Shown here: piece after piece, positions 1 to 64,000 of the stretch
Position numbering within the stretch: the first letter of the stretch is position 1
How the letters are laid out: every line of letters begins with the position of its first letter
Assembly (NCBI RefSeq): GCF_003432065.1
Contig: NZ_QWDE01000001.1
Location: forward strand, 1,550,001-1,614,000
From: Mucilaginibacter terrenus
GTDB taxonomy: Bacteria; Bacteroidota; Bacteroidia; Sphingobacteriales; Sphingobacteriaceae
DNA length: 64,000 bases
Direction: 5' to 3'
The notes under the pieces: model-generated
The model's database searches: none
Told to the model about the DNA's origin: nothing
What the model saw: the letters and a program-made list of their open reading frames with translations, nothing else
Position numbers and translations under genes: made by a program

Positions 1-983
1 TCTACTGCTTTACTAAATGTTGTAGGTACAATAGTTAAAAGCTTTTCACCGTCTTTTAATATCTCACCTATACCCGCCTTTATGCTGCGTAAAACCTGCC
101 CGCTTTGTGGCGCAAGAATATAGTGGAAACCTTGCCGGGTACGGTAATTAGTAAGCTGATTGCGCAACTTGGCGGCTTCGCCTGTACCGGTGGCAGCCTG
201 AGACAGCGCGGCAAACCGTTCGCCATTGGTTTTGGACAACTTTTCGGTATAATCCTGTTCTACCGACGATAGCTCCAGGCGAATGTTAAGCAGCTCATTT
301 TTACTGTTATAGTATTTATTCTCGCTGCTGATTTTTTTCGCCAGTGCATCCTGGTAATATTGCTGTCGCTGCTCCAGCTCGGTTAGTGACTTTAACCCGG
401 CAGTGTAGAGCTCTTTTTGCCGTTTTAACTGCGCATCTGCTATAGTAAACTGGTTATTAGCCGCCAGCATGCTAATGCTGTCAGACTGTACCTGCAAGTT
501 GTACTGCTTTAATTTATTATTCAACTGCGCTAACTTTAACTGTAAAGCTTGCCCTAATGCCGCTAGCTGTTTGTCGGCTGTTAACACTTTACTTTGATAA
601 AATCCAGCCGCTTCGTTTTTAGCCTTTAGCTGCTCTGCAGTACGGTCGGTTAACTCAGGGTCCAGGTAGTCATCTTTAACTTCGGTTATTTGTGCCAGCG
701 TATCACCCCGCTTAACAAAACTGCCGTCCTTAACGTACCACTTAACTATACGGCCCGGTATAATGCTATTGACCTCTTGTGGCCTTTGTTGCGGGTCAAG
801 CGCCGAAACTTCCCCTTTTGATTGTATGTTTTGTGTCCATGGCAGAAACAAGATAACCAATACCAAAATGATGAAAGCGGCAAGCCATTTTATTTTGTTT
901 TGGCTATGATTGTTCTGCATAGCCATCTGAAAGGACCTATAACCCGAAATGGATTCTACGTTGATATTCTTTTCTAAAAACAT
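1..983 (-). CDS. HlyD-family membrane fusion (periplasmic adaptor) protein, C-terminus beyond the window
   Basis: The reading frame opens with ATG at 983-981 and stays open to the window edge, giving 327 complete codons. A single N-terminal membrane segment (about residues 30-50, WLAAFIILVLVILFLPW) is followed by a first lipoyl/barrel-like stretch, a long Gln/Leu/Lys-rich coiled-coil region (about 90-260), and the return lipoyl half with APQSGQVLRSI and a GEILKDGEKLL turn. This is the usual order for HlyD/EmrA adaptors of type I-like export. The start lies two bases after the stop of the ABC gene, so the two are one operon, with the adaptor serving that exporter. The substrate is not evident. 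The missing end probably encodes the last beta-barrel strands. Confidence 0.85.
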   Translation of the reverse strand, partial: MFLEKNINVESISGYRSFQMAMQNNHSQNKIKWLAAFIILVLVILFLPWTQNIQSKGEVSALDPQQRPQEVNSIIPGRIVKWYVKDGSFVKRGDTLAQITEVKDDYLDPELTDRTAEQLKAKNEAAGFYQSKVLTADKQLAALGQALQLKLAQLNNKLKQYNLQVQSDSISMLAANNQFTIADAQLKRQKELYTAGLKSLTELEQRQQYYQDALAKKISSENKYYNSKNELLNIRLELSSVEQDYTEKLSKTNGERFAALSQAATGTGEAAKLRNQLTNYRTRQGFHYILAPQSGQVLRSIKAGIGEILKDGEKLLTIVPTTFSKAV

Positions 984-985
984 AA

Positions 986-2659
986 CTAAGCTTTTTGGGT
1001 GGTTGACAGATCAATAACCTTGTCGCATCTTTTAATAAACTCCGGATTGTCGGTTATGGCCATGACGGTAAATGTTCTGTCATTCATCAACTTTTCCGTA
1101 ATTAACCTTCTGTAAGGCTCTTCTATGTTTTGCCATCCGCTTTCCAGCAGCAGCAGGCTTGGCTTTGCTAACATGCAACGTGCAATTAATATTTTCTGTA
1201 CCGCCGTGTCAGACAGCTTTTGCCCTAATGGATCAAGGATGGATTGATAGCCTTGTTCTCTTGATGAAATGTAGTCTGCCAGGCCTACCAGGTTACAAAC
1301 CTCAATGACCGAGGAGATGCCAATTTTTTCGTTGCCTAAAGTAAGGTTATCCCAAAACGTGCCGCTAAACAGCTCTTCACGTGCAAAATACACCGCTACT
1401 TTACTGCGCCATTGCTCAGCCGGTAAATTTTGTAAAGGCACTCCGTTAACTAAGATCTGGCCCTTGTAACTGCCGTACAATCCTGCCAGTACCCGCAGTA
1501 AAGTTGTTTTCCCGCTTCCTTCGGTCCCGCGTATGCACACCTTTTCTCCTGGTTTAACAGCAAAAGACAGATTGTTTATCACCTGCTTACCTTCCTGGTA
1601 AGCAAAGCTTAAATTGGCTACGCTTATATCTACAGATTGGCTCATGTCCGCGTCGGTAATGCTTAATTTGCTACTTTCTGGATCGTGAGGTTTTTGTAAA
1701 ACCTTATCCAGTTTTTCTATAGATGTCATTACATCATAAACCGTTTCCAGGCTTACGATCAACTTTTCTACCGAGCTCAGCGTTCCGATAATAATAATCT
1801 CGGCCGCCACAAACTGACCAAGGTTAATTTGCTGGCGAATAAGCAGCAAAGAACCAATAATAAGCATAGCTGCAGTAATGGTCACTTTAAAAGCGATGAG
1901 CACACGGTATTGTAAGATCAGCACGTTAAAATGCTCGGTACGCGCGTCCAGGTATCCGGCGGTTAATTTGTCTGTTTTTTTAAGGTGCAATCCGAAATTT
2001 TGCGAAAACTTGAAGGTCTTGACTGCCCTTGAAATTTCCTCCAGCCAGTGTGCAACCTGGTATTTGTAATCACTTTCTTCAATACTGCTTCGTAAACCTT
2101 TAGGGCTGGTTAAATAAAATATAATTAATACCACTGCCAGCAGCACAATGCCAAATACAATAAATATTGGGTGGTAAAAACTAAGTAATATAAGACCGAA
2201 CAATATCTGGATAGATGCCGCAGGAATGTCAAGCAACAATTTGGACAGGCCTTTTTGCAAGCTTGCAGTATCAAAAAACCGGTTCACCAACTCCGGCAAA
2301 TAGTAGTTATCTACACTGAGTAAATCAATTTTTGGAATGCGGTAGGCATATGCAAATGTAAGCCGTGCAAATATACGCTGCTGTATGCGCTCAGATACTC
2401 TCATTTGCATTACCTGCAAAATACCTGCAAGCATTACGCCAAGTACTACAAAGCAAATTAGTACAATTAACGACGCCGAAAGTATCCCCCCAAACAGCAA
2501 ACCTATGATGGCCTGAATGCCCAAAGGCAGCGATAGTTGTATTATACCACCAAGCGCTGCAAAAAAATATATGTAGCTTACTTCTTTGCGTTCCAGATTA
2601 ACCAGCTGTAATAGCTTTTTTGTTGCGCTTTTTACGGATACAGATGTGCTCTCAGCCAT
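986..2659 (-). CDS. ABC exporter subunit with fused TM and NBD domains and a degenerate ATPase site
   Basis: The protein has 557 aa: an N-terminal six-helix exporter domain (about residues 25-310) and a C-terminal nucleotide-binding domain. No peptidase C39 domain is present. Walker A is intact (GTEGSGKT, about residues 375-385). The other motifs are not canonical: the Q-loop position reads FARE, the signature reads KLSDTAVQK instead of LSGGQ, Walker B ends LLLLES where D-E is expected, and the H-loop reads AITDN. It may bind ATP but hydrolyse it poorly, or act as the degenerate half of a heterodimer. An upstream in-frame TTG at 2671 exists, but ATG at 2659 overlaps the stop of a preceding small ORF and fits translational coupling better. 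It is co-transcribed with the adaptor gene. Confidence 0.85.
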   Translation of the reverse strand: MAESTSVSVKSATKKLLQLVNLERKEVSYIYFFAALGGIIQLSLPLGIQAIIGLLFGGILSASLIVLICFVVLGVMLAGILQVMQMRVSERIQQRIFARLTFAYAYRIPKIDLLSVDNYYLPELVNRFFDTASLQKGLSKLLLDIPAASIQILFGLILLSFYHPIFIVFGIVLLAVVLIIFYLTSPKGLRSSIEESDYKYQVAHWLEEISRAVKTFKFSQNFGLHLKKTDKLTAGYLDARTEHFNVLILQYRVLIAFKVTITAAMLIIGSLLLIRQQINLGQFVAAEIIIIGTLSSVEKLIVSLETVYDVMTSIEKLDKVLQKPHDPESSKLSITDADMSQSVDISVANLSFAYQEGKQVINNLSFAVKPGEKVCIRGTEGSGKTTLLRVLAGLYGSYKGQILVNGVPLQNLPAEQWRSKVAVYFAREELFSGTFWDNLTLGNEKIGISSVIEVCNLVGLADYISSREQGYQSILDPLGQKLSDTAVQKILIARCMLAKPSLLLLESGWQNIEEPYRRLITEKLMNDRTFTVMAITDNPEFIKRCDKVIDLSTTQKA

Positions 2660-2777
2660 TGGTAATTTCAATTAAATTAAGCTTTGCAATGCAAACTTCA
2701 TTAGTCCATAAACCATAATTTGATTGAACCAGACGATCTAAATGGCTATTAACTTCAGGATGCTTTAGGCTTTTCAT
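2652..2777 (-). CDS. Candidate 41-aa small protein upstream of the ABC exporter
   Basis: ATG at 2777-2775 is preceded by AAAGGAGAGA, a near-perfect Shine-Dalgarno sequence at proper spacing and rare in this window. The ORF starts MKSLKHPEVNSHLDRLVQSN, has 41 codons, and stops with a TGA that overlaps the ATG of the ABC gene (ATGGCTGA), so translation could be coupled. I recognise no family and there is no double-glycine leader. It could be a peptide exported by the ABC/HlyD pair, a small regulator, or a leader ORF that only serves coupling. Confidence 0.45.
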   Translation of the reverse strand: MKSLKHPEVNSHLDRLVQSNYGLWTNEVCIAKLNLIEITNG

Positions 2778-3076
2778 TCTCTCCTTTGTGCTTAGTTAAA
2801 ATCTGAAAAAAGATAAGTATTTTAAATAAGTAGCAAGCAAAAATCCGCTTGCTATTTGGTTCCCTATCTGCGGCAAAAATACGCTTATCGAAGCATTTGC
2901 TTTAATTTATGTTTATTATACAAACCATAAACATATTAAATACATACTATATCTCTAATCCTTATTGACGTTTTCATAGCGCGGCATATAACCATAATTT
3001 TATCCTATGCTATACATTAAAAACATAAATAAAAACTTATGTATTAAAATCTACTCTTTTGCATAAAATAAAATTT
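2778..3076. promoter_or_regulatory. Divergent AT-rich promoter region between exporter and dab operons
   Basis: This gene-free stretch separates the minus-strand exporter operon from the plus-strand dab operon. It contains inverted repeats: ATGTTTAT (2909-2916) and ATAAACAT (2927-2934) with a 10-base spacer, extended outward by TTTAAT/ATTAAA; and ACATAA/TTATGT pairs in 3021-3042 just before the dab genes. They are candidates for operators, for instance of the LysR protein encoded after dabA. The -10/-33 elements cannot be assigned with certainty. Confidence 0.4.
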
Positions 3077-3406
3077 ATGACAACTGAAAAATTAGAAAAC
3101 CTGACCAAAACCGACCAACGCTATCAATTGATCAAAGGCGATTTTTCTCCCGGTGACGCTATGGATGTAATGAACAATCTTATCTCCGGTAAGATAAACT
3201 TCCATACTCTCCGCAACTTTAGTATTAGAGAGCGCTCGGGCGAGCCTGATATTTACTCGCTGAGGCGAATACAGGAACTAAATAGAGCTTCTGAGTCTAT
3301 AAAGCTCATCGTAAGGCAAGCACAGGAACAAGGCAGCACCTTGCGGATAAGCTCTGAAATTTTTATTGAAGTTATTGAAAACGCCAAAAAAAACAACCTG
3401 CAATGA
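3077..3406 (+). CDS. Uncharacterised 109-aa protein, first gene of the dab operon
   Basis: I do not recognise a family. The protein is small, soluble, mixed alpha/beta and rich in charged residues (MTTEKLENLTKTDQRYQLIKG at the start). It has no signal peptide or membrane segment. ATG at 3077 is preferred over the upstream in-frame TTG at 3059. Its stop codon overlaps the dabB start in ATGA (3403-3406), so translation is coupled. This placement suggests a role in assembly or control of the DabA-DabB inorganic carbon transporter, but nothing in the sequence shows a mechanism. Confidence 0.75.
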   Translation: MTTEKLENLTKTDQRYQLIKGDFSPGDAMDVMNNLISGKINFHTLRNFSIRERSGEPDIYSLRRIQELNRASESIKLIVRQAQEQGSTLRISSEIFIEVIENAKKNNLQ

Positions 3407-5019
3407 ACGGACACTTACTAAATGTAGTTATTGTTTCGCCTGCAATGTTTATGGCGACGGCAATGGTAGCTAACCGGCAATTTGGCGCCAGCTTAAGGTT
3501 AATTAAACGTATGAGCCTAATTGCAACAACGCTGGCTATAATTACCGTTGCATTTATTGCAATTACAACAACTATAACCGGCTCTGCGGAGAGCAACTTG
3601 TTTGTGGCAGAAGGTTTAGGTATCAGTTTGCGCTTTGATCCCCTAAGTGTTATCATGTTCACAATGATTGCGCTTATCAGTTTTGTGGTAGTAAAGTTTA
3701 GCTTTAATTACCTTGATGGCGACGCAAAGCAAGGCATTTTTATCGGCAGGCTTTCGGCAACCATCGCTTCCGTTCAATTTTTGGTTCTCTCGGGTAATTT
3801 GGGGATACTTTTAGTTAGCTGGGTATTAACAAGTGTGTTTTTACACCGGCTATTATTGTTTTATCCTGATAGACCGGGCGCAATTATTGCCGCCCGGAAA
3901 AAATTCATCATAGCCCGTGTAGGTGACGCTTGTTTAATAATTGCTATTATCCTGTTATATAAAGAGTTTGGAACTGGCAACCTCAATTACATATCCAAGC
4001 AGGTTAAAGCACATTTTGCACATGGTACATTGCCCGGTGAAGTAGAAGCTTCTGCTGTTTTTCTGGCCTTAGCTGCAATGTTAAAATCTGCGCAATTCCC
4101 TACACATGGCTGGCTGATAGAAGTGATGGAAACACCTACGCCGGTATCGGCCCTGCTACATGCGGGCCTATTAAATGCAGGCCCTTTTTTAATCATCAGG
4201 ATGGCCTTCATCATTCACGCGAGTACCTACGCCCCGCTTTTACTGATAAGCATAGGAGGCTTTACAGCATTGTTTGCGTCGGCGGTGTACCTCACCCAAA
4301 CTTCCATAAAAACAGCGTTAAGCTACTCCAGCGTCGCGCATATGGGCTTTAGTTTACTGGTATGCGGCCTTGGCGTATTCCCGGCAGCAATGCTTCACCT
4401 TGTGGCACATTCATTTTACAAAGCACATGCCTTTTTATCATCAGGCAGCACCATAGATGTGCTGCGGGCTTCAAAATTCGAGTCGGTTAAAAGGACAGGA
4501 AATCCTGTTAAAATTATTATCGGGATAACGCTTGCCTTAATTGTTTACACAGGTTTTGCAGGCATGCTGGGTGTAGATACAACTAAACACTTCTCACTGT
4601 TTGCAATAGGAGCAATTATGGTACTTGGGCTTTCCAGGCTTTTAACCTCGGTTACAGATTCAAACGGGAGCGCAGCCCTGCTGTTAAGAGCAGGGTTTAT
4701 CACGATGTTGATTTCAGTAGCCTTTTTTAGCCTTGAGGCTTTAAGCAATCATCTGATTGCAGCAGAAGTTCCAGAGATCGGACCAAATACAGCCACACAA
4801 AAACTCTTTATGAGCATTTTGCTCTGCGCGTTTGCTGCCGCAGTACTTATACAAATACTTGCACCCATAATCCCTAATCGAAATTCCTATCGCTCAATTG
4901 CGCTGCACATCAGGAATGGATTATATGTCAACTCTGCTTTTGACCGCCTGATTGGATCATTAACCATCTACTCTACCGGGAAAACATCATCGGGGTTGAT
5001 AAGGGGTAAAAAGCAGTAA
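3403..5019 (+). CDS. dabB: DabB, NuoL/MrpA-like cation-translocating subunit of the inorganic carbon transporter
   Basis: A 538-aa polytopic membrane protein of the proton-translocating antiporter family (NuoL/ND5-like). The central signature LKSAQFPTHGWLIEVMETPT is followed by PVSALLHAGLLNAGP, which corresponds to the conserved TM7-8 region of NuoL with its lysine and glutamate. It is shorter than NuoL (about 610 aa) and lacks the long lateral helix, as expected for DabB. In DAB systems DabB is thought to couple cation flux to CO2 hydration by DabA. It overlaps the preceding gene by four bases and is followed after 63 bases by dabA. The dabA partner makes this call firm over a respiratory complex I subunit. 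Confidence 0.92.
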   Translation: MNGHLLNVVIVSPAMFMATAMVANRQFGASLRLIKRMSLIATTLAIITVAFIAITTTITGSAESNLFVAEGLGISLRFDPLSVIMFTMIALISFVVVKFSFNYLDGDAKQGIFIGRLSATIASVQFLVLSGNLGILLVSWVLTSVFLHRLLLFYPDRPGAIIAARKKFIIARVGDACLIIAIILLYKEFGTGNLNYISKQVKAHFAHGTLPGEVEASAVFLALAAMLKSAQFPTHGWLIEVMETPTPVSALLHAGLLNAGPFLIIRMAFIIHASTYAPLLLISIGGFTALFASAVYLTQTSIKTALSYSSVAHMGFSLLVCGLGVFPAAMLHLVAHSFYKAHAFLSSGSTIDVLRASKFESVKRTGNPVKIIIGITLALIVYTGFAGMLGVDTTKHFSLFAIGAIMVLGLSRLLTSVTDSNGSAALLLRAGFITMLISVAFFSLEALSNHLIAAEVPEIGPNTATQKLFMSILLCAFAAAVLIQILAPIIPNRNSYRSIALHIRNGLYVNSAFDRLIGSLTIYSTGKTSSGLIRGKKQ

Positions 5020-5082
5020 CACGAGCAGCAACAATACCCGCTTAAATAATCGGCGTAAGCCTTAACATTAACTGCAACAACA

Positions 5083-7596
5083 ATGAATAATATAATGGAA
5101 GATAATGTAGCAGAACTACAGAAGCACACGTCCACAGCTTTGTTTAACGCTTTAAACGTGGTTTGCAAAAAAATTGCCCCGGCATGGTCGTTACAGCATT
5201 TTGTTGCGGTGAACCCTTACATGGGTTTAACCGAATTAAAATTTACGGACGCTGCTAAGGACCTTGCTGTAGCGGCAGGTATACAAATGACCTTACCAGT
5301 AAGCTTCTATCTGAAAAAGCTGGAGGAACAGCAGATAACTATTAATGATGTAGCGATAGTTTTAAGTAAAAAGTACCCCAATGAAAAATCTGATGTAAAC
5401 GTTTTCCTTAATAAGCTGCGGGACTTTGATGATACAGAAAAGCAATCAGACATAATTTTAACGGTAGCTGATACCGCTTGTAAGGCCACCGGAAAAGATT
5501 GGGGCCGCTTTGTCACCACGAGAGTGGCGGCTTGGGCTGCAACTTACTTTGACCAGGGGCAGGCAATTTGGGCCACTACCAACCCGGATGAAAGTATATA
5601 CACCTCCTGGAAAAAGGAAGCTGCATGGGATTTTAATCCGGAGATTATGGGACTAGCCGGCTTTAGGGCATTTGTAAAAAGTTTACCTGATAACCCGCTG
5701 CAGGCTGCCCAATTTGCACTAGGCAGCCTTGGCATACCAGAAGAAGGACTCTCTATATACCTTCATCGCTTGCTATTGCGCGTTGGTGGCTGGGCAGCAT
5801 ATATTGCCCGTGTTGATTTTGACAACAAACTATATGGCAACGGTGACGAAAAGCTGGTTGAACTCCTGGCAATATTGATATGCTGGGAAGCATGTTTGCT
5901 TAATACAATAAAGGATACTGAGATACAACTACAATGGAGAGATGTGTGCGCTAACCTTGCATTAGCACCAATAAAGGGTGAGCTTGACAGCAGCTTAACC
6001 CGGAAACTTATTTTACAGGAAGCTTTTGACTTGGCCATGCAAAATAAATTGATAGCCAGGTTGCAGTCTTCACAACAAGCAGCAAGGCCGTATGCTATCG
6101 CCCCGAAAGCACATGCTATTTTTTGCATAGATGTACGCTCGGAGGTGTTCAGGAGAAACATGGAGCTGGTAGATAATGCCATTGAGACGCTGGGTTTTGC
6201 CGGCTTTTTTGCATTTCCTATAAAGTATATTCCACTAGGGCAACAGGAGGGGCAGGCGCAATGCCCGGTGTTGTTGAAAACAGGGCCCGTGATTGCTGAA
6301 GAAATCCCTGAAAATAAGTTGCATAAACAAGCGGTAACAAAAAGGATATTAACACACCAGGTAAATCAACTTTGGAAGTCTTTTAAATCTGGTGCAGTAA
6401 GCTGCTTTAGTTTTGTAAGCCCAATGGGGTTGTTTTACCTGCCAAAACTGTTTACCGATTCATTTGGCATTACAAGACCAGTTCCCCATCCGGATAGCAC
6501 CGGGTTAACAGCGGCGAATTCCGCAAAAACGCGTGTAAGTTTATCTTATGCCCGGCATGGCAAAGACACATTAGGAATACCATTGGACCAACAAGTAGAA
6601 ATGGCCAAAAATGCGTTAACGGCAATGTCCCTAACCTCCAACTTCGCTCCTTTTGTGTTGATTGTGGGGCACGGCTCAACAAGTGTAAATAATCCCCATG
6701 CAACAGGGCTGGATTGTGGTGCTTGTGGCGGGCACACGGGTGAAGCTAACGCTAAAGTAGCTGCAGAAATACTGAATGACGAATTAGTTAGAAAACAGCT
6801 AAATAAGTCAGGAATTTACATTCCGGAAAATACCATGTTTATGGCCTGCCTACATGATACAACAACAGACAAGGTGACCGTTTACAATGAATACATCCTT
6901 CCTGCAGACCGCGTTGCAGAGTGGAAAGATGTAAAAATATCACTCGAACTTGCCGGCAAAGCTTCCCGTGCAGAAAGGCTGTTAAGAATGGCTGTTGATC
7001 CTAATCAGGATGCAGACGATGCAATAATGGCCCGGAGCAAAGATTGGTCGCAGATACGCCCGGAATGGGGTTTAGCGGGTTGTTCGGCCTTTGTGGTGGC
7101 TCCGCGCTCAAGAACGAAAGGAATAAACCTCGGCGGAAAATCTTTTCTGCATTCTTACGAATGGGAAAAGGATCATGACTTTAAGGTTCTTGAACTGATT
7201 ATGACCGCTCCTATGGTAGTAACCAGCTGGATAAATCTGCAGTATTATGCCTCTACCACGGATAACAAAACTTTCGGATCAGGTAACAAGGCACTACATA
7301 ACATAACAGCAGGCGTAGGTGTAGTAGAAGGTAGCTCAGGTGATTTAAGGATTGGCCTGCCGTGGCAGTCTGTGCATGATGGTGCCCAGTATCAGCATGA
7401 GCCATTGCGTTTAAGTGTGGTTATCGAAGCTCCTCTAAAGGCAATGAATGATGTCTTGAAAAAGCACGCGTCTGTCCGAAACCTTTGTGACAACAACTGG
7501 ATCTACCTACTTGCGATGGATACAGAAGGTAAAGTTTCGCACCGCTACACCGGAAATTATACTTGGGAAATAGTAAACCAACCTGAAGCTTGCTAA
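5083..7596 (+). CDS. dabA: DabA, beta-carbonic-anhydrase-like subunit of the inorganic carbon transporter (DUF2309)
   Basis: An 837-aa protein of the UPF0753/DUF2309 family. The zinc-site residues known from DabA proteins are present: C348 and D350 in FCIDVRSE, H530 in IVGHGS, and C545 in LDCGACGG. The spacing of 15 between the His and the second Cys matches the family. With DabB it forms a membrane-associated complex that hydrates CO2 to bicarbonate vectorially. The start at 5083 (ATGAATAATATAATGG) has a second in-frame ATG five codons later. The convergent LysR gene ends 10 bases downstream. In a heterotroph such a system would supply bicarbonate for carboxylases. Confidence 0.95.
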   Translation: MNNIMEDNVAELQKHTSTALFNALNVVCKKIAPAWSLQHFVAVNPYMGLTELKFTDAAKDLAVAAGIQMTLPVSFYLKKLEEQQITINDVAIVLSKKYPNEKSDVNVFLNKLRDFDDTEKQSDIILTVADTACKATGKDWGRFVTTRVAAWAATYFDQGQAIWATTNPDESIYTSWKKEAAWDFNPEIMGLAGFRAFVKSLPDNPLQAAQFALGSLGIPEEGLSIYLHRLLLRVGGWAAYIARVDFDNKLYGNGDEKLVELLAILICWEACLLNTIKDTEIQLQWRDVCANLALAPIKGELDSSLTRKLILQEAFDLAMQNKLIARLQSSQQAARPYAIAPKAHAIFCIDVRSEVFRRNMELVDNAIETLGFAGFFAFPIKYIPLGQQEGQAQCPVLLKTGPVIAEEIPENKLHKQAVTKRILTHQVNQLWKSFKSGAVSCFSFVSPMGLFYLPKLFTDSFGITRPVPHPDSTGLTAANSAKTRVSLSYARHGKDTLGIPLDQQVEMAKNALTAMSLTSNFAPFVLIVGHGSTSVNNPHATGLDCGACGGHTGEANAKVAAEILNDELVRKQLNKSGIYIPENTMFMACLHDTTTDKVTVYNEYILPADRVAEWKDVKISLELAGKASRAERLLRMAVDPNQDADDAIMARSKDWSQIRPEWGLAGCSAFVVAPRSRTKGINLGGKSFLHSYEWEKDHDFKVLELIMTAPMVVTSWINLQYYASTTDNKTFGSGNKALHNITAGVGVVEGSSGDLRIGLPWQSVHDGAQYQHEPLRLSVVIEAPLKAMNDVLKKHASVRNLCDNNWIYLLAMDTEGKVSHRYTGNYTWEIVNQPEAC

Positions 7597-7606
7597 CGCA
7601 GGAGTG

Positions 7607-8530
7607 TTAAACTGTTTCTATCCAGGAAAAGTGCTTCTCTATTATTGCCGCCTTGTGCTGGCGTACGTGTTCCAGGTACGCAGAAGCTACGGGCGGCAAT
7701 TTTTTGTTTTTCAGCCAAATTAACCGCCAGCGGGATCTGATCGGAAAATCAGCCACTGGGATAATCTTTAAATCGCCATCCTGCACCTCATTTCTGATAC
7801 CAATAAGCGGCATTACCGAATAACCCAGGCCGGCTATAACCGCTTGTTTAACCGCCTCGTTAGAGGTAAGTTCTAACCGCTTTTTCAGATGTATTTTCTT
7901 CTTTTCCAAAAACTTTTCCATCACCATTCGGGTGGCCGAACCTTCTTCCCGATAAATCATGGGCAGTTGCTCCAGTAATTGTATGTTTTTAGCCGGAACC
8001 TCTAACTTGCTTTCCGCATCACCAACTAAAAAAAGCTTGTTTTCAAGCAGCAGCTCCTCTTCTATCTTTAGTTTGTCGGGCAATACGGAAACTAAACCAA
8101 AATCTGCTTCATTGTTTTCAAGTGCTTTTATAACTGCTGCCCTGTTAGTCACATCCATTGTGAGCTCTATTGAAGGATTCTCATTGATGAAAGCAGATAA
8201 GAAATAAGGCATCACATACTTACCCGTAGATACAACAGCCATTTTCAGCCGGCCATATAACCTCCCCTTAAATGCGCTGGTACGGTAGTCAATTTCTTCT
8301 ACCTGGTTAAGTATTTGCTGGGCCAACTCAGCTATTTCTTTCCCAAAATCAGTCACATATAATTGTCGGCCAATAACTTCTGTTAAAGGTATATCAAATT
8401 GATCTTGAAAATTTTTCAGCTGTATGGATACGCCCGGTTGAGTAAGAAAAAGCTCTTCTGCTGCTTTGGTAATACTTTGCGCCTGAACTACTTTAGAGAA
8501 AACTTGCAGCTGGTGCAGTGTATATTTCAT
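7607..8530 (-). CDS. LysR-family transcriptional regulator, probably of the dab operon
   Basis: A 307-aa LysR-type regulator: N-terminal winged helix-turn-helix (residues 1-60; LHQLQVFSKVVQAQSITKAA, then LTQPGVSIQLKNFQ) and a periplasmic-binding-protein-like effector domain (about 90-295). It is transcribed toward dabA with only 10 bases between stop codons. LysR proteins of the CbbR/CysB type often sit beside dab and carbon fixation genes, so control of dabB-dabA is a reasonable inference. The candidate target lies at the far end of the operon (inverted repeats near 2909-2934) rather than in a shared divergent promoter, which is unusual for LysR genes. The effector is unknown. Confidence 0.88.
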   Translation of the reverse strand: MKYTLHQLQVFSKVVQAQSITKAAEELFLTQPGVSIQLKNFQDQFDIPLTEVIGRQLYVTDFGKEIAELAQQILNQVEEIDYRTSAFKGRLYGRLKMAVVSTGKYVMPYFLSAFINENPSIELTMDVTNRAAVIKALENNEADFGLVSVLPDKLKIEEELLLENKLFLVGDAESKLEVPAKNIQLLEQLPMIYREEGSATRMVMEKFLEKKKIHLKKRLELTSNEAVKQAVIAGLGYSVMPLIGIRNEVQDGDLKIIPVADFPIRSRWRLIWLKNKKLPPVASAYLEHVRQHKAAIIEKHFSWIETV

Positions 8531-8717
8531 AAACTATTTTTATGGATTACGCTGCTAATATAATTTATTTTAAACAACTGCCTTTAAGTTATAACCGGTT
8601 GTCGCCTGCATTCAAAAAACGACTATAAACAGGGATGTTCTAATCAGGAACTGCGCGATAAGACTCTACCTAAACAGAGCAACAGCAGATTAGTGACCAG
8701 ATATTTGCCTGTAAAAT

Positions 8718-9569
8718 TTACAGCAAAAACTTGTTAAATTCACCAGGCAATACCATAAGTGGAACTTTGGTATTTACAGCAAGTTTTTGGGAATGACTAT
8801 TAAAAAAGCTGTTGTTGCGATGTACCATTACTATCATGTCTATAATACCGTTTTCTGTTAACCATTGCAGCCCTTCGTTTACACCGGTACTTTGCAAGCT
8901 TCTGTAGTAGATGTTTGGATAGTCTACCTTACAGGTTACATCACTTAAAAAAGAATCGATTAGCTTTTGGTCCTGATCGGGTACTTGCAACACATGGCTG
9001 ATTAGTATTTCAGCATTATAATACCTTGCAAAGCCGGCCAGACTTTGCAAGATGTCAATGTCGGCTTCGCTTAAATCTGTTGCAAATGCGATCTTCTTTA
9101 TCGGGCGGTATTTGTAGGCCTTAGGAACCAGCAGCAATGGAAAACCAGCTTTACTAATTAACTCACGGCTATTGCTCCCAAGCGCAAATCTCGAAAAAAC
9201 ATTTGCACCCGACATACCCATTACCACCAAATTAACATCATCATCGCTTACCAGGTTCCTTACAAAGTCGGTTACATCCCCAAACCCTGTTGTATGATGA
9301 ATATGCGGCCTAAATCCTTCCTCCTGATTATCCAATTGCCTTTCCAGGGTTGTAACCAGGTAATTGAGTTCGGCGTCAGATTTATCTTTCAGATCGTCTG
9401 CGTCTGGCATTGGCCATACTACCTGTGCGGCCATCACAGCTTCCTCCGGTACTTTTATGGCGTTACAAAGCTTTATGTTTGCCTTAACTTTCCGGGCAAC
9501 CTCGAGCGCATAATTTGCAGCGTTAGTGGCTGACGGAGAGAAATCTGTTGGCACAAGTATCGTTTTCAT
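8718..9569 (-). CDS. Universal stress protein with two UspA domains
   Basis: A 283-aa cytoplasmic protein with two tandem UspA folds. Domain 1 starts TILVPTDFSPSATNAANYAL and contains VVMGMSGANVFSRFALGSNS, close to the ATP-binding GxxG(9x)GS loop. Domain 2 starts KKIAFATDLSEADIDIL and ends MIVMVHRNNSF, where the glycine loop is lost. Such proteins accompany low-oxygen and stationary-phase responses. The gene is monocistronic, with a perfect GTGAT-N4-ATCAC site 83 bases upstream of the start, matching other FNR/FixK-type sites near the two-component genes at 12.8-15.0 kb. Confidence 0.9.
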   Translation of the reverse strand: MKTILVPTDFSPSATNAANYALEVARKVKANIKLCNAIKVPEEAVMAAQVVWPMPDADDLKDKSDAELNYLVTTLERQLDNQEEGFRPHIHHTTGFGDVTDFVRNLVSDDDVNLVVMGMSGANVFSRFALGSNSRELISKAGFPLLLVPKAYKYRPIKKIAFATDLSEADIDILQSLAGFARYYNAEILISHVLQVPDQDQKLIDSFLSDVTCKVDYPNIYYRSLQSTGVNEGLQWLTENGIIDMIVMVHRNNSFFNSHSQKLAVNTKVPLMVLPGEFNKFLL

Positions 9570-9651
9570 GTTAATGATAATTACGTTCCGAAGATGCTGT
9601 GAAAATTCCTGTTAAATAATGATGCCCGTCATATATCGCCATAAAATTGCG

Positions 9652-9665
9652 GTGATATACATCAC
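9652..9665. promoter_or_regulatory. FNR/FixK-type site upstream of the universal stress protein gene
   Basis: The sequence GTGAT-ATAC-ATCAC is a perfect inverted repeat with the TGA-N6-TCA layout bound by FNR/CRP-family proteins. It lies in the 210-base gap between the universal stress protein and L,D-transpeptidase genes, 83 bases from the start codon it would control. Confidence 0.55.
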
Positions 9666-9779
9666 TTCTGAAACTTGTGCAACTATGTAACATAGCTGGC
9701 TCCAATCTGAATAATACAGATACTATTAACCCACCTGTAAATCCCTCAGTAACCGGAGCTGGTATGCGTGTAGATCGTA

Positions 9780-11270
9780 CTAGTTTTGACTTAACTTAAG
9801 CGTTTTATCATCCTTTTTATACATAAGCATATCAAGGCTATTGTCGAGGTTATATATATCGTTATATGCAATATATTCTCCGTCAATCACCTCGCAGGTA
9901 AGGTATGTTACTGCTATAGGTACAGGTTTAATTAATTTGAAGTTCTTCCTGTTACCCTGGTTTATTGCTGTTAGCATTTTGTTGACCATTGCTTGCTGGC
10001 CATCATTCACTAATAAAAGCCGGGCCAGTTTAGCCGCTTGCTGCACACGAATACAGCCGTGACTGTAAGCGCGGGCATCCTTCTTAAACAGCTCCTGCTG
10101 TGGCGTATCATGCATGTAGATCTCATAAATGTTAGGGAATCTGAATACGATCTGCCCAAGTGCGTTATCGCACCCGGCAGACTGGGTAGCATGGTATCGT
10201 GCCGGGTTTTGCTTGATTTTTAAAAGATAGGTTCTGTTAGGAGTTATCAGCATCCCGGCATTGTTGTAAATAGCATAGTGGTTGTTTGTTAAATAGGCGG
10301 TGTCCCGTATTGCCTTTGTCAACAATTCATTTTTGAATATTTTTTGCGGCACTTTCCATTCCGGCGCGGTGGTAAAATACTTAACAACACTTGTTAAGGT
10401 TGGTGTAGGGTTTCCAGGCTTACCTACAACTACCCGAAATGTATCCACCGCTTGCTGATGGTAAAAACTGAGCTTGTAAGATGGCACATTAACATGGATG
10501 AAATTGCTGCTATCCAATGCGGCCCACCTTAACCGTTCCATGTTAAGAGCCATTTTGCGCACTTCTGCTTCCGGGAATTCGTAACAATCTCCTACCTGTA
10601 CCCCTGCTACTTTATGCATCCGTTCCTGAAGATTTTGGTACAGTTGGTTTTGAGGTTGAGCGCTAACGATGGTTACCATAAAGTCTTTGCTTAAAACAGC
10701 CTTGTTAAGCACGCTTATTGCATCAAACGGCAGTACACCTTTGTCAACTTTTGAAGCCGGATAGTCGGGATTGTATTTACCAAAGTGCAGGTTATTGACA
10801 AATGACAATACGGCATCCGTAAGCATAATTTCATATCGGGCCTTTTGAACCAGCGGCACATCAGCGCGCCGTTCCAATATGTCGTGAAGTTTACTGGCTA
10901 CCAATTCATTGGGGTGATAATCGGCTTGATTAAGACCAAACTGCAACACACAATCTAACATTAACACGGCCGCCCATGTTTGGTCAGCATCTTTTTCAGA
11001 AACCAGCCAGTTAGCAGCAAATTGACGCTGCTGATAAAATCTTTTTGCAGACTGAGGAAAGTTTAAAGGCAATTTTCCGCTGCTTAACTGCGCAGCTATC
11101 TCAGCAGAAAGTTCTTTATCTGCTATTTTATCAGAGCCGTTAGCACGAGCTGTCGTACTTACCACTAACGTAAGCATTAAACTTACCAGGAACAAGCATA
11201 CCAGCAGCAAAGTATCAACTTGTTTGTTTATGCTGTGGTAATTATCGATGTTCATTTGCTTTTTCATCAT
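9780..11270 (-). CDS. L,D-transpeptidase, YcbB/LdtD type
   Basis: A 496-aa envelope protein. An N-terminal hydrophobic segment (about residues 18-40, LLLVCLFLVSLMLTLVV) acts as signal or anchor. The C-terminal YkuD catalytic domain holds HDTPQQELF and the active-site motif SHGCIRV with nucleophile C406. The large middle part resembles the scaffold of YcbB-type enzymes, which make 3-3 crosslinks in peptidoglycan or attach proteins to it. A TGAT-N4-ATCA site lies 49 bases upstream. Two other L,D-transpeptidases are encoded at 45.6 and 47.3 kb, the first of similar architecture. Confidence 0.9.
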   Translation of the reverse strand: MMKKQMNIDNYHSINKQVDTLLLVCLFLVSLMLTLVVSTTARANGSDKIADKELSAEIAAQLSSGKLPLNFPQSAKRFYQQRQFAANWLVSEKDADQTWAAVLMLDCVLQFGLNQADYHPNELVASKLHDILERRADVPLVQKARYEIMLTDAVLSFVNNLHFGKYNPDYPASKVDKGVLPFDAISVLNKAVLSKDFMVTIVSAQPQNQLYQNLQERMHKVAGVQVGDCYEFPEAEVRKMALNMERLRWAALDSSNFIHVNVPSYKLSFYHQQAVDTFRVVVGKPGNPTPTLTSVVKYFTTAPEWKVPQKIFKNELLTKAIRDTAYLTNNHYAIYNNAGMLITPNRTYLLKIKQNPARYHATQSAGCDNALGQIVFRFPNIYEIYMHDTPQQELFKKDARAYSHGCIRVQQAAKLARLLLVNDGQQAMVNKMLTAINQGNRKNFKLIKPVPIAVTYLTCEVIDGEYIAYNDIYNLDNSLDMLMYKKDDKTLKLSQN

Positions 11271-11318
11271 CTTGAATTTTGATGATGTAAAGGTCTGCCA
11301 AGGGATACTTGAAAATAA

Positions 11319-11330
11319 TGATGCACATCA
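11319..11330. promoter_or_regulatory. FNR/FixK-type site upstream of the L,D-transpeptidase gene
   Basis: TGAT-GCAC-ATCA is a perfect TGA-N6-TCA inverted repeat 49 bases upstream of the start codon on the minus strand. It matches the other sites around the FixL/FixJ-K-like genes. A clear -7 element at the right distance is not evident, so its role is less sure than for the ldh and cco sites. Confidence 0.4.
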
Positions 11331-11414
11331 CGCAAATAGTTGATGTAAGCCGCTAATTAAAAAGGCGCACATATACTTATGGCGCCTCACTTCAATTGTT
11401 ATATATAGGGGGTA

Positions 11415-11834
11415 TTAGGCCACGGTTGTTCTGTTCTCTTTCAAGGTGTGTTCAATTGTTGCGAACAGGCTTTTTTTTACAGCCTGGTATTCCTTTAATA
11501 AACCGGCAACTAAGCACTCCAAATGCACCTGTTTACCTTTAACCTCATCAACGTTCTCCGGAATAATGTCTTCAGCCATTAGTTCCAGTTGCTGCAACTG
11601 CGCTGCAAGCAACTTTGCTACTGCTTGCTCGTCTTGTTTCAGCCGGTTAATTTTACCTAAAAGTGAACGTAGGGTACTTGTGTCAAAAATTGCTTTTACA
11701 AGCTTTAAGTTATAATTGATTAGATGGCTCAAAAAATCCGTCTCGATCCTGAAAAATTCCAGATCAGATTCCCAATGTCTCGCCATAACATAGTATTGCA
11801 GAGAGCGAGCCGATAGTGTATTTGTAATGTCCAT
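11415..11834 (-). CDS. Uncharacterised 139-aa helical protein
   Basis: I do not recognise a family. The protein is predicted to be almost wholly alpha-helical, with aromatic-rich helices early (RSLQYYVMARHWESDLEFF) and leucine-rich helices after that (LLAAQLQQLELMAEDIIP). It has no signal peptide. It begins six bases after the LOG-family gene stop, so the two are co-transcribed. A helical-bundle ligand-binding protein is possible, but no metal-binding pattern is complete. Confidence 0.7.
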   Translation of the reverse strand: MDITNTLSARSLQYYVMARHWESDLEFFRIETDFLSHLINYNLKLVKAIFDTSTLRSLLGKINRLKQDEQAVAKLLAAQLQQLELMAEDIIPENVDEVKGKQVHLECLVAGLLKEYQAVKKSLFATIEHTLKENRTTVA

Positions 11835-11840
11835 AAATAT

Positions 11841-12560
11841 TTACTTTTTTTCGAATAGCCAGCCAAATGGCTGATACTTTCTTTTAGGCTTTAAACCAAA
11901 CTTCTTTATGCTTTTTTCTTCAATTAGAGCTTTAGCTTCATCAATATCATCAGTTACCAAAAAGTACTTTTCATCGTTAAAGCCTATTGTTCCGTCCCGC
12001 TTCATCACTGCTATGTGATCAATTAATTCTTTGTGGTATTCTTTACCAAAAATGATGATGGGGAAATCCTTTATTTTATGGGTTTGAATAAGGGTCAACG
12101 CTTCAAAGTATTCATCCAGTGTTCCATAACCACCCGGCATCACCACAAAAGCAAAGGAGTATTTAACCAACAATACTTTTCTTAGAAAAAAATGGCTCAT
12201 GTAAACCCATTTATCCAGGTATGGATTGGGCATTTGTTCTACTGGCAACTGAATATTACATCCTACAGAATACCCTCCAGCGTCTTTGGCGCCACGGTTA
12301 GCCGCCTCCATTAAGCCAGGCCCCCCTCCTGTTATAACAGTAAATCCCAACCTTGCAAAGGCCGCAGCCGCATTACGTGTTAGGTCATAGTACGGATGAT
12401 CCTCTTTAAAGCGGGCCGAACCAAAAAAGGTAATACATGGGCCTACAAAGTGTAATGCACGCAAGCCTCGTATAAGGTCCAGCATTGTCTGTATAGTAAA
12501 CTTTAGCTCTTTTAATCTGGAGTGCGGCCCGTCCAGGAACTGTATTTCTGTGCTGCCCAT
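11841..12560 (-). CDS. LOG-family (TIGR00730) Rossmann-fold protein
   Basis: A 239-aa protein of the lysine-decarboxylase-like/LOG family. It carries the nucleotide-binding motifs GGGPGLMEAANRGAKDAGG and PGGYGTLDEYFEALT, which define cytokinin riboside 5'-monophosphate phosphoribohydrolases and related nucleotide 5'-monophosphate nucleosidases. The LOG group hydrolyses the N-glycosidic bond of AMP-like substrates; in this organism the substrate is unknown. It heads a two-gene minus-strand operon. A TGA-N6-TCA site lies 50 bases upstream in the gap shared with the divergent histidine kinase gene. Confidence 0.88.
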   Translation of the reverse strand: MGSTEIQFLDGPHSRLKELKFTIQTMLDLIRGLRALHFVGPCITFFGSARFKEDHPYYDLTRNAAAAFARLGFTVITGGGPGLMEAANRGAKDAGGYSVGCNIQLPVEQMPNPYLDKWVYMSHFFLRKVLLVKYSFAFVVMPGGYGTLDEYFEALTLIQTHKIKDFPIIIFGKEYHKELIDHIAVMKRDGTIGFNDEKYFLVTDDIDEAKALIEEKSIKKFGLKPKRKYQPFGWLFEKK

Positions 12561-12609
12561 TAAATTTTCTGTTTGCTATAAAGGTGCCTACTTTACAGAC
12601 GCTGATAAA

Positions 12610-12621
12610 TGACGAAGATCA
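12610..12621. promoter_or_regulatory. FNR/FixK-type site between the LOG-family gene and the kinase gene
   Basis: The 12-mer TGACGAAGATCA has the TGA-N6-TCA layout and occurs again, base for base, at 15003-15014 upstream of the lactate-dehydrogenase-like gene. It is 50 bases from the minus-strand LOG-family start and 150 bases from the plus-strand kinase start, so it could serve either. Confidence 0.55.
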
Positions 12622-12680
12622 CATCAAAAGACAACGCAAGTCAAATTACTTGGGTACGAAACTTCTGACTTTTGAAAAAA

Positions 12681-12722
12681 GTGACTTTTGTTACTTTTAT
12701 ATAAGCTTTACTTATATAAAAG
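12681..12722. promoter_or_regulatory. Degenerate FNR-type site and 29-base palindrome upstream of the kinase gene
   Basis: GTGAC-TTTT-GTTAC (12681-12694) differs from TGA-N6-TCA by one base. It runs directly into a perfect inverted repeat: CTTTTATATAAG (12694-12705), a five-base spacer, and CTTATATAAAAG (12711-12722). The repeat ends 49 bases before the kinase start. It may be an operator or a hairpin in the 5' end of the transcript. No regulator can be assigned. Confidence 0.4.
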
Positions 12723-12771
12723 CAAACTATGGTTACCATATTTGTAATGTTTATACAACAATAACTTAGGT

Positions 12772-13959
12772 ATGGAAAACGCGGCACTCTTAAATGCTAT
12801 AATTCAAAATGCTATAGATGGCATTATAACTATAGACGGAAGAGGCGTTATTGAAACTATTAATCCTGCTGCATGCTCGCTTTTTCAATATAGTCCAGAA
12901 GAGGTTATCGGCAAAAACGTTTTTTATTTAATGCCACCGCCAGATCGGGGGCAACATGATGAATATATAAGGCGATATCAGCACACCGGCGTACCTCATA
13001 TAATAGGTATAGGCCGCGAGGTCATTGGTCTGCGTAAAGATGGCAGTACATTTCCTTTCAGATTGGCTGTGAGCGAAGTGGCATTTTCTGGTCGAAAAAT
13101 TTATACGGGTTTTATACATGACCTAAGCAAACAAAAAGAGGCTGAGGAACAACTTAGAGATTATGCAGCACACCTGGAAGAGCTGGTGGAAGAACGGACG
13201 CAATCTTTAAAAGAATCGGTAATGGCGTTGCAAAACGCGAAAGAAGAAGTAAGCCTGTCCTTAGAAAAGGAAAAAGAGCTGAGCCAGCTGAAAAGCCGCT
13301 TTGTATCCATGGCATCCCACGAGTTTCGTACGCCACTAAGTGCTATCCAGCTATCCGCCTCGCTTATTGACAAATATGCACAGGCTTTCAATAGCGACAA
13401 TATAGCCAAGCACGTAGGCAAAATAAAAAACGCAGTAGGCAACCTTACAACTATACTTAACGATTTTTTATCCTTAGAAAAGTTGGAGGCGGGTAAAGTA
13501 AATCCGGCATTCTCCACGTTCGATCTCGTAAAGCTTTCAGAAGAGATAACAGAAGAAATGCAGATAATAGCGAAGCAAAACCAGCATATTATCTATCAGC
13601 ACACGGGCAAGGAAAGCGTGGTGAACCTCGACCAAAACCTTTTAAAAAACTGCATTTTCAACCTCATAGCCAATGCTATAAAATATTCCGGCGAAAATAC
13701 TTTTGTTGAGTTTAACACCGAGATCAGCGACGCAGGGTGCACGATCATGATAAAAGATAACGGTATTGGTATACCCGAGAAAGATCAAAAACACTTGTTC
13801 GAACCTTTCTTCAGGGCGCATAACACCGGCAACATTCCAGGAACGGGGCTTGGGTTAAACATTGTGGAACGGTACACCAAGCTGATGAATGGCTACATTG
13901 AATTCAAGAGCGTTATAAACCAGGGTACATCATTTAAAATCTCATTTAACCGATTATGA
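12772..13959 (+). CDS. FixL-like heme-PAS sensor histidine kinase
   Basis: A 395-aa soluble kinase with no membrane segment. The PAS domain (about residues 5-118) closely resembles the oxygen-sensing heme PAS of rhizobial FixL: ATINP-type core, MPPPDRGQHDEYIRRY, then PHIIGIGR with H76 at the heme-ligand position and R82 at the propionate-contacting arginine, then LRKDGSTFPF and YTGFIHDLS. A coiled coil (about 120-175), HisKA with H183 in SHEFRTPLS, and a HATPase domain (DNGIGIP, GTGLGLNI) follow. The stop overlaps the response regulator start by four bases (ATGA). By family knowledge, loss of O2 from the heme should raise autophosphorylation. Heme binding itself is inferred from sequence only. 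Confidence 0.9.
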   Translation: MENAALLNAIIQNAIDGIITIDGRGVIETINPAACSLFQYSPEEVIGKNVFYLMPPPDRGQHDEYIRRYQHTGVPHIIGIGREVIGLRKDGSTFPFRLAVSEVAFSGRKIYTGFIHDLSKQKEAEEQLRDYAAHLEELVEERTQSLKESVMALQNAKEEVSLSLEKEKELSQLKSRFVSMASHEFRTPLSAIQLSASLIDKYAQAFNSDNIAKHVGKIKNAVGNLTTILNDFLSLEKLEAGKVNPAFSTFDLVKLSEEITEEMQIIAKQNQHIIYQHTGKESVVNLDQNLLKNCIFNLIANAIKYSGENTFVEFNTEISDAGCTIMIKDNGIGIPEKDQKHLFEPFFRAHNTGNIPGTGLGLNIVERYTKLMNGYIEFKSVINQGTSFKISFNRL

Positions 13960-15005
13960 GCAAGCAAGTATTGATAATTGAAGACAACACGGATATCCGC
14001 GAAAATATAGTTGAGATACTTGAATTGGCAGATTTCGGCGTTTTACAGGCAGATAATGGCAAAGTTGGTGTAGAGCTTGCCATGAAGCACAAACCAGATA
14101 TTATTCTTTGCGACATTATGATGCCCGACCTGGATGGATACGGTGTGCTCTATATGCTCAACAAAAATGTAGAAACCGCCGCTATACCCTTTATCTTCTT
14201 AACTGCCAAAGCAGAGCGCGTAGATCTGCGAAAAGGCATGGAAATGGGTGCAGATGATTATCTCACCAAGCCATTTGACGACATAGAACTACTCACCGCT
14301 ATAGAAAGCCGGTTGAAAAAGCGGCAAGTTCAGGAGAGTTTTTACAGTAACACGCTGGATAAGCTAACGGGCTTGCTGGCTAAAAACAGCGGCCTTGCTG
14401 AACTAAAAAAAGTTGTGGCCGAACGTAAAAGCAGGCCCGTCAAAAAAAATCAGGTTATATATTATGATGGCGATAGAGGCAATGGTTTGTTTATTGTTCT
14501 AAGCGGAAGAATAAAGACAGCAAAGCTTGCCGATGACGGCCGTGAATTAATGACCGGTATATATTCAGCTGATGATTACCTGGGTATAAACGCGATGCTT
14601 GCCAATGAGCCGTATGCCGACACTGCTACAGCTTTAGAAGATTCGCAACTTTGTTTAATACCTAAAGAACAGCTTGATAATTTAATTGGACAGTACCCCG
14701 ATGTGGCACGAGAATTTATACGGATACTGGCCAACGACGTAAGAGATAAGGAGGAACAACTCCTGCATCTCGCTTATAATTCGGTACGTAAACGCATGGC
14801 GGGTTCATTATTAAAGCTGTACAAGCAAAGTAACGACAATAATGGTATTAAGATTAGCCGCGAAGATCTTGCAGCCCTTGCAGGCATGGCCTCTGAAACG
14901 GTAAGCCGCACTTTATCAGATTTTAAAGACGAAGGGCTGATAGAAAAGAAAGGCAGCCTGATAACGATCATTGATGAACTCAGGCTCTCTAAAATGAAAA
15001 ACTGA
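13956..15005 (+). CDS. Response regulator with FixJ-type receiver fused to a FixK/FNR-type output
   Basis: A 349-aa protein in three parts: a receiver domain (residues 1-120, phosphoacceptor D53 in CDIMMPD, TAKAE, KPFDD), a cyclic-nucleotide-binding-like beta roll (about 140-255, YYDGDRGNGLFIVLSGRIK) and a Crp-type winged helix (about 285-345). The recognition helix SETVSRTLSDF has E314, S317 and R318 in the E-x-x-S-R spacing of FNR and FixK, which read TGA half-sites. No N-terminal cysteine cluster is present, so oxygen sensing must come from the kinase. TGA-N6-TCA sites around the neighbouring promoters are the expected targets. Confidence 0.92.
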   Translation: MSKQVLIIEDNTDIRENIVEILELADFGVLQADNGKVGVELAMKHKPDIILCDIMMPDLDGYGVLYMLNKNVETAAIPFIFLTAKAERVDLRKGMEMGADDYLTKPFDDIELLTAIESRLKKRQVQESFYSNTLDKLTGLLAKNSGLAELKKVVAERKSRPVKKNQVIYYDGDRGNGLFIVLSGRIKTAKLADDGRELMTGIYSADDYLGINAMLANEPYADTATALEDSQLCLIPKEQLDNLIGQYPDVAREFIRILANDVRDKEEQLLHLAYNSVRKRMAGSLLKLYKQSNDNNGIKISREDLAALAGMASETVSRTLSDFKDEGLIEKKGSLITIIDELRLSKMKN

Positions 15006-15014
15006 CGAAGATCA
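15003..15014. promoter_or_regulatory. FNR/FixK-type site upstream of the lactate dehydrogenase-hemN operon
   Basis: The sequence TGACGAAGATCA begins with the TGA stop codon of the response regulator gene and is identical to 12610-12621. It is centred about 62 bases upstream of the start predicted from the -7 element TAATTTTG (15060-15067). This fits a class I activator position. Confidence 0.6.
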
Positions 15015-15059
15015 TTTTTGGAGCTGACTTGGCTCAACTATAGCTTTCTGCATTCGTGA

Positions 15060-15067
15060 TAATTTTG
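15060..15067 (+). promoter_or_regulatory. Bacteroidota-type -7 element for the lactate dehydrogenase-hemN operon
   Basis: TAATTTTG matches the TAnnTTTG consensus of Bacteroidota sigma-ABfr promoters. No TTG is seen at the proper -33 distance, as expected for an activator-dependent promoter. Transcription would begin near 15071, leaving about 14 bases before ATG at 15085. Confidence 0.5.
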
Positions 15068-15084
15068 AACAAAAAATATTGCGA

Positions 15085-16110
15085 ATGAAAGTAGTGGCAT
15101 ACAGCATTAAACCGTTTGAGAAGGAGTTTCTTTCAAAAGCTAATCAAAAAAAGCACGATATAACCCTTATATCAAATCCGCTTGGCTTAGACACTGCTAT
15201 TTACGCTGAAGGGAAAGACGCAGTTGTGGTGTTTACCAACGATGAAGTTTCGGCGCCGGTTGTAGAGCGCCTGGCTACTTTAGGGATTAAATATATATCC
15301 ACCCGCTCTGCCGGCACAGATCACATTGACAGAGAAGCAACTGCTAAGTTTGGAATAAAAGTAGCCAACGTCCCCTACTATTCCCCCGAAGCCATTGCGG
15401 AACATGCCGTTGCGCTAGCTTTTGCGCTCAACCGTAAACTTATTAAAGCTAATGAGCAGGGCCACATTTTTAACTTTACTAACAACGGCCTTTTAGGGTT
15501 TAATTTCTCAGGTAAAACGGTAGGGATCGTAGGACTGGGAAATACTGGTTTAGCGTCAGCTTCCATTTTTAAAGGACTTGGTTGTAGTGTTATTGGGTAC
15601 GACCTACAGTTTCCGAACAACGAGACATCTATAAAGCATGTTTCTTTACCTGATCTTTACGCCCAATCAGACATTATTTCTCTACACGTGCCATTAACTC
15701 CGGGCACCAGGCACATCATCAACCGGGATGCTTTAACGCAAATGAGAGATGGTGTAATGCTTATTAATACCTCCCGCGGTGCTCTTATTAAAACAACCGA
15801 TGTTATCCAGGCACTTTACGCCGGCAAAATAGGCTACCTGGGCTTGGATGTTTATGAATTTGAGAAGGGATTGTTTTTTGAAGATCATGAACATGATGTT
15901 AATAAAGATAAGATACTACAGGAGCTGATGCAGTTTGAGCAGGTGCTTATAACACCCCACCAGGCGTATCTTACACGTGAAGCCTTGCAAAGCATAGCAG
16001 ACCAGACCATTGGCAACCTGGATAAATGGCAACAAAATAAATGCGTGGGCAAAGCATGTGCCTGCGCCAAAAATTGCCGTATTCCGGTTGCATCAACTTC
16101 ACATCAATAA
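15085..16110 (+). CDS. D-2-hydroxyacid dehydrogenase, LdhA (D-lactate dehydrogenase) type
   Basis: A 341-aa NAD-dependent 2-hydroxyacid dehydrogenase. The Rossmann motif GIVGLGNTGLASA, the arginine motif INTSRGALIKT, the acid LGLDVYEFEKG and the catalytic His in ITPHQAYLT are in the expected order, and FFEDHEHD before the last helix is typical of LdhA-type D-lactate dehydrogenases. ATG at 15085 is chosen over the upstream TTG at 15079. The C-terminus has an unusual cysteine cluster, CVGKACACAKNC. hemN follows after seven bases in the same operon. The FNR-type site upstream suggests induction at low oxygen. Confidence 0.87.
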   Translation: MKVVAYSIKPFEKEFLSKANQKKHDITLISNPLGLDTAIYAEGKDAVVVFTNDEVSAPVVERLATLGIKYISTRSAGTDHIDREATAKFGIKVANVPYYSPEAIAEHAVALAFALNRKLIKANEQGHIFNFTNNGLLGFNFSGKTVGIVGLGNTGLASASIFKGLGCSVIGYDLQFPNNETSIKHVSLPDLYAQSDIISLHVPLTPGTRHIINRDALTQMRDGVMLINTSRGALIKTTDVIQALYAGKIGYLGLDVYEFEKGLFFEDHEHDVNKDKILQELMQFEQVLITPHQAYLTREALQSIADQTIGNLDKWQQNKCVGKACACAKNCRIPVASTSHQ

Positions 16111-16117
16111 CACCCAA

Positions 16118-17479
16118 ATGGACAAATATTTACAAGCAAAGTATAATGTAGCAGCGCCGCGTTATACCAGCTATCCAACTATGCCCTACTGGGACACTGA
16201 TCATTTCTCTGTGGCACGATGGGAGGATTCGGTAAAGAGCTCGTTCTTTCAAACTAACGAAAAAGATGGTATCAGCCTGTACGTGCATTTGCCATTTTGC
16301 GAAAGCCTGTGCACCTATTGCGGCTGCAACACCCGTATTACCAAAAACCATAATGTAGAAGAACCGTATATAAACGCTGTACTTAAGGAATGGAACATGT
16401 ACCGCTCTTTAATGGATACCGCTCCGGTACTACGCGAACTTCATTTGGGTGGTGGTACACCAACCTTTTTTAGTCCTGCTAACCTGCAAAAGCTAATCAC
16501 TGGACTATTAAGTTGGGTAAACATTCACCCCGATGCGGAATTTAGTTTCGAGGCACATCCGGGTAATACAACTGCAGAGCATCTTCAGACTTTATTTGAC
16601 CTTGGCTTCAGGCGCCTGAGCCTTGGCATACAAGACTTTGATCCTGCCGTGCAGTTGATCATCAACCGTCATCAAACGCTGAAGCAGGTACGTAATGTTA
16701 CCTACACAGCACGAAAAATTGGTTACACTTCGGTGAACTATGATCTCATCTACGGCTTACCGCTACAAACAACAGACAGCCTGGTGAAAACAATGCACCT
16801 GGTAAGTGAACTGGTGCCAGACAGAATAGCTTTTTACAGTTACGCTCATGTACCCTGGATAAAACCCGGCCAGCGCAAATTTACAGAAGCAGATCTGCCA
16901 GACGCACCAACAAAGGTTAAGCTTTATGATATTGGCCGCAGCCTTTTAAAAAACTACGGCTATGTTGAAGTTGGCATGGATCACTTTGCGTTGCCTGACG
17001 ACCAGCTGGTTGCCGCTGAAAAAACAGGTGATTTGCACCGTAACTTTATGGGCTATACGCATCAGCATACTCAATTGCTTATAGGTTTGGGCGTATCGGC
17101 AATAAGTGACAGTTGGTACGCATTTGCTCAAAATGAAAAAAAGCTTGAGGACTACATCAATACCATTGAACTTGGTGCGCTGCCAATATTTAAAGGCCAT
17201 TTATTAACCGGTGAAGACATTGTTATCCGCAAGCATATTTTAGAGATAATGTGCACCGGTAAAACCACCTGGAACTACCACAACGAGCCATTTGAAGGCT
17301 TGCTTAAAGGCATCGAACGTTTAGAGCCGCTTGCGGAAGACGGCTTGATAGATTTATGCTCCTGGGGGCTGCAGGTAACAAACCCCGGCAAACGGTACCT
17401 GCGCAACATTTGCATGGCGCTTGATAGCAGGCTGTGGAACGACAAACCCGCTACACAGCTATTTAGTATGGCTATTTAA
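16118..17479 (+). CDS. hemN: Oxygen-independent coproporphyrinogen III oxidase (radical SAM)
   Basis: A 453-aa radical SAM enzyme that decarboxylates coproporphyrinogen III to protoporphyrinogen IX without oxygen. The [4Fe-4S] motif is C61-x3-C65-x2-C68-x-C70 in HLPFCESLCTYCGC, the same spacing as characterised HemN. The N-terminal YNVAAPRYTSYPT and the GGGTPTFF and GIQDFD motifs separate it from HemW. ATG at 16118 gives the standard length; a longer frame would overlap the dehydrogenase gene. Placement in an operon behind an FNR-type site matches the need for this enzyme when oxygen is low and heme is needed for cbb3 oxidase. Confidence 0.95.
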   Translation: MDKYLQAKYNVAAPRYTSYPTMPYWDTDHFSVARWEDSVKSSFFQTNEKDGISLYVHLPFCESLCTYCGCNTRITKNHNVEEPYINAVLKEWNMYRSLMDTAPVLRELHLGGGTPTFFSPANLQKLITGLLSWVNIHPDAEFSFEAHPGNTTAEHLQTLFDLGFRRLSLGIQDFDPAVQLIINRHQTLKQVRNVTYTARKIGYTSVNYDLIYGLPLQTTDSLVKTMHLVSELVPDRIAFYSYAHVPWIKPGQRKFTEADLPDAPTKVKLYDIGRSLLKNYGYVEVGMDHFALPDDQLVAAEKTGDLHRNFMGYTHQHTQLLIGLGVSAISDSWYAFAQNEKKLEDYINTIELGALPIFKGHLLTGEDIVIRKHILEIMCTGKTTWNYHNEPFEGLLKGIERLEPLAEDGLIDLCSWGLQVTNPGKRYLRNICMALDSRLWNDKPATQLFSMAI

Positions 17480-17484
17480 GACAT

Positions 17485-17516
17485 AAAAAAGGCTCCTGAT
17501 TAGGAGCCTTTTTTGT
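17485..17516. terminator. Bidirectional rho-independent terminator
   Basis: A 13-base stem AAAAAAGGCTCCT / AGGAGCCTTTTTT with a four-base loop lies between the convergent hemN and alcohol dehydrogenase genes. The A and T runs make it usable on both strands. Confidence 0.85.
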
Positions 17517-17532
17517 TGAGAACACCTGGTAA

Positions 17533-18567
17533 TTATGGTGTTCCTATCTCCAGTACTATCCGGCCATTAATGTCGCCGCTGCGCATCATATCGAATACGT
17601 GATTGATATCTTCCAGCTTTGCTGTATGGATAGCAGCTTTAACTTTCCCTTCCACTGCAAAAGCAACGGCTTCCTGCATATCCTTACGGGTTCCAACAAT
17701 AGAACCACGAACAGTGTAACGGTTTAGTACGGTTTCAAAAATCGGCAGATCAAAACTGCCTTTTGGCAGGCCAACCAAAGCTATTGTACCCATTCGCCTC
17801 AACATTCCTATTCCCTGCTCAAAAGCTATCGGCGAAACCGCAGTAACCAGCACACCATGCATACCGCTTGTCGCACTCTTGATTGCAGTTGCGGGGTCCT
17901 GATTAAGAGCGTTAACGGTTATCTCTGCCCCTAATCGTTTAGCTAGCTCCAGCTTGTCGTCGGCTACGTCAATAGCAGCAACATGCATGCCCATGGCTTT
18001 TGCATACTGCACCGCAAGGTGGCCAAGCCCTCCAATACCCGATATGGCCACCCACTCACCAGGTTTTACCTCCGTCTCCTTCAATCCTTTGTAAACGGTT
18101 ACTCCGGCGCAAATTATAGGAGCCATTTCTGCAAAGTATATTCCTGCCGGTAATTGCGCTACATACCTGGCATCAGCTACAACGTACTCGGCAAAACCAC
18201 CGTTTACGCTATACCCGCCATTTTTTTGTTCTCCGCAAAGGGTTTCCCATCCTGTAATGCAATATTCGCAACACCCGCAGGCACTGTGTAGCCACGGAGC
18301 GCCTACAATGTCGCCAATCTTTACGCGCTCAACGCCAGGCCCTAAGGCTACCACATAGCCAATTGCCTCATGACCGGGAATTAGCGGCAACTGTGGTTTT
18401 ACAGGCCAGTCGCCGTTAGCAGCATGCAGGTCTGTGTGGCATACGCCGCAAGCTATTACCTTTACCAATATTTGGTTTTGCGCAGGGCTGGGTACAGGCA
18501 CGTCTTTAATCAAAAGCGGCTGTCCAAACTCTTGAACAACCGCCGCTCTCATCATTTTTGGTATCAT
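17533..18567 (-). CDS. Zinc-dependent alcohol dehydrogenase, AdhP type
   Basis: A 344-aa medium-chain dehydrogenase. Catalytic zinc ligands appear in CGVCHTDLHA and PGHEAIG; the structural zinc lobe is CGCCEYCITGWETLC; the NAD site is GIGGLGHLAVQYAKA. It matches propanol-preferring AdhP-like enzymes that interconvert primary alcohols and aldehydes. It follows the small membrane protein gene with one base between. As the last gene of the minus-strand run downstream of the cco cluster, it may belong to the low-oxygen response, either by read-through or from the promoter before 18913. Confidence 0.92.
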   Translation of the reverse strand: MIPKMMRAAVVQEFGQPLLIKDVPVPSPAQNQILVKVIACGVCHTDLHAANGDWPVKPQLPLIPGHEAIGYVVALGPGVERVKIGDIVGAPWLHSACGCCEYCITGWETLCGEQKNGGYSVNGGFAEYVVADARYVAQLPAGIYFAEMAPIICAGVTVYKGLKETEVKPGEWVAISGIGGLGHLAVQYAKAMGMHVAAIDVADDKLELAKRLGAEITVNALNQDPATAIKSATSGMHGVLVTAVSPIAFEQGIGMLRRMGTIALVGLPKGSFDLPIFETVLNRYTVRGSIVGTRKDMQEAVAFAVEGKVKAAIHTAKLEDINHVFDMMRSGDINGRIVLEIGTP

Positions 18568-18568
18568 A

Positions 18569-18913
18569 TCAGATAATAAAGGTGATAATCATTAACAAAT
18601 GGACAATTATACTAAAGGCAAAAAGGCCCAGCATTGCGCGGATACCTGCGCCACCCATACCAGCTATAATATTTGAGAAGAACAGTCCAAGAGTTACAGC
18701 AAGAATAAAGATTGGTGCGTGAAAGTAATACAATAGAACTGCAGGCACGGGCAAAAACAATACGCCTTGCGCAATTAGAGATACCATAAACCAAAGGGTA
18801 CGGTTCGCAGCTTGTTTATCTGCCCAGGCGGTTATTTTGCTTATTAAGCTTGGGTTGGTGTTGGTTAAAGAGACATCGCTCCATTGAGCAGTGGTATTTG
18901 TTAAAGTTGCCAT
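18569..18913 (-). CDS. Uncharacterised 114-aa membrane protein
   Basis: The N-terminal 35 residues are polar (MATLTNTTAQWSD), then three hydrophobic helices fill the rest (WFMVSLIAQGVLF, FILAVTLGLFFSNIIAG, LFAFSIIVHLLMIITFII). I recognise no family. ATG at 18913 is chosen over the upstream in-frame ATG at 18979 because it begins a more natural N-terminus. A nine-base perfect inverted repeat spans that ATG and its leader. The gene is one base from the alcohol dehydrogenase start, so they are co-transcribed. Confidence 0.7.
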   Translation of the reverse strand: MATLTNTTAQWSDVSLTNTNPSLISKITAWADKQAANRTLWFMVSLIAQGVLFLPVPAVLLYYFHAPIFILAVTLGLFFSNIIAGMGGAGIRAMLGLFAFSIIVHLLMIITFII

Positions 18914-18950
18914 ATCAATTATTTTTATACCACAAAAGTGCATTGATATG
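18911..18950 (-). promoter_or_regulatory. Inverted repeat covering a start codon
   Basis: CATATCAAT (18911-18919) and ATTGATATG (18942-18950) are perfect complements separated by 22 bases. The inner half contains the ATG of the 114-aa protein, so a hairpin in the transcript would hide the start codon. It could instead be a protein-binding operator. Confidence 0.4.
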
Positions 18951-19006
18951 GCCGCCCGGGACATGACCGAAAGCGGCAAAAAAGGTGACCTTCAGCACAT
19001 TTTTAC

Positions 19007-19690
19007 TTAATGACAAACGCTTGCCCCTGAAGCTTTAATTAGCGGACTGAGGTACGGTAAATCCAAACCCGCTCCGCGCAAAATAAACCAGCAACCCAGC
19101 ACAATCATTAAATAGGGCATTGCGAAGTTTATACGGCGACGCACCAGCGGACCAAGCAGTTTAAAACTTAATGCTGCAGTAAGCATTAACGGAACCGTAC
19201 CTATGCCAAACCAAAACATAAATGTTGCGGCTTCTGCTGCGGAGCTAGTATTGAGCGCACCAAACAGCGCAACATATACAAAGCCGCACGGTAGAAGGCC
19301 ATTAAGCATGCCCAAAGCAAAGTGCCCTGCATGATGTTTAAGAGCAAAATTAATGAGTTTATAAAAAGGTAACGACTGGCTAATATTTAGTTTATTGTTT
19401 TTGTACTTAAGTACTCTAACCAGCCCCACAGCAATTATAACAATCCCACTTGTAACGCTAATCATCTGCTGCGCTCCGGCCAGCCAAAGCAGTTTACCAA
19501 GGTAACCGAGCAGAAGCCCTAAAGTTGCATAAGTTAAAACGCGTCCCAGATTATAAAGCAATTTATCAGCAACTATTGAAAGCCAACTCTTTTGTAGCGA
19601 AGGGATGCTGAAGGCTAGCGGACCACACATGCCAACGCAATGTACGCTACCAAGCAAACCTATAAAAAATGCTACCTGGTTATTGCCCAT
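19007..19690 (-). CDS. TauE/SafE- or UreH-like membrane protein of the cco cluster
   Basis: A 227-aa protein with six membrane segments. It starts with FFIGLLGSVHCVGMCGPLAF, the Cys-containing signature of the UreH/TauE-like (DsbD-TM-like) family found after ccoH in many Bacteroidota and Proteobacteria. A second half with GMLNGLLPCGFVYVAL repeats a Pro-Cys motif. The position suggests a role in metal or thiol handling during oxidase assembly; the name sulfite exporter is only a family label. The start overlaps the end of ccoH by 11 bases. Confidence 0.82.
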   Translation of the reverse strand: MGNNQVAFFIGLLGSVHCVGMCGPLAFSIPSLQKSWLSIVADKLLYNLGRVLTYATLGLLLGYLGKLLWLAGAQQMISVTSGIVIIAVGLVRVLKYKNNKLNISQSLPFYKLINFALKHHAGHFALGMLNGLLPCGFVYVALFGALNTSSAAEAATFMFWFGIGTVPLMLTAALSFKLLGPLVRRRINFAMPYLMIVLGCWFILRGAGLDLPYLSPLIKASGASVCH

Positions 19691-20108
19691 GTATATTAAT
19701 ATCTTGTTTATACAAATACTGGTGCGCGCCGCTTTTCCAGTTGATCGTTACGTTCCATTTGCCGTTCGTGAGCCCCCCTTTAGGTAAAGCCATAGAAACA
19801 TCACCATTTGTTTCGACCCGATAGATTTTGTCTCTGTTTTGGCTGGCGGGATCTATAAATCTAACTGTACCCGTTGCCGGCGCAGTAAACCGGATCATGA
19901 TATTTTCAGCATTTACACTCATCAGCGGTTGTGCCTTATCGATTATCACTTGCCGTTCTTTTTTAAAATCACTGTTAAAAGTTAAGCCTTTCTCATAGTA
20001 CTCACGGTCATAGTCGTCCGCTGGTAGTTTAAACATGTAACAGCTCATGCCCACAATAAAACTCATAAAGAGCAGCATGCCGATAACTAATCCTTTTCCC
20101 CAGTTCAT
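19680..20108 (-). CDS. ccoH: CcoH (FixH) assembly factor of cbb3 oxidase
   Basis: A 142-aa single-pass membrane protein: N-terminal helix (about residues 5-28, LVIGMLLFMSFIVGMSCYMF), the FixH-type segment DDYDREYYEKGLTF, and a periplasmic beta domain ending NGKWNVTINWKSGAHQYLYK. CcoH binds the CcoN-CcoP assembly intermediate and stabilises the complex. It begins 11 bases after ccoG and overlaps the next gene. The short protein at 29309 resembles its periplasmic domain. Confidence 0.9.
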   Translation of the reverse strand: MNWGKGLVIGMLLFMSFIVGMSCYMFKLPADDYDREYYEKGLTFNSDFKKERQVIIDKAQPLMSVNAENIMIRFTAPATGTVRFIDPASQNRDKIYRVETNGDVSMALPKGGLTNGKWNVTINWKSGAHQYLYKQDINIHGQ

Positions 20109-20119
20109 AGTGTTGTTTA

Positions 20120-21490
20120 TTAGTCGTTTACAGGTCCTATAAAGGAAGTACTTTTGGTTTCCAGCACTTTGTTGCCAGTTAGCAACTGTAGCGTTACCGT
20201 GGTTTTAGGCGATTGAATAGCAGCCGCGGGCATCATTACAAAGAACACCACCTTTAGCGAACTTCCTTTTTCAATTACAGCCGGCGCCTGAATATATTTT
20301 ATCTTAACTGCCGGGTCTGTAGGTTTAATAATTATCCTTTTTGGCTGGTTAGATTTATTGATGATCTCGGCGTTGTATATATTGCTAATATAGCCTCCCG
20401 GCTGCTCCTGGTATAGCATGCCTGCGCCACGCATAACTGTCATGTCAACCTCGCTGCGGCTAAATACGAAATAGCCCATCACACACATAAGCACTAACAT
20501 AATGGCGCTGTACCCTGCCATTCGCCACGTAAAAGCTGGCTTCTGATTGTTTACAATCATATTCTCCGAATAGTAACCTATTAGGGCAGGAGGCTTGTTT
20601 ATCTTATCCATAACATAGTTACAGGCATCAATACAAGCAGTGCAGTTTATACACTCTAACTGGGTACCTTTCCGGATATCGATACCGGTTGGGCAAACAG
20701 CAACGCATAGGTTGCAGTCTACACAGTCACCTTTTGGATTGTCGGCGCTATCTTTCTTTAGTTTACCACGTGGCTCTCCCCTAACTTCATTATACGCTAC
20801 TACGACCGTATCCTTATCTATTAACACCCCTTGTAGGCGGCCATAAGGGCATATAACGGTGCAAACAAGCTCGCGCACCTGGCTATATACCAGGTAAAAG
20901 ACCACTGTGAAAATCCATATGCTTATAAAGCCAACCACATGGGCGTTAACCGGCTCGGTTATTATCTTGACCAGGTTTTCACTACCAATAACGTAAGCGA
21001 GGAATGTATTGGCTATAAGGAATGAAAGCAGAATAAATATTAAATGCTTAGCTCCTTTTTTTAGGATCTTCTCGTTCGTCCATTCGCTCGCATCAAGCTT
21101 GCGGCGTTTGTTGGCATCACCCTCAATCCATATCTCAATCCTGCGAAAAACCATTTCCATAAAAATGGTTTGCGGGCATATCCATCCGCAGAATATCCTG
21201 CCAAAAGCAATAGTGAACAGCGTAACAAATACTACAAATATCAGTGTTGCTATCACAAACAAGAAGATGTCCTGCGGCCAAAACACCTGTCCAAGAATAA
21301 CAAATTTGCGCTCTATAACATTCAGCAACAGAAAGGGCTGTCCACCGATCCTTAAAAGCGGCCCTGCAAAAAAGACCAGCAAATACACATAACTAACAGC
21401 AGCCCGCCATTTGTACAACTGTCCTTTACGCAGTGCCGGATACAGCCATCTCCTTTTCTCTACGCCAGCATCACTTATGACTGTATCCAT
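20120..21490 (-). CDS. ccoG: CcoG (FixG/RdxA) Fe-S membrane protein for cbb3 oxidase assembly
   Basis: A 456-aa polytopic protein with two ferredoxin-type [4Fe-4S] motifs in CVDCNLCVAVCPTG and CINCTACIDACNY. The N-terminal motif FCGWICPQTIFME and VICPYGRLQGV are typical of CcoG. The C-terminal third is an Ig-like periplasmic domain. CcoG reduces copper for insertion into the CcoN active site. It starts six bases after ccoP in a tight operon. Confidence 0.95.
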   Translation of the reverse strand: MDTVISDAGVEKRRWLYPALRKGQLYKWRAAVSYVYLLVFFAGPLLRIGGQPFLLLNVIERKFVILGQVFWPQDIFLFVIATLIFVVFVTLFTIAFGRIFCGWICPQTIFMEMVFRRIEIWIEGDANKRRKLDASEWTNEKILKKGAKHLIFILLSFLIANTFLAYVIGSENLVKIITEPVNAHVVGFISIWIFTVVFYLVYSQVRELVCTVICPYGRLQGVLIDKDTVVVAYNEVRGEPRGKLKKDSADNPKGDCVDCNLCVAVCPTGIDIRKGTQLECINCTACIDACNYVMDKINKPPALIGYYSENMIVNNQKPAFTWRMAGYSAIMLVLMCVMGYFVFSRSEVDMTVMRGAGMLYQEQPGGYISNIYNAEIINKSNQPKRIIIKPTDPAVKIKYIQAPAVIEKGSSLKVVFFVMMPAAAIQSPKTTVTLQLLTGNKVLETKSTSFIGPVND

Positions 21491-21496
21491 AACGTT

Positions 21497-22387
21497 TTAT
21501 TTCTTAGCAACTAATTTTTCTGCAACCTCTTTCTCGCCCTGCGGCTCTTTAGCACCAGCAGGGTGTGTACCCTTTAAGGACAGGATATAGTTGGCTACAT
21601 CTGCAATTTGCTTAGGTGAGAGCTGTTTTTCCCAGGTTGGCATACCTTTAGCCAACACGCCATATTTGATCGTTTTAAATACATCTGAAATTTTGTTGCC
21701 ATGCAGCCAGTATTCATCTGTAAGGTTAGGGCCAACAACACCTTGCCCATTGTCGCCATGGCAAGGAGCGCAGCTTTGCTTAAACACGCCCTTTCCCCCG
21801 GCTAATACGCTTGGGTCTGTACTAACCTTCACAGTACTTTCATCTACACGGTTTGCGGCCTTACTCAAGTAAATCTTTTTCTCAATCTCAGCCTGCACAA
21901 TTTCCGTCTTGTACTCTGCATATTGCGATTGGCCAAGGTCAAACACATGATAGATAAGTAAATAGGCTACTGCAAAAACTATGGTACTGTAAAATAGATA
22001 CATGAACCATGCAGGCGTTGGGTTATTTAACTCCTGTATACCATCATATTCATGCGGTATGAGCAAGCTTTTCTCTTCCGATAAAGGTTTAAGAGACAGC
22101 AGTTTGTTCCATACCTCACCTTTCGGCTTCTTTTCTTTTCTCGCTGGTTGTAGTTCAGCTTCTATTTGCTGAGAGGTGTAGCCCTGAGATTTTAAAACTA
22201 CGCGGGTAAGTACTTTGAAGGTGCGTAGCAAAACCAGCATAACTCCCAAAAACAACAGCAGCATGGTTACAATGGCACCATAGCCAATGTAATTTTTCAT
22301 TTCATCAGACAACATGCCATCGCCCTGGGCAAAGCTTTGCTGCGCTGCTATTACAATTGTTGTTGTGATAAATAGCCGTCTTTTCAT
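21497..22387 (-). CDS. ccoP: CcoP, c-type cytochrome subunit of cbb3 oxidase with one visible heme site
   Basis: A 296-aa protein. A hydrophobic N-terminal segment, a second helix (about 33-55), a third helix (about 130-150, WFMYLFYSTIVFAVAYLLIYH) and a C-terminal cytochrome c domain follow. Only one heme motif, C206-x-x-C209-H210 in SCAPCHGDNGQG, is present, while proteobacterial CcoP has two. The axial Met is probably in AKGMPTWE. The start overlaps the ccoQ stop by four bases (ATGA). Confidence 0.92.
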   Translation of the reverse strand: MKRRLFITTTIVIAAQQSFAQGDGMLSDEMKNYIGYGAIVTMLLLFLGVMLVLLRTFKVLTRVVLKSQGYTSQQIEAELQPARKEKKPKGEVWNKLLSLKPLSEEKSLLIPHEYDGIQELNNPTPAWFMYLFYSTIVFAVAYLLIYHVFDLGQSQYAEYKTEIVQAEIEKKIYLSKAANRVDESTVKVSTDPSVLAGGKGVFKQSCAPCHGDNGQGVVGPNLTDEYWLHGNKISDVFKTIKYGVLAKGMPTWEKQLSPKQIADVANYILSLKGTHPAGAKEPQGEKEVAEKLVAKK

Positions 22388-22575
22388 TGTAAAGCTTTTT
22401 CTGATGAATGGATATCGCTATCACTAAGTGGAAGCTCGCTCATGTGCTCTACATGGCTTTTGCCCAACTTGAATAGTATTATAGCTACTACAATAAAAAA
22501 TATCAAAAATATGCCCAGCGAACTAAGCAGGTAAACCTGGTGCCCGTTTATGTTCTCGGTAAATTGTTTAAACAT
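22384..22575 (-). CDS. ccoQ: CcoQ, small membrane subunit of cbb3 oxidase
   Basis: A 63-aa protein with a single membrane helix (about residues 15-37, LLSSLGIFLIFFIVVAIILF) and a charged cytoplasmic tail ending HSSEKALQ. Small size, location between ccoNO and ccoP, and the four-base overlap with ccoP support the call. The sequence itself is poorly conserved in the family. Confidence 0.85.
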   Translation of the reverse strand: MFKQFTENINGHQVYLLSSLGIFLIFFIVVAIILFKLGKSHVEHMSELPLSDSDIHSSEKALQ

Positions 22576-22580
22576 GATTG

Positions 22581-24704
22581 TTATTTGTTGGCGGTTTTAT
22601 TTGCTTTAATATCAGTACCCAATCTTTGCAGATAAGCAATAACGGCGATGATCTCTTTATCACTTTTTACTTTGATCTTATCTTTCGACAGGCTTTGCGC
22701 TATTTCTTCGGCTTGTTTATTCAACTCGTAATTAGCCTTGTTTTCATAACCTGTAGCGTATGGTACACCCAAAGTGCGCATAGCGTTAATTTTGGTACGG
22801 GTGGTGGTAGTATCTAACTTTTGGGTTAACAACCAATCGTAGTTTGGCATTATGCTTCCCGGCGACATCAGTCGAGGATCCATCATGTGATTATAATGCC
22901 ATGCGTTCCCATACTTTTGACCTTCCCGGGCCAGATCGGGTCCGGTACGTTTAGATCCCCAGAGGAATGGGTGATCATAAACGAACTCTCCGGCTTTACT
23001 GTACTCGCCATAACGTTCAGTTTCTGACCGGAAGGGCCTTACTGTTTGTGAATGGCAGTTTGAACAGCCTTCGCGTATGTAAATATCTCTACCCTGTAAC
23101 TCAAGCGGAGTGTAAGGTTTAACGCTGGCTATTGTAGGCACGTTTGATGAAATAGTCATGGTCGGCATTAATTCTATTACGGTGCCTATCAAGATCACTA
23201 TAAGTGCACCAACCATTAGCTGTATAGGCCTTCTTTCGAGTTTACGGTGCCAGCCGCTTTCGGTTAGTTCGTTTAGAGGTTCTAACGGCATAGCTTCAGT
23301 TGCTTCATCAGCTACCAGTTTTCCCTGCTTCATAGTGCGGGCTATGTTATAAGCCATCACAATTACGCCCAACAGGTAAAACGTACCGCCGATTGAACGC
23401 ATTACATGCATCGGAATAATACGCAATGTTGTTTCCAAAAAGTTTGGATACTTCAGCATGCCCTCGGCGGTAAACTCTTTAAGCATAAGTCCTTGCGTAA
23501 AGCCAGCCCAATACATGGGTATAGCGTAAAACAGTATACCCAGTGTACCAATCCAAAAGTGGAACGACGCGAGTTTTTTAGAATAAAGCTCAGTTTTATA
23601 AATGCGTGGTATCAGCCAGTAGAGTATAGCAAACGTCAGGAATCCATTCCAACCGAGCGCGCCAACGTGTACGTGGGCTACAATCCAGTCGGTAAAGTGT
23701 GCTAGCCCATTTATTTGTTTAAGGGAGAGCATCGGGCCTTCAAACGTGGCCATGCCATAGGCGGTTAAACCAACTACCATAAACTTAAGCACTACATCGT
23801 CACGCACCTTGTCCCATGCGCCGCGCAGCGTTAGCAAACCGTTAATCATACCACCCCAGCTTGGCGCTATCAGCATGATAGAAAATACTATCCCTAATGA
23901 CTGTGCCCAACCAGGTAAGGTGGTATATAACAAGTGATGCGGTCCGGCCCAGATATAGATAAATATCAATGCCCAAAAATGCAGGATGCTGAGTTTATAC
24001 GAATAGATAGGGCGATTAGCCATTTTGGGCAAAAAGTAGTACATCATGCCCAGGTATGGGGTTGTAAGGAAAAATGCAACCGCATTGTGCCCATACCACC
24101 ACTGCACCAGTGCGTCCTGAACACCGGCATAAACCATATAGCTTTTAAATGCAGATACCGGCAACTCAAATGAGTTAACAATGTGCAGCACGGCAATAGT
24201 TACAAATGTGGCGATGTAGAACCAAATGGCTACGTACAGGTGCCTTTCGCGGCGCTTGAAAATGGTTCCAAACATATTAACGCCGAACACTACCCATATA
24301 ATCGTAATAGCAATATCTATTGGCCACTCCAGTTCGGCATACTCATGTGATGTGGTAAGTCCTAACGGTAGTGTAATAACTGCCGATACGATGATAAGCT
24401 GCCATCCCCAGAAATGTAAATTGCTTAGAAATGTGTTGAACATGCGGGCCTTTAGCAGGCGTTGCAGTGAATAGTATACGCCCATAAATATGGCGTTGCC
24501 AACAAAAGCAAATATCACCGCGTTGGTGTGCAGCGGGCGTATACGGCCAAAGGTGGTGTACTGGTTGCCCATATTCATGCCGGGCTTAAATAATTGGATT
24601 GCCGCAATAAGTCCAACTGTCATTCCGATAATGCCCCATACAATGGTGGCAATACCAAAATTCCTGACGATCTTGTTATCATAGTAAAATTTTTCGGGCT
24701 GCAT
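22581..24704 (-). CDS. ccoN: Fused CcoN-CcoO subunit of cbb3-type cytochrome c oxidase
   Basis: A 707-aa fusion. The CcoN part (residues 1 to about 480) has twelve membrane helices and the heme b, heme b3 and CuB histidines in PLHTNAVIF, WWYGHNAVAFF, GPHHLLYT and VAHVHVGALGWNG. The CcoO part follows, with a membrane helix near 495 (LMVGALIVILIGTVIEL) and a heme c site C547-S-N-C550-H551, and MPNYDWL holding the axial Met. The fusion is the standard form in Bacteroidota. It is the high-affinity terminal oxidase core that reduces O2 at low concentration. An FNR-type site lies 74-87 bases upstream. Confidence 0.97.
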   Translation of the reverse strand: MQPEKFYYDNKIVRNFGIATIVWGIIGMTVGLIAAIQLFKPGMNMGNQYTTFGRIRPLHTNAVIFAFVGNAIFMGVYYSLQRLLKARMFNTFLSNLHFWGWQLIIVSAVITLPLGLTTSHEYAELEWPIDIAITIIWVVFGVNMFGTIFKRRERHLYVAIWFYIATFVTIAVLHIVNSFELPVSAFKSYMVYAGVQDALVQWWYGHNAVAFFLTTPYLGMMYYFLPKMANRPIYSYKLSILHFWALIFIYIWAGPHHLLYTTLPGWAQSLGIVFSIMLIAPSWGGMINGLLTLRGAWDKVRDDVVLKFMVVGLTAYGMATFEGPMLSLKQINGLAHFTDWIVAHVHVGALGWNGFLTFAILYWLIPRIYKTELYSKKLASFHFWIGTLGILFYAIPMYWAGFTQGLMLKEFTAEGMLKYPNFLETTLRIIPMHVMRSIGGTFYLLGVIVMAYNIARTMKQGKLVADEATEAMPLEPLNELTESGWHRKLERRPIQLMVGALIVILIGTVIELMPTMTISSNVPTIASVKPYTPLELQGRDIYIREGCSNCHSQTVRPFRSETERYGEYSKAGEFVYDHPFLWGSKRTGPDLAREGQKYGNAWHYNHMMDPRLMSPGSIMPNYDWLLTQKLDTTTTRTKINAMRTLGVPYATGYENKANYELNKQAEEIAQSLSKDKIKVKSDKEIIAVIAYLQRLGTDIKANKTANK

Positions 24705-24725
24705 AGTGTTGTTTAAATGATGTTG

Positions 24726-24733
24726 TAAAAGTA
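24726..24733 (-). promoter_or_regulatory. Bacteroidota-type -7 element for ccoNO
   Basis: On the minus strand this reads TACTTTTA, one base from TAnnTTTG. The start of transcription would be near 24722, about 62 bases from the centre of the FNR-type site at 24778-24791, the same spacing as seen in front of the lactate dehydrogenase gene. Confidence 0.45.
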
Positions 24734-24777
24734 TTTTAAGCCAGGCAGGCTAAGAATGATGCTAATTGCAAGAAAGA

Positions 24778-24791
24778 GTGATGGCCGTCAC
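24778..24791. promoter_or_regulatory. FNR/FixK-type site upstream of ccoNO
   Basis: GTGAT-GGCC-GTCAC contains AGTGA/TCACT arms (24777-24792) with the TGA-N6-TCA layout. It overlaps the ccoS stop codon, so ccoNO has its own regulated promoter inside the cluster in addition to any read-through from ccoI. Confidence 0.6.
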
Positions 24792-24949
24792 TTTTTGTCG
24801 TTAGTATCCGGTTCGTCGTCAATCAGTATGCGCACTGATGGGGTATACAGATCATCATTTTGCCCGGTACGCTGCGACCAGAAAAAGGCCAGCAAGAATG
24901 CTAGTGCCAGTACTACACTGCAACCAATTAGAAAGTAAATTATGCTCAT
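24788..24949 (-). CDS. ccoS: CcoS (FixS), small cbb3 oxidase maturation protein
   Basis: A 53-codon ORF starting MSIIYFLIGCSVVLALAFLL with one membrane helix (residues 3-24), FFWS, and an acidic tail ending DDEPDTNDKK. This is the CcoS pattern. The ATG shares one base with the ccoI stop (TAATG). CcoS is needed for cofactor insertion into CcoN. At 53 residues it falls below many gene-calling cut-offs. Confidence 0.92.
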   Translation of the reverse strand: MSIIYFLIGCSVVLALAFLLAFFWSQRTGQNDDLYTPSVRILIDDEPDTNDKK

Positions 24950-27339
24950 TACAACCCCCGTTTTTTAGCAGCCAAGTGTGTAGCTACAGTAGTAAAAGAA
25001 ATGATTGTAGCCGTGCTTAGCGGCATTAATATGGCAGCTGTTAACGGCGAAAGTTTGCCCGTTACCGCATAGCTGAGGCCTATTAAATTGTAGGTGAGCG
25101 ATATCAAAAAGGAACAATGTATTATGCTGACGGTGCTTTTGGAAAACTTTAAAAAAGCAGGAAGTTTGTTAAACGACCGCCCATCCAGTATTGCGTCACA
25201 ACCAGGCGAAAAGTTGTTTATATTATCTGTAACGGCGATACCCAAATCGCTTTGGCGCAGGGCGCCGGCATCATTAAGGCCATCCCCCATCATTATTACC
25301 TTCCCCTTCAATCGTTGCAATAGCTGTATAAACTCCAGCTTCTTTTGTGGAGACTGACTAAAGTTCATCCGGTCGAAACTTTTAAATACGGGCAATAACT
25401 CATCTTTTTCATGATCACTATCTCCCGAAATCAGGAAGGTTTGATATTTTGAAAGTTCGTTTACCGTTTGGCGCAGCCCGGCACGATAGTTTTGTTTGAA
25501 GGCAAAGTACCCGCAGTACTTTCCATCAATAAGTAAGTGCACACGGGTTTGATTGCCAATTTCCTTAAACTCGCCAAACACAAACTTGCCACTACCAATC
25601 CGCACATCATGCCCCCCTACAAGGGCGTTTATACCTTGTCCTGGTGTTTCTCTATAATATTTTAATTCAAGCTTATCAATTTTACCAAGATATTGGCTTA
25701 TCATTCGGGATAAGGGGTGATTGGAATTTATACAGGCGCTATAAACTAACTGCAGCTCTGATGTCGTTAGGCTGCCACTAAGTGTTATGTTATTGTCGGT
25801 GCCTGTAGTTATTGTGCCTGTTTTATCAAATACAATTGTGTCTATTTTCGCCAGTTGCTCAACAACCGCTGTATTCTTCAGGTAGAACAAGTTCCTATCA
25901 AAAATGCTCAATGCTGCCGACATGGTAAATGGCGTACTTAAAGCTAAAGCGCAGGGGCAGGCAACTATCAACACGGCTGTAAAGGCAGCCAACCCTCGGT
26001 TTAAACTGGTAGGTAACCAAAATAAAAGCGCACCAAAAGCAATAATTAATAGCACTATTGTAAAATGCTTGCTCACCCGCTCGTTAAAAGTTTGCATGCG
26101 ATTATGTTGTAAGCGAGTGAACGCCTCGTTGTTCCAAAGTTGGGTAAGGTAACTTTGTGATACGGGCTTCACCACTTCCAATTCAATAGCTTCGCTGGTT
26201 TGCCGGCCACCGGCATAAATGATCTCGCCTAGGGTCTTACTTACAGGGATAGATTCGCCGGTTACAAAGCTAAAATCAATCAACGCCTCCCCTTTCAGTA
26301 AAATAGCATCTGCCGGAATAATTTCGTTATGCCGCAGTACTATACGCTCGCCAACCTTGAGGTCGGCTAATGGCACCGGCTTTTCTGCGCCATCAGTAAT
26401 AACCTGTACGGCAACGGGGAAAAAGGAACGGTAATCGCGCTCGAACGATATGTGATGATAAGTTTTGCGTTGTACAAACTTGCCCACAAGCAAGAAAAAC
26501 ACCAGCCCGCAAAGCGTATCCGCAAAGCCCGCTCCAGATTTGGTAAGCACTTCGGCAGCCGTACGCGCAAACAATACCGCAATGCCAAGTGCCAGCGGAA
26601 AATCTATATTAAGAACTCTGTTCTTCAAATTTTGCCATGCTGATACAAAGTACTCCCGCCCACTGTAAAAAACCACAGGCAATGAGAACAGTACATTTAG
26701 CCAGCCGAAGAAATGTTTAAACGATGCCTCTAATGCAGACAGCCCTAAATACTCCGGAAAGCTTAAAAGCATCACATTACCAAAGCAAAAACCTGCCACT
26801 GCTATGCGCTGTATGAGATTATCTTTCTCATTAGCGCGATTTTGTTTTTTGATAACATCCTGCAAGCTGATCAACGGTTCATAACCGATATCAAAAAGCA
26901 ACTCAACAAGTTCCCTTAGGCTTATTTTTTGAGGATCATATTTAACATTAAGCTGTTTCTTTAAAAAATCTATGCGGCTATATAAAACACCAGCGTTAAA
27001 CCTATTAAGCTTTTCCAGCAGCCATATACATGAACTGCAATGGATATGCGGAATGTAAAAGGTTATTATGGTAAGGTTATCATCTGTATAGTCTACCAGT
27101 TCCTTAATAATTGCCGGCTCGTTCAGGTAGTCAAAACGCTTATCGGTACGTGCGCGTGTTAAGCCGGGATGATCATTGAAGGAGTAATAACTGCACAAGT
27201 TATTTTCGGCCAGTATAGTGTAAACTGTTTTACAGCCGTGGCAACAAAATGATTTTTCTTCAAGGGTGTACCTGGTTGTTAAACATTCATCGCCGCAATG
27301 ATAGCAGAGTGTTTTTTGAGTAAAAATGCTTTCAGTCAT
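24949..27339 (-). CDS. ccoI: CcoI (FixI), copper-transporting P1B-type ATPase for cbb3 oxidase
   Basis: A 796-aa P-type ATPase. Order: N-terminal Cys-rich CYHCGDEC and CCHGCKTVY (residues 12-42), HMA domain with IHCSSCIW, eight membrane segments, TGES phosphatase loop, CPC ion-binding motif in VACPCALALS, phosphorylation site DKTGTITTG and the hinge GDGLNDAGAL. It supplies copper for the CuB site. It is the first gene of the minus-strand cco cluster, and its stop overlaps the ccoS start. The divergent region upstream carries a TGAC-N4-GTCA site. Confidence 0.95.
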   Translation of the reverse strand: MTESIFTQKTLCYHCGDECLTTRYTLEEKSFCCHGCKTVYTILAENNLCSYYSFNDHPGLTRARTDKRFDYLNEPAIIKELVDYTDDNLTIITFYIPHIHCSSCIWLLEKLNRFNAGVLYSRIDFLKKQLNVKYDPQKISLRELVELLFDIGYEPLISLQDVIKKQNRANEKDNLIQRIAVAGFCFGNVMLLSFPEYLGLSALEASFKHFFGWLNVLFSLPVVFYSGREYFVSAWQNLKNRVLNIDFPLALGIAVLFARTAAEVLTKSGAGFADTLCGLVFFLLVGKFVQRKTYHHISFERDYRSFFPVAVQVITDGAEKPVPLADLKVGERIVLRHNEIIPADAILLKGEALIDFSFVTGESIPVSKTLGEIIYAGGRQTSEAIELEVVKPVSQSYLTQLWNNEAFTRLQHNRMQTFNERVSKHFTIVLLIIAFGALLFWLPTSLNRGLAAFTAVLIVACPCALALSTPFTMSAALSIFDRNLFYLKNTAVVEQLAKIDTIVFDKTGTITTGTDNNITLSGSLTTSELQLVYSACINSNHPLSRMISQYLGKIDKLELKYYRETPGQGINALVGGHDVRIGSGKFVFGEFKEIGNQTRVHLLIDGKYCGYFAFKQNYRAGLRQTVNELSKYQTFLISGDSDHEKDELLPVFKSFDRMNFSQSPQKKLEFIQLLQRLKGKVIMMGDGLNDAGALRQSDLGIAVTDNINNFSPGCDAILDGRSFNKLPAFLKFSKSTVSIIHCSFLISLTYNLIGLSYAVTGKLSPLTAAILMPLSTATIISFTTVATHLAAKKRGL

Positions 27340-27388
27340 TTGTTAATGTTGATCATTCAAAACTCCCTGCTTTCAGCCGCTTAAATAA

Positions 27389-27422
27389 TGACCATCGTTT
27401 TAGCAGAATGTGACGGTGGTCA
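27389..27422. promoter_or_regulatory. FNR/FixK-type site and larger inverted repeat in the ccoI divergent promoter
   Basis: TGAC-GGTG-GTCA (27411-27422) is a perfect TGA-N6-TCA pair. It is also the right arm of a longer inverted repeat, TGACCATCGT (27389-27398) against ACGGTGGTCA (27413-27422), nine of ten bases matching. The site centre is 40-41 bases from the predicted start of the plus-strand gene (class II spacing) and about 62 from a possible ccoI start. Confidence 0.6.
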
Positions 27423-27445
27423 GTTTTTGGCGCTTGCCACCGGCT

Positions 27446-27453
27446 TACTTTTG
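27446..27453 (+). promoter_or_regulatory. Bacteroidota-type -7 element directly before the ATG at 27458
   Basis: TACTTTTG matches TAnnTTTG exactly. With transcription starting three to five bases later, the mRNA would begin at or next to the ATG at 27458, giving a leaderless transcript. Confidence 0.5.
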
Positions 27454-27457
27454 ACAC

Positions 27458-29248
27458 ATGAGCCATACATTTCACATCCCTGTTTTAGGATTAGGTTTTT
27501 CTATAGATACGCCGCTTAAGGTAGCGCGGTACGGTATTTCGTCAGTAATGTCTATTGTTGATGATGAACTGGTAGAGCGAATGCGTGAGTTCCATTCTAA
27601 AGAGAATGACAAACCTTTTACACCTATCAAGAAGACAGAAGCAGATCATCGTGCCAGGCGGATCACCGCTTACCTTAACCTGGTGAATGACTTGGTGAAT
27701 GAGCAGTTTACGGCATTAAAAAAGCAAAATTTCGTGCCTGACAGTGATTTAAGCCGCTATTTTCAGCTCTTGCCCGACACCTCTCCCCTTAAACAAGGGT
27801 ACGACCTGATGCTTGAATATCCGGAAGGTCCACAGAAACAGATGTTTCAGCTTGTACTGCGTAATAGTATCACTAAGGGATCTATTGATGTAAATATTAT
27901 GGCCAAAGTAGACAAAATGAATTTTGCTGCGGATGGTACGTATTTAGGGGCTGAAAACACAGATGCGCTTGCCGCCCTACGGGGATTTGCAGAGAGTGAC
28001 CTGCACTCTGCTGTAATCCTATCCGCAGGTATGAACCCTAAGCTATATAGCTATCTTGAGAACTTTGCAACCTTCTATCCTAACCAAAACGGGGAAATAA
28101 CCAAGAGAGTAATTCTTAAAGTGAGTGATTTCCGGTCAGCCTTTATACAGGCGAAGTTTCTGGCAAAAAAAGGAATATGGGTTTCTGAGTTCAGGGTAGA
28201 ATCAGGACTTAACTGCGGCGGCCATGCGTTTGCAACTGAAGGTTATTTGCTCGGCCCTATTTTGCAGGAGTTTAAAGACCGGCGCGTAGAGATGCATGCT
28301 GAACTTAGCAACTTATATATTAACGCGTTATTACAAAAAGGACTCCTTGGGGCGAAACCTCAGTCTCTAAGAATAACCGTGCAGGGGGGCATTGGAACTG
28401 CTGAGGAGAACAACTTTTTAAGGCAGTATTATCATGTAGATGCAACTGGTTGGGGCAGCCCCTTCCTGCTGGTACCCGAAGCAACAAACGTAGACGACGA
28501 CACCTTAGCTAAACTAACGAGTGCTGCACAAGAGGATTACTACTTAAGCGACTCCTCGCCTTTGGGCATTTTGTTCAGTAATTTTAAGCAAAGTACTGTA
28601 GAGCAACAAAGGCTTCAGCGCATTGCGCTTAACCGCCCGGGCAGCCCCTGTACTAAAAAGTTTTTGTGCAGCAATACCGAATTTACCGAAGAAGCTATTT
28701 GTACAGCATCCCGCGAGTATCAAAGCCTCAAAATTAAACAACTTAACAATTTGCACTTAGCAGATACAGAACACCAGGCTGCCCTTAACGAAATCACCGA
28801 GAAAATTTGTCTGTGCGAGGGATTGTGCGCATCGGCTTACCTGAAGTACAATATTACCAAACCGAAGGAAAATACCGCAGTTGCAATATGCCCCGGTCCA
28901 AACCTGGCCTATTTTCATAAAACTTTTTCGATGGAGGAAATGATTGGCCATATATACGGGAAAATCAATCTGCTTACCGATAATAAACGTCCGCACTTTT
29001 TTATTAAAGAACTTGAGCTCTATGTAAACTATCTGCAAAAAGACATACAGAAGCATATCAATAAGCTCACCCAGAAGAAGGCTAATCAATTACAGGCTTT
29101 TAAAGAGCAACTGTTAAGCGGGATAAACTACTATAAAAATTTATTTACAGACAATTTTATTTCAGCAGCAGAATTGAAAGACCAACTTAACTTTCTTGAA
29201 AGTGTATTACTAAATAATCTTACCCACCTATCATCTATTAAGTTGTGA
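27458..29248 (+). CDS. Uncharacterised nitronate-monooxygenase-like (FMN TIM-barrel-like) protein with C-terminal Cys cluster
   Basis: A 596-aa soluble protein. The first 380 residues look like a TIM barrel of the nitronate monooxygenase type: PVLGLGFSIDTPLKVARYG at the start, NCGGHAFATEGY where those enzymes have an active-site GGH, and VQGGIGTAEE then GWGSPFLLVPEA at the FMN-phosphate end. The last 200 residues hold seven cysteines (C398, C404, C415, C451, C453, C457, C478) and then helices. The function is unknown; an FMN and possibly Fe-S redox enzyme is a guess. It is divergent from ccoI with an FNR-type site at activator spacing, so it is probably made at low oxygen. Confidence 0.7.
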   Translation: MSHTFHIPVLGLGFSIDTPLKVARYGISSVMSIVDDELVERMREFHSKENDKPFTPIKKTEADHRARRITAYLNLVNDLVNEQFTALKKQNFVPDSDLSRYFQLLPDTSPLKQGYDLMLEYPEGPQKQMFQLVLRNSITKGSIDVNIMAKVDKMNFAADGTYLGAENTDALAALRGFAESDLHSAVILSAGMNPKLYSYLENFATFYPNQNGEITKRVILKVSDFRSAFIQAKFLAKKGIWVSEFRVESGLNCGGHAFATEGYLLGPILQEFKDRRVEMHAELSNLYINALLQKGLLGAKPQSLRITVQGGIGTAEENNFLRQYYHVDATGWGSPFLLVPEATNVDDDTLAKLTSAAQEDYYLSDSSPLGILFSNFKQSTVEQQRLQRIALNRPGSPCTKKFLCSNTEFTEEAICTASREYQSLKIKQLNNLHLADTEHQAALNEITEKICLCEGLCASAYLKYNITKPKENTAVAICPGPNLAYFHKTFSMEEMIGHIYGKINLLTDNKRPHFFIKELELYVNYLQKDIQKHINKLTQKKANQLQAFKEQLLSGINYYKNLFTDNFISAAELKDQLNFLESVLLNNLTHLSSIKL

Positions 29249-29308
29249 TGCCTCTCATTTTTTTGACTTTCAACTTATGGTACCTTTAAGTAATTAAATC
29301 AGGCCGAT

Positions 29309-29563
29309 ATGAAAACTATACGATTCAACTTCAACCATCCGGTGAACGGTAACGCAGTTTTAACCCCTATAACCTGCACCGGCAGCGCGTGCCAACGTCT
29401 GAAAGTAACAAGTTTGAACGATAATTCACTAGAGATACCGGTGGATGATTGCGGCAAGGGAAAATGGAAGTTAACACTTGATTGGGAACATGACGGCCGT
29501 ATGTTTTCACATCAGGAAGAATTTGAAATAAGCAACTTAGACCAACACTCTCCTACCGTGTAA
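29309..29563 (+). CDS. Small soluble protein resembling the periplasmic domain of CcoH
   Basis: An 84-aa protein without signal peptide or membrane helix. Its end, GKGKWKLTLDWEHDGRMFSH then EEFEI, aligns with NGKWNVTINWKSGAHQYLYK then QDINI at the end of CcoH encoded at 19680, and its start IRFNFNHPVNGNAV aligns with IMIRFTAPATGTV. I infer a stand-alone FixH-like beta domain. It follows the nitronate-monooxygenase-like gene by 60 bases in the same direction and may be co-expressed. Three cysteines are present. Confidence 0.6.
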   Translation: MKTIRFNFNHPVNGNAVLTPITCTGSACQRLKVTSLNDNSLEIPVDDCGKGKWKLTLDWEHDGRMFSHQEEFEISNLDQHSPTV

Positions 29564-29624
29564 TCAGCAATTTGAGCGTACTAGTTTAACATCAATTTGG
29601 CATATTTGCGTTCAATCTCAAAAT

Positions 29625-30257
29625 ATGCAGAACGTAAAAAACATCATCTTTGATTACGGTAACGTTATTTTCAACATCGACTTTCGTAATGCGCAGCAGG
29701 CATTTGCAAAACTGGGCTTACCCAATGCCGAAGAATTTTACGGGCACCGGCAGCAGGACCAGATATTTGACAAGTTCGATCGTGGCGAAGTTTCCGGTGA
29801 TGAGTTCCGTTCCTACATCAGGCAGTTCATAGGTGACTCCAATGTTACTGATAAGCAGATTGATGATGCGTGGAACAGTTTGCTACTGGGTATAGCGCCG
29901 GGCACACACGATTTGCTGCTGCAGCTAAAAGGTAAATACCGTACTTTTTTATTGAGCAACATAAACGACATCCATTATAACTACATTATGAAGTACCTAA
30001 AGGATGAGTTTAACTTCGACAATAACGAGCACTTTTTCGAACGTACGTATTACTCGCACCTGCAGGGCAAACGTAAACCGGAAATCAACTTTTTTCAGCA
30101 GGTACTGGATGAGAATAATCTGATTCCGCAGGAAACGCTGTTTATTGATGATAGCCCCCAACACTTGGAGGCGGCAAAAACACTAGGGATACAAACGTTT
30201 TTGATGACTGCCCCGGACACGCTGCAGGCGTTTGCAAAACGCGAGCACTTAATTTAA
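29625..30257 (+). CDS. HAD-superfamily hydrolase
   Basis: A 210-aa protein of HAD subfamily IA. Motif I is IIFDYGNVIFN with the nucleophile/acid pair D-Y-G, motif II is FLLSNIND, motif III is GKRKPEINFF and motif IV is LFIDDSPQHLEAA. The helical cap lies between residues 15 and 85. This matches the YihX/epoxide-hydrolase-N type of sugar phosphate phosphatases. The substrate cannot be told. It stands alone; ATATTTGC before the ATG resembles a -7 element. Confidence 0.88.
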   Translation: MQNVKNIIFDYGNVIFNIDFRNAQQAFAKLGLPNAEEFYGHRQQDQIFDKFDRGEVSGDEFRSYIRQFIGDSNVTDKQIDDAWNSLLLGIAPGTHDLLLQLKGKYRTFLLSNINDIHYNYIMKYLKDEFNFDNNEHFFERTYYSHLQGKRKPEINFFQQVLDENNLIPQETLFIDDSPQHLEAAKTLGIQTFLMTAPDTLQAFAKREHLI

Positions 30258-30319
30258 TTTATGTGGCTGTAAAACAAGGTTGTTAGGCTGCTTGTACCCT
30301 AATATATTTATCAGCTGCT

Positions 30320-30796
30320 ATGTATACCACCCTATTGCAACAATACCAATTGATCCTGTCAGCACGCAGTTCACTTTTCAATTCTTGTGACACCTTACCC
30401 AAAGAGCTTTTATTTACCCCTTTGCCATCTTTTAACAACGAGAGCATAATTAGCCAACTTGTACATGTGGCTAACTGTTATGTTTTTTGGTTGTCAAACA
30501 GCGCTATGCAGGAGCAACGTCTCTATTTTAAAGATGAAGACTGCAAAAATATGGAAGGTGTAAGGCAAGCTTACGGGCAGGTTGATCTAGTTATGAATGA
30601 GTTCCTGCTCCATAACAACAACTCGCTTCAGGAACAACGTGTTATTACCCGGCCAGACGGCAGCACACTCTTTCGGTCGCCTTTTGAGCTTTTCACCCAT
30701 GTTATAACGCATGAATTCCACCACAAAGGCCAGGTCGTTAACATGAGCCGACAGCTAGGCTACATCCCCGTAGATACTGATGTGATTAGAGAATAA
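30320..30796 (+). CDS. DinB-family protein
   Basis: A 158-aa four-helix-bundle protein of the DinB/YfiT-like family. The putative metal ligands are the His in SQLVHVANCY and the pair in ITHEFHHKGQVVNMSRQLG, in the usual positions for the His3 site. Many members are bacillithiol- or mycothiol-dependent transferases; the substrate here is unknown. A second DinB protein is encoded at 44001. Confidence 0.85.
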   Translation: MYTTLLQQYQLILSARSSLFNSCDTLPKELLFTPLPSFNNESIISQLVHVANCYVFWLSNSAMQEQRLYFKDEDCKNMEGVRQAYGQVDLVMNEFLLHNNNSLQEQRVITRPDGSTLFRSPFELFTHVITHEFHHKGQVVNMSRQLGYIPVDTDVIRE

Positions 30797-30855
30797 AGCG
30801 TAATCGACACTTGTTTATAGCGCCGAACACAACCAGTTATTAGCTGCACTTTTAA

Positions 30856-32028
30856 TTAAACGCCTCTTCTTTTTTTCTCCTTAACAATTAACCCCAGTTC
30901 GCGGCTCATTTGCCCGGCTATAGCGGTATTCTCCTGTGCCCGGCGGAACAAGTATGGCAGCACTGCTTTTATTGGGCCATAAGGTACATACTTAGCTACG
31001 TTGTATTTGGCATCAGCCAGGTTAAAGCTCAGGTTATCGCTCATGCCAAGCAACTGCGAAAAATACACATGCGGGTGATTGTGCGGCACTTTCTTGCCGT
31101 TTAGCAACTCGGCAAGCAGGCGCGAACTTTCTTCGTTATGGGTACCTGCTACAAAAGCTATCTTATCTACGTGGTCTACACAAAAAACAAGCGCATCATT
31201 GTAATCACGGTCGGTAGAAGCCTTGTCCGGCTGTATAGGCGAAGTATAGCCGCGCTCTTCCGCACGCTTGCGCTCCTTTTCCATGTAGGCACCGCGTACT
31301 ATTTTAGCACCAAGGATAAAACCTTCTTCCTCCGCAACAGCAAAATCGTTTATCAACGATGCTAACTTATCGTGGCGGTACATCTGGTAGGTATTATATA
31401 CAATGTTCCGTTCTTTGTTAAAGAACCGCATCATATTAAGAGCCAGATCGTCAATCGTTTTCTGGATCCAGCTTTCTTCAGCATCAATCATCACCGGCAC
31501 CCCTTCGGAATGTGCCATCTCACAAATAGCCAGCACACGGTCCTGTACTTTCTGCCACTCTATTTGCTCGTCTACATTCAGCTTAAGCCCCTCGTCCAGC
31601 TTTTCCAACAACGCAAAGCGGCCCACACCGGTTACCTTAAATACCGTAAGCGGAATGGCTTTATCTTTCGACGCTTTTATTACCGTACGGATAATCTCGT
31701 CGCGGGTATTATCAAATACGCTTTCTTCATCCTCCCCTTCTACCGAGTAATCTAAAATGGTACCCACGCCGCCAACAGCCAAATTTTTTATGGTTGGGTT
31801 ACACTCATCAATAGTTTCCCCGCCGCAAAAATGTTTAAAGATGGTGGCTTTAATCAGGCTTTTTATAGGCAGGCCTACCTTCATGAAAAAGTTAGTGATC
31901 GGCGGGCCAATCTTCACCAAAAAGTTAACGTTTATAGCCCTAAAAAGCCAGTAAGCGCGGTTAAGATCGGTATTAGAAGAATGTTTAAAGGCAATCTCGG
32001 TATCTTCGAAAGATAGTTTATTATTCAT
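30856..32028 (-). CDS. Proline dehydrogenase
   Basis: A 390-aa FAD-dependent enzyme that oxidises proline to pyrroline-5-carboxylate. The TIM barrel contains GGETIDECN, ILDYSVEGEDEES, VMIDAEESWIQ, GAKIVRGAYMEKER and VAGTHNEESSRLLAELL, and the C-terminal YVPYGPIKAVLPYLFRRAQEN with the conserved Arg pair. It is monofunctional, without the P5C dehydrogenase domain of PutA. It is monocistronic, divergent from the S4-aroB operon. Confidence 0.93.
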   Translation of the reverse strand: MNNKLSFEDTEIAFKHSSNTDLNRAYWLFRAINVNFLVKIGPPITNFFMKVGLPIKSLIKATIFKHFCGGETIDECNPTIKNLAVGGVGTILDYSVEGEDEESVFDNTRDEIIRTVIKASKDKAIPLTVFKVTGVGRFALLEKLDEGLKLNVDEQIEWQKVQDRVLAICEMAHSEGVPVMIDAEESWIQKTIDDLALNMMRFFNKERNIVYNTYQMYRHDKLASLINDFAVAEEEGFILGAKIVRGAYMEKERKRAEERGYTSPIQPDKASTDRDYNDALVFCVDHVDKIAFVAGTHNEESSRLLAELLNGKKVPHNHPHVYFSQLLGMSDNLSFNLADAKYNVAKYVPYGPIKAVLPYLFRRAQENTAIAGQMSRELGLIVKEKKRRGV

Positions 32029-32182
32029 GCTGAAACGTTCATAAGTAATTGTTCATGGGGATCATGGCGGTTGCAGCCCATTAGCAATAAATAGTGGCCG
32101 AGCAAACTCATGAACTATAATCCATAAACTATGAACCAGCCGCAAAATTATAAAATGATAACCCATTATCACACGAATAGTT

Positions 32183-32191
32183 TATTTTTGC
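32183..32191 (+). promoter_or_regulatory. Bacteroidota-type -7 element before the S4-domain gene
   Basis: TATTTTTGC matches TAnnTTTGC. It ends six bases before ATG at 32197, so the transcript would be nearly leaderless. Confidence 0.45.
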
Positions 32192-32196
32192 GCGTC

Positions 32197-32403
32197 ATGA
32201 TCGAATTTAAAGTAACCGGCGACTATATCCCAATGATACAACTGCTTAAAGCTGTTAACCTGGTACAAACAGGCGGCGAAGCGCAAATTGTGGTGGAAGA
32301 TGGCGAGGTGAAATACAACGGCCAGGTAGATTACCGCAAACGCCTAAAAGTAAAACCAGGCGATGTTGTGGAATTCCGTGGTAAAAAGATCAATGTGACC
32401 TGA
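32197..32403 (+). CDS. Small S4-domain RNA-binding protein (YbcJ-like)
   Basis: A 68-aa protein formed by one S4 RNA-binding fold: IPMIQLLKAVNLVQTGGEAQ then VVEDGEVKYNGQVDYRKRLKV and GDVVEFRGKKI. An upstream in-frame ATG at 32131 would add 22 unlikely residues, while ATG at 32197 begins the domain and follows a -7 element. Role in ribosome or RNA metabolism is by family only. aroB starts six bases after the stop. Confidence 0.87.
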   Translation: MIEFKVTGDYIPMIQLLKAVNLVQTGGEAQIVVEDGEVKYNGQVDYRKRLKVKPGDVVEFRGKKINVT

Positions 32404-32409
32404 TACACA

Positions 32410-33468
32410 ATGGATACTATTCAAAGCGACAGCTACCCTATTTTTTTTGACGACAGCCTTTCTGAACTTATTACTTTTATAAAGCAGGGCAAGTACTCGC
32501 GTACATTTGTACTTACCGACGAAAACACATCCGCTCAGTGTTTGCCCGTGCTTGAGCCACTTTTAGCTGAGCTGGACAACTACGACCTGATCGAGATAAA
32601 CGCCGGCGAAGAAAGCAAGAATATTGATTTTTGCGTAGGCGTATGGAAAATGCTGATCGATTTTGGTGCTGATCGTAAAGCACTAATGGTAAATCTTGGC
32701 GGCGGAGTGGTAACTGACCTTGGAGGTTTTGTAGCTTCTACCTATAAACGCGGGATAGACTTTGTGCAGGTTCCCACTACCCTATTGTCACAGGTTGATG
32801 CTTCTGTTGGCGGTAAGACCGGGGTAGATATGGATGGCATCAAGAACATCATAGGTACTTTTACGCAACCAAAGGCGGTGTTCATGTCTGCGGCTTTTTT
32901 GAAGACGCTACCAGAGCGACAGATACTATCTGGTTTGGCCGAAATGCTGAAACACGGGCTGATTTGTGACGCTGACTACTGGAAAGAATTAAAGAACAGC
33001 GATCTTAGCCTTCCGTCCGTTGAACTGATATACCGTTCGGTAGAGATAAAAAATGCCGTTGTGATAGAAGATCCGCAGGAGAAGAGCATTCGTAAGGCGC
33101 TCAACTTTGGCCACACCATTGGCCACGCTGTAGAGACCAACTCTATCCTGAACGACGAACGGCCGCTTACCCATGGCGAAGCTATTGCTATCGGCATGAT
33201 ATGCGAAGCCTGGTTATCACACAAAAAAGCAGGATTGCCTAAAGAACATCTGCACGAGATAAGCACTGTTCTCAACGGACTTTATCCTAAATATCCTGTG
33301 CCGGATACCTGTCATAACGTGCTTTACGAGCTGATGCAGAAAGACAAGAAGAACACCGAAAAACAGATTAATTGCACGTTACTGACCAAGATCGGATGCT
33401 TTAGTATTGATAATATCTGTACGGAGGACGAACTTTGCGCTAGTCTGAGATACTACGCTGCACTTTAA
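32410..33468 (+). CDS. aroB: 3-dehydroquinate synthase
   Basis: A 352-aa NAD- and metal-dependent enzyme of the shikimate pathway that converts DAHP to 3-dehydroquinate. Signatures are NLGGGVVTDLGGFVASTYKRG, VPTTLLSQVDASVGGKTG and the metal ligand region LNFGHTIGHAVE with MLKHGLI before it. It lies between the S4-domain gene and a sterol-desaturase-like gene, one base from the latter, and apart from the aroF-aroA-aroC genes at 36.9-40.7 kb. Confidence 0.96.
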   Translation: MDTIQSDSYPIFFDDSLSELITFIKQGKYSRTFVLTDENTSAQCLPVLEPLLAELDNYDLIEINAGEESKNIDFCVGVWKMLIDFGADRKALMVNLGGGVVTDLGGFVASTYKRGIDFVQVPTTLLSQVDASVGGKTGVDMDGIKNIIGTFTQPKAVFMSAAFLKTLPERQILSGLAEMLKHGLICDADYWKELKNSDLSLPSVELIYRSVEIKNAVVIEDPQEKSIRKALNFGHTIGHAVETNSILNDERPLTHGEAIAIGMICEAWLSHKKAGLPKEHLHEISTVLNGLYPKYPVPDTCHNVLYELMQKDKKNTEKQINCTLLTKIGCFSIDNICTEDELCASLRYYAAL

Positions 33469-33469
33469 C

Positions 33470-34357
33470 ATGCCCATAACACCGCGAAGCGAAGCTGTTG
33501 CTTTACTTATTTCCTTACTGGTAATACTCACCCTTGTGGAGATGTACCTAAGCTACCGCGAGAACAGGCAGTACTACGAGAAGCGGGATACCCTCACCAA
33601 CATTTACCTTACTACCCTAGCCTTCATCATGAACCTGGCGGTAAACGGCGCAACGTTTTATCTGCTTAATTTCACTTACCAGTACCGTTTATTTGAGATA
33701 AGTAACGGAGTTGTATACTGGCTGGTGCTGGTTACTGTTCAGGATTTCCTCTATTGGGTTCTACATTACACCGGGCATTACTGCCGCTTATTTTGGGCAG
33801 TACATGTAACGCATCACTCGTCAGAAAAGTTTAACTTAACCACCGGCTTTCGCTCTACTGTTTTCGAACCACTTTACCGCACCTTCTTTTATTTACCGCT
33901 GGCGCTTATGGGTTTCAACGCTGTAGACGTGCTTTACGCTTACCTCATCACTCAGCTATACGGCAACATTGTACATACGCAGTACAAAGTGAATTTACCA
34001 AGGTGGTATTCATTCATTTTTGTCACTCCGGCACATCACCGGGTACACCATGCCTCAAACCTGCGGTACCTTGATAAAAATATGGGCATGATGTTCATCA
34101 TTTGGGACCGTATATTTGGCACCTTCCATGACGAGGACCCTGCAGAGCCTGTAAAGTATGGCTTAACCAAGCAGCCGGAGAAGCTGGGGCCGGTAAATAT
34201 CCTCTTTCATGAATGGAAAGCACTGATACAGGATGTAAAGAAAGCTCCTGGGCTCCGCAACAAGTTAGGCTACATAATTAACCCACCCGGATGGAGCCAT
34301 GACGGAAGCACGCAGACAGCGAGGGTTTTGCAAAGGGAGTGGAAGAGGGAAGCATAG
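33470..34357 (+). CDS. Sterol desaturase/fatty acid hydroxylase family membrane di-iron protein
   Basis: A 295-aa protein with four to five membrane helices and the His-box pattern of the family: HYTGHYC, HVTHHSSEKFN and HHRVHHASN. These ligate two irons and use O2 to hydroxylate or desaturate lipids. The substrate is not evident. The start is one base after the aroB stop, so expression is coupled, though no functional link is clear. Confidence 0.88.
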   Translation: MPITPRSEAVALLISLLVILTLVEMYLSYRENRQYYEKRDTLTNIYLTTLAFIMNLAVNGATFYLLNFTYQYRLFEISNGVVYWLVLVTVQDFLYWVLHYTGHYCRLFWAVHVTHHSSEKFNLTTGFRSTVFEPLYRTFFYLPLALMGFNAVDVLYAYLITQLYGNIVHTQYKVNLPRWYSFIFVTPAHHRVHHASNLRYLDKNMGMMFIIWDRIFGTFHDEDPAEPVKYGLTKQPEKLGPVNILFHEWKALIQDVKKAPGLRNKLGYIINPPGWSHDGSTQTARVLQREWKREA

Positions 34358-34432
34358 GAATTATAACTTGATATCAATTTTTCAAATATCTAACTTACCA
34401 TTCAATTGCCTATTCCTTAACAAGCTTTGCCA

Positions 34433-35302
34433 ATGCCAAACTTCACCTCAAAACTCCAATATCAAATCTGCGAAGATGGCGAGTATTATGATGAAATAGA
34501 GCGTTCACTCGAAGAAACGTTGGCGCTGATCCATAATTATCCATGGTACGAACAAAGAACTGCCGAAGTTGACATTACAGGCCCTTCAGTAACTATCTTC
34601 GATCAGCGTAAAAATATACTAAAGGTTGGCAAGCATTATGGGGACACTTTTCACCTTTATTATCTCAGTTATAAAAACGAATTATTTGAGCGTTACTCAA
34701 TTAACATAGATGATGTTGAAGATACAGTAAAAGAATTCTTTAACGGACAAGTGCAACTTCACAAACTAAAAAAGCAACGCACATGGTTTTCTCAACGCCA
34801 TTATTTCGCAACAAAAGGTGTTAATTATACCGTTAATCCGCTTAAAGCATTTTTACACAATTTTTGGATTTGCATAACAGCGATCCCATTAACGATATTA
34901 ATTATACCCGATTTACTCAAGAGAAGTTTAGATGATATCTTACTTTTCGGGATTCCATTATTGCTTATAATGGCTATACCTTTATATTGCTTTTTAAAAT
35001 TACTTAGATACAGCAGTCAGCATTTACACATTTCAAGGGCAAACAACGAGTTTACTTTTGGCAATAGCAGGGATGTTACAACAACTTATAATAAAACAGA
35101 TATTACAAAGGTCATCGTGACGAAATCCATGAATGAAAAGGAGCCGATCAGTATAAGATTTATCGAAGTTGTGTTTAAAGACAAAACAAGTATTCAGTTT
35201 CCCAACCTGCTGATAACCGACGAAAAGTTAGCCCAAAAATTTCCACGCTATTTGAAGCCTGAATTTGAGACTGAAAAGAAAATGATCTTATTCGAAATAT
35301 AA
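34433..35302 (+). CDS. Uncharacterised 289-aa membrane protein
   Basis: I do not recognise a family. A soluble N-terminal part (residues 1-140) is followed by two helices (about 143-165, FWICITAIPLTILIIP, and 172-195, ILLFGIPLLLIMAIPLYCFL) and a C-terminal beta-rich part that looks like a PH-type domain. ATG at 34433 is preferred over the TTG at 34427. The base composition is more AT-rich than the neighbours, which may hint at a recent arrival. Confidence 0.7.
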   Translation: MPNFTSKLQYQICEDGEYYDEIERSLEETLALIHNYPWYEQRTAEVDITGPSVTIFDQRKNILKVGKHYGDTFHLYYLSYKNELFERYSINIDDVEDTVKEFFNGQVQLHKLKKQRTWFSQRHYFATKGVNYTVNPLKAFLHNFWICITAIPLTILIIPDLLKRSLDDILLFGIPLLLIMAIPLYCFLKLLRYSSQHLHISRANNEFTFGNSRDVTTTYNKTDITKVIVTKSMNEKEPISIRFIEVVFKDKTSIQFPNLLITDEKLAQKFPRYLKPEFETEKKMILFEI

Positions 35303-35314
35303 CACCACATCCAT

Positions 35315-35599
35315 TTAATCTGTAATTGGATTTTTCATTCTCCCTCGCCTCGCCACCAGTTTTTTAAAAAATCTATACATACAATAAGCTACTGCGGCTA
35401 TATTCACCACCAGCCATATCGCCCATATAATAATGGCAACTTTTTGCTGCTGCGTATGGCTGTCCCAGCTGTTTAACGGGCCTTTGCTTTCATCGTAAAG
35501 GTCCTCATATTCCATCATCATTAAGCCACAGTATATATACACCGCTGCATCGGCAATTACAGCTATAGCAATCAGCAGCCATGTTTTCCATCTAATCAT
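35315..35599 (-). CDS. Uncharacterised 94-aa membrane protein
   Basis: Two membrane helices (residues 5-27, TWLLIAIAVIADAAVYIYCG, and 52-75, VAIIIWAIWLVVNIAAVAYC) with an acidic loop between and a basic C-terminal tail (KKLVARRGRMKN). No family is recognised. It converges on the 34433 gene with 12 bases between and has its own promoter in 35600-35700. Confidence 0.65.
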   Translation of the reverse strand: MIRWKTWLLIAIAVIADAAVYIYCGLMMMEYEDLYDESKGPLNSWDSHTQQQKVAIIIWAIWLVVNIAAVAYCMYRFFKKLVARRGRMKNPITD

Positions 35600-35701
35600 T
35601 ATTCGTAAGTTAAATATATATCTTCAAAATCTGCTCAATCCTTTCTTCACCAAACTTAATTTGGTTCACTTACAAAATCTTGCAAAAAATAAAATTATCT
35701 A

Positions 35702-35731
35702 TTGACAATTTGTTTTTTACTTGTACATTTA
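35702..35731 (+). promoter_or_regulatory. Probable promoter of the pheA leader
   Basis: TTG at 35702-35704 and TACATTTA at 35724-35731 are separated by 19 bases, as in the TTTG-N19/20-TAnnTTTG consensus of Bacteroidota. The transcript would begin near 35735, 12 bases before the leader peptide ATG. Confidence 0.5.
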
Positions 35732-35746
35732 CAGCATAACAAAAAC

Positions 35747-35812
35747 ATGAATACATCACGTGCATATTTTTACGGTTTCTACTTTTACTTTAGCAGTAAG
35801 AGCCGGGACTGA
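35747..35812 (+). CDS. Phe/Tyr-rich leader peptide of the pheA attenuator
   Basis: A 21-codon ORF with ATG at 35747 and TGA at 35810-35812. Residues 7-15 read YFYGFYFYF: four Phe and four Tyr in nine codons. The final codons and stop overlap the antiterminator segment 35802-35810. This is the layout of leader peptides that sense charged tRNA in amino acid biosynthetic operons. It sits directly before pheA, the matching pathway gene. Confidence 0.85.
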   Translation: MNTSRAYFYGFYFYFSSKSRD

Positions 35813-35873
35813 TATGTACTAACAAAACATACAAAATCAAAAAAGTCCCGGCCCAATAAGCCGGGACTTTTTG
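35802..35873 (+). terminator. Attenuator: competing antiterminator and rho-independent terminator before pheA
   Basis: The terminator stem GTCCCGGC (35845-35852) / GCCGGGAC (35860-35867), extended by A5/T5, has a 13-base-pair stem and ends 11 bases before the pheA ATG. The segment GCCGGGACT (35802-35810) in the leader ORF is an exact copy of the terminator's right arm and can pair with AGTCCCGGC (35844-35852) instead. A ribosome reaching the leader stop covers that copy and lets the terminator form; one stalled at Phe/Tyr codons leaves it free for antitermination. Confidence 0.88.
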
Positions 35874-35883
35874 CTTTACCACT

Positions 35884-36786
35884 ATGATAAAGAACGAACT
35901 GCCAAGAGTTGCTATACAAGGGATAAGGGCGTCCTTCCACGAGGAGGCTGCTTTTAAGTTCTTTGGCGAAAAGATAATCACCATTGAGTGCAACTCTTTT
36001 AAACAAACCTTTGAAGCGTTACAGCGCCAGGAGGCAGATTATATCGTAATGGCTATAGAGAACAGCATAGCCGGCAGCATACTGCCCAACTATTCGCTGC
36101 TGATGAATTATAGCTTCCCGGTTGTGGGCGAGGTGTATGTGCCTATCCAGCTGCACCTGATGGCGCTGCCCGGTGTAAAGTTCGAGAACATCAAAACGGT
36201 TACCTCGCACCCAATTGCAATACGTCAATGCGTAGATTTCTTTGACGAATACCCCGATCTAAAGATCGTAGAAAGCAGCGATACCGCGGCCTGTGCCAAA
36301 CGCATCCGTGATGAGCAGCTTACCGATACCGTTGCCATTGCTAATTCACTGGCCGCACAGCTATACGGACTGGAGATCATCGAACGCCGTATTGAATCAA
36401 ATAAAAAGAACTACACACGTTTCCTTATCCTCACCACGCACGAGAACGCCAAAAAGAAACCGGGCAACAAAGCATCGCTATGCTTCCAGGTAAGTAATGA
36501 GGTAGGCTCACTTGCCAAAGTGCTCAACATATTTGCCCAGGAGAATGTGAACATGAGCAAAATACAGAGCATGCCGGTACTAGGCAAACGTAACGAATAC
36601 AATTTTTACGTAGATATAGAATGGACGGAAACCAAGTATTACGATGCTGCGATCCGACAGATATTAAAGTACACGCACAACTTTAACATCCTTGGCGAGT
36701 ACGAGCGCTGGGAAGAAGAAACAGCGGTACTGCTGCCTAAAGCACAGCGCCCCCGAAAGTATATTACTATGAAAAGAATAGAATAA
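35884..36786 (+). CDS. pheA: Prephenate dehydratase with C-terminal ACT domain
   Basis: A 300-aa monofunctional enzyme converting prephenate to phenylpyruvate. The catalytic domain (1-195) starts VAIQGIRASFHEEAAFKFFG and has the catalytic TRF motif in NYTRFLIL; MAIENSIAGSI is also conserved. The ACT domain (about 200-280) contains NEVGSLAKVLNIFAQENVN, which binds phenylalanine for feedback control. Expression is controlled by the upstream Phe/Tyr attenuator. Unlike many relatives, no aminotransferase or prephenate dehydrogenase gene follows. Confidence 0.95.
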   Translation: MIKNELPRVAIQGIRASFHEEAAFKFFGEKIITIECNSFKQTFEALQRQEADYIVMAIENSIAGSILPNYSLLMNYSFPVVGEVYVPIQLHLMALPGVKFENIKTVTSHPIAIRQCVDFFDEYPDLKIVESSDTAACAKRIRDEQLTDTVAIANSLAAQLYGLEIIERRIESNKKNYTRFLILTTHENAKKKPGNKASLCFQVSNEVGSLAKVLNIFAQENVNMSKIQSMPVLGKRNEYNFYVDIEWTETKYYDAAIRQILKYTHNFNILGEYERWEEETAVLLPKAQRPRKYITMKRIE

Positions 36787-36789
36787 TGC

Positions 36790-36906
36790 CAGTCCGGAAA
36801 GACCGAAAGTTGGTCAGTCCGGAAGACATAGAAAAAAGAATATAACAATTACATAACACACTAAACAAAAATCTTCCGGACTTTCGGTGTTTCCGACTTC
36901 CGGACT
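36790..36906. repeat. Nested inverted repeats of an AGTCCGGAA unit between pheA and the DAHP synthase gene
   Basis: AGTCCGGAA occurs at 36791-36799 and 36816-36824, and its complement at 36874-36882 and 36898-36906. Arms 36816-36826 and 36872-36882 pair over 11 bases. The spacer between the two genes consists mainly of this structure. It looks like a REP-type element. A related GTC-rich stretch is found inside aroA near 38331-38365. Confidence 0.6.
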
Positions 36907-36921
36907 AACAAAAACAAGATC

Positions 36922-38049
36922 ATGAAGCTTAATCTGAACATACAACCGCTGAACACCTGGATTAACAAATCAGGCAAAGAACCCCTGGTTATCGCCGGCC
37001 CTTGCAGCGCCGAAACCGAGGACCAATTAGTAGCAACTGCCCACCTGCTGGCAAAAACCGGTAAAATAAGCGCTTTGCGTGCAGGCATCTGGAAACCACG
37101 TACCCGTCCGGGTGAGTTTGAAGGCATTGGCAGCATCGGCCTGGAGTGGCTTAAGCGTGCTAAAGAAGAAACCGGCTTACCAACGGCTGTTGAAGTAGCT
37201 ACCGCTAAACACGTAGAAGAAGCTCTTGCTGCAGGTGTAGATATCCTTTGGGTAGGTGCACGTTCTACCGTTAACCCGTTCACCGTACAGGAAATTGCCG
37301 ACGCGCTTCGTGGTGTTGACGTACCCGTAATGGTTAAAAACCCGGTAAACCCAGACTTGTCATTATGGATAGGCGCGTTAGAACGTATAAACAATGCAGG
37401 TATTACTAAATTAGCAGCTATTCACCGTGGCTTTTCTTCTTACGAGAAATCAGCTTTCCGTAACGAGCCGATGTGGGATTTGGCAATCGGCTTGAAAACT
37501 ATCGCGCCTGAACTACCTATCATAAACGATCCGAGCCATATTACCGGCAACCGCGACCTGATTGGCTACATCTCTCAAAAAGCGCTTGACCTTGACATGC
37601 AAGGCTTGATGATAGAGTCGCACATTGACCCTACTGTTGCCTGGACAGACGCTAAACAACAGGTTACCCCTGCTGCTTTGTCGGAAATCATTGATCACCT
37701 GGCATTACGTAAACCGGAAGTGCGCAACGCTGCTGTAAATGATAAACTTGCAGAACTGCGCAACCAGATAGATAAGATTGACGACCTGGTTATCCAGAAA
37801 ATGGCAGAGCGTATGCAGATTGTTGAGAAAATTGGCAACTACAAAAAAGATAACGGCATCACTATTTTACAGGTAAACCGTTGGGACGAAATCCTGCACA
37901 AACGTACCGGTTACGCAAAAGCGCTTAAATTGAGCACCGAGTTTACTGAGAAGCTTTTAGAATTGATGCACGGCGAATCGATCCGTAAACAAACCGAGAT
38001 CATGAACGCTGAAGCAGGCCAGGCAGAAGAAAAACTAACACACGCGTAA
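36922..38049 (+). CDS. Bifunctional DAHP synthase (type I beta) and chorismate mutase
   Basis: A 375-aa fusion. Residues 1-260 form a DAHP/KDO8P-type TIM barrel with VIAGPCSAETEDQL, ALRAGIWKPRTRPGEFEG, VGARSTVNPF, VKNPVNPDLSLW and DPSHITGNRD. Residues 275-360 form an AroQ chorismate mutase with ELRNQIDKIDDLVIQKMAERM. The protein catalyses entry into the shikimate pathway and the branch from chorismate to prephenate, and the mutase domain is a known route of feedback control in this architecture. It supplies prephenate to PheA encoded upstream. Confidence 0.95.
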   Translation: MKLNLNIQPLNTWINKSGKEPLVIAGPCSAETEDQLVATAHLLAKTGKISALRAGIWKPRTRPGEFEGIGSIGLEWLKRAKEETGLPTAVEVATAKHVEEALAAGVDILWVGARSTVNPFTVQEIADALRGVDVPVMVKNPVNPDLSLWIGALERINNAGITKLAAIHRGFSSYEKSAFRNEPMWDLAIGLKTIAPELPIINDPSHITGNRDLIGYISQKALDLDMQGLMIESHIDPTVAWTDAKQQVTPAALSEIIDHLALRKPEVRNAAVNDKLAELRNQIDKIDDLVIQKMAERMQIVEKIGNYKKDNGITILQVNRWDEILHKRTGYAKALKLSTEFTEKLLELMHGESIRKQTEIMNAEAGQAEEKLTHA

Positions 38050-38150
38050 ATTAAATTATTAGTGATTGGTTGATAAGCGATATGATTAGCGGGCACGATG
38101 CCGCTAAACGTGCAAGCTGTCAGTGCAATCGTTAACTGATCGGTTTAATT

Positions 38151-39479
38151 ATGGCAAAACATAACATTATACTTACCCGGCCGGGCAAAACGCTTAAAGG
38201 AACGGTGCAGCTCACCGGATCTAAAAGCGAATGCAACCGCGCGCTTATGATACAGGCGCTAAGCAAGGGTAAGGTTAAAGTAGAAAATATATCTGATGCT
38301 GCGGACACGGTGACTTTACAGAAAGTACTAAGTCAGAAGTCGGCAGTCGGTAGTCCGGAGCTTGCAACAATTGTTGATGGAATTAATGAAGATGCAATTA
38401 TCGAAGACTCAGGACTTCAGGCTGAAGACTCAAGAGTAATTAACATCGGTCCGGCAGGCACGGCTATGCGCTTTTTAACGGCTTTTCTTCCCTTACAGGA
38501 TGCAACGGTAACCCTAACAGGTTCTGAGCGGATGCAGCAGCGCCCCATAGGTGTGCTGGTAGATGCTGTGCGTAAACTGGGTGCGGAGATAGAGTATGTT
38601 AATAACGAAGGCTACCCTCCTATCAAAATCCACAGCGGTTTTAAGCAGCAAGCAAACCGTATAAGCATTAAGGGTGATATCAGCAGCCAGTATATTACAG
38701 CTTTGCTGCTTATCGCATCAACGTTACCCCAGGGCTTAACCCTGGAGATAGAAGGTGAGCTTACCTCCCGCCCGTACGTAGAAATGACCCTGGCGATGCT
38801 GAAACAAGCCGGCATACAGCACACCTGGCAAGGAAATGTCATATCAATAGCGCACCAGGAGTTTGCAGAAACATCCCTCTATACAGAACCGGACTGGAGC
38901 GCGGCTTCGTACTGGTATGCTATAGCAGCACTAAGCGGCGAGGCTGAACTTTTTCTGCCGGGACTAACGCCATACAGCATGCAAGGCGATAGTGTTATTA
39001 CAGAGATAATGGCCAACTTCGGCATCACCTCACAATTTAAAGATGGAGGGGTATACCTTACCAAAGAAGTTAAACCGATTTTCCGCAAAATATTCGACAT
39101 GAAGGAGTGCCCCGATCTGGCACAAACCGTGATTGTTGTTTGCGCTGCATTGGGGCATGAGGCTACGTTCACAGGGCTGGAAACTTTAAAGATTAAGGAG
39201 ACGGACCGTGTACTGGCACTGCAAACCGAATTGGCAAAGATTGGCGTAAAGTTGACAGAAAAAGGCCAGGTGTACAAACTGGACTGCAGCGAGAAGCACA
39301 TTCCCGAGAACGTATTCATCAACACTTATGATGATCACCGCATGGCAATGGCGTTTGCACCGCTTGCAAGTGTAATACCACAACTGGAAATAGAAGACGC
39401 CGACGTGGTAGAAAAATCGTACCCTGCATTCTGGGACGATCTTAAAAGCGTGGGGTTCAACGCAAGCCCAGCTTTATAA
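38151..39479 (+). CDS. aroA: 5-enolpyruvylshikimate-3-phosphate synthase with an internal insertion
   Basis: A 442-aa EPSP synthase. LTGSKSECNRALMIQAL and INIGPAGTAMRFLTAFLPLQ are the substrate-binding motifs, and KETDRVLALQTELAKIG and DDHRMAMAFAP lie in the C-terminal half. Between VTLQKVLSQ and VINIGPAGT about 35 residues are present (starting KSAVGSPEL) where most homologues have only a few; the DNA there is GTC-repeat-like (AGTCAGAAGTCGGCAGTCGG). Reading frame and motifs are otherwise intact, so the enzyme is probably active. Confidence 0.94.
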   Translation: MAKHNIILTRPGKTLKGTVQLTGSKSECNRALMIQALSKGKVKVENISDAADTVTLQKVLSQKSAVGSPELATIVDGINEDAIIEDSGLQAEDSRVINIGPAGTAMRFLTAFLPLQDATVTLTGSERMQQRPIGVLVDAVRKLGAEIEYVNNEGYPPIKIHSGFKQQANRISIKGDISSQYITALLLIASTLPQGLTLEIEGELTSRPYVEMTLAMLKQAGIQHTWQGNVISIAHQEFAETSLYTEPDWSAASYWYAIAALSGEAELFLPGLTPYSMQGDSVITEIMANFGITSQFKDGGVYLTKEVKPIFRKIFDMKECPDLAQTVIVVCAALGHEATFTGLETLKIKETDRVLALQTELAKIGVKLTEKGQVYKLDCSEKHIPENVFINTYDDHRMAMAFAPLASVIPQLEIEDADVVEKSYPAFWDDLKSVGFNASPAL

Positions 39480-39483
39480 CACG

Positions 39484-39580
39484 CGTCATTGCGAGGTACG
39501 AAGCAATCTCAGAACTATGTCCTGGCATTAATTATGATTGATGATCTTGCTGGGAGATTGCTTCGTACCTCGCAATGACG
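39484..39580. repeat. Perfect 27-base inverted repeat between aroA and aroC
   Basis: Positions 39484-39510 (CGTCATTGCGAGGTACGAAG...) are exactly complementary to 39554-39580, with 43 bases between. This CATTGCGAGG-ACGAAGCAATC family of palindromes is scattered in intergenic regions of many Bacteroidota genomes. It may act as a transcript-end hairpin or be a REP-like element moved by a transposase encoded elsewhere. Confidence 0.85.
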
Positions 39581-39646
39581 TGGTCAGTGAATCTTAATAA
39601 TTGTGTTCAAGCAATCGTAAATCTAAATTCGTACATCTAAAATCCT

Positions 39647-40741
39647 ATGGCAGGTAACTCATTCGGGCAATTATTCAGGATAACAACTTTTGGCGAATCG
39701 CATGGCGAGGCTATCGGCGTTATTATAGATGGCTGCCCGGCAGGGCTCAGCGTAGACTTGGATTACATACAGGGCGAACTGGATAAACGTAAACCCGGCC
39801 AAAGTAAAATCACCACCCAACGTAAGGAAAGCGATACCTTTAAGATCCTCTCCGGAACGTTTGAAGGAAAAACCACTGGCACGCCTATTATGATGCTGAT
39901 CCCTAACGAAGATCAGCGATCCAAAGACTACGGCCACAACGTAGATGTGTTTCGCCCCTCCCATGCAGATTATACTTACTTTACTAAATACGGCATCCGC
40001 GATCACCGCGGCGGCGGCCGCTCTTCTGCACGTGAAACTGCGGCCCGGGTTGCAGCTGGCGCGTTAGCCAAGCTGTTACTAAAAACACAAGGTATAGACA
40101 TTGTTGCCCATGTGAGTAGCGTAGGCCGGATAGACGCGCCAAACGTGTTTATAAGCGACGCAGAGCAATTTATTGCCGAGCGCGAGAAGAACATTGTCCG
40201 TTGTGCGGACCCTGCCACAGCGGAGGAAATGATAGAATTTATTGACAGCGTACGTAAGGATGGTGATACGGTAGGCGGAAAAGTAAGCTGCTATATTAAA
40301 AACTGCCCCGTTGGGTTAGGCGACCCGGTTTTTGATAAACTGCACGCAGACCTGGGCAAGGCCATGCTGAGCATAAATGCCGTACATGGCTTTGAATTTG
40401 GCTCCGGCTTTAGCGGCAGCGAGATGCGGGGCTCTGAACACAACGACATTTTCATAAAGAATGCTGATGGAGAAGTGGCTACCCGTACAAATTTCTCCGG
40501 CGGAATACAGGGCGGCATCAGCAATGGTATGCCTATAGAGTTTAAGGTTGCCTTTAAACCTGTTGCCACCATTATGCATAACCAGCAAACGGTAAACAGC
40601 GAAGGCAACTCGGCCGAAATATCCGGCAAGGGCCGGCACGACCCATGTGTAGTACCACGCGCCGTACCTATTGTAGAAGCAATGGCTGCCCTGGTTATTG
40701 CGGACCATTGGCTGCGGAATAAAACAGTACGGCTGGATTAA
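39647..40741 (+). CDS. aroC: Chorismate synthase
   Basis: A 364-aa FMN-dependent enzyme making chorismate from EPSP. Signatures are [18 protein letters not shown] at the start, [20 protein letters not shown], and [16 protein letters not shown] then [13 protein letters not shown]. Length and motif order are those of the family. It completes the aroF-aroA-aroC series and follows the REP-like inverted repeat. Confidence 0.97.
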
Positions 40742-40794
40742 TAATCCGGGCTACTTCATATCTTTACTTTACCTGTCCATAGTAACTTATCGCC

Positions 40795-41919
40795 ATGAAG
40801 TTGTCCCTGCTTTTATTTTCATGCTTTATCCTGACTGCCGAGTGTTTCGCCCAAACCCACGCCAATCAACCCGCTCCTGTTGGCTTTCGTTCCAAAGATA
40901 TAAGCGCAGTAGATAGCATTGTAAACACCTTTATGCGCAAGTATGATGTTCCGGGACTATCGTTAGTAATAGCCCAGCGGGACACTATAAAATTGGTGCG
41001 CACGTACGGCTTTGCCGATTCCGCTAAAAAGCAACCGGTTGATCCGGATAGCCGCTTTAGAATCGCGAGCGTAAGCAAACCTTTCACAGCTGCAGCTATT
41101 ATGCAGTTGATAGAGCGCGGAAAGCTTAAACTTACCGACCATATTTTTGGTAAAGGGGCATTACTAGGCACTACTTACGGCAGCAAACCTTACACCGAAC
41201 GTGTAAAAGCAATAACAGTTGAGCACCTGCTGGAACATTTGGGTGGCGGCTGGGGTAACAGCAGCGAAGACCCTATGTTTATGCACCCGGAAATGAACCA
41301 GGCACAGCTTATCAGCTGGACGCTGGACAATCAACCGCTTGGCCATGAGCCCGGAACTAATTTCGAATACTCCAACTTTGGTTATTGCCTGTTAGGCCGC
41401 GTTATAGAAAAAGTAAGCGGAATAAAATATGCAGACTATGTACGTAAGAACATACTGCAGCCCTGCGGCATAACAACAATGGAAATAGGCGGCAATACAC
41501 TTGCTGAAAGGAAGCCGAAGGAAGTACTTTACTACGATAAGGCTGAAAACCCCTACACAATGGACCAGCGCCGGATGGACAGTCACGGCGGATGGATAGC
41601 TACTCCGACGGATTTGGTTAATTTTTTAACGCGGGTAGACAAGTTTCCACAACAGCCCGACATTTTGAAAATGGAGACGCTTACCACCATGTTTACGGCA
41701 CCCGCAGTAAGTCCGCATTATGCAAAAGGCTGGGCGGTGAATTCATCAAATAATTACTGGCACAATGGCAGCCTGCCCGGCGAACAGGCACTAGCAGCAC
41801 GCATTAATCAAAACTATTGCTGGGCAGTAATGGTAAACACCAGGAAAGAAGGCGATTTTGCACGCGACCTCGATGAACTGATGTGGAAAGTAAAAGGCGC
41901 AATTAAACAGTGGCCATAA
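40795..41919 (+). CDS. Serine hydrolase of the beta-lactamase/penicillin-binding-protein family
   Basis: A 374-aa exported protein with signal peptide (LLLFSCFILTAECFAQ). The class C-like fold shows the SxxK motif in IASVSKPFTAAAIMQ, YSN in FEYSNFGYCLLG, and HNGSLPGEQ near the C-terminus in place of KTG. Such proteins are D-aminopeptidases, esterases or carboxypeptidases; true beta-lactamase activity cannot be claimed. It stands alone between aroC and an MFS gene. Confidence 0.87.
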   Translation: MKLSLLLFSCFILTAECFAQTHANQPAPVGFRSKDISAVDSIVNTFMRKYDVPGLSLVIAQRDTIKLVRTYGFADSAKKQPVDPDSRFRIASVSKPFTAAAIMQLIERGKLKLTDHIFGKGALLGTTYGSKPYTERVKAITVEHLLEHLGGGWGNSSEDPMFMHPEMNQAQLISWTLDNQPLGHEPGTNFEYSNFGYCLLGRVIEKVSGIKYADYVRKNILQPCGITTMEIGGNTLAERKPKEVLYYDKAENPYTMDQRRMDSHGGWIATPTDLVNFLTRVDKFPQQPDILKMETLTTMFTAPAVSPHYAKGWAVNSSNNYWHNGSLPGEQALAARINQNYCWAVMVNTRKEGDFARDLDELMWKVKGAIKQWP

Positions 41920-41956
41920 GCCAGTATCACTTGACTTTACCCTACTATCGCGAGCC

Positions 41957-43210
41957 ATGCCCTCTATCATTCAGCTATACAAAAACGCCTACAGCGGCCT
42001 CTCTCGTAACAACTGGTATTTGAGCATAGTTATGCTCATCAACCGGAGCGGCACTATGGTGGTACCCTTCCTTACTATTTACTGCGTAAAGCAACTGCAT
42101 TTCAGCGTAGAGCAGGCTGGCTATATTATGGCCCTGTTTGGTGTTGGTGCTATACTTGGGGCCTTCATCGGTGGAAAACTGTCGGATCGTATCGGCTTTT
42201 ACGACATGCAGACAGGCACACTCCTAAGCGGCGGCATTATGTTCATTGTTTTGGGTTTTCAGCACACCTTTACTACGCTGGGTGCAGGTACCTTTATCTT
42301 AAGCTTATGCAACGAAGCTTTCAGGCCTGCTAACTCTACGGCAATAGCTCACTACAGCAAGCCGGAGAATAAAACGCGTTCCTACTCGCTTCATCGTCTT
42401 GCAGTAAACCTCGGCTGGGCGGTTGGTGCGGCCACAGGCGGCTTTCTGGCGTCCATAAATTACCATTTACTGTTTTGGGTGGATGGTTGCACCAATATAT
42501 TGGCTGCGCTCATCCTGCTTAAACTAATGCCAAGATCACACTACACCAAACCCGTAAGCTTTACTAAATCAACTTCGCGTAAATCATCTCCTTACCGGGA
42601 TAAGGTCTTCGTCACCTTTATTGTACTGATCACTCTGTTTAATATCTGCTTTTTCCAGTTCTTTGTAATGGAGCCCGTGTTTTATAAGTTGGAGTGGCAC
42701 TTCAACGAGCGTTTTATTGGCGCCCTGCTGGCACTGAACGGTATCTTCATCGCACTTGTGGAGATGGTGATGATCAATCAGCTGGAAGGAAAGCGGCACC
42801 CGCTGTCATTCATCAGCATTGGTGTGCTGGTTACCGGCGTTGGTTTTTCGCTGCTGAATGTTCTGCCGCCAGGTGCTATTGCAGGTGTCGCAATCGTGTT
42901 GATCATCACGTTTGGAGAAATGCTGAGCATGCCCTTTATGAATGCTTATTGGGTAGCGCGGTCTCAGGAGCATAATCGTGGGCAGTATGCCGCCCTGTAC
43001 GCCATGAGCTGGGCTGCGGCACAGGTGATAGCACCTGCTGTGGGCGCACAGGTAATCGGCATCGGCGGCTTTACATTATTGTGGTGGCTGCTGGTGGGTG
43101 TGTGCGGCGCGGTTTGTGCGGGACTGCTGCTAATGTATTATTTTAATAAGGAACAAAATGTAGCTGCCGACCTCTATCATATTGAGCAGGAGCTGCAAGA
43201 ACCACTGTAA
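41957..43210 (+). CDS. Major facilitator superfamily transporter
   Basis: A 417-aa protein with twelve predicted helices. The motif-A loop GAFIGGKLSDRIGFYDMQ lies between helices 2 and 3, and SLCNEAFRPANSTAIAHYSKPENKTRSYSLHRLAVNLGWAVG resembles drug/sugar efflux MFS proteins of the YdhP/MdtH type. Substrate unknown. The start lies 37 bases after the serine hydrolase gene. Confidence 0.9.
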   Translation: MPSIIQLYKNAYSGLSRNNWYLSIVMLINRSGTMVVPFLTIYCVKQLHFSVEQAGYIMALFGVGAILGAFIGGKLSDRIGFYDMQTGTLLSGGIMFIVLGFQHTFTTLGAGTFILSLCNEAFRPANSTAIAHYSKPENKTRSYSLHRLAVNLGWAVGAATGGFLASINYHLLFWVDGCTNILAALILLKLMPRSHYTKPVSFTKSTSRKSSPYRDKVFVTFIVLITLFNICFFQFFVMEPVFYKLEWHFNERFIGALLALNGIFIALVEMVMINQLEGKRHPLSFISIGVLVTGVGFSLLNVLPPGAIAGVAIVLIITFGEMLSMPFMNAYWVARSQEHNRGQYAALYAMSWAAAQVIAPAVGAQVIGIGGFTLLWWLLVGVCGAVCAGLLLMYYFNKEQNVAADLYHIEQELQEPL

Positions 43211-43220
43211 CACAATCAAA

Positions 43221-43345
43221 AAGACTGTATCATGGTTTCAAAAACTGTAACATGTTAAAACATCTAAATTACACAACAAATTGACAATTAGACAAATAGC
43301 AAAAATCAGCCCTTTTTAGGTGTAACAGGTGTAACACATCTTTCG
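43221..43345. repeat. Dispersed repeat, copy A (about 120 bases)
   Basis: The block ACTGTATCATGGTTTCAAAA... at 43224-43270 matches 53408-53454 with only a few mismatches, and both copies end about 50 bases later with GTGTAACAGGTGTAACACA. Each copy sits in an intergenic gap. No coding capacity is seen; it may be a small non-autonomous mobile element or a shared regulatory element. Confidence 0.55.
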
Positions 43346-43390
43346 CGTTACAGTGCAGCTTACACAGCATCTTCATAACTTCGCAATACT

Positions 43391-44023
43391 ATGAAACACG
43401 TACTTATTCTTGATCTCGATAATACCATCTATCCGGTAAGTTCGATAGCCGGTAAACTGTTCGGCGAGCTCTTCAAGTTGATTGATGAACATCTGTTGCC
43501 GGCAGACAACGAAGCAGTGGAGAAGGCTAAGGACGAGCTTACCCGCCGCCCCTACCAGCATGTAGCCGATGAGTTTGGCTTTAGCGAAGAACTAAAAGAG
43601 AAAGGAATGCAGCTGCTTAACAACATCACGTTTGATGAGCCGATGCAGCCCTATGCAGCATATGATGATCTACGCGCTATAACGGTAGATAAGTACCTGG
43701 TGACAACCGGTTTTACCAAACTGCAGATGAGCAAAGTGAAAATGCTAGGTATAGAAGCAGATTTTAAAGGTATTTACATTGTTGACCCGGAAAGGTCCAG
43801 CCAAACAAAGAAGGACATCTTTCAGCAAATAATGACCGACAACGGCTATACTGCTGAAGATGCGCTTGTAATCGGCGATGACCCGAAGTCGGAGATTAAA
43901 GCTGCGGTTGAGCTCGGTATTGATACTTTCTTATTCGACCCGCATGATAAACATGGCGATGCAACAGTAACCTACCGCAGCGCGGATTATCAGGACGTAA
44001 TCAGGATTGTAACGGAGGGTTAA
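43391..44023 (+). CDS. HAD-superfamily hydrolase, pyrimidine 5'-nucleotidase-like
   Basis: A 210-aa HAD IA protein: motif I LILDLDNTIYP, motif II VTTGFTKLQ, motif III with SSQTKKDIFQQ, and motif IV LVIGDDPKSEIKAA. The DLDNTIYP form is common in the SDT1/pyrimidine nucleotidase-like group. Its 3' end overlaps the convergent DinB gene by 23 bases. Confidence 0.87.
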   Translation: MKHVLILDLDNTIYPVSSIAGKLFGELFKLIDEHLLPADNEAVEKAKDELTRRPYQHVADEFGFSEELKEKGMQLLNNITFDEPMQPYAAYDDLRAITVDKYLVTTGFTKLQMSKVKMLGIEADFKGIYIVDPERSSQTKKDIFQQIMTDNGYTAEDALVIGDDPKSEIKAAVELGIDTFLFDPHDKHGDATVTYRSADYQDVIRIVTEG

Positions 44024-44519
44024 CCACATTTGCTGTTACCAGCAGTTGCCCCAGGTGGCGCATCGTGTGCTCGGCGGCATGCACGTATAAGCCAATTACT
44101 GTTGACGGCAGTTCGGTGCGCCCGACTGCTCGGAAGTCAGTAAGGATTTTTGGATCTATCTGGCTTAATTCCTGTAAGGCTTTATCAACCTGTCTGTTAA
44201 AATTACCCACCAAAGCAGATGTAGTGTATACAATTGTGGTCGGTTTACCTTCTGCTTGCAAATAGGCTAATTGTTCTGTGGATAACTTTTCGCCACGGGC
44301 ATAAGTAAATAAACGGTCGAGCACACCGGTCATGTGCTGCAAATGAAAACCAACGGAAGCCATACTGTACACCTTGTCCCAAAGCTTTTCATCGGGCCAG
44401 TCCGTCATGAAAGCATTTACCTCTTCTCTTGCCTGTAGCAACGCATGTGCAACAGGCTGCGTTAGCGCAGGCATGTTATCCAACGGCCCTCGAAGCCAAA
44501 CCTCCGGTTGATTGTTCAT
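44001..44519 (-). CDS. DinB-family protein
   Basis: A 172-aa helical-bundle protein. The putative ligands are the His in VGFHLQHMTGVLDRL and the HAAEHTMRHLGQLLVTANV region, which fit the His3 pattern of DinB/YfiT proteins. Function is unknown. It overlaps the HAD gene end to end by 23 bases and begins five bases after the GH26 stop, though that gene lies upstream of it on the same strand. Confidence 0.85.
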   Translation of the reverse strand: MNNQPEVWLRGPLDNMPALTQPVAHALLQAREEVNAFMTDWPDEKLWDKVYSMASVGFHLQHMTGVLDRLFTYARGEKLSTEQLAYLQAEGKPTTIVYTTSALVGNFNRQVDKALQELSQIDPKILTDFRAVGRTELPSTVIGLYVHAAEHTMRHLGQLLVTANVVNPPLQS

Positions 44520-44524
44520 ACTCG

Positions 44525-45538
44525 TTAAGGTTTAGTAGCCAGCCTTTCCTTCACATCATCATGGCTTAGCGTGGTAGGCAAGCCATAAACTTCCTTAACA
44601 CGGTCCTTGGTGTTATCTGTCCATAACCAACTCGTCCAGGTCATAAACCACAGCCATTTAGGCTGGTGCTTAAGCACTGTGGCATTGGGTAACTCGCCGT
44701 TCTCAGTAAGCGCTATGGGCTTGCCGTTTGCAAGGGCAAGCAGTTCTTCGTAGTCGCTTTGTTCGTAATCAAAGTGATAAACGTCTGTACCTAAAATATC
44801 TACGTATTCGGCTCCCGGATAAAAATCTTTGTAGTGGTAAGCCTCATCTTCGGGTATGTCGCGCAGGCTGTTGGCACCCCAAACCCATATCAGGTTATTA
44901 AGGTGATGGTAGTTGGTATACCTGTCATACATCATCTTGTAGAGCTTGGCAATACCGTTTGGTCCCTTCTTGTTGCCCCACCAAAACCATACGCCGTTCA
45001 TCTCGTGATAAGGGCGCCATAGTACCGGCACATGCGCATCCTGCAGCTGTTTTAAATAGCCTGCTATGACGTCAATTTGTGCTACCCACTTCTTATTTAA
45101 GGCAGTGCCTGGTGTGGTCAGCTCCGTCCATTGTTCGGCGGTAAGCTTGCCTTGTACGCTTTTTTTCCAGTCGTAGGGTGGTTCATCTATTGGCCGGCCC
45201 TGGTGCCACATCAAGGTAACTAAATAACCTTCCCGCGATTTCTTTATTGATTCATTTACGATATTCTGCCCAAGGTCTTTATCGCCCCATAGGATAAAAT
45301 CTGTACCCCAAAGTGCCGGATATTTACCTGTGATGTTCTTTGCCGAATCTGAGAATACGTTTAGGTCGCTGTTATAGTTATGCTGCCCCGAAAGCATGTG
45401 CTTACCGTTAATCTCATACAGGTAAGCCAACAGGTTTTTCACCTCAGCGCTGGCGTTCTTGTTAACAGGCTTAAAGGTTTGTGCCATTGGCCGGCACGAC
45501 AGCAATAACAGCGGAACTACATATAATAACTTTCTCAT
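44525..45538 (-). CDS. GH26-family beta-mannanase-like lipoprotein
   Basis: A 337-aa exported protein with a lipobox (LLLLSC, Cys15). The GH26 fold shows MLSGQHNYNS at the start of the barrel, the acid/base E179 in WRPYHEMNGVWFWWG and the nucleophile E279 in ALTENGELP. GH26 enzymes cleave beta-1,4-mannans or related glycans. No SusC/SusD genes are nearby, so it is not in a typical polysaccharide utilisation locus. Confidence 0.9.
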   Translation of the reverse strand: MRKLLYVVPLLLLSCRPMAQTFKPVNKNASAEVKNLLAYLYEINGKHMLSGQHNYNSDLNVFSDSAKNITGKYPALWGTDFILWGDKDLGQNIVNESIKKSREGYLVTLMWHQGRPIDEPPYDWKKSVQGKLTAEQWTELTTPGTALNKKWVAQIDVIAGYLKQLQDAHVPVLWRPYHEMNGVWFWWGNKKGPNGIAKLYKMMYDRYTNYHHLNNLIWVWGANSLRDIPEDEAYHYKDFYPGAEYVDILGTDVYHFDYEQSDYEELLALANGKPIALTENGELPNATVLKHQPKWLWFMTWTSWLWTDNTKDRVKEVYGLPTTLSHDDVKERLATKP

Positions 45539-45641
45539 GATTACTTTAAAATGGCTACATATTTACCACCACTAAAAATAAAACTAAATGTGGTATAGCT
45601 ATTGCTATGTTGAAAGAAATTTTACAATCTAATATTCACTG

Positions 45642-47201
45642 ATGCGAAACTTTAACATAAAAAAAGCCTTCTGGCTCACTACGCTGATCATCCTTTCTGC
45701 CTCGCTACTTATTCTGCAAAGCTGTAAAAAGAAAAGCCGCTCTGACCTGGGCGCAACCCTTTACAAGAAAACCAAGAACAAAGTGTTCAGAGATGCCACT
45801 CCCGAAGGTTTGGCCGATGTTTTCAAGAAAGTTATGGAAGAAGAGAAAAGCCATGTGGCTAATCCTAAACTTATTGGTGCTTTCTACGAGGAAAACGGTT
45901 ACGATCCGGTTTTCGTAATGGATCACATTTTTAATGGCGACGTTGATCTTACCGCCAACTACTTCGAAAAAGTAAACCAGCATGGCCTGGACCCTAAAAT
46001 GTTCAATGCCGACGAGATTAAAGCCTTGGTTGATAAGTTCCAGGACAAGAAGGCCATCAAGAATCTTGATGAGGCTTACCGCGATATCGCTTTATTGGAA
46101 ATCAAAACAGCCAATTCGCTTATCAACTACTCAAATGCGCTTCAGTACGGTATGATTAGCCCGCGCAAAATTTACCAGCGCTACTACACCGAAACTAAAA
46201 GGCCGGACAGTGCAGGCATGTCAAAGATCTTCTACATAAAAGATATGAAGCATTACCTGGACAGCATACAGCCTAAGGATCCTCAGTACATAGCTTTACA
46301 AAAAGCATTGGCATCAGGCAGTGTTGCACCGGGCATGAGCAAAGAAGAAACCATCCGCTACCTGGTAGTGAATTTGGAACGCCTGCGCTGGAAAAACAAG
46401 CCTACTCAGGACAAATATGTAATTGTGAATATCCCGGATTACCGCCTGGATGTTATGGACCACGGTCAATCTGTCCTGAACATGAAAGTGTGTGTTGGCG
46501 AAGGCCGCAACAAAGACCGCGAGAACTCACTTGTTGAGTATGATGAAAGCGACAAGATAGACCGCCCTTTCAGCCGCGAAACACCACAGCTAAACAGTAT
46601 GATACACAGCGTACAGGTGAACCCGGTTTGGAACATCCCGCAGAGCATTGCCAGTAAAGAGATAATGGTAGAGGCTGCTAAAGACCCATACTACCTATCA
46701 AACAAAAACATTGACGTATATAAAAACGGCAAAAAGGTAGAAGATCCGGAAACAATCGACTGGGGAAGCGCTTCAGCAGGAGATTATGACTTTAAACAAC
46801 GTCCCGGTGATGATAATGCTTTAGGCAAGATAAAATTCCTGTTTAACAACAAAAGCAGCGTTTACCTGCATGACACACCTGCTAAACAACCATTTACCTG
46901 GAACATGCGCGCGGTAAGCCACGGTTGTGTACGCCTGGAAAAACCACAGGAGCTTGCAAGAGTATTGTTTGGAGATGGAGCTACCTACCAGAAAATAGCC
47001 GATGATATGGGCAAAGACAATCCCGACCCTACTACCCTTGCGGTACCTAAAAAGGTTCCGGTGTACTTAACCTATGTTACCTGCTGGGCAGATAGCAATG
47101 GCGTTATACAGTTCAGGCCGGATGTATACGGGTTAGACATTGTATTATATGGCCACCTGCAAAGGTTCCTGGCACCAAGCCAGCAACTGGCTAACTTGTA
47201 A
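45642..47201 (+). CDS. L,D-transpeptidase lipoprotein, YcbB type
   Basis: A 519-aa protein with lipoprotein signal (LILQSC, Cys28) followed by KKKSRSD. The YkuD domain contains VYLHDTPAKQPF and SHGCVRLEKPQELARVLF with the catalytic Cys. The architecture matches the enzyme encoded at 9780, and the two are probably paralogues. It forms or edits 3-3 crosslinks in peptidoglycan. The gene has its own terminator. Confidence 0.9.
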   Translation: MRNFNIKKAFWLTTLIILSASLLILQSCKKKSRSDLGATLYKKTKNKVFRDATPEGLADVFKKVMEEEKSHVANPKLIGAFYEENGYDPVFVMDHIFNGDVDLTANYFEKVNQHGLDPKMFNADEIKALVDKFQDKKAIKNLDEAYRDIALLEIKTANSLINYSNALQYGMISPRKIYQRYYTETKRPDSAGMSKIFYIKDMKHYLDSIQPKDPQYIALQKALASGSVAPGMSKEETIRYLVVNLERLRWKNKPTQDKYVIVNIPDYRLDVMDHGQSVLNMKVCVGEGRNKDRENSLVEYDESDKIDRPFSRETPQLNSMIHSVQVNPVWNIPQSIASKEIMVEAAKDPYYLSNKNIDVYKNGKKVEDPETIDWGSASAGDYDFKQRPGDDNALGKIKFLFNNKSSVYLHDTPAKQPFTWNMRAVSHGCVRLEKPQELARVLFGDGATYQKIADDMGKDNPDPTTLAVPKKVPVYLTYVTCWADSNGVIQFRPDVYGLDIVLYGHLQRFLAPSQQLANL

Positions 47202-47228
47202 TTTATAGTACACCTGCTATATAAACAC

Positions 47229-47258
47229 AAAAGCCCGGCTGTTATGGCCGGGCTTTTT
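47229..47258 (+). terminator. Rho-independent terminator after the L,D-transpeptidase gene
   Basis: AAAAGCCCGGC / GCCGGGCTTTT with a seven-base loop lies between two convergent L,D-transpeptidase genes (stops at 47201 and 47280) and can work on both strands. Confidence 0.85.
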
Positions 47259-47279
47259 GCGTTATTTAGTTTAGCTCAG

Positions 47280-48095
47280 TTACAATTTTGAAATCAATGC
47301 TGTGCTGCCTGCCTTAGTAGTATCTGCTGCCGCTGGCATTAAAAAGTTGGCCGGGCCGTTCTCATCTAATAATTTAGATGTGTAGTTGGCAGTATTTGCA
47401 TTGATAAACAGCATCGAACCGCCTTTGATAGTATTGATCACCAGGCTTGACACTTCCGGAGAGACCGCCGGGCAACCAAAGCTGCGACCTAAACGGCCCA
47501 ATTGGTTAATAGTGCCCTGGCTTACGTAATCTGCAGCGTGTACTACAATACCACGTGCACGGGCCGCGCTATTGATGCCTTCATCTAAACCATTTAAGCG
47601 TAGCGATTGACCATGTTTGCCAATATATACGTCATCTGTAAGATAAAAACCAAGGCTGCTCTGGTGCGACTCGTTATTGTTAGAGAACGCTGTAGCCATA
47701 TCGTTACCACTGCCTTGTCCGTGGGCAACCCAGGTGTTCAGCAGTACTGTTTTGTTCAACACGTCAATAATCCACATTCTCTTTTCGCGGCTTGGCTTGT
47801 TAAAGTCTACTACGGTGATAATGTTACTGTTTTTGGCCAGTTTGTTCTCCAGTTTAAGATTGTAATAACCTGTAAGTGCTTTTTGCAGCACGGCTATATC
47901 CATACCAGTTTGGGCCAGGTTGGCAGTCTGATAAAGTTGGTTTACATACTGAGCAAAAAAATCTTTGCTGGTTAATGTACCACCTGTTTTAACAATACCA
48001 TTAATGTTTTTTGATACGCTTGAAGGTTTCCAGCTGATAACAGTTACGGAAAATAACAATAAAGCGCCTATGATCCACCAAAGATGTTTTCTCAT
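47280..48095 (-). CDS. Murein L,D-transpeptidase catalytic-domain protein
   Basis: A 271-aa exported protein with N-terminal signal/anchor (HLWWIIGALLLFSVTVISW). The catalytic segment is LGRSFGCPAVSPEVSSLVIN with the Cys after FG, the form found in the short YkuD-like family of Bacteroidota (murein L,D-transpeptidase catalytic domain). HGQGSGNDMATAFSN is also typical. It converges on the YcbB-type gene. Confidence 0.88.
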   Translation of the reverse strand: MRKHLWWIIGALLLFSVTVISWKPSSVSKNINGIVKTGGTLTSKDFFAQYVNQLYQTANLAQTGMDIAVLQKALTGYYNLKLENKLAKNSNIITVVDFNKPSREKRMWIIDVLNKTVLLNTWVAHGQGSGNDMATAFSNNNESHQSSLGFYLTDDVYIGKHGQSLRLNGLDEGINSAARARGIVVHAADYVSQGTINQLGRLGRSFGCPAVSPEVSSLVINTIKGGSMLFINANTANYTSKLLDENGPANFLMPAAADTTKAGSTALISKL

Positions 48096-48304
48096 AATAT
48101 TATGGGTTTAATCCAATAAGTTTATAATCAATTCAGGGCAGCTACGGTGCAGGATTTGCGGTTTAATAATTGCGAATGCTGATACAAATATACAAAATTT
48201 CCTCTCAAATACTGTCATTGCAATCTCATCATATATTAATGATTAAATTACTTAAAGTAAAGTTAATAAATACGACTGAGAAATGCAAATATTTAAAGGT
48301 ACAA

Positions 48305-48336
48305 AAAAGGCTGCACGTTGATGCGTGCAGCCTTTT
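48305..48336 (-). terminator. Rho-independent terminator after the nitroreductase gene
   Basis: Stem AAAAGGCTGCACG / CGTGCAGCCTTTT with a six-base loop, 28 bases past the nitroreductase stop on the minus strand and followed by a T run on that strand. Confidence 0.8.
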
Positions 48337-48363
48337 GCATTTTTTTTCTGGTGTTACGATAAC

Positions 48364-48942
48364 TTATTTATTCCAAACGATCTTCTCCTCTACCGGAATC
48401 TTACGTTTACCTTCCGGCTGCACATCTGTATAGCCCAGGAATAGTACACCTAAAACAGCATCTTCAGCACCCAGGCCAAAATGTTCTGCATAAGCAGGTT
48501 TAAGGACAGCACCGCCGGTACTCCAGAACGCCCCGATGTTAAGCGCGGTTGCGCCAAGCAGCAGGTTTTGTACAGCGCAGGCAGTAGCAATAACTTCTTC
48601 AAACTGGGGGATCTTTGGCAAGTCACCTCGTTTTTGGTAAGCAATTACCACGTGCGACGAGTTATTACCCTGGTTAGTAAGGTTAGTGTACGTAGTTGAA
48701 TTAAAGGTTTCTTCGGTTGTGGTGCTTTTGTAAATATCAGCATGTGTAGCGCAGTATTTAGCAGGATCCTCAAAAACAATAAAGCGCCATGGCTCTGTAT
48801 TGCCGTGGTTAGGCGCCCAATCGGCAAGTTCCAGTACCGAGGCCACGTGGCCGTTAGGTATTTTGTTGCCATTCATGGTAGACGGCTTAATGGTACGGCG
48901 TGCTTTTATATTGCTTGCAACAGCAGCGAAAGTAGATTCCAT
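48364..48942 (-). CDS. Nitroreductase-family flavoprotein
   Basis: A 192-aa FMN-dependent oxidoreductase. RRTIKP near the start and WAPNHGNTEPWRFIVFED form the FMN and substrate pocket, and LGVLFLGYTDVQPEGKRKIP closes the domain, as in the YdjA/TdsD group of small nitroreductases. It probably acts as a dimer. Physiological substrate unknown. It is monocistronic with a terminator. Confidence 0.9.
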   Translation of the reverse strand: MESTFAAVASNIKARRTIKPSTMNGNKIPNGHVASVLELADWAPNHGNTEPWRFIVFEDPAKYCATHADIYKSTTTEETFNSTTYTNLTNQGNNSSHVVIAYQKRGDLPKIPQFEEVIATACAVQNLLLGATALNIGAFWSTGGAVLKPAYAEHFGLGAEDAVLGVLFLGYTDVQPEGKRKIPVEEKIVWNK

Positions 48943-49260
48943 AATAATTATATCAGCTTTTTAAACGCCGCAAATTAGGGATTTTTGCGCAAAGGATGGC
49001 TGCATAACTGATAAAAGAGGTGAGTCTGAAAGAAACATAGCCGGGTGCCGCGGGCTTTCAGCTTCGAATTACCGGGGCTTTTCCCGCATGCAGTAAATAT
49101 ATTTTGGCAGCCGCCTTCCCTTGAAATGTATCTTTGGTTTGTGTGAACGCCTGGAATGTAAATTGCATTCTTTATCCACCTATTCTGTAGAAAAATTGGG
49201 TTAAAACACCTGTTTTATTCATTACTATATCCATATAACTTTATGTAAACTTATCACACA
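48943..49260. other. Intergenic stretch without a recognisable feature
   Basis: This 318-base gap separates the divergent nitroreductase and a two-gene plus-strand operon. I see no RNA gene, no conserved ORF and no long inverted repeat. Promoters for both directions must lie here; TTTATGTAA near 49240 is only weakly like a -7 element. Confidence 0.4.
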
Positions 49261-49827
49261 ATGAAATTTTTAGCAAGTTTTGTACTTATAGCATGGGCTG
49301 TCACCGGGCTATATCTTGGTATTGGAGGACTTACAAAACTAGATACCGATGAAAACTTTAAAGATATTCAAAAAAGAAAAACCGAACTTGAATTAAAAAA
49401 ATTCAACCCGCCTATAACTGTAAAAGAGATCCCAATTGATAATGAATACGATTATCAAATTTTTACGCTTCATCAGGGGATAGAGGAATATTTTACCTGG
49501 ACAGTAATATTGCCGCGATTTGCTGCACTAAGCATAACTGCAATGAGTTTCGGATTGTTAGGGGCTGTGGTATTTTTACTTAAATCGCTTGCATTAAACA
49601 AAGAAGACATTACTAAGATCAAATACCTTTCGTTACCAACATTGGGTATTTTAACAGGCATGGTCGTATTAGGATTATCCTATATTCTTCCGACGATAAT
49701 TGTAGAGGGTGCTACAGAAATCCGTCCGATTACTTTGATGTTCTTTTGTCTTTTCTGCGGCATTTGCTCGGAGAACTTCTATAAGAAAATTGATGATTTG
49801 TTTGAAAAATTATTTAAATCAAAATGA
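49261..49827 (+). CDS. Uncharacterised 188-aa membrane protein
   Basis: An N-terminal helix (residues 3-25, LASFVLIAWAVTGLYLGIG), a polar exported or cytoplasmic segment (26-78), and three further helices (about 80-105, 120-140, 150-170). No family is recognised. AT-rich codon use differs from the GC-richer neighbours. The stop overlaps the next start in ATGA. Confidence 0.7.
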   Translation: MKFLASFVLIAWAVTGLYLGIGGLTKLDTDENFKDIQKRKTELELKKFNPPITVKEIPIDNEYDYQIFTLHQGIEEYFTWTVILPRFAALSITAMSFGLLGAVVFLLKSLALNKEDITKIKYLSLPTLGILTGMVVLGLSYILPTIIVEGATEIRPITLMFFCLFCGICSENFYKKIDDLFEKLFKSK

Positions 49828-50267
49828 AGGCATTTTACTTTTTTATGTTATTAACAGCTATGGGCTTGGCAGCAAAGGCTCAAGGTTCCAGTCAGACAGA
49901 AATGATTCGTGAAGATGTAAGCATAAGCCTGGTGGAAAACATTGGCGCTATACCAATTAACGAAAGTGCCAACGTATTAAAGCGCTTTTCATCAGATAAA
50001 CAAAAAAATTATCAAAAAGCAGATTTAGCTCTTTATAGATATTCTATTATGAAGAAAGGCGATAAAGAGGTGTTACAAGTACATGCCTTGCCTATTGGCG
50101 AGCTTAAAAATGCAGCCAACGAATCTAACTTCACTATTCAAATAAGTTACAACTGTACAGATACCAGCCATAACCCAAAACATGATGCTCAAACCCTTAA
50201 TCAAATGAAAGCAGTTCAAACTGTTAAACATTGTAGTGGAATAAAAATGGTAATACATGATAATTGA
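49824..50267 (+). CDS. Uncharacterised 147-aa exported protein
   Basis: A signal peptide (MKAFYFFMLLTAMGLAAKAQ) is followed by about 127 soluble residues with two cysteines near the end (NCTDTS and KHCSG) that may form a disulfide. No family is recognised. It is translationally coupled to the 188-aa membrane protein through a four-base overlap, so the two may work together at the envelope. Confidence 0.7.
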   Translation: MKAFYFFMLLTAMGLAAKAQGSSQTEMIREDVSISLVENIGAIPINESANVLKRFSSDKQKNYQKADLALYRYSIMKKGDKEVLQVHALPIGELKNAANESNFTIQISYNCTDTSHNPKHDAQTLNQMKAVQTVKHCSGIKMVIHDN

Positions 50268-50459
50268 TGCCCTAATTAAATCAGTATAAAAAATATTTAA
50301 TTAAATAATTTCAACATCATCAACTTATCCCACCAACACACGCAACGGCAAATATATAGTCGATATTAGGGATATAAACTGTTACAACTACATAACACGT
50401 AAAAATACTCGACCAAAATTTTTACCTTTCGCCATTGCCGCTCTGGGGCATAATGGTGT

Positions 50460-51677
50460 ATGAACAACTGGATAAAAAATTATAGCAGTATACTGTGGCT
50501 GCTGGCAGGCATTATTGCCGGTACCATTGCTGGTGTTGTGTTAGGAAAGGATGCAGCGGTACTTAAACCTATTGGCGACATATTCCTAAACCTGCTGTTC
50601 GTGGCGGTTATCCCCCTGGTGTTTTTCGCCATTGCATCGGCCATTGCCAACCTGCAGGGCACGCAAAAACTCGGGCGCATAATCGGCGTAACTGCTGCCG
50701 TGTTTTTAGGGACCATCATCGTAGCTGCTGTTGTAACCATTATAGCGGTTTGGATATTGCCGCTGGGCAACAGCATGGCATCCGCAAAGGCGAATATAGA
50801 CGCCGGCACCACCGGTAAGTTTACGGGTGAACAAATAACACAGCTTTTTACTACCAGCGAATTTTTCAACCTGCTTTCGCGCAAGAACATGCTGGCCATG
50901 ATCATTTTTGCTATACTGGTTGGCTTTGCCAGCCTGCGCGCAGGTGAAAAAGGCGCGGCCTTTACCCATTTCCTTAATGATGGAAGCGAAGTTTTTAAAC
51001 AACTGTTCACCATTATTATGAAAGCCGGTCCGGTGGGTTTAGGGGCTTATTTCGCCTACCAGGTAGCAGAGTTCGGGCCATCGCTGTTCGGCACATACGC
51101 CCATATACTAGGGATAGGTTACGGTGTAAGCATATTTGTGTATGCTGTGGTATATACTATCTACGCATTCATTGCCGGCGGTATCAGCGGCATCCGGCGG
51201 TATTGGAAAAACAACATTATCCCGTCGGCGACTGCCGTAGCTACCTGCAGCAGTATTGCAACTATCCCGGCCAACCTGGATGCAGCTAAAAAGATGGGCA
51301 TCACCAATGTGATAGCGGGCATTACCATCCCTCTTGGCGGCACATTACACAAAGACGGCTCCAGCATATCCTCTATCCTTAAAATGGCGGTAGTATTTGC
51401 CATGTTCGGCAAAGGGTTTGATAGTCCGCAGAACATCCTGCTGGCGCTTGGAATGACCGTATTGGTGAGCGTTGTAGAAGGTGGCATACCCAACGGAGGC
51501 TACATTGGCGAACTGCTGTTTATCTCGGCTTACGGTTTCCCGCCCGAAGCACTGCCTCCGGCGATCATTATCGGTACGCTGATAGACCCTATCGCTACCC
51601 TCCTGAACGCCACCGGCGACACCGCGGCCGCCATGCTGATCAACCGGTTTGTTGAGGGAAAAACGCCAAACTCATAA
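50460..51677 (+). CDS. Dicarboxylate/amino acid:cation symporter (DAACS family)
   Basis: A 405-aa transporter with eight helices and two re-entrant loops. Signatures are LFVAVIPLVFFAIASAIANL, the serine-rich loop ATAVATCSSIATIPANL, and ITIPLGGTLHKDGSSISSILKMA, then the last helix with GDTAAAMLINR. Members couple uptake of glutamate, aspartate or C4-dicarboxylates to Na+ or H+. Substrate cannot be assigned further. Confidence 0.93.
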   Translation: MNNWIKNYSSILWLLAGIIAGTIAGVVLGKDAAVLKPIGDIFLNLLFVAVIPLVFFAIASAIANLQGTQKLGRIIGVTAAVFLGTIIVAAVVTIIAVWILPLGNSMASAKANIDAGTTGKFTGEQITQLFTTSEFFNLLSRKNMLAMIIFAILVGFASLRAGEKGAAFTHFLNDGSEVFKQLFTIIMKAGPVGLGAYFAYQVAEFGPSLFGTYAHILGIGYGVSIFVYAVVYTIYAFIAGGISGIRRYWKNNIIPSATAVATCSSIATIPANLDAAKKMGITNVIAGITIPLGGTLHKDGSSISSILKMAVVFAMFGKGFDSPQNILLALGMTVLVSVVEGGIPNGGYIGELLFISAYGFPPEALPPAIIIGTLIDPIATLLNATGDTAAAMLINRFVEGKTPNS

Positions 51678-51728
51678 GTAGCAAAAGCAGTCTTTTTATT
51701 ACATTAGCTGTAAAATCCTACCCTTTAA

Positions 51729-52697
51729 ATGCGTCCTTCATTGCTTAAGATCAAACTGATCTATCTAAGAGGCTTGCTTGTCGCGGCAGCTTATCTAATC
51801 ATCTATAGTTTTCTTACATGGCTCTTTGTTTACAAGTTTGCGGTGTTGTCGCTTAATGAAGACCTCGTCTCCTATTGGTTGCCGGGCGGCTTATCTATTG
51901 CAATTATCTTATTATGGATAGCTCCCCGGGTTAAACTCTTAAAACTGCAACGCAAAAAGGCTGATTTGCCGGGGCTTTACTTTTTTCTTGGATGGATTGC
52001 GCTCTCTGCTCCGGTTGTATTATTTCAGAAGCATATGGAAACTGCCACAGGAGTGTTGACCACGCTGAACAAAGTAAGTGAGCTATCCGGAAAAGATCTA
52101 ACCAAGTACTACAAGATCAAACAGCATTATGTAGATAAACTCCACCCCGCAATTTACCGGAAAGCGGAGGTTAGTGGTAAGAACGACCAATATTTAACTT
52201 TTTATATTTATGTAGCTTGTCCTGTTGTAGATAACAAGCAGATGGTTGATTCAACTGCACGACAACTTTCGCGGCCACCGGTAGCCTGGCTGGGTGTGAA
52301 ATACAGCAAACAGATAAGCAATTCCGTTAGCGACGCAGAAAAGGATCAAGCTTTTAAAGATCTTATAGACAACGCCGAGCAGCAATTTAGAGCAGCAGAT
52401 CTGGATGATTTGGTGTATCTGAACCGTATGGGTAACAACAATGCACGGAAAGCGTACTATCACGCCGTTGCCAGCGTGCTCTCTAACGAGGCACAACCCG
52501 TTGTTTTTGAAGCGAAGAAAGAGCCGTTTGAAGACCGGAACGGTAACTATTTTGAATGGACATTGGGGTCTTTTGGGATTGGGACTATCGTTTGGTTAAT
52601 GATGTGTATGCTGCCCGGATTAGAACCCTACGAACTAAGCAAATTACAGGCTAAACAGATAAATTGTCCCCGGCAGAGCATCTATCTGCAATACTAA
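51729..52697 (+). CDS. Probable N-terminal part of a rhomboid protease, split by a frameshift
   Basis: A 322-aa ORF with three helices (about 15-40, 50-67, 83-100), a polar extracytoplasmic domain (110-275) and a fourth helix (283-300, LGSFGIGTIVWLMMCML). It overlaps the rhomboid ORF by 34 bases in another frame. In Bacteroidota I recall such N-terminal regions joined to a rhomboid domain in one protein. Adding one C to the CCCC run at 52668-52671 would join the frames. The alternative is two separate genes. Confidence 0.65.
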   Translation: MRPSLLKIKLIYLRGLLVAAAYLIIYSFLTWLFVYKFAVLSLNEDLVSYWLPGGLSIAIILLWIAPRVKLLKLQRKKADLPGLYFFLGWIALSAPVVLFQKHMETATGVLTTLNKVSELSGKDLTKYYKIKQHYVDKLHPAIYRKAEVSGKNDQYLTFYIYVACPVVDNKQMVDSTARQLSRPPVAWLGVKYSKQISNSVSDAEKDQAFKDLIDNAEQQFRAADLDDLVYLNRMGNNNARKAYYHAVASVLSNEAQPVVFEAKKEPFEDRNGNYFEWTLGSFGIGTIVWLMMCMLPGLEPYELSKLQAKQINCPRQSIYLQY

Positions 52698-53374
52698 CCC
52701 AAGGACGGGAAGCGTCCGCCACGTTCATACTTACCGGCGTAAACATCCTGGTGTTCGTATTAATGGTTCTTGCGGGACTTGGCTTTATGTCATTTGATGC
52801 GCAGGATTTGTACCAATGGGGAGCGAACCAGCGCGCAGCCGTGCTAGCCGGGCAGTGGTGGCGCTTACTTAGCAGTACATTTTTACATGGCGGTGCTATG
52901 CATTTGTTCGGGAATACATACGGGCTACTAATTGTAGGTGCAATGGTGGAGCAGTATATAGGAAGGGTAAGACTTTTTGTCGCTTATTTCGCTTGCGGCT
53001 TGGTTGCGAGTATCGCCAGTATCTGGTGGCATCCAGATACTGTTAGCGTGGGCGCTTCTGGTGCAATATTTGGCTTATGCGGTGTATTGCTTGCTTTGCT
53101 TATCACCAACAAAACCGATGGTGCATTTAAAACCGGAGGATTAATATTTATAGGCCTTTATGCAGGTATAAATCTGTTATTCGGTCTAAAAGGCAATGTA
53201 GATAACGCCGCGCATGTGGGCGGACTTGTTGGGGGTATTATTGTTGGCTTGATCATGTCAGCATTTGTGAAGCCACCCAAGCAAAGTAAAAGAAAACCAA
53301 CGAAGCGAGCCGCAAGTGTTAAAAAAGCACCGGAAGAAACCGACCCTAACGATAAGACGAAGCCTGACCCATAA
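52664..53374 (+). CDS. Rhomboid-family intramembrane serine protease domain
   Basis: The frame is open from a TTG at 52664 and has no ATG before the first helix, which supports its being the continuation of the 51729 ORF. Six helices carry WWRLLSSTFLHGGAMHLFGNTYGLL with the conserved H-x-x-x-N, the catalytic Ser in SVGASGAIFGLCG, and the catalytic His in NAAHVGGLVGG. The C-terminal 35 residues are polar and Lys-rich. The active site is complete. Confidence 0.85.
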   Translation: MSPAEHLSAILTQGREASATFILTGVNILVFVLMVLAGLGFMSFDAQDLYQWGANQRAAVLAGQWWRLLSSTFLHGGAMHLFGNTYGLLIVGAMVEQYIGRVRLFVAYFACGLVASIASIWWHPDTVSVGASGAIFGLCGVLLALLITNKTDGAFKTGGLIFIGLYAGINLLFGLKGNVDNAAHVGGLVGGIIVGLIMSAFVKPPKQSKRKPTKRAASVKKAPEETDPNDKTKPDP

Positions 53375-53404
53375 ACACCTGTATCACCATTACAAAATTG
53401 CCGA

Positions 53405-53544
53405 AAAACTGTAACATGGTTGCAAAAACTGTAACATGTTACAACATGTAAATTTCACAAGAAGCTTAACTACAAGGATTTACTTAAAATGAGAGCAAAA
53501 TAAGTGTAACAGGTGTAACACACTCACGCGTGTTACACCTGTTA
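53405..53544. repeat. Dispersed repeat, copy B, ending in a 15-base hairpin
   Basis: This copy matches 43221-43345. At its end TAACAGGTGTAACAC (53507-53521) is perfectly complementary to GTGTTACACCTGTTA (53530-53544) with an eight-base loop; the right arm includes the stop codon of the E1 dehydrogenase gene. It may end transcription for the convergent rhomboid and E1 genes, although no T run follows. Confidence 0.55.
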
Positions 53545-55974
53545 GTATAATGGCGGGTATTTGGCAGGGTTCGCCTCGTTCATCATGCTGTAAACAACAT
53601 CTATAATATCATCGGTAGAAGGCTTGCTGAAGTAGTCGCCATCAGACCCATATGGCGGGCGGTGTTCGGCGCCGCAAAGCGTTTTAGGCTGTGCATCCAG
53701 GGCAAAGTAGCCTTCCTGTACCTCCAGTACCTTCTGCAGTATATAAGCGGAACCACCACCCGGAAGATCCTCATCCACCACCAGCAGTTTATTAGTTTTC
53801 CGCAGCGATTGAGCGCAGATATGTTCCGTATCAAACGGATAAAGTGTTTGCGGATCTATCACCTCTATATTAATGCCCATCTTTTCCAGGTCCTCAGCCG
53901 CTTCCTGTACAATCCGCAGTGTTGAGCCATAGCTAATAACGGTAACATCGGTACCTTCCCTAACGATCTCTGCTTTCCCTAGCGGTACAGTGAATTCTCC
54001 TACGTTAGCGGGCAATTTCTCTTTAAGGCGATAACCATTAAGGCTTTCTATAACCAAAGCCGGTTCGTCGCCTCTTAAAAGGGCGTTGTACATACCGGCC
54101 GCTTGTGTCATATTACGTGGCACACATATGTGCATTCCCCGCATCGAGTTCAGTATCATGCCTAGTGGCGACCCGGAGTGCCAGATTCCTTCTAAACGAT
54201 GACCGCGGGTACGTACGATAAGCGGCGCTTTTTGCCCGCCGCTGCTGCGGTAGCTAAGGCTCGCCACGTCGTCGCTAAGTACGGTAAGGGCGTACAACAG
54301 GTAATCAAGATATTGTATCTCCGCAATTGGACGGAAGCCCCGCATGGCTAAGCCCAGGCCCTGTCCTACTATAGTTGCCTCACGGATACCCGTATCTGTA
54401 ATCCGCAGATCGCTGTACTTGGCCTGCAAACCGGCAAAGCCCTGGTTTACGTCGCCAATTGCACCTACATCTTCACCAAAAGCAACAATGCTTTTATCCC
54501 GTTCAAAGTTAGCATCAAAGCACGCGTTAAGCACTTCCCTGCCGTCTATCAGTTTTGAGTCGTCGGTATAGTCTGCTGCCACTACAGGCACCAGTAAAGG
54601 TGAATTCGGCGAGTTGGTAAATAGTTTTGAGTTAAACCGTTCTTTGTTTTTTATCGTTTCGGCTTTGAGGTAATCGACCAAAGCCTGGCGCTGTTCCGTC
54701 TTCTCGTTTAACGTGATGCGAAGCGCCTTTTTTATAGCAGCAACGGTATCTCTCCTACCGGGATCAACACAAGCCTGCAGCGATTCTATCAACTGGTGCA
54801 GCTCAGCGTATTTAGATGAATGTTCTGCAACGCTTTCCATTAAGCGAACGGCATCCGCCATTTCGTCTTTTATCTCACCATCCAAATCTGCCCAAGCTTC
54901 TTTCTGGCATTCGCGCACATATTTCTTCGCAGTAGCCTCAAGCTCATCAATTTCCTCGTTGGTGATGATAGCCGACTCTACCATCCATTTACGCATTTGT
55001 AAGAGGCAATCGTGTTCCTCTTCCCAGGCAAGCCGTTCTTTAGATTTATAGCGCTCATGGGACCCTGAAGTAGAGTGTCCCTGTGGCTGCGTCATCTCGG
55101 TAACGTGTATCATTACCGGTACATGCTCTTCACGACAAATTTTTATCGCACGCTCATAGGTTTCGCAAAGGGCAACGTAGTCCCAACCCTTTACTTTAAA
55201 TATCTCATATCCTTTACCCTTGGCATCCCGCTGAAAGCCTTTAAGTACTTCTGATATATCTGATTTGGTAGTTTGCAACTGGGCCGGAACTGATATTGCG
55301 TAAGCATCATCCCATATTGAGATAGCCATTGGTACCTGCAATACGCCGGCAGCATTGAAAGATTCGAAAAACAGACCTTCGGAAGTGGAGCCATTACCGA
55401 TGGTTCCAAACGCTACCTCGTTTCCATTTACAGAAAAGTTACTCAGGTATTCAAGTTCTTTGTTCTGGCGGTATAACTTAGATGCATAAGCCAATCCCAG
55501 CAAGCGGGGCATGTGCCCTCCTGTTGTAGAAAGGTCTGATGCTGTGTTCTTTGTTTGTGCCTGATTAGTAAAGTTGCCGTTCTCGTCTACATAACGGGTA
55601 GCATAATGGCAGTTCATTTGCCTGCCGCCCGACGCAGGGTCTTTAGTGATATCAGGATTTGCGTATAACTGTGCAAAAAACTCTTTAAGGTTGCTCATGC
55701 CCGTAGCGAACATGAAGGTTTGATCGCGGTAATAACCAGCGCGCCAATCTCCCGTACGAAAAACTTTCGCCATAGCTAATTGAGCAACTTCTTTACCGTC
55801 GCCAAATATGCCAAACTTAGCTTTACCCGTAAGTACTTCTCGCCTGCCCAGCAAACTTGCCTGGCGGCTTTCGTAACCTATACGATAATCGCTTATCACA
55901 ATTTTCCTGAAATCGTCAAAACTGAGTTCGCCGGCTTTCAGATCATTGCCTTGTTGTAATACAGTTTCGGGCAT
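53542..55974 (-). CDS. Fused E1 alpha-beta subunit of a branched-chain 2-oxoacid dehydrogenase
   Basis: An 810-aa fusion. The alpha half (1 to about 450) has RDQTFMFATGMS, the TPP site FGTIGNGSTSEGLFFESFNAAG (GNG in place of the usual GDG) and the phosphorylation-loop equivalent STSGSHERYKS. The beta half (about 475-810) has FGEDVGAIGDVNQGF, TDTGIREATIVGQGLGLAMRG and VVDEDLPGGGSAYI. It decarboxylates branched-chain 2-oxoacids and loads E2 lipoyl groups. E2 and E3 genes are not in the window. The single-gene fusion is common in Bacteroidota. Confidence 0.93.
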   Translation of the reverse strand: MPETVLQQGNDLKAGELSFDDFRKIVISDYRIGYESRQASLLGRREVLTGKAKFGIFGDGKEVAQLAMAKVFRTGDWRAGYYRDQTFMFATGMSNLKEFFAQLYANPDITKDPASGGRQMNCHYATRYVDENGNFTNQAQTKNTASDLSTTGGHMPRLLGLAYASKLYRQNKELEYLSNFSVNGNEVAFGTIGNGSTSEGLFFESFNAAGVLQVPMAISIWDDAYAISVPAQLQTTKSDISEVLKGFQRDAKGKGYEIFKVKGWDYVALCETYERAIKICREEHVPVMIHVTEMTQPQGHSTSGSHERYKSKERLAWEEEHDCLLQMRKWMVESAIITNEEIDELEATAKKYVRECQKEAWADLDGEIKDEMADAVRLMESVAEHSSKYAELHQLIESLQACVDPGRRDTVAAIKKALRITLNEKTEQRQALVDYLKAETIKNKERFNSKLFTNSPNSPLLVPVVAADYTDDSKLIDGREVLNACFDANFERDKSIVAFGEDVGAIGDVNQGFAGLQAKYSDLRITDTGIREATIVGQGLGLAMRGFRPIAEIQYLDYLLYALTVLSDDVASLSYRSSGGQKAPLIVRTRGHRLEGIWHSGSPLGMILNSMRGMHICVPRNMTQAAGMYNALLRGDEPALVIESLNGYRLKEKLPANVGEFTVPLGKAEIVREGTDVTVISYGSTLRIVQEAAEDLEKMGINIEVIDPQTLYPFDTEHICAQSLRKTNKLLVVDEDLPGGGSAYILQKVLEVQEGYFALDAQPKTLCGAEHRPPYGSDGDYFSKPSTDDIIDVVYSMMNEANPAKYPPLY

Positions 55975-56110
55975 ACAATATTTCGTTTAAGCGGTAAAAG
56001 TATAAAATTCTGTTTTGTTTTTTGTAGGCTGTTAGTAAAACATCTCCTTACCACATTAGTTTTGTTATTACTTTAAACCTTTTATATTTGTAGTAATCAA
56101 ATAGGTAATT

Positions 56111-56521
56111 ATGAAAAAGATAATGATGATCTGCGCAGTGTTTTTAGGCATTGCCTTTACTGCAAATACTGCCATGGCGCAAAGTGACAACAAAGCCGAA
56201 TTTAAGTTTAACGAGGAAAAACATGATTTTGGCAAAATACCACAAGGTGTGCCTGTTACTACCGTTTTTGAATTCACCAACGTTGGCCAGGAGCCTTTGA
56301 TTTTGTCGGAAGTAAGGCCAACATGCGGTTGTACAATTGCCGATTACACTAAAACGCCGGTTCTTAAAGGTGCAAAAGGAACAATCAAGATTACCTATAA
56401 TGCAGTTGCACTTTCTGGCTTCAATAAAACCATTGTAGTTACTTCAAATGCTAAAACACCTACGAAATACCTGAATATTACAGGTGAGGTAATAGCAAAA
56501 CCTGCAGCAAGCAGCAAATAA
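56111..56521 (+). CDS. DUF1573-family exported protein
   Basis: A 136-aa protein with signal peptide (IMMICAVFLGIAFTANTAMAQ) and one Ig-like DUF1573 domain: FNEEKHDFGKIPQGVPVTTVFEFTN then SEVRPTCGCTIADYTKTPV and the closing strand YLNITGEVIAKP. The family is widespread in Bacteroidota and of unknown function. It is monocistronic with a strong terminator. Confidence 0.9.
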   Translation: MKKIMMICAVFLGIAFTANTAMAQSDNKAEFKFNEEKHDFGKIPQGVPVTTVFEFTNVGQEPLILSEVRPTCGCTIADYTKTPVLKGAKGTIKITYNAVALSGFNKTIVVTSNAKTPTKYLNITGEVIAKPAASSK

Positions 56522-56544
56522 GTATTTCAATCCCAAAAAAATCT

Positions 56545-56572
56545 AAAGGCATCGACACTCGATGCCTTTTTT
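56545..56572 (+). terminator. Rho-independent terminator after the DUF1573 gene
   Basis: Stem AAAGGCATCGA / TCGATGCCTTT with a three-base loop and a T run. Confidence 0.88.
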
Positions 56573-56648
56573 GTTTATAACGTTTTTTACTCCGGTTAGA
56601 TTATCTCACCCCTATCTAAGTGAAATTTAAAGGGGTTAAATATTTTGC

Positions 56649-56656
56649 TAATTTTG
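56649..56656 (+). promoter_or_regulatory. Bacteroidota-type -7 element on the aminotransferase start
   Basis: TAATTTTG matches TAnnTTTG and ends three bases before ATG at 56660. Transcription would start at or within a few bases of the ATG, so the mRNA is probably leaderless. Confidence 0.5.
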
Positions 56657-56659
56657 CAC

Positions 56660-57856
56660 ATGCCAAAAATTTCGCAAAAAGGGCAACGCATGCCCGCATC
56701 GCCTATACGTAAGCTAACACCTTTTGCAGATAAAGCTAAGCTGGAAGGCAAAAAGGTTTATCATTTAAATATTGGTCAGCCTGATATAGAAACACCGGAA
56801 GGCATGCTGAATGCCATTAAGAATATCGACTTCAAGGTTTGGGCCTATACCGCTTCTGAGGGCACATTGAGCTATCGTAAAAAGCTTGTAGAGTACTACA
56901 ACAAATTAGGTTATAACATAACGCCTGAAAATATAATTGTAACGACAGGAGGATCTGAAGCAATCACTATTGCAATGATGAGCTGCCTTGATGAAGGTGA
57001 TGAGGTAATTATTCCGGAACCTTTTTACGCGAACTACAATGGTTTTGCTAACCAGACAGATGTTGTGGTAAAACCAATATTATCTTACATCGAAAATGGT
57101 TTCGCGTTGCCGCCTATAAGCGAATTTGAGAAGCTAATAACACCAAAAACTAAAGCTATCATAATTTGCAATCCCAATAACCCGACAGGCTATTTATACT
57201 CCAAAGAAGAGCTTGAGGCATTAAAGGAACTTGCTTTGAAGTACGACCTTTATATATTCTCAGACGAAGCCTATCGCGAGTTTTGTTATGATGGACGCAC
57301 ATTCATCTCTCCTATGCACCTGGACGGCATTGATGAAAACGTAATTGTTATGGACACTGTCAGCAAACGTTACAGTGCATGCGGTGCTCGGCTTGGATGC
57401 TTAATTACCAAAAACAGAGCGGTAATTGCAGCTGGTTTAAAGTTTGCACAAGCAAGATTATCACCAGGCATGGTGGAACAAATAGCCGGAGAGGCTGCGG
57501 TTGATACACCCGATGAATACTTTAACGCCGTTAATACCGAATACACCAAGCGTCGCGATACGCTCGTATCTGCCCTTAACAAGATTGAAGGTGTTTACTG
57601 CCCGAATCCCGGTGGAGCATTTTATGTAGTGGCAAAATTCCCGATAGATAATGCTGATAAGTTTTGCCAGTGGATGCTGGAAAGCTTCAGTTATGAGAAC
57701 CAAACTGTAATGATGGCCCCGGCTACCGGCTTTTACAGCACGCCAGGCGCCGGCACAAACGAGGTTCGTATGGCGTATGTGCTTAATAACGACGATCTAA
57801 ATAAAGCAATGGCCTGCCTTGCAGAAGGATTAAAAGCTTACCCGGGAAGAATTTAG
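56660..57856 (+). CDS. Class I/II PLP-dependent aminotransferase (aspartate aminotransferase-like)
   Basis: A 398-aa enzyme. N-IGQPDIETPEGML, TTGGSEAITIAMMSC, IICNPNNPTGYLYSKEE, FSDEAYREFCYDG and the PLP lysine in DTVSKRYSACGARLG are in order for the AspC/PatA fold. ATG at 56660 is chosen over the TTG at 56645 because a -7 promoter element covers the region before it. It could serve aspartate or aromatic transamination; no such gene accompanies the aromatic pathway genes here. Confidence 0.92.
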   Translation: MPKISQKGQRMPASPIRKLTPFADKAKLEGKKVYHLNIGQPDIETPEGMLNAIKNIDFKVWAYTASEGTLSYRKKLVEYYNKLGYNITPENIIVTTGGSEAITIAMMSCLDEGDEVIIPEPFYANYNGFANQTDVVVKPILSYIENGFALPPISEFEKLITPKTKAIIICNPNNPTGYLYSKEELEALKELALKYDLYIFSDEAYREFCYDGRTFISPMHLDGIDENVIVMDTVSKRYSACGARLGCLITKNRAVIAAGLKFAQARLSPGMVEQIAGEAAVDTPDEYFNAVNTEYTKRRDTLVSALNKIEGVYCPNPGGAFYVVAKFPIDNADKFCQWMLESFSYENQTVMMAPATGFYSTPGAGTNEVRMAYVLNNDDLNKAMACLAEGLKAYPGRI

Positions 57857-57903
57857 CAACTTCAGTTATAAGCCAAATTGAAATTTGTTCTTGCTGAGAG
57901 TAA

Positions 57904-58968
57904 ATGTTTATGAAGTTTAGCGAGACCGTTGAAGCAAATAGAGGTAATATCAGTTGGATGAATAATCTCCGGTTGATTGCAATATTAGCTGTAGTTGCTT
58001 TGCACACGGCTTCGCCACTATTATTCGCCTACAATTCAGTTAGCGTTTCAGATTGGATTGCGGGCGACCTTTATAACGCACTTACCCGCTTCGCGGTTCC
58101 TGTGTTTGTGATGATAACGGGGGCTCTACTCCTTGGTCGCGAATATGACCTGTTTGTTTTTTTACGAAAACGTTTAGGCAGGTTGATCCTGCCTTTTCTA
58201 TTTTGGAGCTTAGTATATATCACTTATCGCTACTACAACGAAGAATTCGTTTTCACCGGTAAAATTTGGACAGATGTACGTTTTGTTCTGCACCAGTTAA
58301 AAACAGGTAGTTATTACCACATGTGGTACATATACCAACTTATTGGTTTGTACTTATTCATCCCTGTGCTAAGTAAATTCGTGCGCAATGCAACAGAAAA
58401 AGAGCTACTTTACTTTTTAGCAGTGTGGTTTTTCGCAATGCTTTTTAGTCGTCCTTACCTGAGCTCATTAGAGACCGCTGTAGATCTGCATAACTTCAGC
58501 GGTTACATCGGCTATATGGTGTTGGGTTATTACGTATCTAACAAAAAGGTCAGGCTTTACGGCATCGAACTTATCGCTGCATTACTTTTCATTTGTTTAG
58601 CCACTATTATAGCTGCTGGAACATATTATCGTCAGGTTAAGTTTCATGAACTAAGCACCTACTTTTATGAACCACTTGGCCCTTTTGTGATATTGCTTTC
58701 TGCAAGTGCATTGATTAAAGCTAAAAACACGGTTGTCAAGATAGCGCAACCCATACAAGTGTTTTTAGATAATGCAAGCAAAAGCACTTTAGGCATCTAC
58801 TTTTGTCACCCTTTGGTTCTCAATTTTTTTGAATTAAACAGAATTACTTACGCAGCCTTTAATTCTATTGTAAGCATCCCTACCATTGCCCTGGCATGCT
58901 TTCTAATTTCATGGCTATTAATATGGGTGATGCGTAAAATACCGCTATTAAAATATCTTGTGGAATAG
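57904..58968 (+). CDS. Acyltransferase-3 family membrane protein
   Basis: A 354-aa protein with ten predicted helices. ISWMNNLRLIAILAVVALHTASP holds the conserved Arg and His of the OafA/WecH family (R-x10-H). The later motifs MWYIYQLIGLYLFIP and GIYFCHPLVLNFF fit acyltransferase-3. Such proteins O-acetylate surface glycans. The acceptor is unknown. It starts 47 bases after the aminotransferase gene. Confidence 0.88.
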   Translation: MFMKFSETVEANRGNISWMNNLRLIAILAVVALHTASPLLFAYNSVSVSDWIAGDLYNALTRFAVPVFVMITGALLLGREYDLFVFLRKRLGRLILPFLFWSLVYITYRYYNEEFVFTGKIWTDVRFVLHQLKTGSYYHMWYIYQLIGLYLFIPVLSKFVRNATEKELLYFLAVWFFAMLFSRPYLSSLETAVDLHNFSGYIGYMVLGYYVSNKKVRLYGIELIAALLFICLATIIAAGTYYRQVKFHELSTYFYEPLGPFVILLSASALIKAKNTVVKIAQPIQVFLDNASKSTLGIYFCHPLVLNFFELNRITYAAFNSIVSIPTIALACFLISWLLIWVMRKIPLLKYLVE

Positions 58969-59111
58969 TTTAACTGCACCCTTGTCAGGTTATGCTTTGG
59001 TAAGGATTTTGCTTTGTTATAGAAGGTGCATTATACAAGGGCTTTGCCAATTAAATCGTATATTTGCATTATTATCCGCTCACTGCAGCAATAAAAGCAG
59101 GCTCAACAAAT

Positions 59112-59477
59112 GGGGTCGACCGGAATTGACAGGATGGAGATGAATAAGTAAGCATGCAGCGCGTTGGGTGAATTAGCGCTCTAATCTGAACACTCAAACA
59201 CACAAACGGCGAAAATAACTACGCCTTAGCTGCCTAATTTAGAATTAGCATAGCTTTTGTCCCGCCGGTTTTCGGTTCCATTGAGCCGGCATCAGGGGCA
59301 TCGACAAACGGAACTGGCTCGCTTAGGGTGTGATAAGCAGGCGAGATAAAGCACCTACGGAAGACGGTACAGGCAAGCAACTGGCCTTCCCCTTCCCGAC
59401 AATTTAACAGAAGCTAAGCATGTAGAAAGCTTACTTTATACCATGTTTGGACGAGGGTTCGAATCCCTCCGGCTCCA
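59112..59477 (+). ncRNA. ssrA: tmRNA (transfer-messenger RNA)
   Basis: The 5' end GGGGTCG pairs with CGGCTCC at the 3' end as the acceptor stem, and the T arm GGGTTCGAATCCC precedes it. The 3' CCA is not encoded. The tag ORF at 59205-59237 encodes NGENNYALAA and stops with TAA; the exact resume codon (AAC or GGC) is not certain. The molecule rescues stalled ribosomes with SmpB and marks the nascent chain for proteolysis. The length of about 366 bases is normal. Confidence 0.95.
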
Positions 59478-59500
59478 CTTTTACAGCCTCAAAACAGGCC

Positions 59501-59537
59501 AAAACGCTATAAAACCCGGTTTTATAGCGTTTTTTTT
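59501..59537 (+). terminator. Rho-independent terminator of the tmRNA gene
   Basis: AAAACGCTATAAAA (59501-59514) pairs with TTTTATAGCGTTTT (59520-59533) and is followed by further T residues. Confidence 0.85.
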
Positions 59538-59738
59538 GAATTCCAGTCTGAAAGAATTCATTTAAATGCATGTTTCGGGAAACCTAATCGAGACCTGTTT
59601 GCACTTTTGTAACTTAGGTCTCGCAAAAATCCACAACAGGGATCATCGATTTGCCATAGAGTACGTCACCAGACGCAAAAGTAATACTAATCAAAGCTTC
59701 TGAGATGCTGGCAACTTGTTGATTATGCTAAAATTGAC
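59538..59738. other. Spacer between the tmRNA terminator and the TetR promoter
   Basis: Some 200 bases without a recognisable gene or repeat. With the adjoining terminator and operator this completes the 307-base gap between ssrA and the TetR gene. Confidence 0.4.
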
Positions 59739-59777
59739 GCAAATCTGAAACAATTGTTTCAGATTTGCTTACCTTTG
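59739..59777 (+). promoter_or_regulatory. Palindromic operator and -7 element of the TetR gene
   Basis: Positions 59739-59768 form a perfect 30-base palindrome with core CTGAAACA-AT-TGTTTCAG. A -7 element TACCTTTG (59770-59777) follows at once, and the ATG is seven bases later. A repressor bound here would cover the promoter. A second copy of the core lies before the downstream SDR gene. Confidence 0.75.
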
Positions 59778-59784
59778 TTATGTT

Positions 59785-60363
59785 ATGGCCAGGAATGTAG
59801 AATTTGACGAATCACTTGCGATCCAGAAAGCAATGGAAGTTTTCTGGAAGAAAGGCTATAATGCTACATCACTTCGCGACCTCACTGATGCCATGCAGAT
59901 CAATAGTAGCAGCTTGTATAATACTATTGGCGATAAGCAAGAACTTTTCGTGCGTTGTGTACAGCACTATACCGACCTCAGGAAACAAGATTGGGACAAG
60001 CGCTTAGCAAGCAAAAGATCACCATTAGCTGTACTAACAGATTACATCCACGAAGCAGTTAATATCATTATTAATGGTGAAGACAGTTGTATGGCTGTTA
60101 AGAGTGCATTCGAGGTAGCCACGAATGACGAACGGGTTAAGCAAATACTGGCAGCAGATGACCAGCGTTCTTACCAGTTCTTACATGATCTTATTAAAAA
60201 GGCCATGGAGGAACGCGAAATCCGCGATGATGAAGATCCGGCTTTATTAGCCGACTATTTCAATAGCACCTGGACAGGCTGGTATGAATCTTACATTTTG
60301 CACAAAGACCCGGTCAAGATTAAACGCATGGCTGAATATTTTATTAAACAATTAACTAAATAA
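59785..60363 (+). CDS. TetR/AcrR-family transcriptional repressor
   Basis: A 192-aa regulator. The N-terminal helix-turn-helix is AMEVFWKKGYNATSLRDLTDAMQINSSSLYNTIGDKQELF, and the C-terminal ligand-binding helices contain WTGWYESYILHK, as in the AcrR/NemR-like groups with TetR_C_16-type ends. It lies between two copies of the palindrome CTGAAACA-NN-TGTTTCAG, one over its own promoter and one before the SDR gene, and is therefore likely to repress both. Confidence 0.92.
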   Translation: MARNVEFDESLAIQKAMEVFWKKGYNATSLRDLTDAMQINSSSLYNTIGDKQELFVRCVQHYTDLRKQDWDKRLASKRSPLAVLTDYIHEAVNIIINGEDSCMAVKSAFEVATNDERVKQILAADDQRSYQFLHDLIKKAMEEREIRDDEDPALLADYFNSTWTGWYESYILHKDPVKIKRMAEYFIKQLTK

Positions 60364-60375
60364 TTTTTTTATCGA

Positions 60376-60399
60376 ATTCTGAAACATTTGTTTCAGAAT
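60376..60399 (+). promoter_or_regulatory. TetR operator before the SDR gene
   Basis: ATTCTGAAACA (60376-60386) and TGTTTCAGAAT (60389-60399) are perfect complements with a two-base centre. The core CTGAAACA-NN-TGTTTCAG is shared with 59739-59768. It lies 17 bases before the SDR ATG. Confidence 0.75.
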
Positions 60400-60415
60400 A
60401 TTAATCATTAAAACC

Positions 60416-61192
60416 ATGGAATTGAAAGATATCAAAGGGAAAAGGGCACTGGTTACCGGTGGTACAAAAGGTATCGGCAAAGCAATTGCCGACGAGCTAG
60501 CAGAAGCAGGCGCAACTGTTATTGTCAGCGCCAGGACAAAGCCTGAGAATACGGCTCACCACTTTATTGCGGCTGACCTGACCGATGCCGGCCAGACGGC
60601 GACGCTTGCCCAGAAGATAGAGGATGCTTTTGGCGGCATTGACATATTGATCAACAACGTTGGCGGGCTAACAACACCTGGCGGCGGGCATAGTACATTG
60701 ACCGATGCGCACTGGCAGCAGGAATTGGACTTGAACCTGATCTCAGCTATTAGGCTTGACAGGATTTTGCTGCCGCAAATGATCAAACAAAAAAGCGGAG
60801 TAATCATCCATATCTCTTCAGTTGCAGGTAAACAGGCATTGTGGAACCTGAACCTGGCTTATGCTGTTTCAAAGGCAGCGTTGAACAGTTACAGCAAAGC
60901 ACTAGCTACCGAACTGGCCGACAAAGGTGTACGTGTATTAACAGTTTCACCGGGCGCTACCAGAACAGAACCGATGGTCAAATTTTTAAATGACTACGCA
61001 ACTTCAGCAGGCATTACGCCAGAGGAAGGCATGAAACAACTAATGGCACAAACCGGTGGAATACCCATGGGCCGCATGGCCGAGCCGGAAGAAGTTGCAC
61101 ACCTTGTACACTTTTTGGTATCACCCTCTGCTGCATACCTTACAGGTACTATCTATGCAATTGACGGTGGATCGTTGCCTACAGTGGGATAA
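60416..61192 (+). CDS. Short-chain dehydrogenase/reductase
   Basis: A 258-aa classical SDR: cofactor motif TGGTKGIGKAIADELAEAG, NNVGG, catalytic Ser in ISSVAGKQ and Y-x3-K in AYAVSKAAL, and the C-terminal AIDGGSLPTVG. It resembles oxidoreductases of the FabG/YciK-like groups often carried with TetR regulators that respond to reactive aldehydes or quinones. Substrate unknown. Control by the preceding TetR protein is inferred from the shared operator. Confidence 0.92.
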   Translation: MELKDIKGKRALVTGGTKGIGKAIADELAEAGATVIVSARTKPENTAHHFIAADLTDAGQTATLAQKIEDAFGGIDILINNVGGLTTPGGGHSTLTDAHWQQELDLNLISAIRLDRILLPQMIKQKSGVIIHISSVAGKQALWNLNLAYAVSKAALNSYSKALATELADKGVRVLTVSPGATRTEPMVKFLNDYATSAGITPEEGMKQLMAQTGGIPMGRMAEPEEVAHLVHFLVSPSAAYLTGTIYAIDGGSLPTVG

Positions 61193-61244
61193 TATCACTG
61201 AACGCCAATTTACAAATGGCCCAAATGGCCTACGAATTGTAACA

Positions 61245-61275
61245 AAAGGTCCGGTAGTGATTATCGGACCTTTGT
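61245..61275 (+). terminator. Weak hairpin terminator after the SDR gene
   Basis: AAAGGTCCG (61245-61253) pairs with CGGACCTTT (61265-61273) around an 11-base loop. The T run is short, so termination may be partial. Nothing else is recognised in the 284 bases up to the next gene. Confidence 0.5.
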
Positions 61276-61476
61276 ACTATAATTGCTTCTAGTCTAGGCT
61301 TCGAAGGATGCCTACAACTCTTCCTGCATTTAGGGTAAATATATCAAGCGGTCTACACGCGTATGTACGGTCTCTACAAACGGCCTTTACACTTCGTTGT
61401 ACTTCCTAAGCAGGGCAATGGTTTTCATAAGCTGGCATAGGCAGCTCCTGATGCATTGTTGATATAAATCAGCTAC

Positions 61477-62364
61477 TTAACTGCGCAAATACGCCGCCTT
61501 AAACTCTTCTGCAAAGTTTTCCAGTTTAATCCGCCCGGTAACTTTTGCTCCGCTTGCAAAAAAGTCCCTGGTGATTATACCGGCCCTTACACCTTGTCCC
61601 ATTTCAACAATAAGGCCGACCAGCTCCTCGGGTAATCCTCCTGCAAGCATGCCCTTTTTTAATTGTTCATCAGGGATATTTGTCCAAACCAATTCTGGCT
61701 TACCGATAGCTTGACCCAATACTGCTGCTAATTTTGCTCCTGTAGATATATTACTTACAACGTATCGTACTTCAAAGCCGTTTCCTTTGGCTTGTAATTC
61801 TTGCGCTAGAGCCGTGGATAGATCCCCTGGATGTGTAAGCGCCAACCGGTCGTCACCGTTATAATTATTGCCGAATATGCCTTTGCTTTTGATCAGAGGT
61901 ATATCTCTCAAAAAATTGATATAGAAGAATCCGGACCTTAAAACAGTAACATTTACACCATCTAAGCCTTGCAATATACGCTCAACCCGATGTACACCTT
62001 GTATTGGGCCCGTACCTTGACTAGCGTCTGCACCAATGCTGCTCAGCATTACTACGCGTTTTACACCTGCAGCCTTAATAGCATTCGCATAAGCGTGTCC
62101 GGCTTTAGCAATGTTCTCTATCATGTTACCCGGCCCCATTGATGGCGGCATCATGGTATACACGGCGTCTGCACCTTTGAAAGCTTCAGTCAAAAATACC
62201 TCGTCACTTATAGAGCCAACTGCAGCCTTTGCACCTAAAGCCTCAATTTCTTCTTTACGGTCATTGTTGGTGCTGATCACGGTTACGTGGTGACCGGCTG
62301 CTATCAATTTTTTAACTAATGGTTTGGCTACATTTCCTAATGAGCCTGTTGTTGTAATTTTCAT
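61477..62364 (-). CDS. NmrA-like NAD(P)-binding reductase
   Basis: A 295-aa atypical short-chain dehydrogenase. The cofactor motif is TTTGSLGNVAKPLVKKLIAAGH, followed by VISTNNDRKEEIEALGAKA, ADAVYTMMPPS and VMLSSIGADASQGTG, typical of NmrA/QOR2-type proteins that bind NADP and reduce quinones or sense redox state. It lies 27 bases after the Old Yellow Enzyme gene in the same direction, so the two form an operon. Confidence 0.87.
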   Translation of the reverse strand: MKITTTGSLGNVAKPLVKKLIAAGHHVTVISTNNDRKEEIEALGAKAAVGSISDEVFLTEAFKGADAVYTMMPPSMGPGNMIENIAKAGHAYANAIKAAGVKRVVMLSSIGADASQGTGPIQGVHRVERILQGLDGVNVTVLRSGFFYINFLRDIPLIKSKGIFGNNYNGDDRLALTHPGDLSTALAQELQAKGNGFEVRYVVSNISTGAKLAAVLGQAIGKPELVWTNIPDEQLKKGMLAGGLPEELVGLIVEMGQGVRAGIITRDFFASGAKVTGRIKLENFAEEFKAAYLRS

Positions 62365-62391
62365 GTTGTATGTTTTTTCAGTAGTTGATAA

Positions 62392-63456
62392 TCAGTTTAA
62401 TTCTGGATAATCTGTGTAGCCTTCTTCACCGGGAGTGTAAAGTGTATTATAATCCAGCTGGTTTAGGGGGGCGTTTTTTTCAATCCTCCTCATAAAATCA
62501 GGATTAGCTAAAAAGCTTCTGCCAAAAGCAACAAGATCCGCGGACCCATCCTGTAATTTGGCCTCAGAGGTTTCTGCCGTAAATCCATTGCAATAGATGA
62601 TTGTATTGGCGAAGGACTTGCGAATATCCTGATGCGTTTTTTCGGGAATGCCCGGATTGTTTGAAATATGCAGGTATGCAATACCCAACTGGTTTACTTG
62701 TAGGGCAAGGTGAATGTAGGTTTCATGAACCTCAGCATCTTCGTAGGCGGGCATATCGTTAGAAGTTAGAAAAGGTGATATGCGTAGGCCAACCTTATCT
62801 GCTCCTATGGAAGCTGCTATTTTTTGTACAATTTCCAGTATCAACCTGCTACGGTTCTCTATGGATCCGCCATAATTATCTGTACGGTTATTTATGTGCG
62901 GATTTAAGGATTGCTCGAGCAGATATCCGTGTGCTCCGTGCAATTCAACACCGTCAAAGCCAGCGGCAATAGCATTTTCGGCTGCCTTGATATGATCTTG
63001 TACGATACGAGCTATGCCACTCTCATCTAAGGCTTTTGGAGCTGAGTATTCAAACATGCCGGCATCTGTATAAATTTCGCCAGTTGCTTTAATGGCTGAC
63101 ATTCCTACAACGTGGTGGCCCTCCGGCAAGTTAGAGCTGTGCGCTATTCTGCCGGTATGCATCAGTTGCAGAAATATCCTGGAACCTCCATCATGAACAG
63201 CATCGGTTACCAGTTTCCAACCTTCTATCTGGGCATCTGTAAAAATACCCGGAATGCGAGGATAGCCTAAACCTTCTGGACTGGGTGAAGTACCTTCGGT
63301 AATGATCATTCCGGCACCTGAACGCTGCTTGTAGTAGGTGGCCATCATAGCATTAGGCACATTGCCAATGGCACGGCTTCTGGTCATGGGAGCCATCACT
63401 ACATGGTTCTTCAACTGAAGAAAAGCTTTATTATAAGGCTCAAATAATTTTTTCAT
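62392..63456 (-). CDS. Alkene reductase, Old Yellow Enzyme family (NemA-like)
   Basis: A 354-aa FMN enzyme. The barrel contains NHVVMAPMTRSRA, YYKQRSGAGMIITEGTSPS, the substrate pair in GVELHGAHGYLLEQ, NPHINNRTDNYGGSIENRSRL and VAFGRSFLANPDF. It reduces activated alkenes and nitro esters with NADPH. ATG at 63456 is preferred over the upstream ATG at 63492. It is the first gene of an operon with the NmrA-like reductase and is probably controlled by the neighbouring AraC protein. Confidence 0.93.
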   Translation of the reverse strand: MKKLFEPYNKAFLQLKNHVVMAPMTRSRAIGNVPNAMMATYYKQRSGAGMIITEGTSPSPEGLGYPRIPGIFTDAQIEGWKLVTDAVHDGGSRIFLQLMHTGRIAHSSNLPEGHHVVGMSAIKATGEIYTDAGMFEYSAPKALDESGIARIVQDHIKAAENAIAAGFDGVELHGAHGYLLEQSLNPHINNRTDNYGGSIENRSRLILEIVQKIAASIGADKVGLRISPFLTSNDMPAYEDAEVHETYIHLALQVNQLGIAYLHISNNPGIPEKTHQDIRKSFANTIIYCNGFTAETSEAKLQDGSADLVAFGRSFLANPDFMRRIEKNAPLNQLDYNTLYTPGEEGYTDYPELN

Positions 63457-63553
63457 TTTGCTTTTGTTTTTATTTACAAAGCAAAATTGCACCTTACACT
63501 AAGCTGATAATAGCTGAATAGGGTTTAAAATCAGTCCGATGCGACAAATAGAT

Positions 63554-64000
63554 TTAAGTTTGCGACGAAAACCGCTTAGGGGTAAAGCCATAATGTTTTT
63601 GGAACAGCCTGCTAAAGTGACTAAGGTTTGTAAAACCCAGCTCATAGCCAACTTCAGCAACCGACCGTTTACCTTGCTTTAAAAGAAAAGCAGCTTCCTC
63701 CATCCGGGCGCGTTGATAGTAATTGTAAATAGTATCGCCAAAGGCCTGCTTAAAGAGTTGTTTAAGCTTGGTTTCGCTCATGGTGGCAATTTGTGCCAGT
63801 TCGGCCAGGACCGGAGGAGTGCCTAAGTCACTGATAACTTCGTTACGGATATGCAGAAGCCTCGCCACATCCGAACTGTTGATACTCTGGTGCGGTAAAC
63901 TTTCGCGTTTGGACAGCTTATGAAAAAGCAGGTAAAGCAGCTCCTGTACTTTAATTTGCATGTAGAACTGGCTTAACCCGTCACTCATATCTACTGCACT
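63554..64000 (-). CDS. AraC-family transcriptional regulator, N-terminus beyond the window
   Basis: The frame is open to the window edge; the ATG at 63988 is internal, since AraC proteins are usually about 300 aa. The C-terminal double helix-turn-helix is present: PPVLAELAQIATMSETKLKQLFKQAFGDTIYNYYQRARM and SVAEVGYELGFTNLSHFSRLFQKHYGFTPKRF. It is in the PchR-like group. It lies upstream of the Old Yellow Enzyme gene in the same direction and may control it. Confidence 0.88.
   Translation of the reverse strand, partial: SAVDMSDGLSQFYMQIKVQELLYLLFHKLSKRESLPHQSINSSDVARLLHIRNEVISDLGTPPVLAELAQIATMSETKLKQLFKQAFGDTIYNYYQRARMEEAAFLLKQGKRSVAEVGYELGFTNLSHFSRLFQKHYGFTPKRFSSQT

Follow-up and report, generated by a model that had tools for sequence, protein, structure and literature searches.

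A sensor kinase with a FixL-type PAS domain and a response regulator that joins a receiver to an FNR-type DNA-binding output probably form a two-component system in Mucilaginibacter terrenus, in which the kinase would sense O2 through heme and phosphorylate the regulator, which in turn would activate the genes of a cbb3 oxidase directly. The window, by which we mean the whole stretch of DNA analysed here, is 64,000 nt long (GCF_003432065.1, NZ_QWDE01000001.1, positions 1,550,001-1,614,000, forward strand). An earlier note on this DNA, which had paired a FixL-like sensor with a FixJ-FixK hybrid, placed both open reading frames correctly, and the motifs that it quoted are present: PHIIGIGR (with His76 and Arg82), MPPPDRGQHDEYIRRY and LRKDGSTFPF in the kinase, and Asp53 and ETVSRTL in the regulator. 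The two reading frames overlap by 4 nt, the tandem is kept in 72 of 80 related loci, and cco genes lie near the pair, as the note had pointed out. The genes considered below are the following:

8718..9569, minus strand: universal stress protein gene (usp; PF00582), predicted target
9780..11270, minus strand: L,D-transpeptidase (YkuD), predicted target
11841..12560, minus strand: LOG-like Rossmann-fold protein (PF03641; TIGR00730, 121 bits, cut-off 96), predicted target
12772..13959, plus strand: sensor kinase, 395 aa, with PAS (residues 7-128), linker, HisKA (174-241, His183) and HATPase_c (287-392), by Pfam
12790..13155, plus strand: FixL-type PAS domain, aligned to PDB 1dp6 and S. meliloti FixL, with predicted proximal heme ligand His62, O2-contacting Arg82 and propionate-side Arg68 and His76
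13956..15005, plus strand: response regulator, 349 aa, with receiver (1-125, Asp53) and, at 146-347, a beta-roll, a dimer helix and a winged helix of FNR-like type, in which residues 314-320 are the recognition helix, ETVSRTL
15085..16110, plus strand: D-2-hydroxyacid (D-lactate-type) dehydrogenase (PF02826/PF00389), here called ldh, predicted target
16118..17479, plus strand: hemN, O2-independent coproporphyrinogen III oxidase (TIGR00538, 429 bits, cut-off 325)
19007..19690, minus strand: DsbD_2 protein, inner gene, own upstream sites in 3/36 loci
19680..20108, minus strand: fixH, inner gene, own upstream sites in 0/36 loci
20120..21490, minus strand: ccoG, inner gene, own upstream sites in 0/36 loci
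21497..22387, minus strand: ccoP (FixP_N, Cytochrome_CBB3; TIGR00782, 120 bits, under its cut-off of 180)
22581..24704, minus strand: fused ccoNO, cbb3 oxidase subunits I/II (PRK14485, 1301 bits, cut-off 1080; COX1 and FixO), predicted main target
24949..27339, minus strand: ccoI-like heavy-metal P-type ATPase
27458..29248, plus strand: 596-aa protein kept beside the cluster (58-72% identity in relatives), predicted target

The top NCBIfam models for ldh are D-lactate dehydrogenases, yet its scores fall under their cut-offs; no metal-specific NCBIfam model exceeds its cut-off for the ccoI-like ATPase, and the 596-aa protein has no match in Pfam or NCBIfam. The hemN gene, which has a site of its own upstream in only 3 of 44 loci, is probably co-transcribed with ldh.

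The strict palindrome TTGAY-N4-RTCAA has no match in the window. The sites described here are matches to a shorter core, TGAY-N4-RTCA, which was derived from two identical 12-mers and was thus picked after seeing the window. Those that bear on the genes above, all of them predicted binding sites, are:

9620..9631 and 9653..9664: two sites ahead of usp
11319..11330: one site preceding the L,D-transpeptidase gene
12610..12621: TGACGAAGATCA, in the gap that separates the kinase gene from the divergent gene at 11841-12560
15003..15014: TGACGAAGATCA, ahead of ldh/hemN, with the stop codon of the regulator gene as its first three bases
24779..24790: one site ahead of ccoNO
27411..27422: one site in the gap that separates the ccoI-like P-type ATPase gene from the divergent gene for the 596-aa protein

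The core occurs 11 times in the window against 2.58 expected, a count equalled in 0 of 100 shuffles, and between 986 and 29248 seven of nine sites are intergenic, where intergenic bases make up 7%. Across related loci, the site recurs upstream of ccoNO (22/23 loci, 84-96 nt ahead of the start codon, plus one extra at 240), ldh (27/29) and the kinase (62/75), the window counted in each, as well as upstream of the L,D-transpeptidase (9/10), the LOG-like gene (8/12), usp (6/9) and the 596-aa gene (13/19), and upstream of ccoI in one of four loci, the window's own. The window's kinase site lies about 160 nt upstream of the kinase, much closer to the divergent gene, which is only 50 nt away. Head genes, which were selected for having a site in the window, carry one in 147 of 177 cases compared to 19 of 268 for inner genes, and TGAY at spacers other than 4 occurs at no more than 10 of the 177; adh and a 136-aa ORF are in neither set. 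As a check made after the core had been chosen, 4224 palindromes were ranked in the regions preceding ccoNO, ldh and the kinase; TGAY with a spacer of 4 comes first in all three sets, in each of which all but one upstream region come from outside the window. It is this distribution of TGAY-N4-RTCA across loci that is new here. The FNR-type sites upstream of ccoNO agree with the direct control of cco that the earlier note had proposed and that we likewise predict.

Where the promoter box TANNTTTG accompanies a site, it starts 50.5-53.5 nt (28 pairs) or 28.5-30.5 nt (7 pairs) past the site centre, and elsewhere within 80 nt only once. Sites sometimes stand at an activator's distance from a promoter box. 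The box is rare: the 232 sites gave 36 site-box pairs, and half of these lie upstream of ldh in related loci. An extended pattern, AANTGAYNNNNRTCANTT, occurs at five places in the genome and at none in the control; as a pattern for listing the regulon it was dropped for being too strict.

Among 111 sampled genomes of the organism's own family the regulator is found in 77: both regulator and ccoNO occur in 71, the regulator only in 6, ccoNO only in 10 and neither in 24 (relatedness uncorrected), and the two lie within 15 kb of each other in 46 of the 71. The expectation that regulator-less genomes would be free of the site was contradicted by family and class counts, as the ccoNO upstream site is present in 8 of 8 usable family members and 12 of 22 class members without the regulator; of 36 family members that have the regulator, 7 are without the site. 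The 38 class upstreams with the regulator divide into 6 without a site, 21 with one only beyond 200 nt and 11 with one within 110 nt. Because regulator-less genomes keep the site, the simple argument from the site to the receiver-FNR regulator falls, and these genomes count against an exclusive link between the two. Within a single genus (g8), the ccoNO site stands at about 255 nt both with the regulator (G025, G174, G222) and without it (e.g. G021, G170, G206, G245), and in the three genomes with the regulator it is encoded away from cco, a stand-alone Crp/FNR gene lying about 5 kb from cco. Within 13 kb of ccoNO in 70 genomes, a receiver-FNR is found in 20, a stand-alone Crp/FNR in 35 and both in none. 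Four conserved cysteines are present in 32 of the 35 stand-alone proteins, and most sampled relatives without a cco-linked receiver-FNR have there a stand-alone FNR predicted to carry an iron-sulfur cluster.

Alternatively, another Crp/FNR protein could read the cco sites; the receiver-FNR would then control other genes, or just its own, and would lie near cco through inherited synteny. The site's persistence in regulator-less relatives and the three genus-g8 genomes favor such an arrangement, as do two more Crp/FNR proteins of this genome above the Pfam cut-off, both with E--SR helices. However, both of the latter lack an N-terminal cysteine cluster, fall into a separate long-branched tree group and are each encoded beside a TauE/SafE gene. 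Sites are also denser in the window than in the genome (11 versus 3.1 expected, p 4e-4), the kinase gene is itself preceded by a site in most loci, and the two regulator types do not share a cco neighborhood in any of the 70 genomes. We consider this explanation unlikely.

In the preferred reading, direct control by an O2-sensing pair, the PAS domain would supply the sensor. Pfam resolves the kinase into PAS, HisKA and HATPase_c, and the PAS domain's best PDB matches are FixL (E = 8.1e-33, and 1.4e-32 for 1dp6, the B. japonicum FixL heme PAS), the first non-FixL heme PAS in the ranking being 1v9y (E = 3.6e-15). The PAS domain of S. meliloti FixL is 46% identical, and the resemblance asserted in the earlier note is borne out, far above chance. 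His62 and Arg82 align with His200 and Arg220 of BjFixL, the proximal histidine and the O2-contacting arginine that mark a FixL heme PAS (the introduction of PMC10765370 gives the roles of the pocket residues). Together with His183, they are invariant in all 73 aligned kinases, the window's own counted. His76, which the note had paired with Arg82 as though it bound the heme, is kept in 52 of 73; it aligns with FixL His214 on the heme-propionate side, where S. meliloti FixL has Arg, and by this alignment the heme ligand would be His62, not His76. The search against Pfam and FixL structures that the note had called for thus returned the PAS and FixL matches and Arg82, but not His76 as a ligand. 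In the kinase model His62 lies within helix 58-72 and His76 outside that helix; the predicted structures of kinase and regulator are modest (pTM 0.46 and 0.42), and a superposition of the heme pocket was dropped because the kinase model was too weak.

Outside the PAS domain, the kinase is no FixL equivalog (NF041777, the NCBIfam FixL model, 158 bits against a cut-off of 850); its core has 23% identity to SmFixL and HK853 as its top PDB match. Among the matches listed in a plasmid search with the kinase, identity is below 60% throughout, the first being 39% (Runella). In wider relatives, PAS domains of a more generic kind often share the two key residues (His in 35/38, Arg in 27/38), so the His/Arg pair alone is no proof of heme. 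The sensor parts adjoining the receiver-FNR family are of several kinds, of which the FixL-type PAS is only one. The heme might mainly signal NO, CO or redox state, or the PAS domain might be heme-free and sense something else: PAS domains without the full FixL signature adjoin distant members of the receiver-FNR family, and Arg68, the counterpart of the BjFixL Arg206 that matters for O2 inhibition (PMC10765370), is kept in 59 of 73 kinases and replaced in 14 close relatives. The window's kinase, however, has all compared pocket residues (His62, Arg68, His76, Arg82), FixL is its PAS domain's top PDB match by a wide margin, and the predicted targets, including the cbb3 oxidase and O2-independent HemN, serve low-oxygen functions. 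A signal other than O2 is distinctly unlikely.

The kinase's partner is a receiver with a Crp/FNR output, as the note had described it (Response_reg, cNMP_binding and HTH_Crp_2 in Pfam). The output's best PDB match is FNR (E = 4.4e-24), with ETVSR in the recognition helix where FNR has ETISR (E-T-x-S-R), and the FNR model NF008365 tops the NCBIfam list, at 105 bits and under its cut-off of 228. In a comparison made with a single tool and query, the output reaches 87.9 bits against FNR versus 74.5, 44.9 and 31.6 for three S. meliloti Crp/FNR proteins, to which its identity is 22-27%. Between the receiver and S. meliloti FixJ identity is 27%, and Pfam finds no GerE domain, the LuxR/GerE output of FixJ, at E up to 0.001. 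Whereas FixK is a stand-alone protein switched on by FixJ, this output is fused to its own receiver, and a single clade holds all 47 receiver-FNR outputs in the tree. A structure comparison listed 50 matches, all essentially on the receiver, and bears on the receiver rather than the output fold. Read as ancestry, the earlier statement that FixJ and FixK are one protein does not hold; we reject direct FixJ and FixK descent because of the low identities, the better FNR score and the single clade. A true rhizobial-type fusion, acquired together with FixL through horizontal transfer, would fit the domain order and the FixL-like PAS, but is very improbable given these identities, the kinase core's distance from FixL, and a clade whose members, of those read, mostly lie beside kinases without the FixL signature.

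The regulator's only cysteines are Cys52, in the receiver, and Cys233. The stand-alone proteins linked to cco have four cysteine columns; in an alignment made with the receiver removed, the regulator matches just one of them, by Cys233, which aligns with the cysteine of MVCEIP in FNR chain 5cvr; the regulator thus lacks the Fe-S ligand set of FNR. In our reading, a single site and target are served by two exchangeable oxygen sensors. We give an even chance to a sensor swap within the class, whereby the cbb3 operon keeps its FNR-type site and the adjoining activator is either a one-component FNR with four cysteines (Fe-S) or one in which a receiver has taken the place of the cysteine module and answers to an exchangeable kinase, here of the FixL type. 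Cys233 would then be a relic of the change from cysteine module to receiver.

We infer the following mechanism. Heme would be bound by His62 of the kinase PAS, and O2 on the heme, contacted by Arg82, would hold the kinase off. Falling O2 would lead to autophosphorylation of His183 and transfer of the phosphate to Asp53, and the phosphorylated receiver would favor the DNA-binding dimer of the FNR-like part. The dimer, in preference to the other Crp/FNR proteins of this genome, would bind TGAY-N4-RTCA and activate ccoNO, usp, the ldh/hemN unit, the L,D-transpeptidase gene and others, the site standing some 62 or 41 nt ahead of their transcription starts. Binding ahead of the gene for its own kinase, as predicted for most relatives, would amount to autoregulation.

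Like the earlier note, which knew of no characterised system of this kind in Bacteroidota, our literature search found none, subscription journals being mostly outside its reach. If the mechanism is true, it is an O2-sensing route to cbb3 control in this phylum without a description in the searched literature, and one DNA site and target are linked to two oxygen chemistries, that of heme and that of Fe-S. A change of sensor type should then move the O2 set-point while promoters stay untouched; the model in PMC7888657 assumes that hFixL is active near 1% O2 and FnrN near 0.01%. For the family, with the regulator in most sampled genomes, the analysis provides a predicted regulon and a site consensus.

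We finally compare the pair with known systems. The rhizobial FixL-FixJ-FixK cascade of S. meliloti and B. japonicum has in common with it a FixL-type PAS, two-component signalling, an FNR-type end site (the anaerobox, TTGAT-N4-ATCAA in PMC7888657) and a cbb3 target, here predicted. In contrast to that cascade, the kinase core here is HK853-like, the receiver is only distantly FixJ-like and has no LuxR/GerE output, and no separate fixK step intervenes, the receiver being fused to the FNR-type output. The hFixL-FxkR-FixK pathway of Rhizobium leguminosarum/etli, as presented in PMC7888657, likewise combines a FixL-type sensor, a non-FixJ partner and cbb3 control at its end; there, however, FxkR turns on fixK via a K-box, whereas in the present pair the FNR-type output belongs to the partner itself. 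The one-component Fe-S regulators FNR and FnrN share the output domain, the E-T-x-S-R helix, the site core and the position of Cys233, but here a receiver stands in place of the N-terminal cysteines and sensing would lie in a separate kinase. In the replacement of FnrN by FixLJ-FixK in Caulobacterales, as PMC4999443 describes it, a FixL-based system likewise takes over the sites of a lost Fe-S FNR; in that case the whole three-gene cascade came from Rhizobiales, whereas in the present class the same would be done by one receiver-FNR protein with a separate origin.

The kinase and the regulator constitute a real and conserved two-gene system, and its function is deduced here by comparison. Their open reading frames overlap by 4 nt, and the neighborhood is laid out as follows:

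12772–13959, kinase: PAS, HisKA and HATPase_c domains
13956–15005, regulator: Response_reg, cNMP_binding and HTH_Crp_2 domains
3′ of this pair: D-2-hydroxyacid dehydrogenase (here ldh), then hemN
Opposite strand, beyond hemN: DsbD_2 protein, fixH, ccoG, ccoP, fused ccoNO and a ccoI-like P-type ATPase

Every motif cited in the earlier note was found in the sequence. Its placement of the regulator near cco genes also holds, with ccoNO, ccoP, ccoG and fixH close by in the window; the distance to ccoNO is at most 15 kb in 46/71 family genomes and at most 30 kb in 51/71 (raw counts, ignoring kinship), and at most 35 kb in 18/38 cases across the class. Several other genes lie in the window. Positions 3403–7596 encode an NDH-type proton-antiporter subunit (PF00361) and, after it, DabA (PF10070), which together resemble a DAB inorganic-carbon uptake pair, and a LysR regulator (7607–8530) adjoins them. 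A 596-aa protein (27458–29248), without a match in Pfam or NCBIfam, stays beside the cluster in relatives at 58–72% identity, and a 136-aa ORF (18569–18979), without a Pfam match, is retained near the cluster or near the kinase–regulator pair.

The pairing is conserved among relatives. Among the matches listed, which number at least 80, the closest named relatives of the regulator are from Mucilaginibacter (85% identity), and the kinase lies directly 5′ of the regulator in 72 of 80 loci; hemN is present in 43 of these loci, ccoG in 35 and ccoNO in 30, counts that cover the retrieved stretches, many of which end at contig ends. Receiver–FNR copies lacking a similar tandem kinase 5′ occur at L048, L050, L054, L059, L060, L062, L065 and L072, the last of which begins near a contig end and carries no weight; some share a record with a paired copy (for example, L062 and L031). 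Across 296 phylum genomes, a full-length regulator (E ≤ 1e-45, best seven candidates per genome scored) was found in 43, all from the source genome's class, and FixO in 212. At 40 of the 46 other regulator places, those examined, a similar kinase adjoins on the same strand in 37; 11 kinases carry the HDxYI...PHIIGxGR signature of FixL in exact or variant form, and the remaining ones have generic PAS or other sensor parts. Among 111 family genomes, 71 have both regulator and ccoNO, 6 the regulator only, 10 ccoNO only and 24 neither, with three genomes having weak FixO matches only scored as lacking ccoNO; these counts, too, ignore kinship.

The proposal of a FixL-like PAS domain is borne out: FixL heme PAS domains are the kinase's top PDB matches (E = 8.1e-33 and 1.4e-32), ahead of the first heme PAS not named FixL (3.6e-15), and the domain shares 46% identity with the PAS of S. 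meliloti FixL. The kinase core is only 23% identical to that of S. meliloti FixL, its best PDB match is HK853, and the kinase reaches 158 bits with the FixL equivalog model, whose cut-off is 850. The earlier note set His76 beside Arg82 as if it were the heme ligand, an assignment that we correct: by alignment, His62 stands at the ligand position. His62, Arg68, His76 and Arg82 align with His200, Arg206, His214 and Arg220 of BjFixL, in which His200 is the proximal heme ligand (PMC10765370, introduction, also the source for the roles of the other three). His76 is variable, retained in 52 of 73 aligned kinases (the window's included) and replaced by Arg in S. meliloti FixL, which further argues against it as the ligand; Arg68 is retained in 59, and His62 and Arg82 in all 73. 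In a predicted model of only fair quality, His62 lies inside a helix (58–72) and His76 beyond it.

The regulator was said to be FixJ and FixK in one protein, which does not hold by ancestry. Its receiver shares 27% identity with S. meliloti FixJ, and its output is nearer to FNR (best PDB match 5cvr, E = 4.4e-24, with helix ETVSR versus ETISR); in a phmmer search with the whole regulator as query, FNR scores 87.9 bits, above the 74.5, 44.9 and 31.6 bits of three S. meliloti Crp/FNR proteins. In a tree of 72 output domains (midpoint root, some branches long), all 47 receiver–FNR proteins form a single clade (support 99/100), separate from stand-alone Crp/FNR and the three S. meliloti proteins, so the fusion did not arise recently from FixJ and FixK. 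D53, E314, S317 and R318 are present in 81/81 close sequences and C233 in 80/81; among 41 wider sequences, D53, E314 and R318 are invariant, S317 is found in 12 and C233 in 8. The regulator has two cysteines, Cys52 and Cys233. The latter aligns with the cysteine of FNR 'MVCEIP' (5cvr), a cluster ligand. Cys52, which adjoins the phosphate-accepting Asp53 and is invariant in all 81 close and 41 wider sequences, is possibly a redox input.

The window contains 11 copies of a predicted FNR-type site, TGAY-N4-RTCA, versus 2.58 expected (11 was reached in 0/100 shuffles), and the 4.6-Mb source genome contains 227, versus 142 for the reversed pattern. We counted it within 300 bp 5′ of each gene, the window included, dropping upstreams under 200 nt and matches below 45% identity for usp, transpeptidase, adh, kinase and ccoI. 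It precedes ccoNO (22/23), ldh (27/29), the kinase (62/75, three being non-adjacent kinases), L,D-transpeptidase (9/10), LOG-like (8/12), usp (6/9), the 596-aa gene (13/19) and the 136-aa ORF (20/28), and is rare before ccoG (0/36), fixH (0/36), DsbD_2 (3/36), ccoP (4/35), hemN (3/44), adh (1/15) and the regulator (9/81); ccoI had four usable upstreams, one with a site. Upstream of ccoNO, ldh and the kinase, the pattern ranked first of 4224 degenerate palindromes. With a spacer of 4, it was found before 147/177 copies of the head genes (genes chosen because they have a site upstream in the window) and 19/268 copies of genes inside units; other spacers gave 0–10/177 and 1–21/268. Plain sequence conservation does not account for it, because the center bases differ among sites. 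Within 80 nt downstream, the TANNTTTG box, the Bacteroidota −7 element, starts 50.5–53.5 nt after the site center in 28 pairs, 28.5–30.5 nt in 7 and elsewhere in 1 (36 pairs only, from 232 sites, 18 supplied by ldh), with one case on the opposite side. By the usual promoter spacing, the site would lie near −62 or −41, the two classic activator places. Elsewhere in the source genome, an extended palindromic site (L269, C2:61282) is flanked by a Usp gene and a pyridoxamine-oxidase-like gene, a pairing reminiscent of mycobacterial dormancy regulons, and five sites lie in 3.6 kb (C1:1343781–1347349), a region that includes a second FixO match, a partial one (C1:1344145, a 338-aa frame).

The site also precedes ccoNO in genomes that lack the regulator, in 12/22 class genomes (22 of 25 fetched) and in 8/8 usable family genomes (9 of 10 fetched), in the latter at 233–283 nt. 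This counts against a simple one-regulator story, and some other protein in these genomes must therefore be able to use the site. Where the regulator is present, the family has the site in 29/36 ccoNO upstreams (the 36 being drawn from the 70 other genomes with both genes), in 27 of them at most 110 nt away, and the class in 32/38 (37 genomes), with 11 at most 110 nt away and 21 solely beyond 200 nt.

The most interesting part of the finding is an alternation near ccoNO between receiver–FNR and stand-alone FNR-type proteins. Within 13 kb of ccoNO, a limit chosen after the distances were known, 20 of 70 non-independent, related genomes have just receiver–FNR, 35 just a stand-alone HTH_Crp_2 protein, none both and 15 neither (two genomes with genes on separate contigs were dropped, and matches weaker than about 1e-9 fell outside the listing). 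Because 32 of the 35 stand-alone proteins have a cysteine at each of four conserved columns, two of which form an N-terminal CxxC, they are predicted to be Fe-S FNR proteins; the other three are all from one genus, and the window's regulator has a cysteine at the fourth column only (Cys233). Three regulator-bearing genomes (G099, G261 and G307) have further cysteine-bearing Crp/FNR proteins elsewhere. A literature search of titles and abstract starts, covering few subscription journals, found neither a receiver–Crp/FNR regulator nor a FixL-type kinase in Bacteroidota, and the accessible part of PMC8510549 matched neither Bacteroidota nor Bacteroidetes. The swap has a published parallel in Caulobacterales, where, according to PMC4999443, FnrN has been replaced by FixLJ–FixK.
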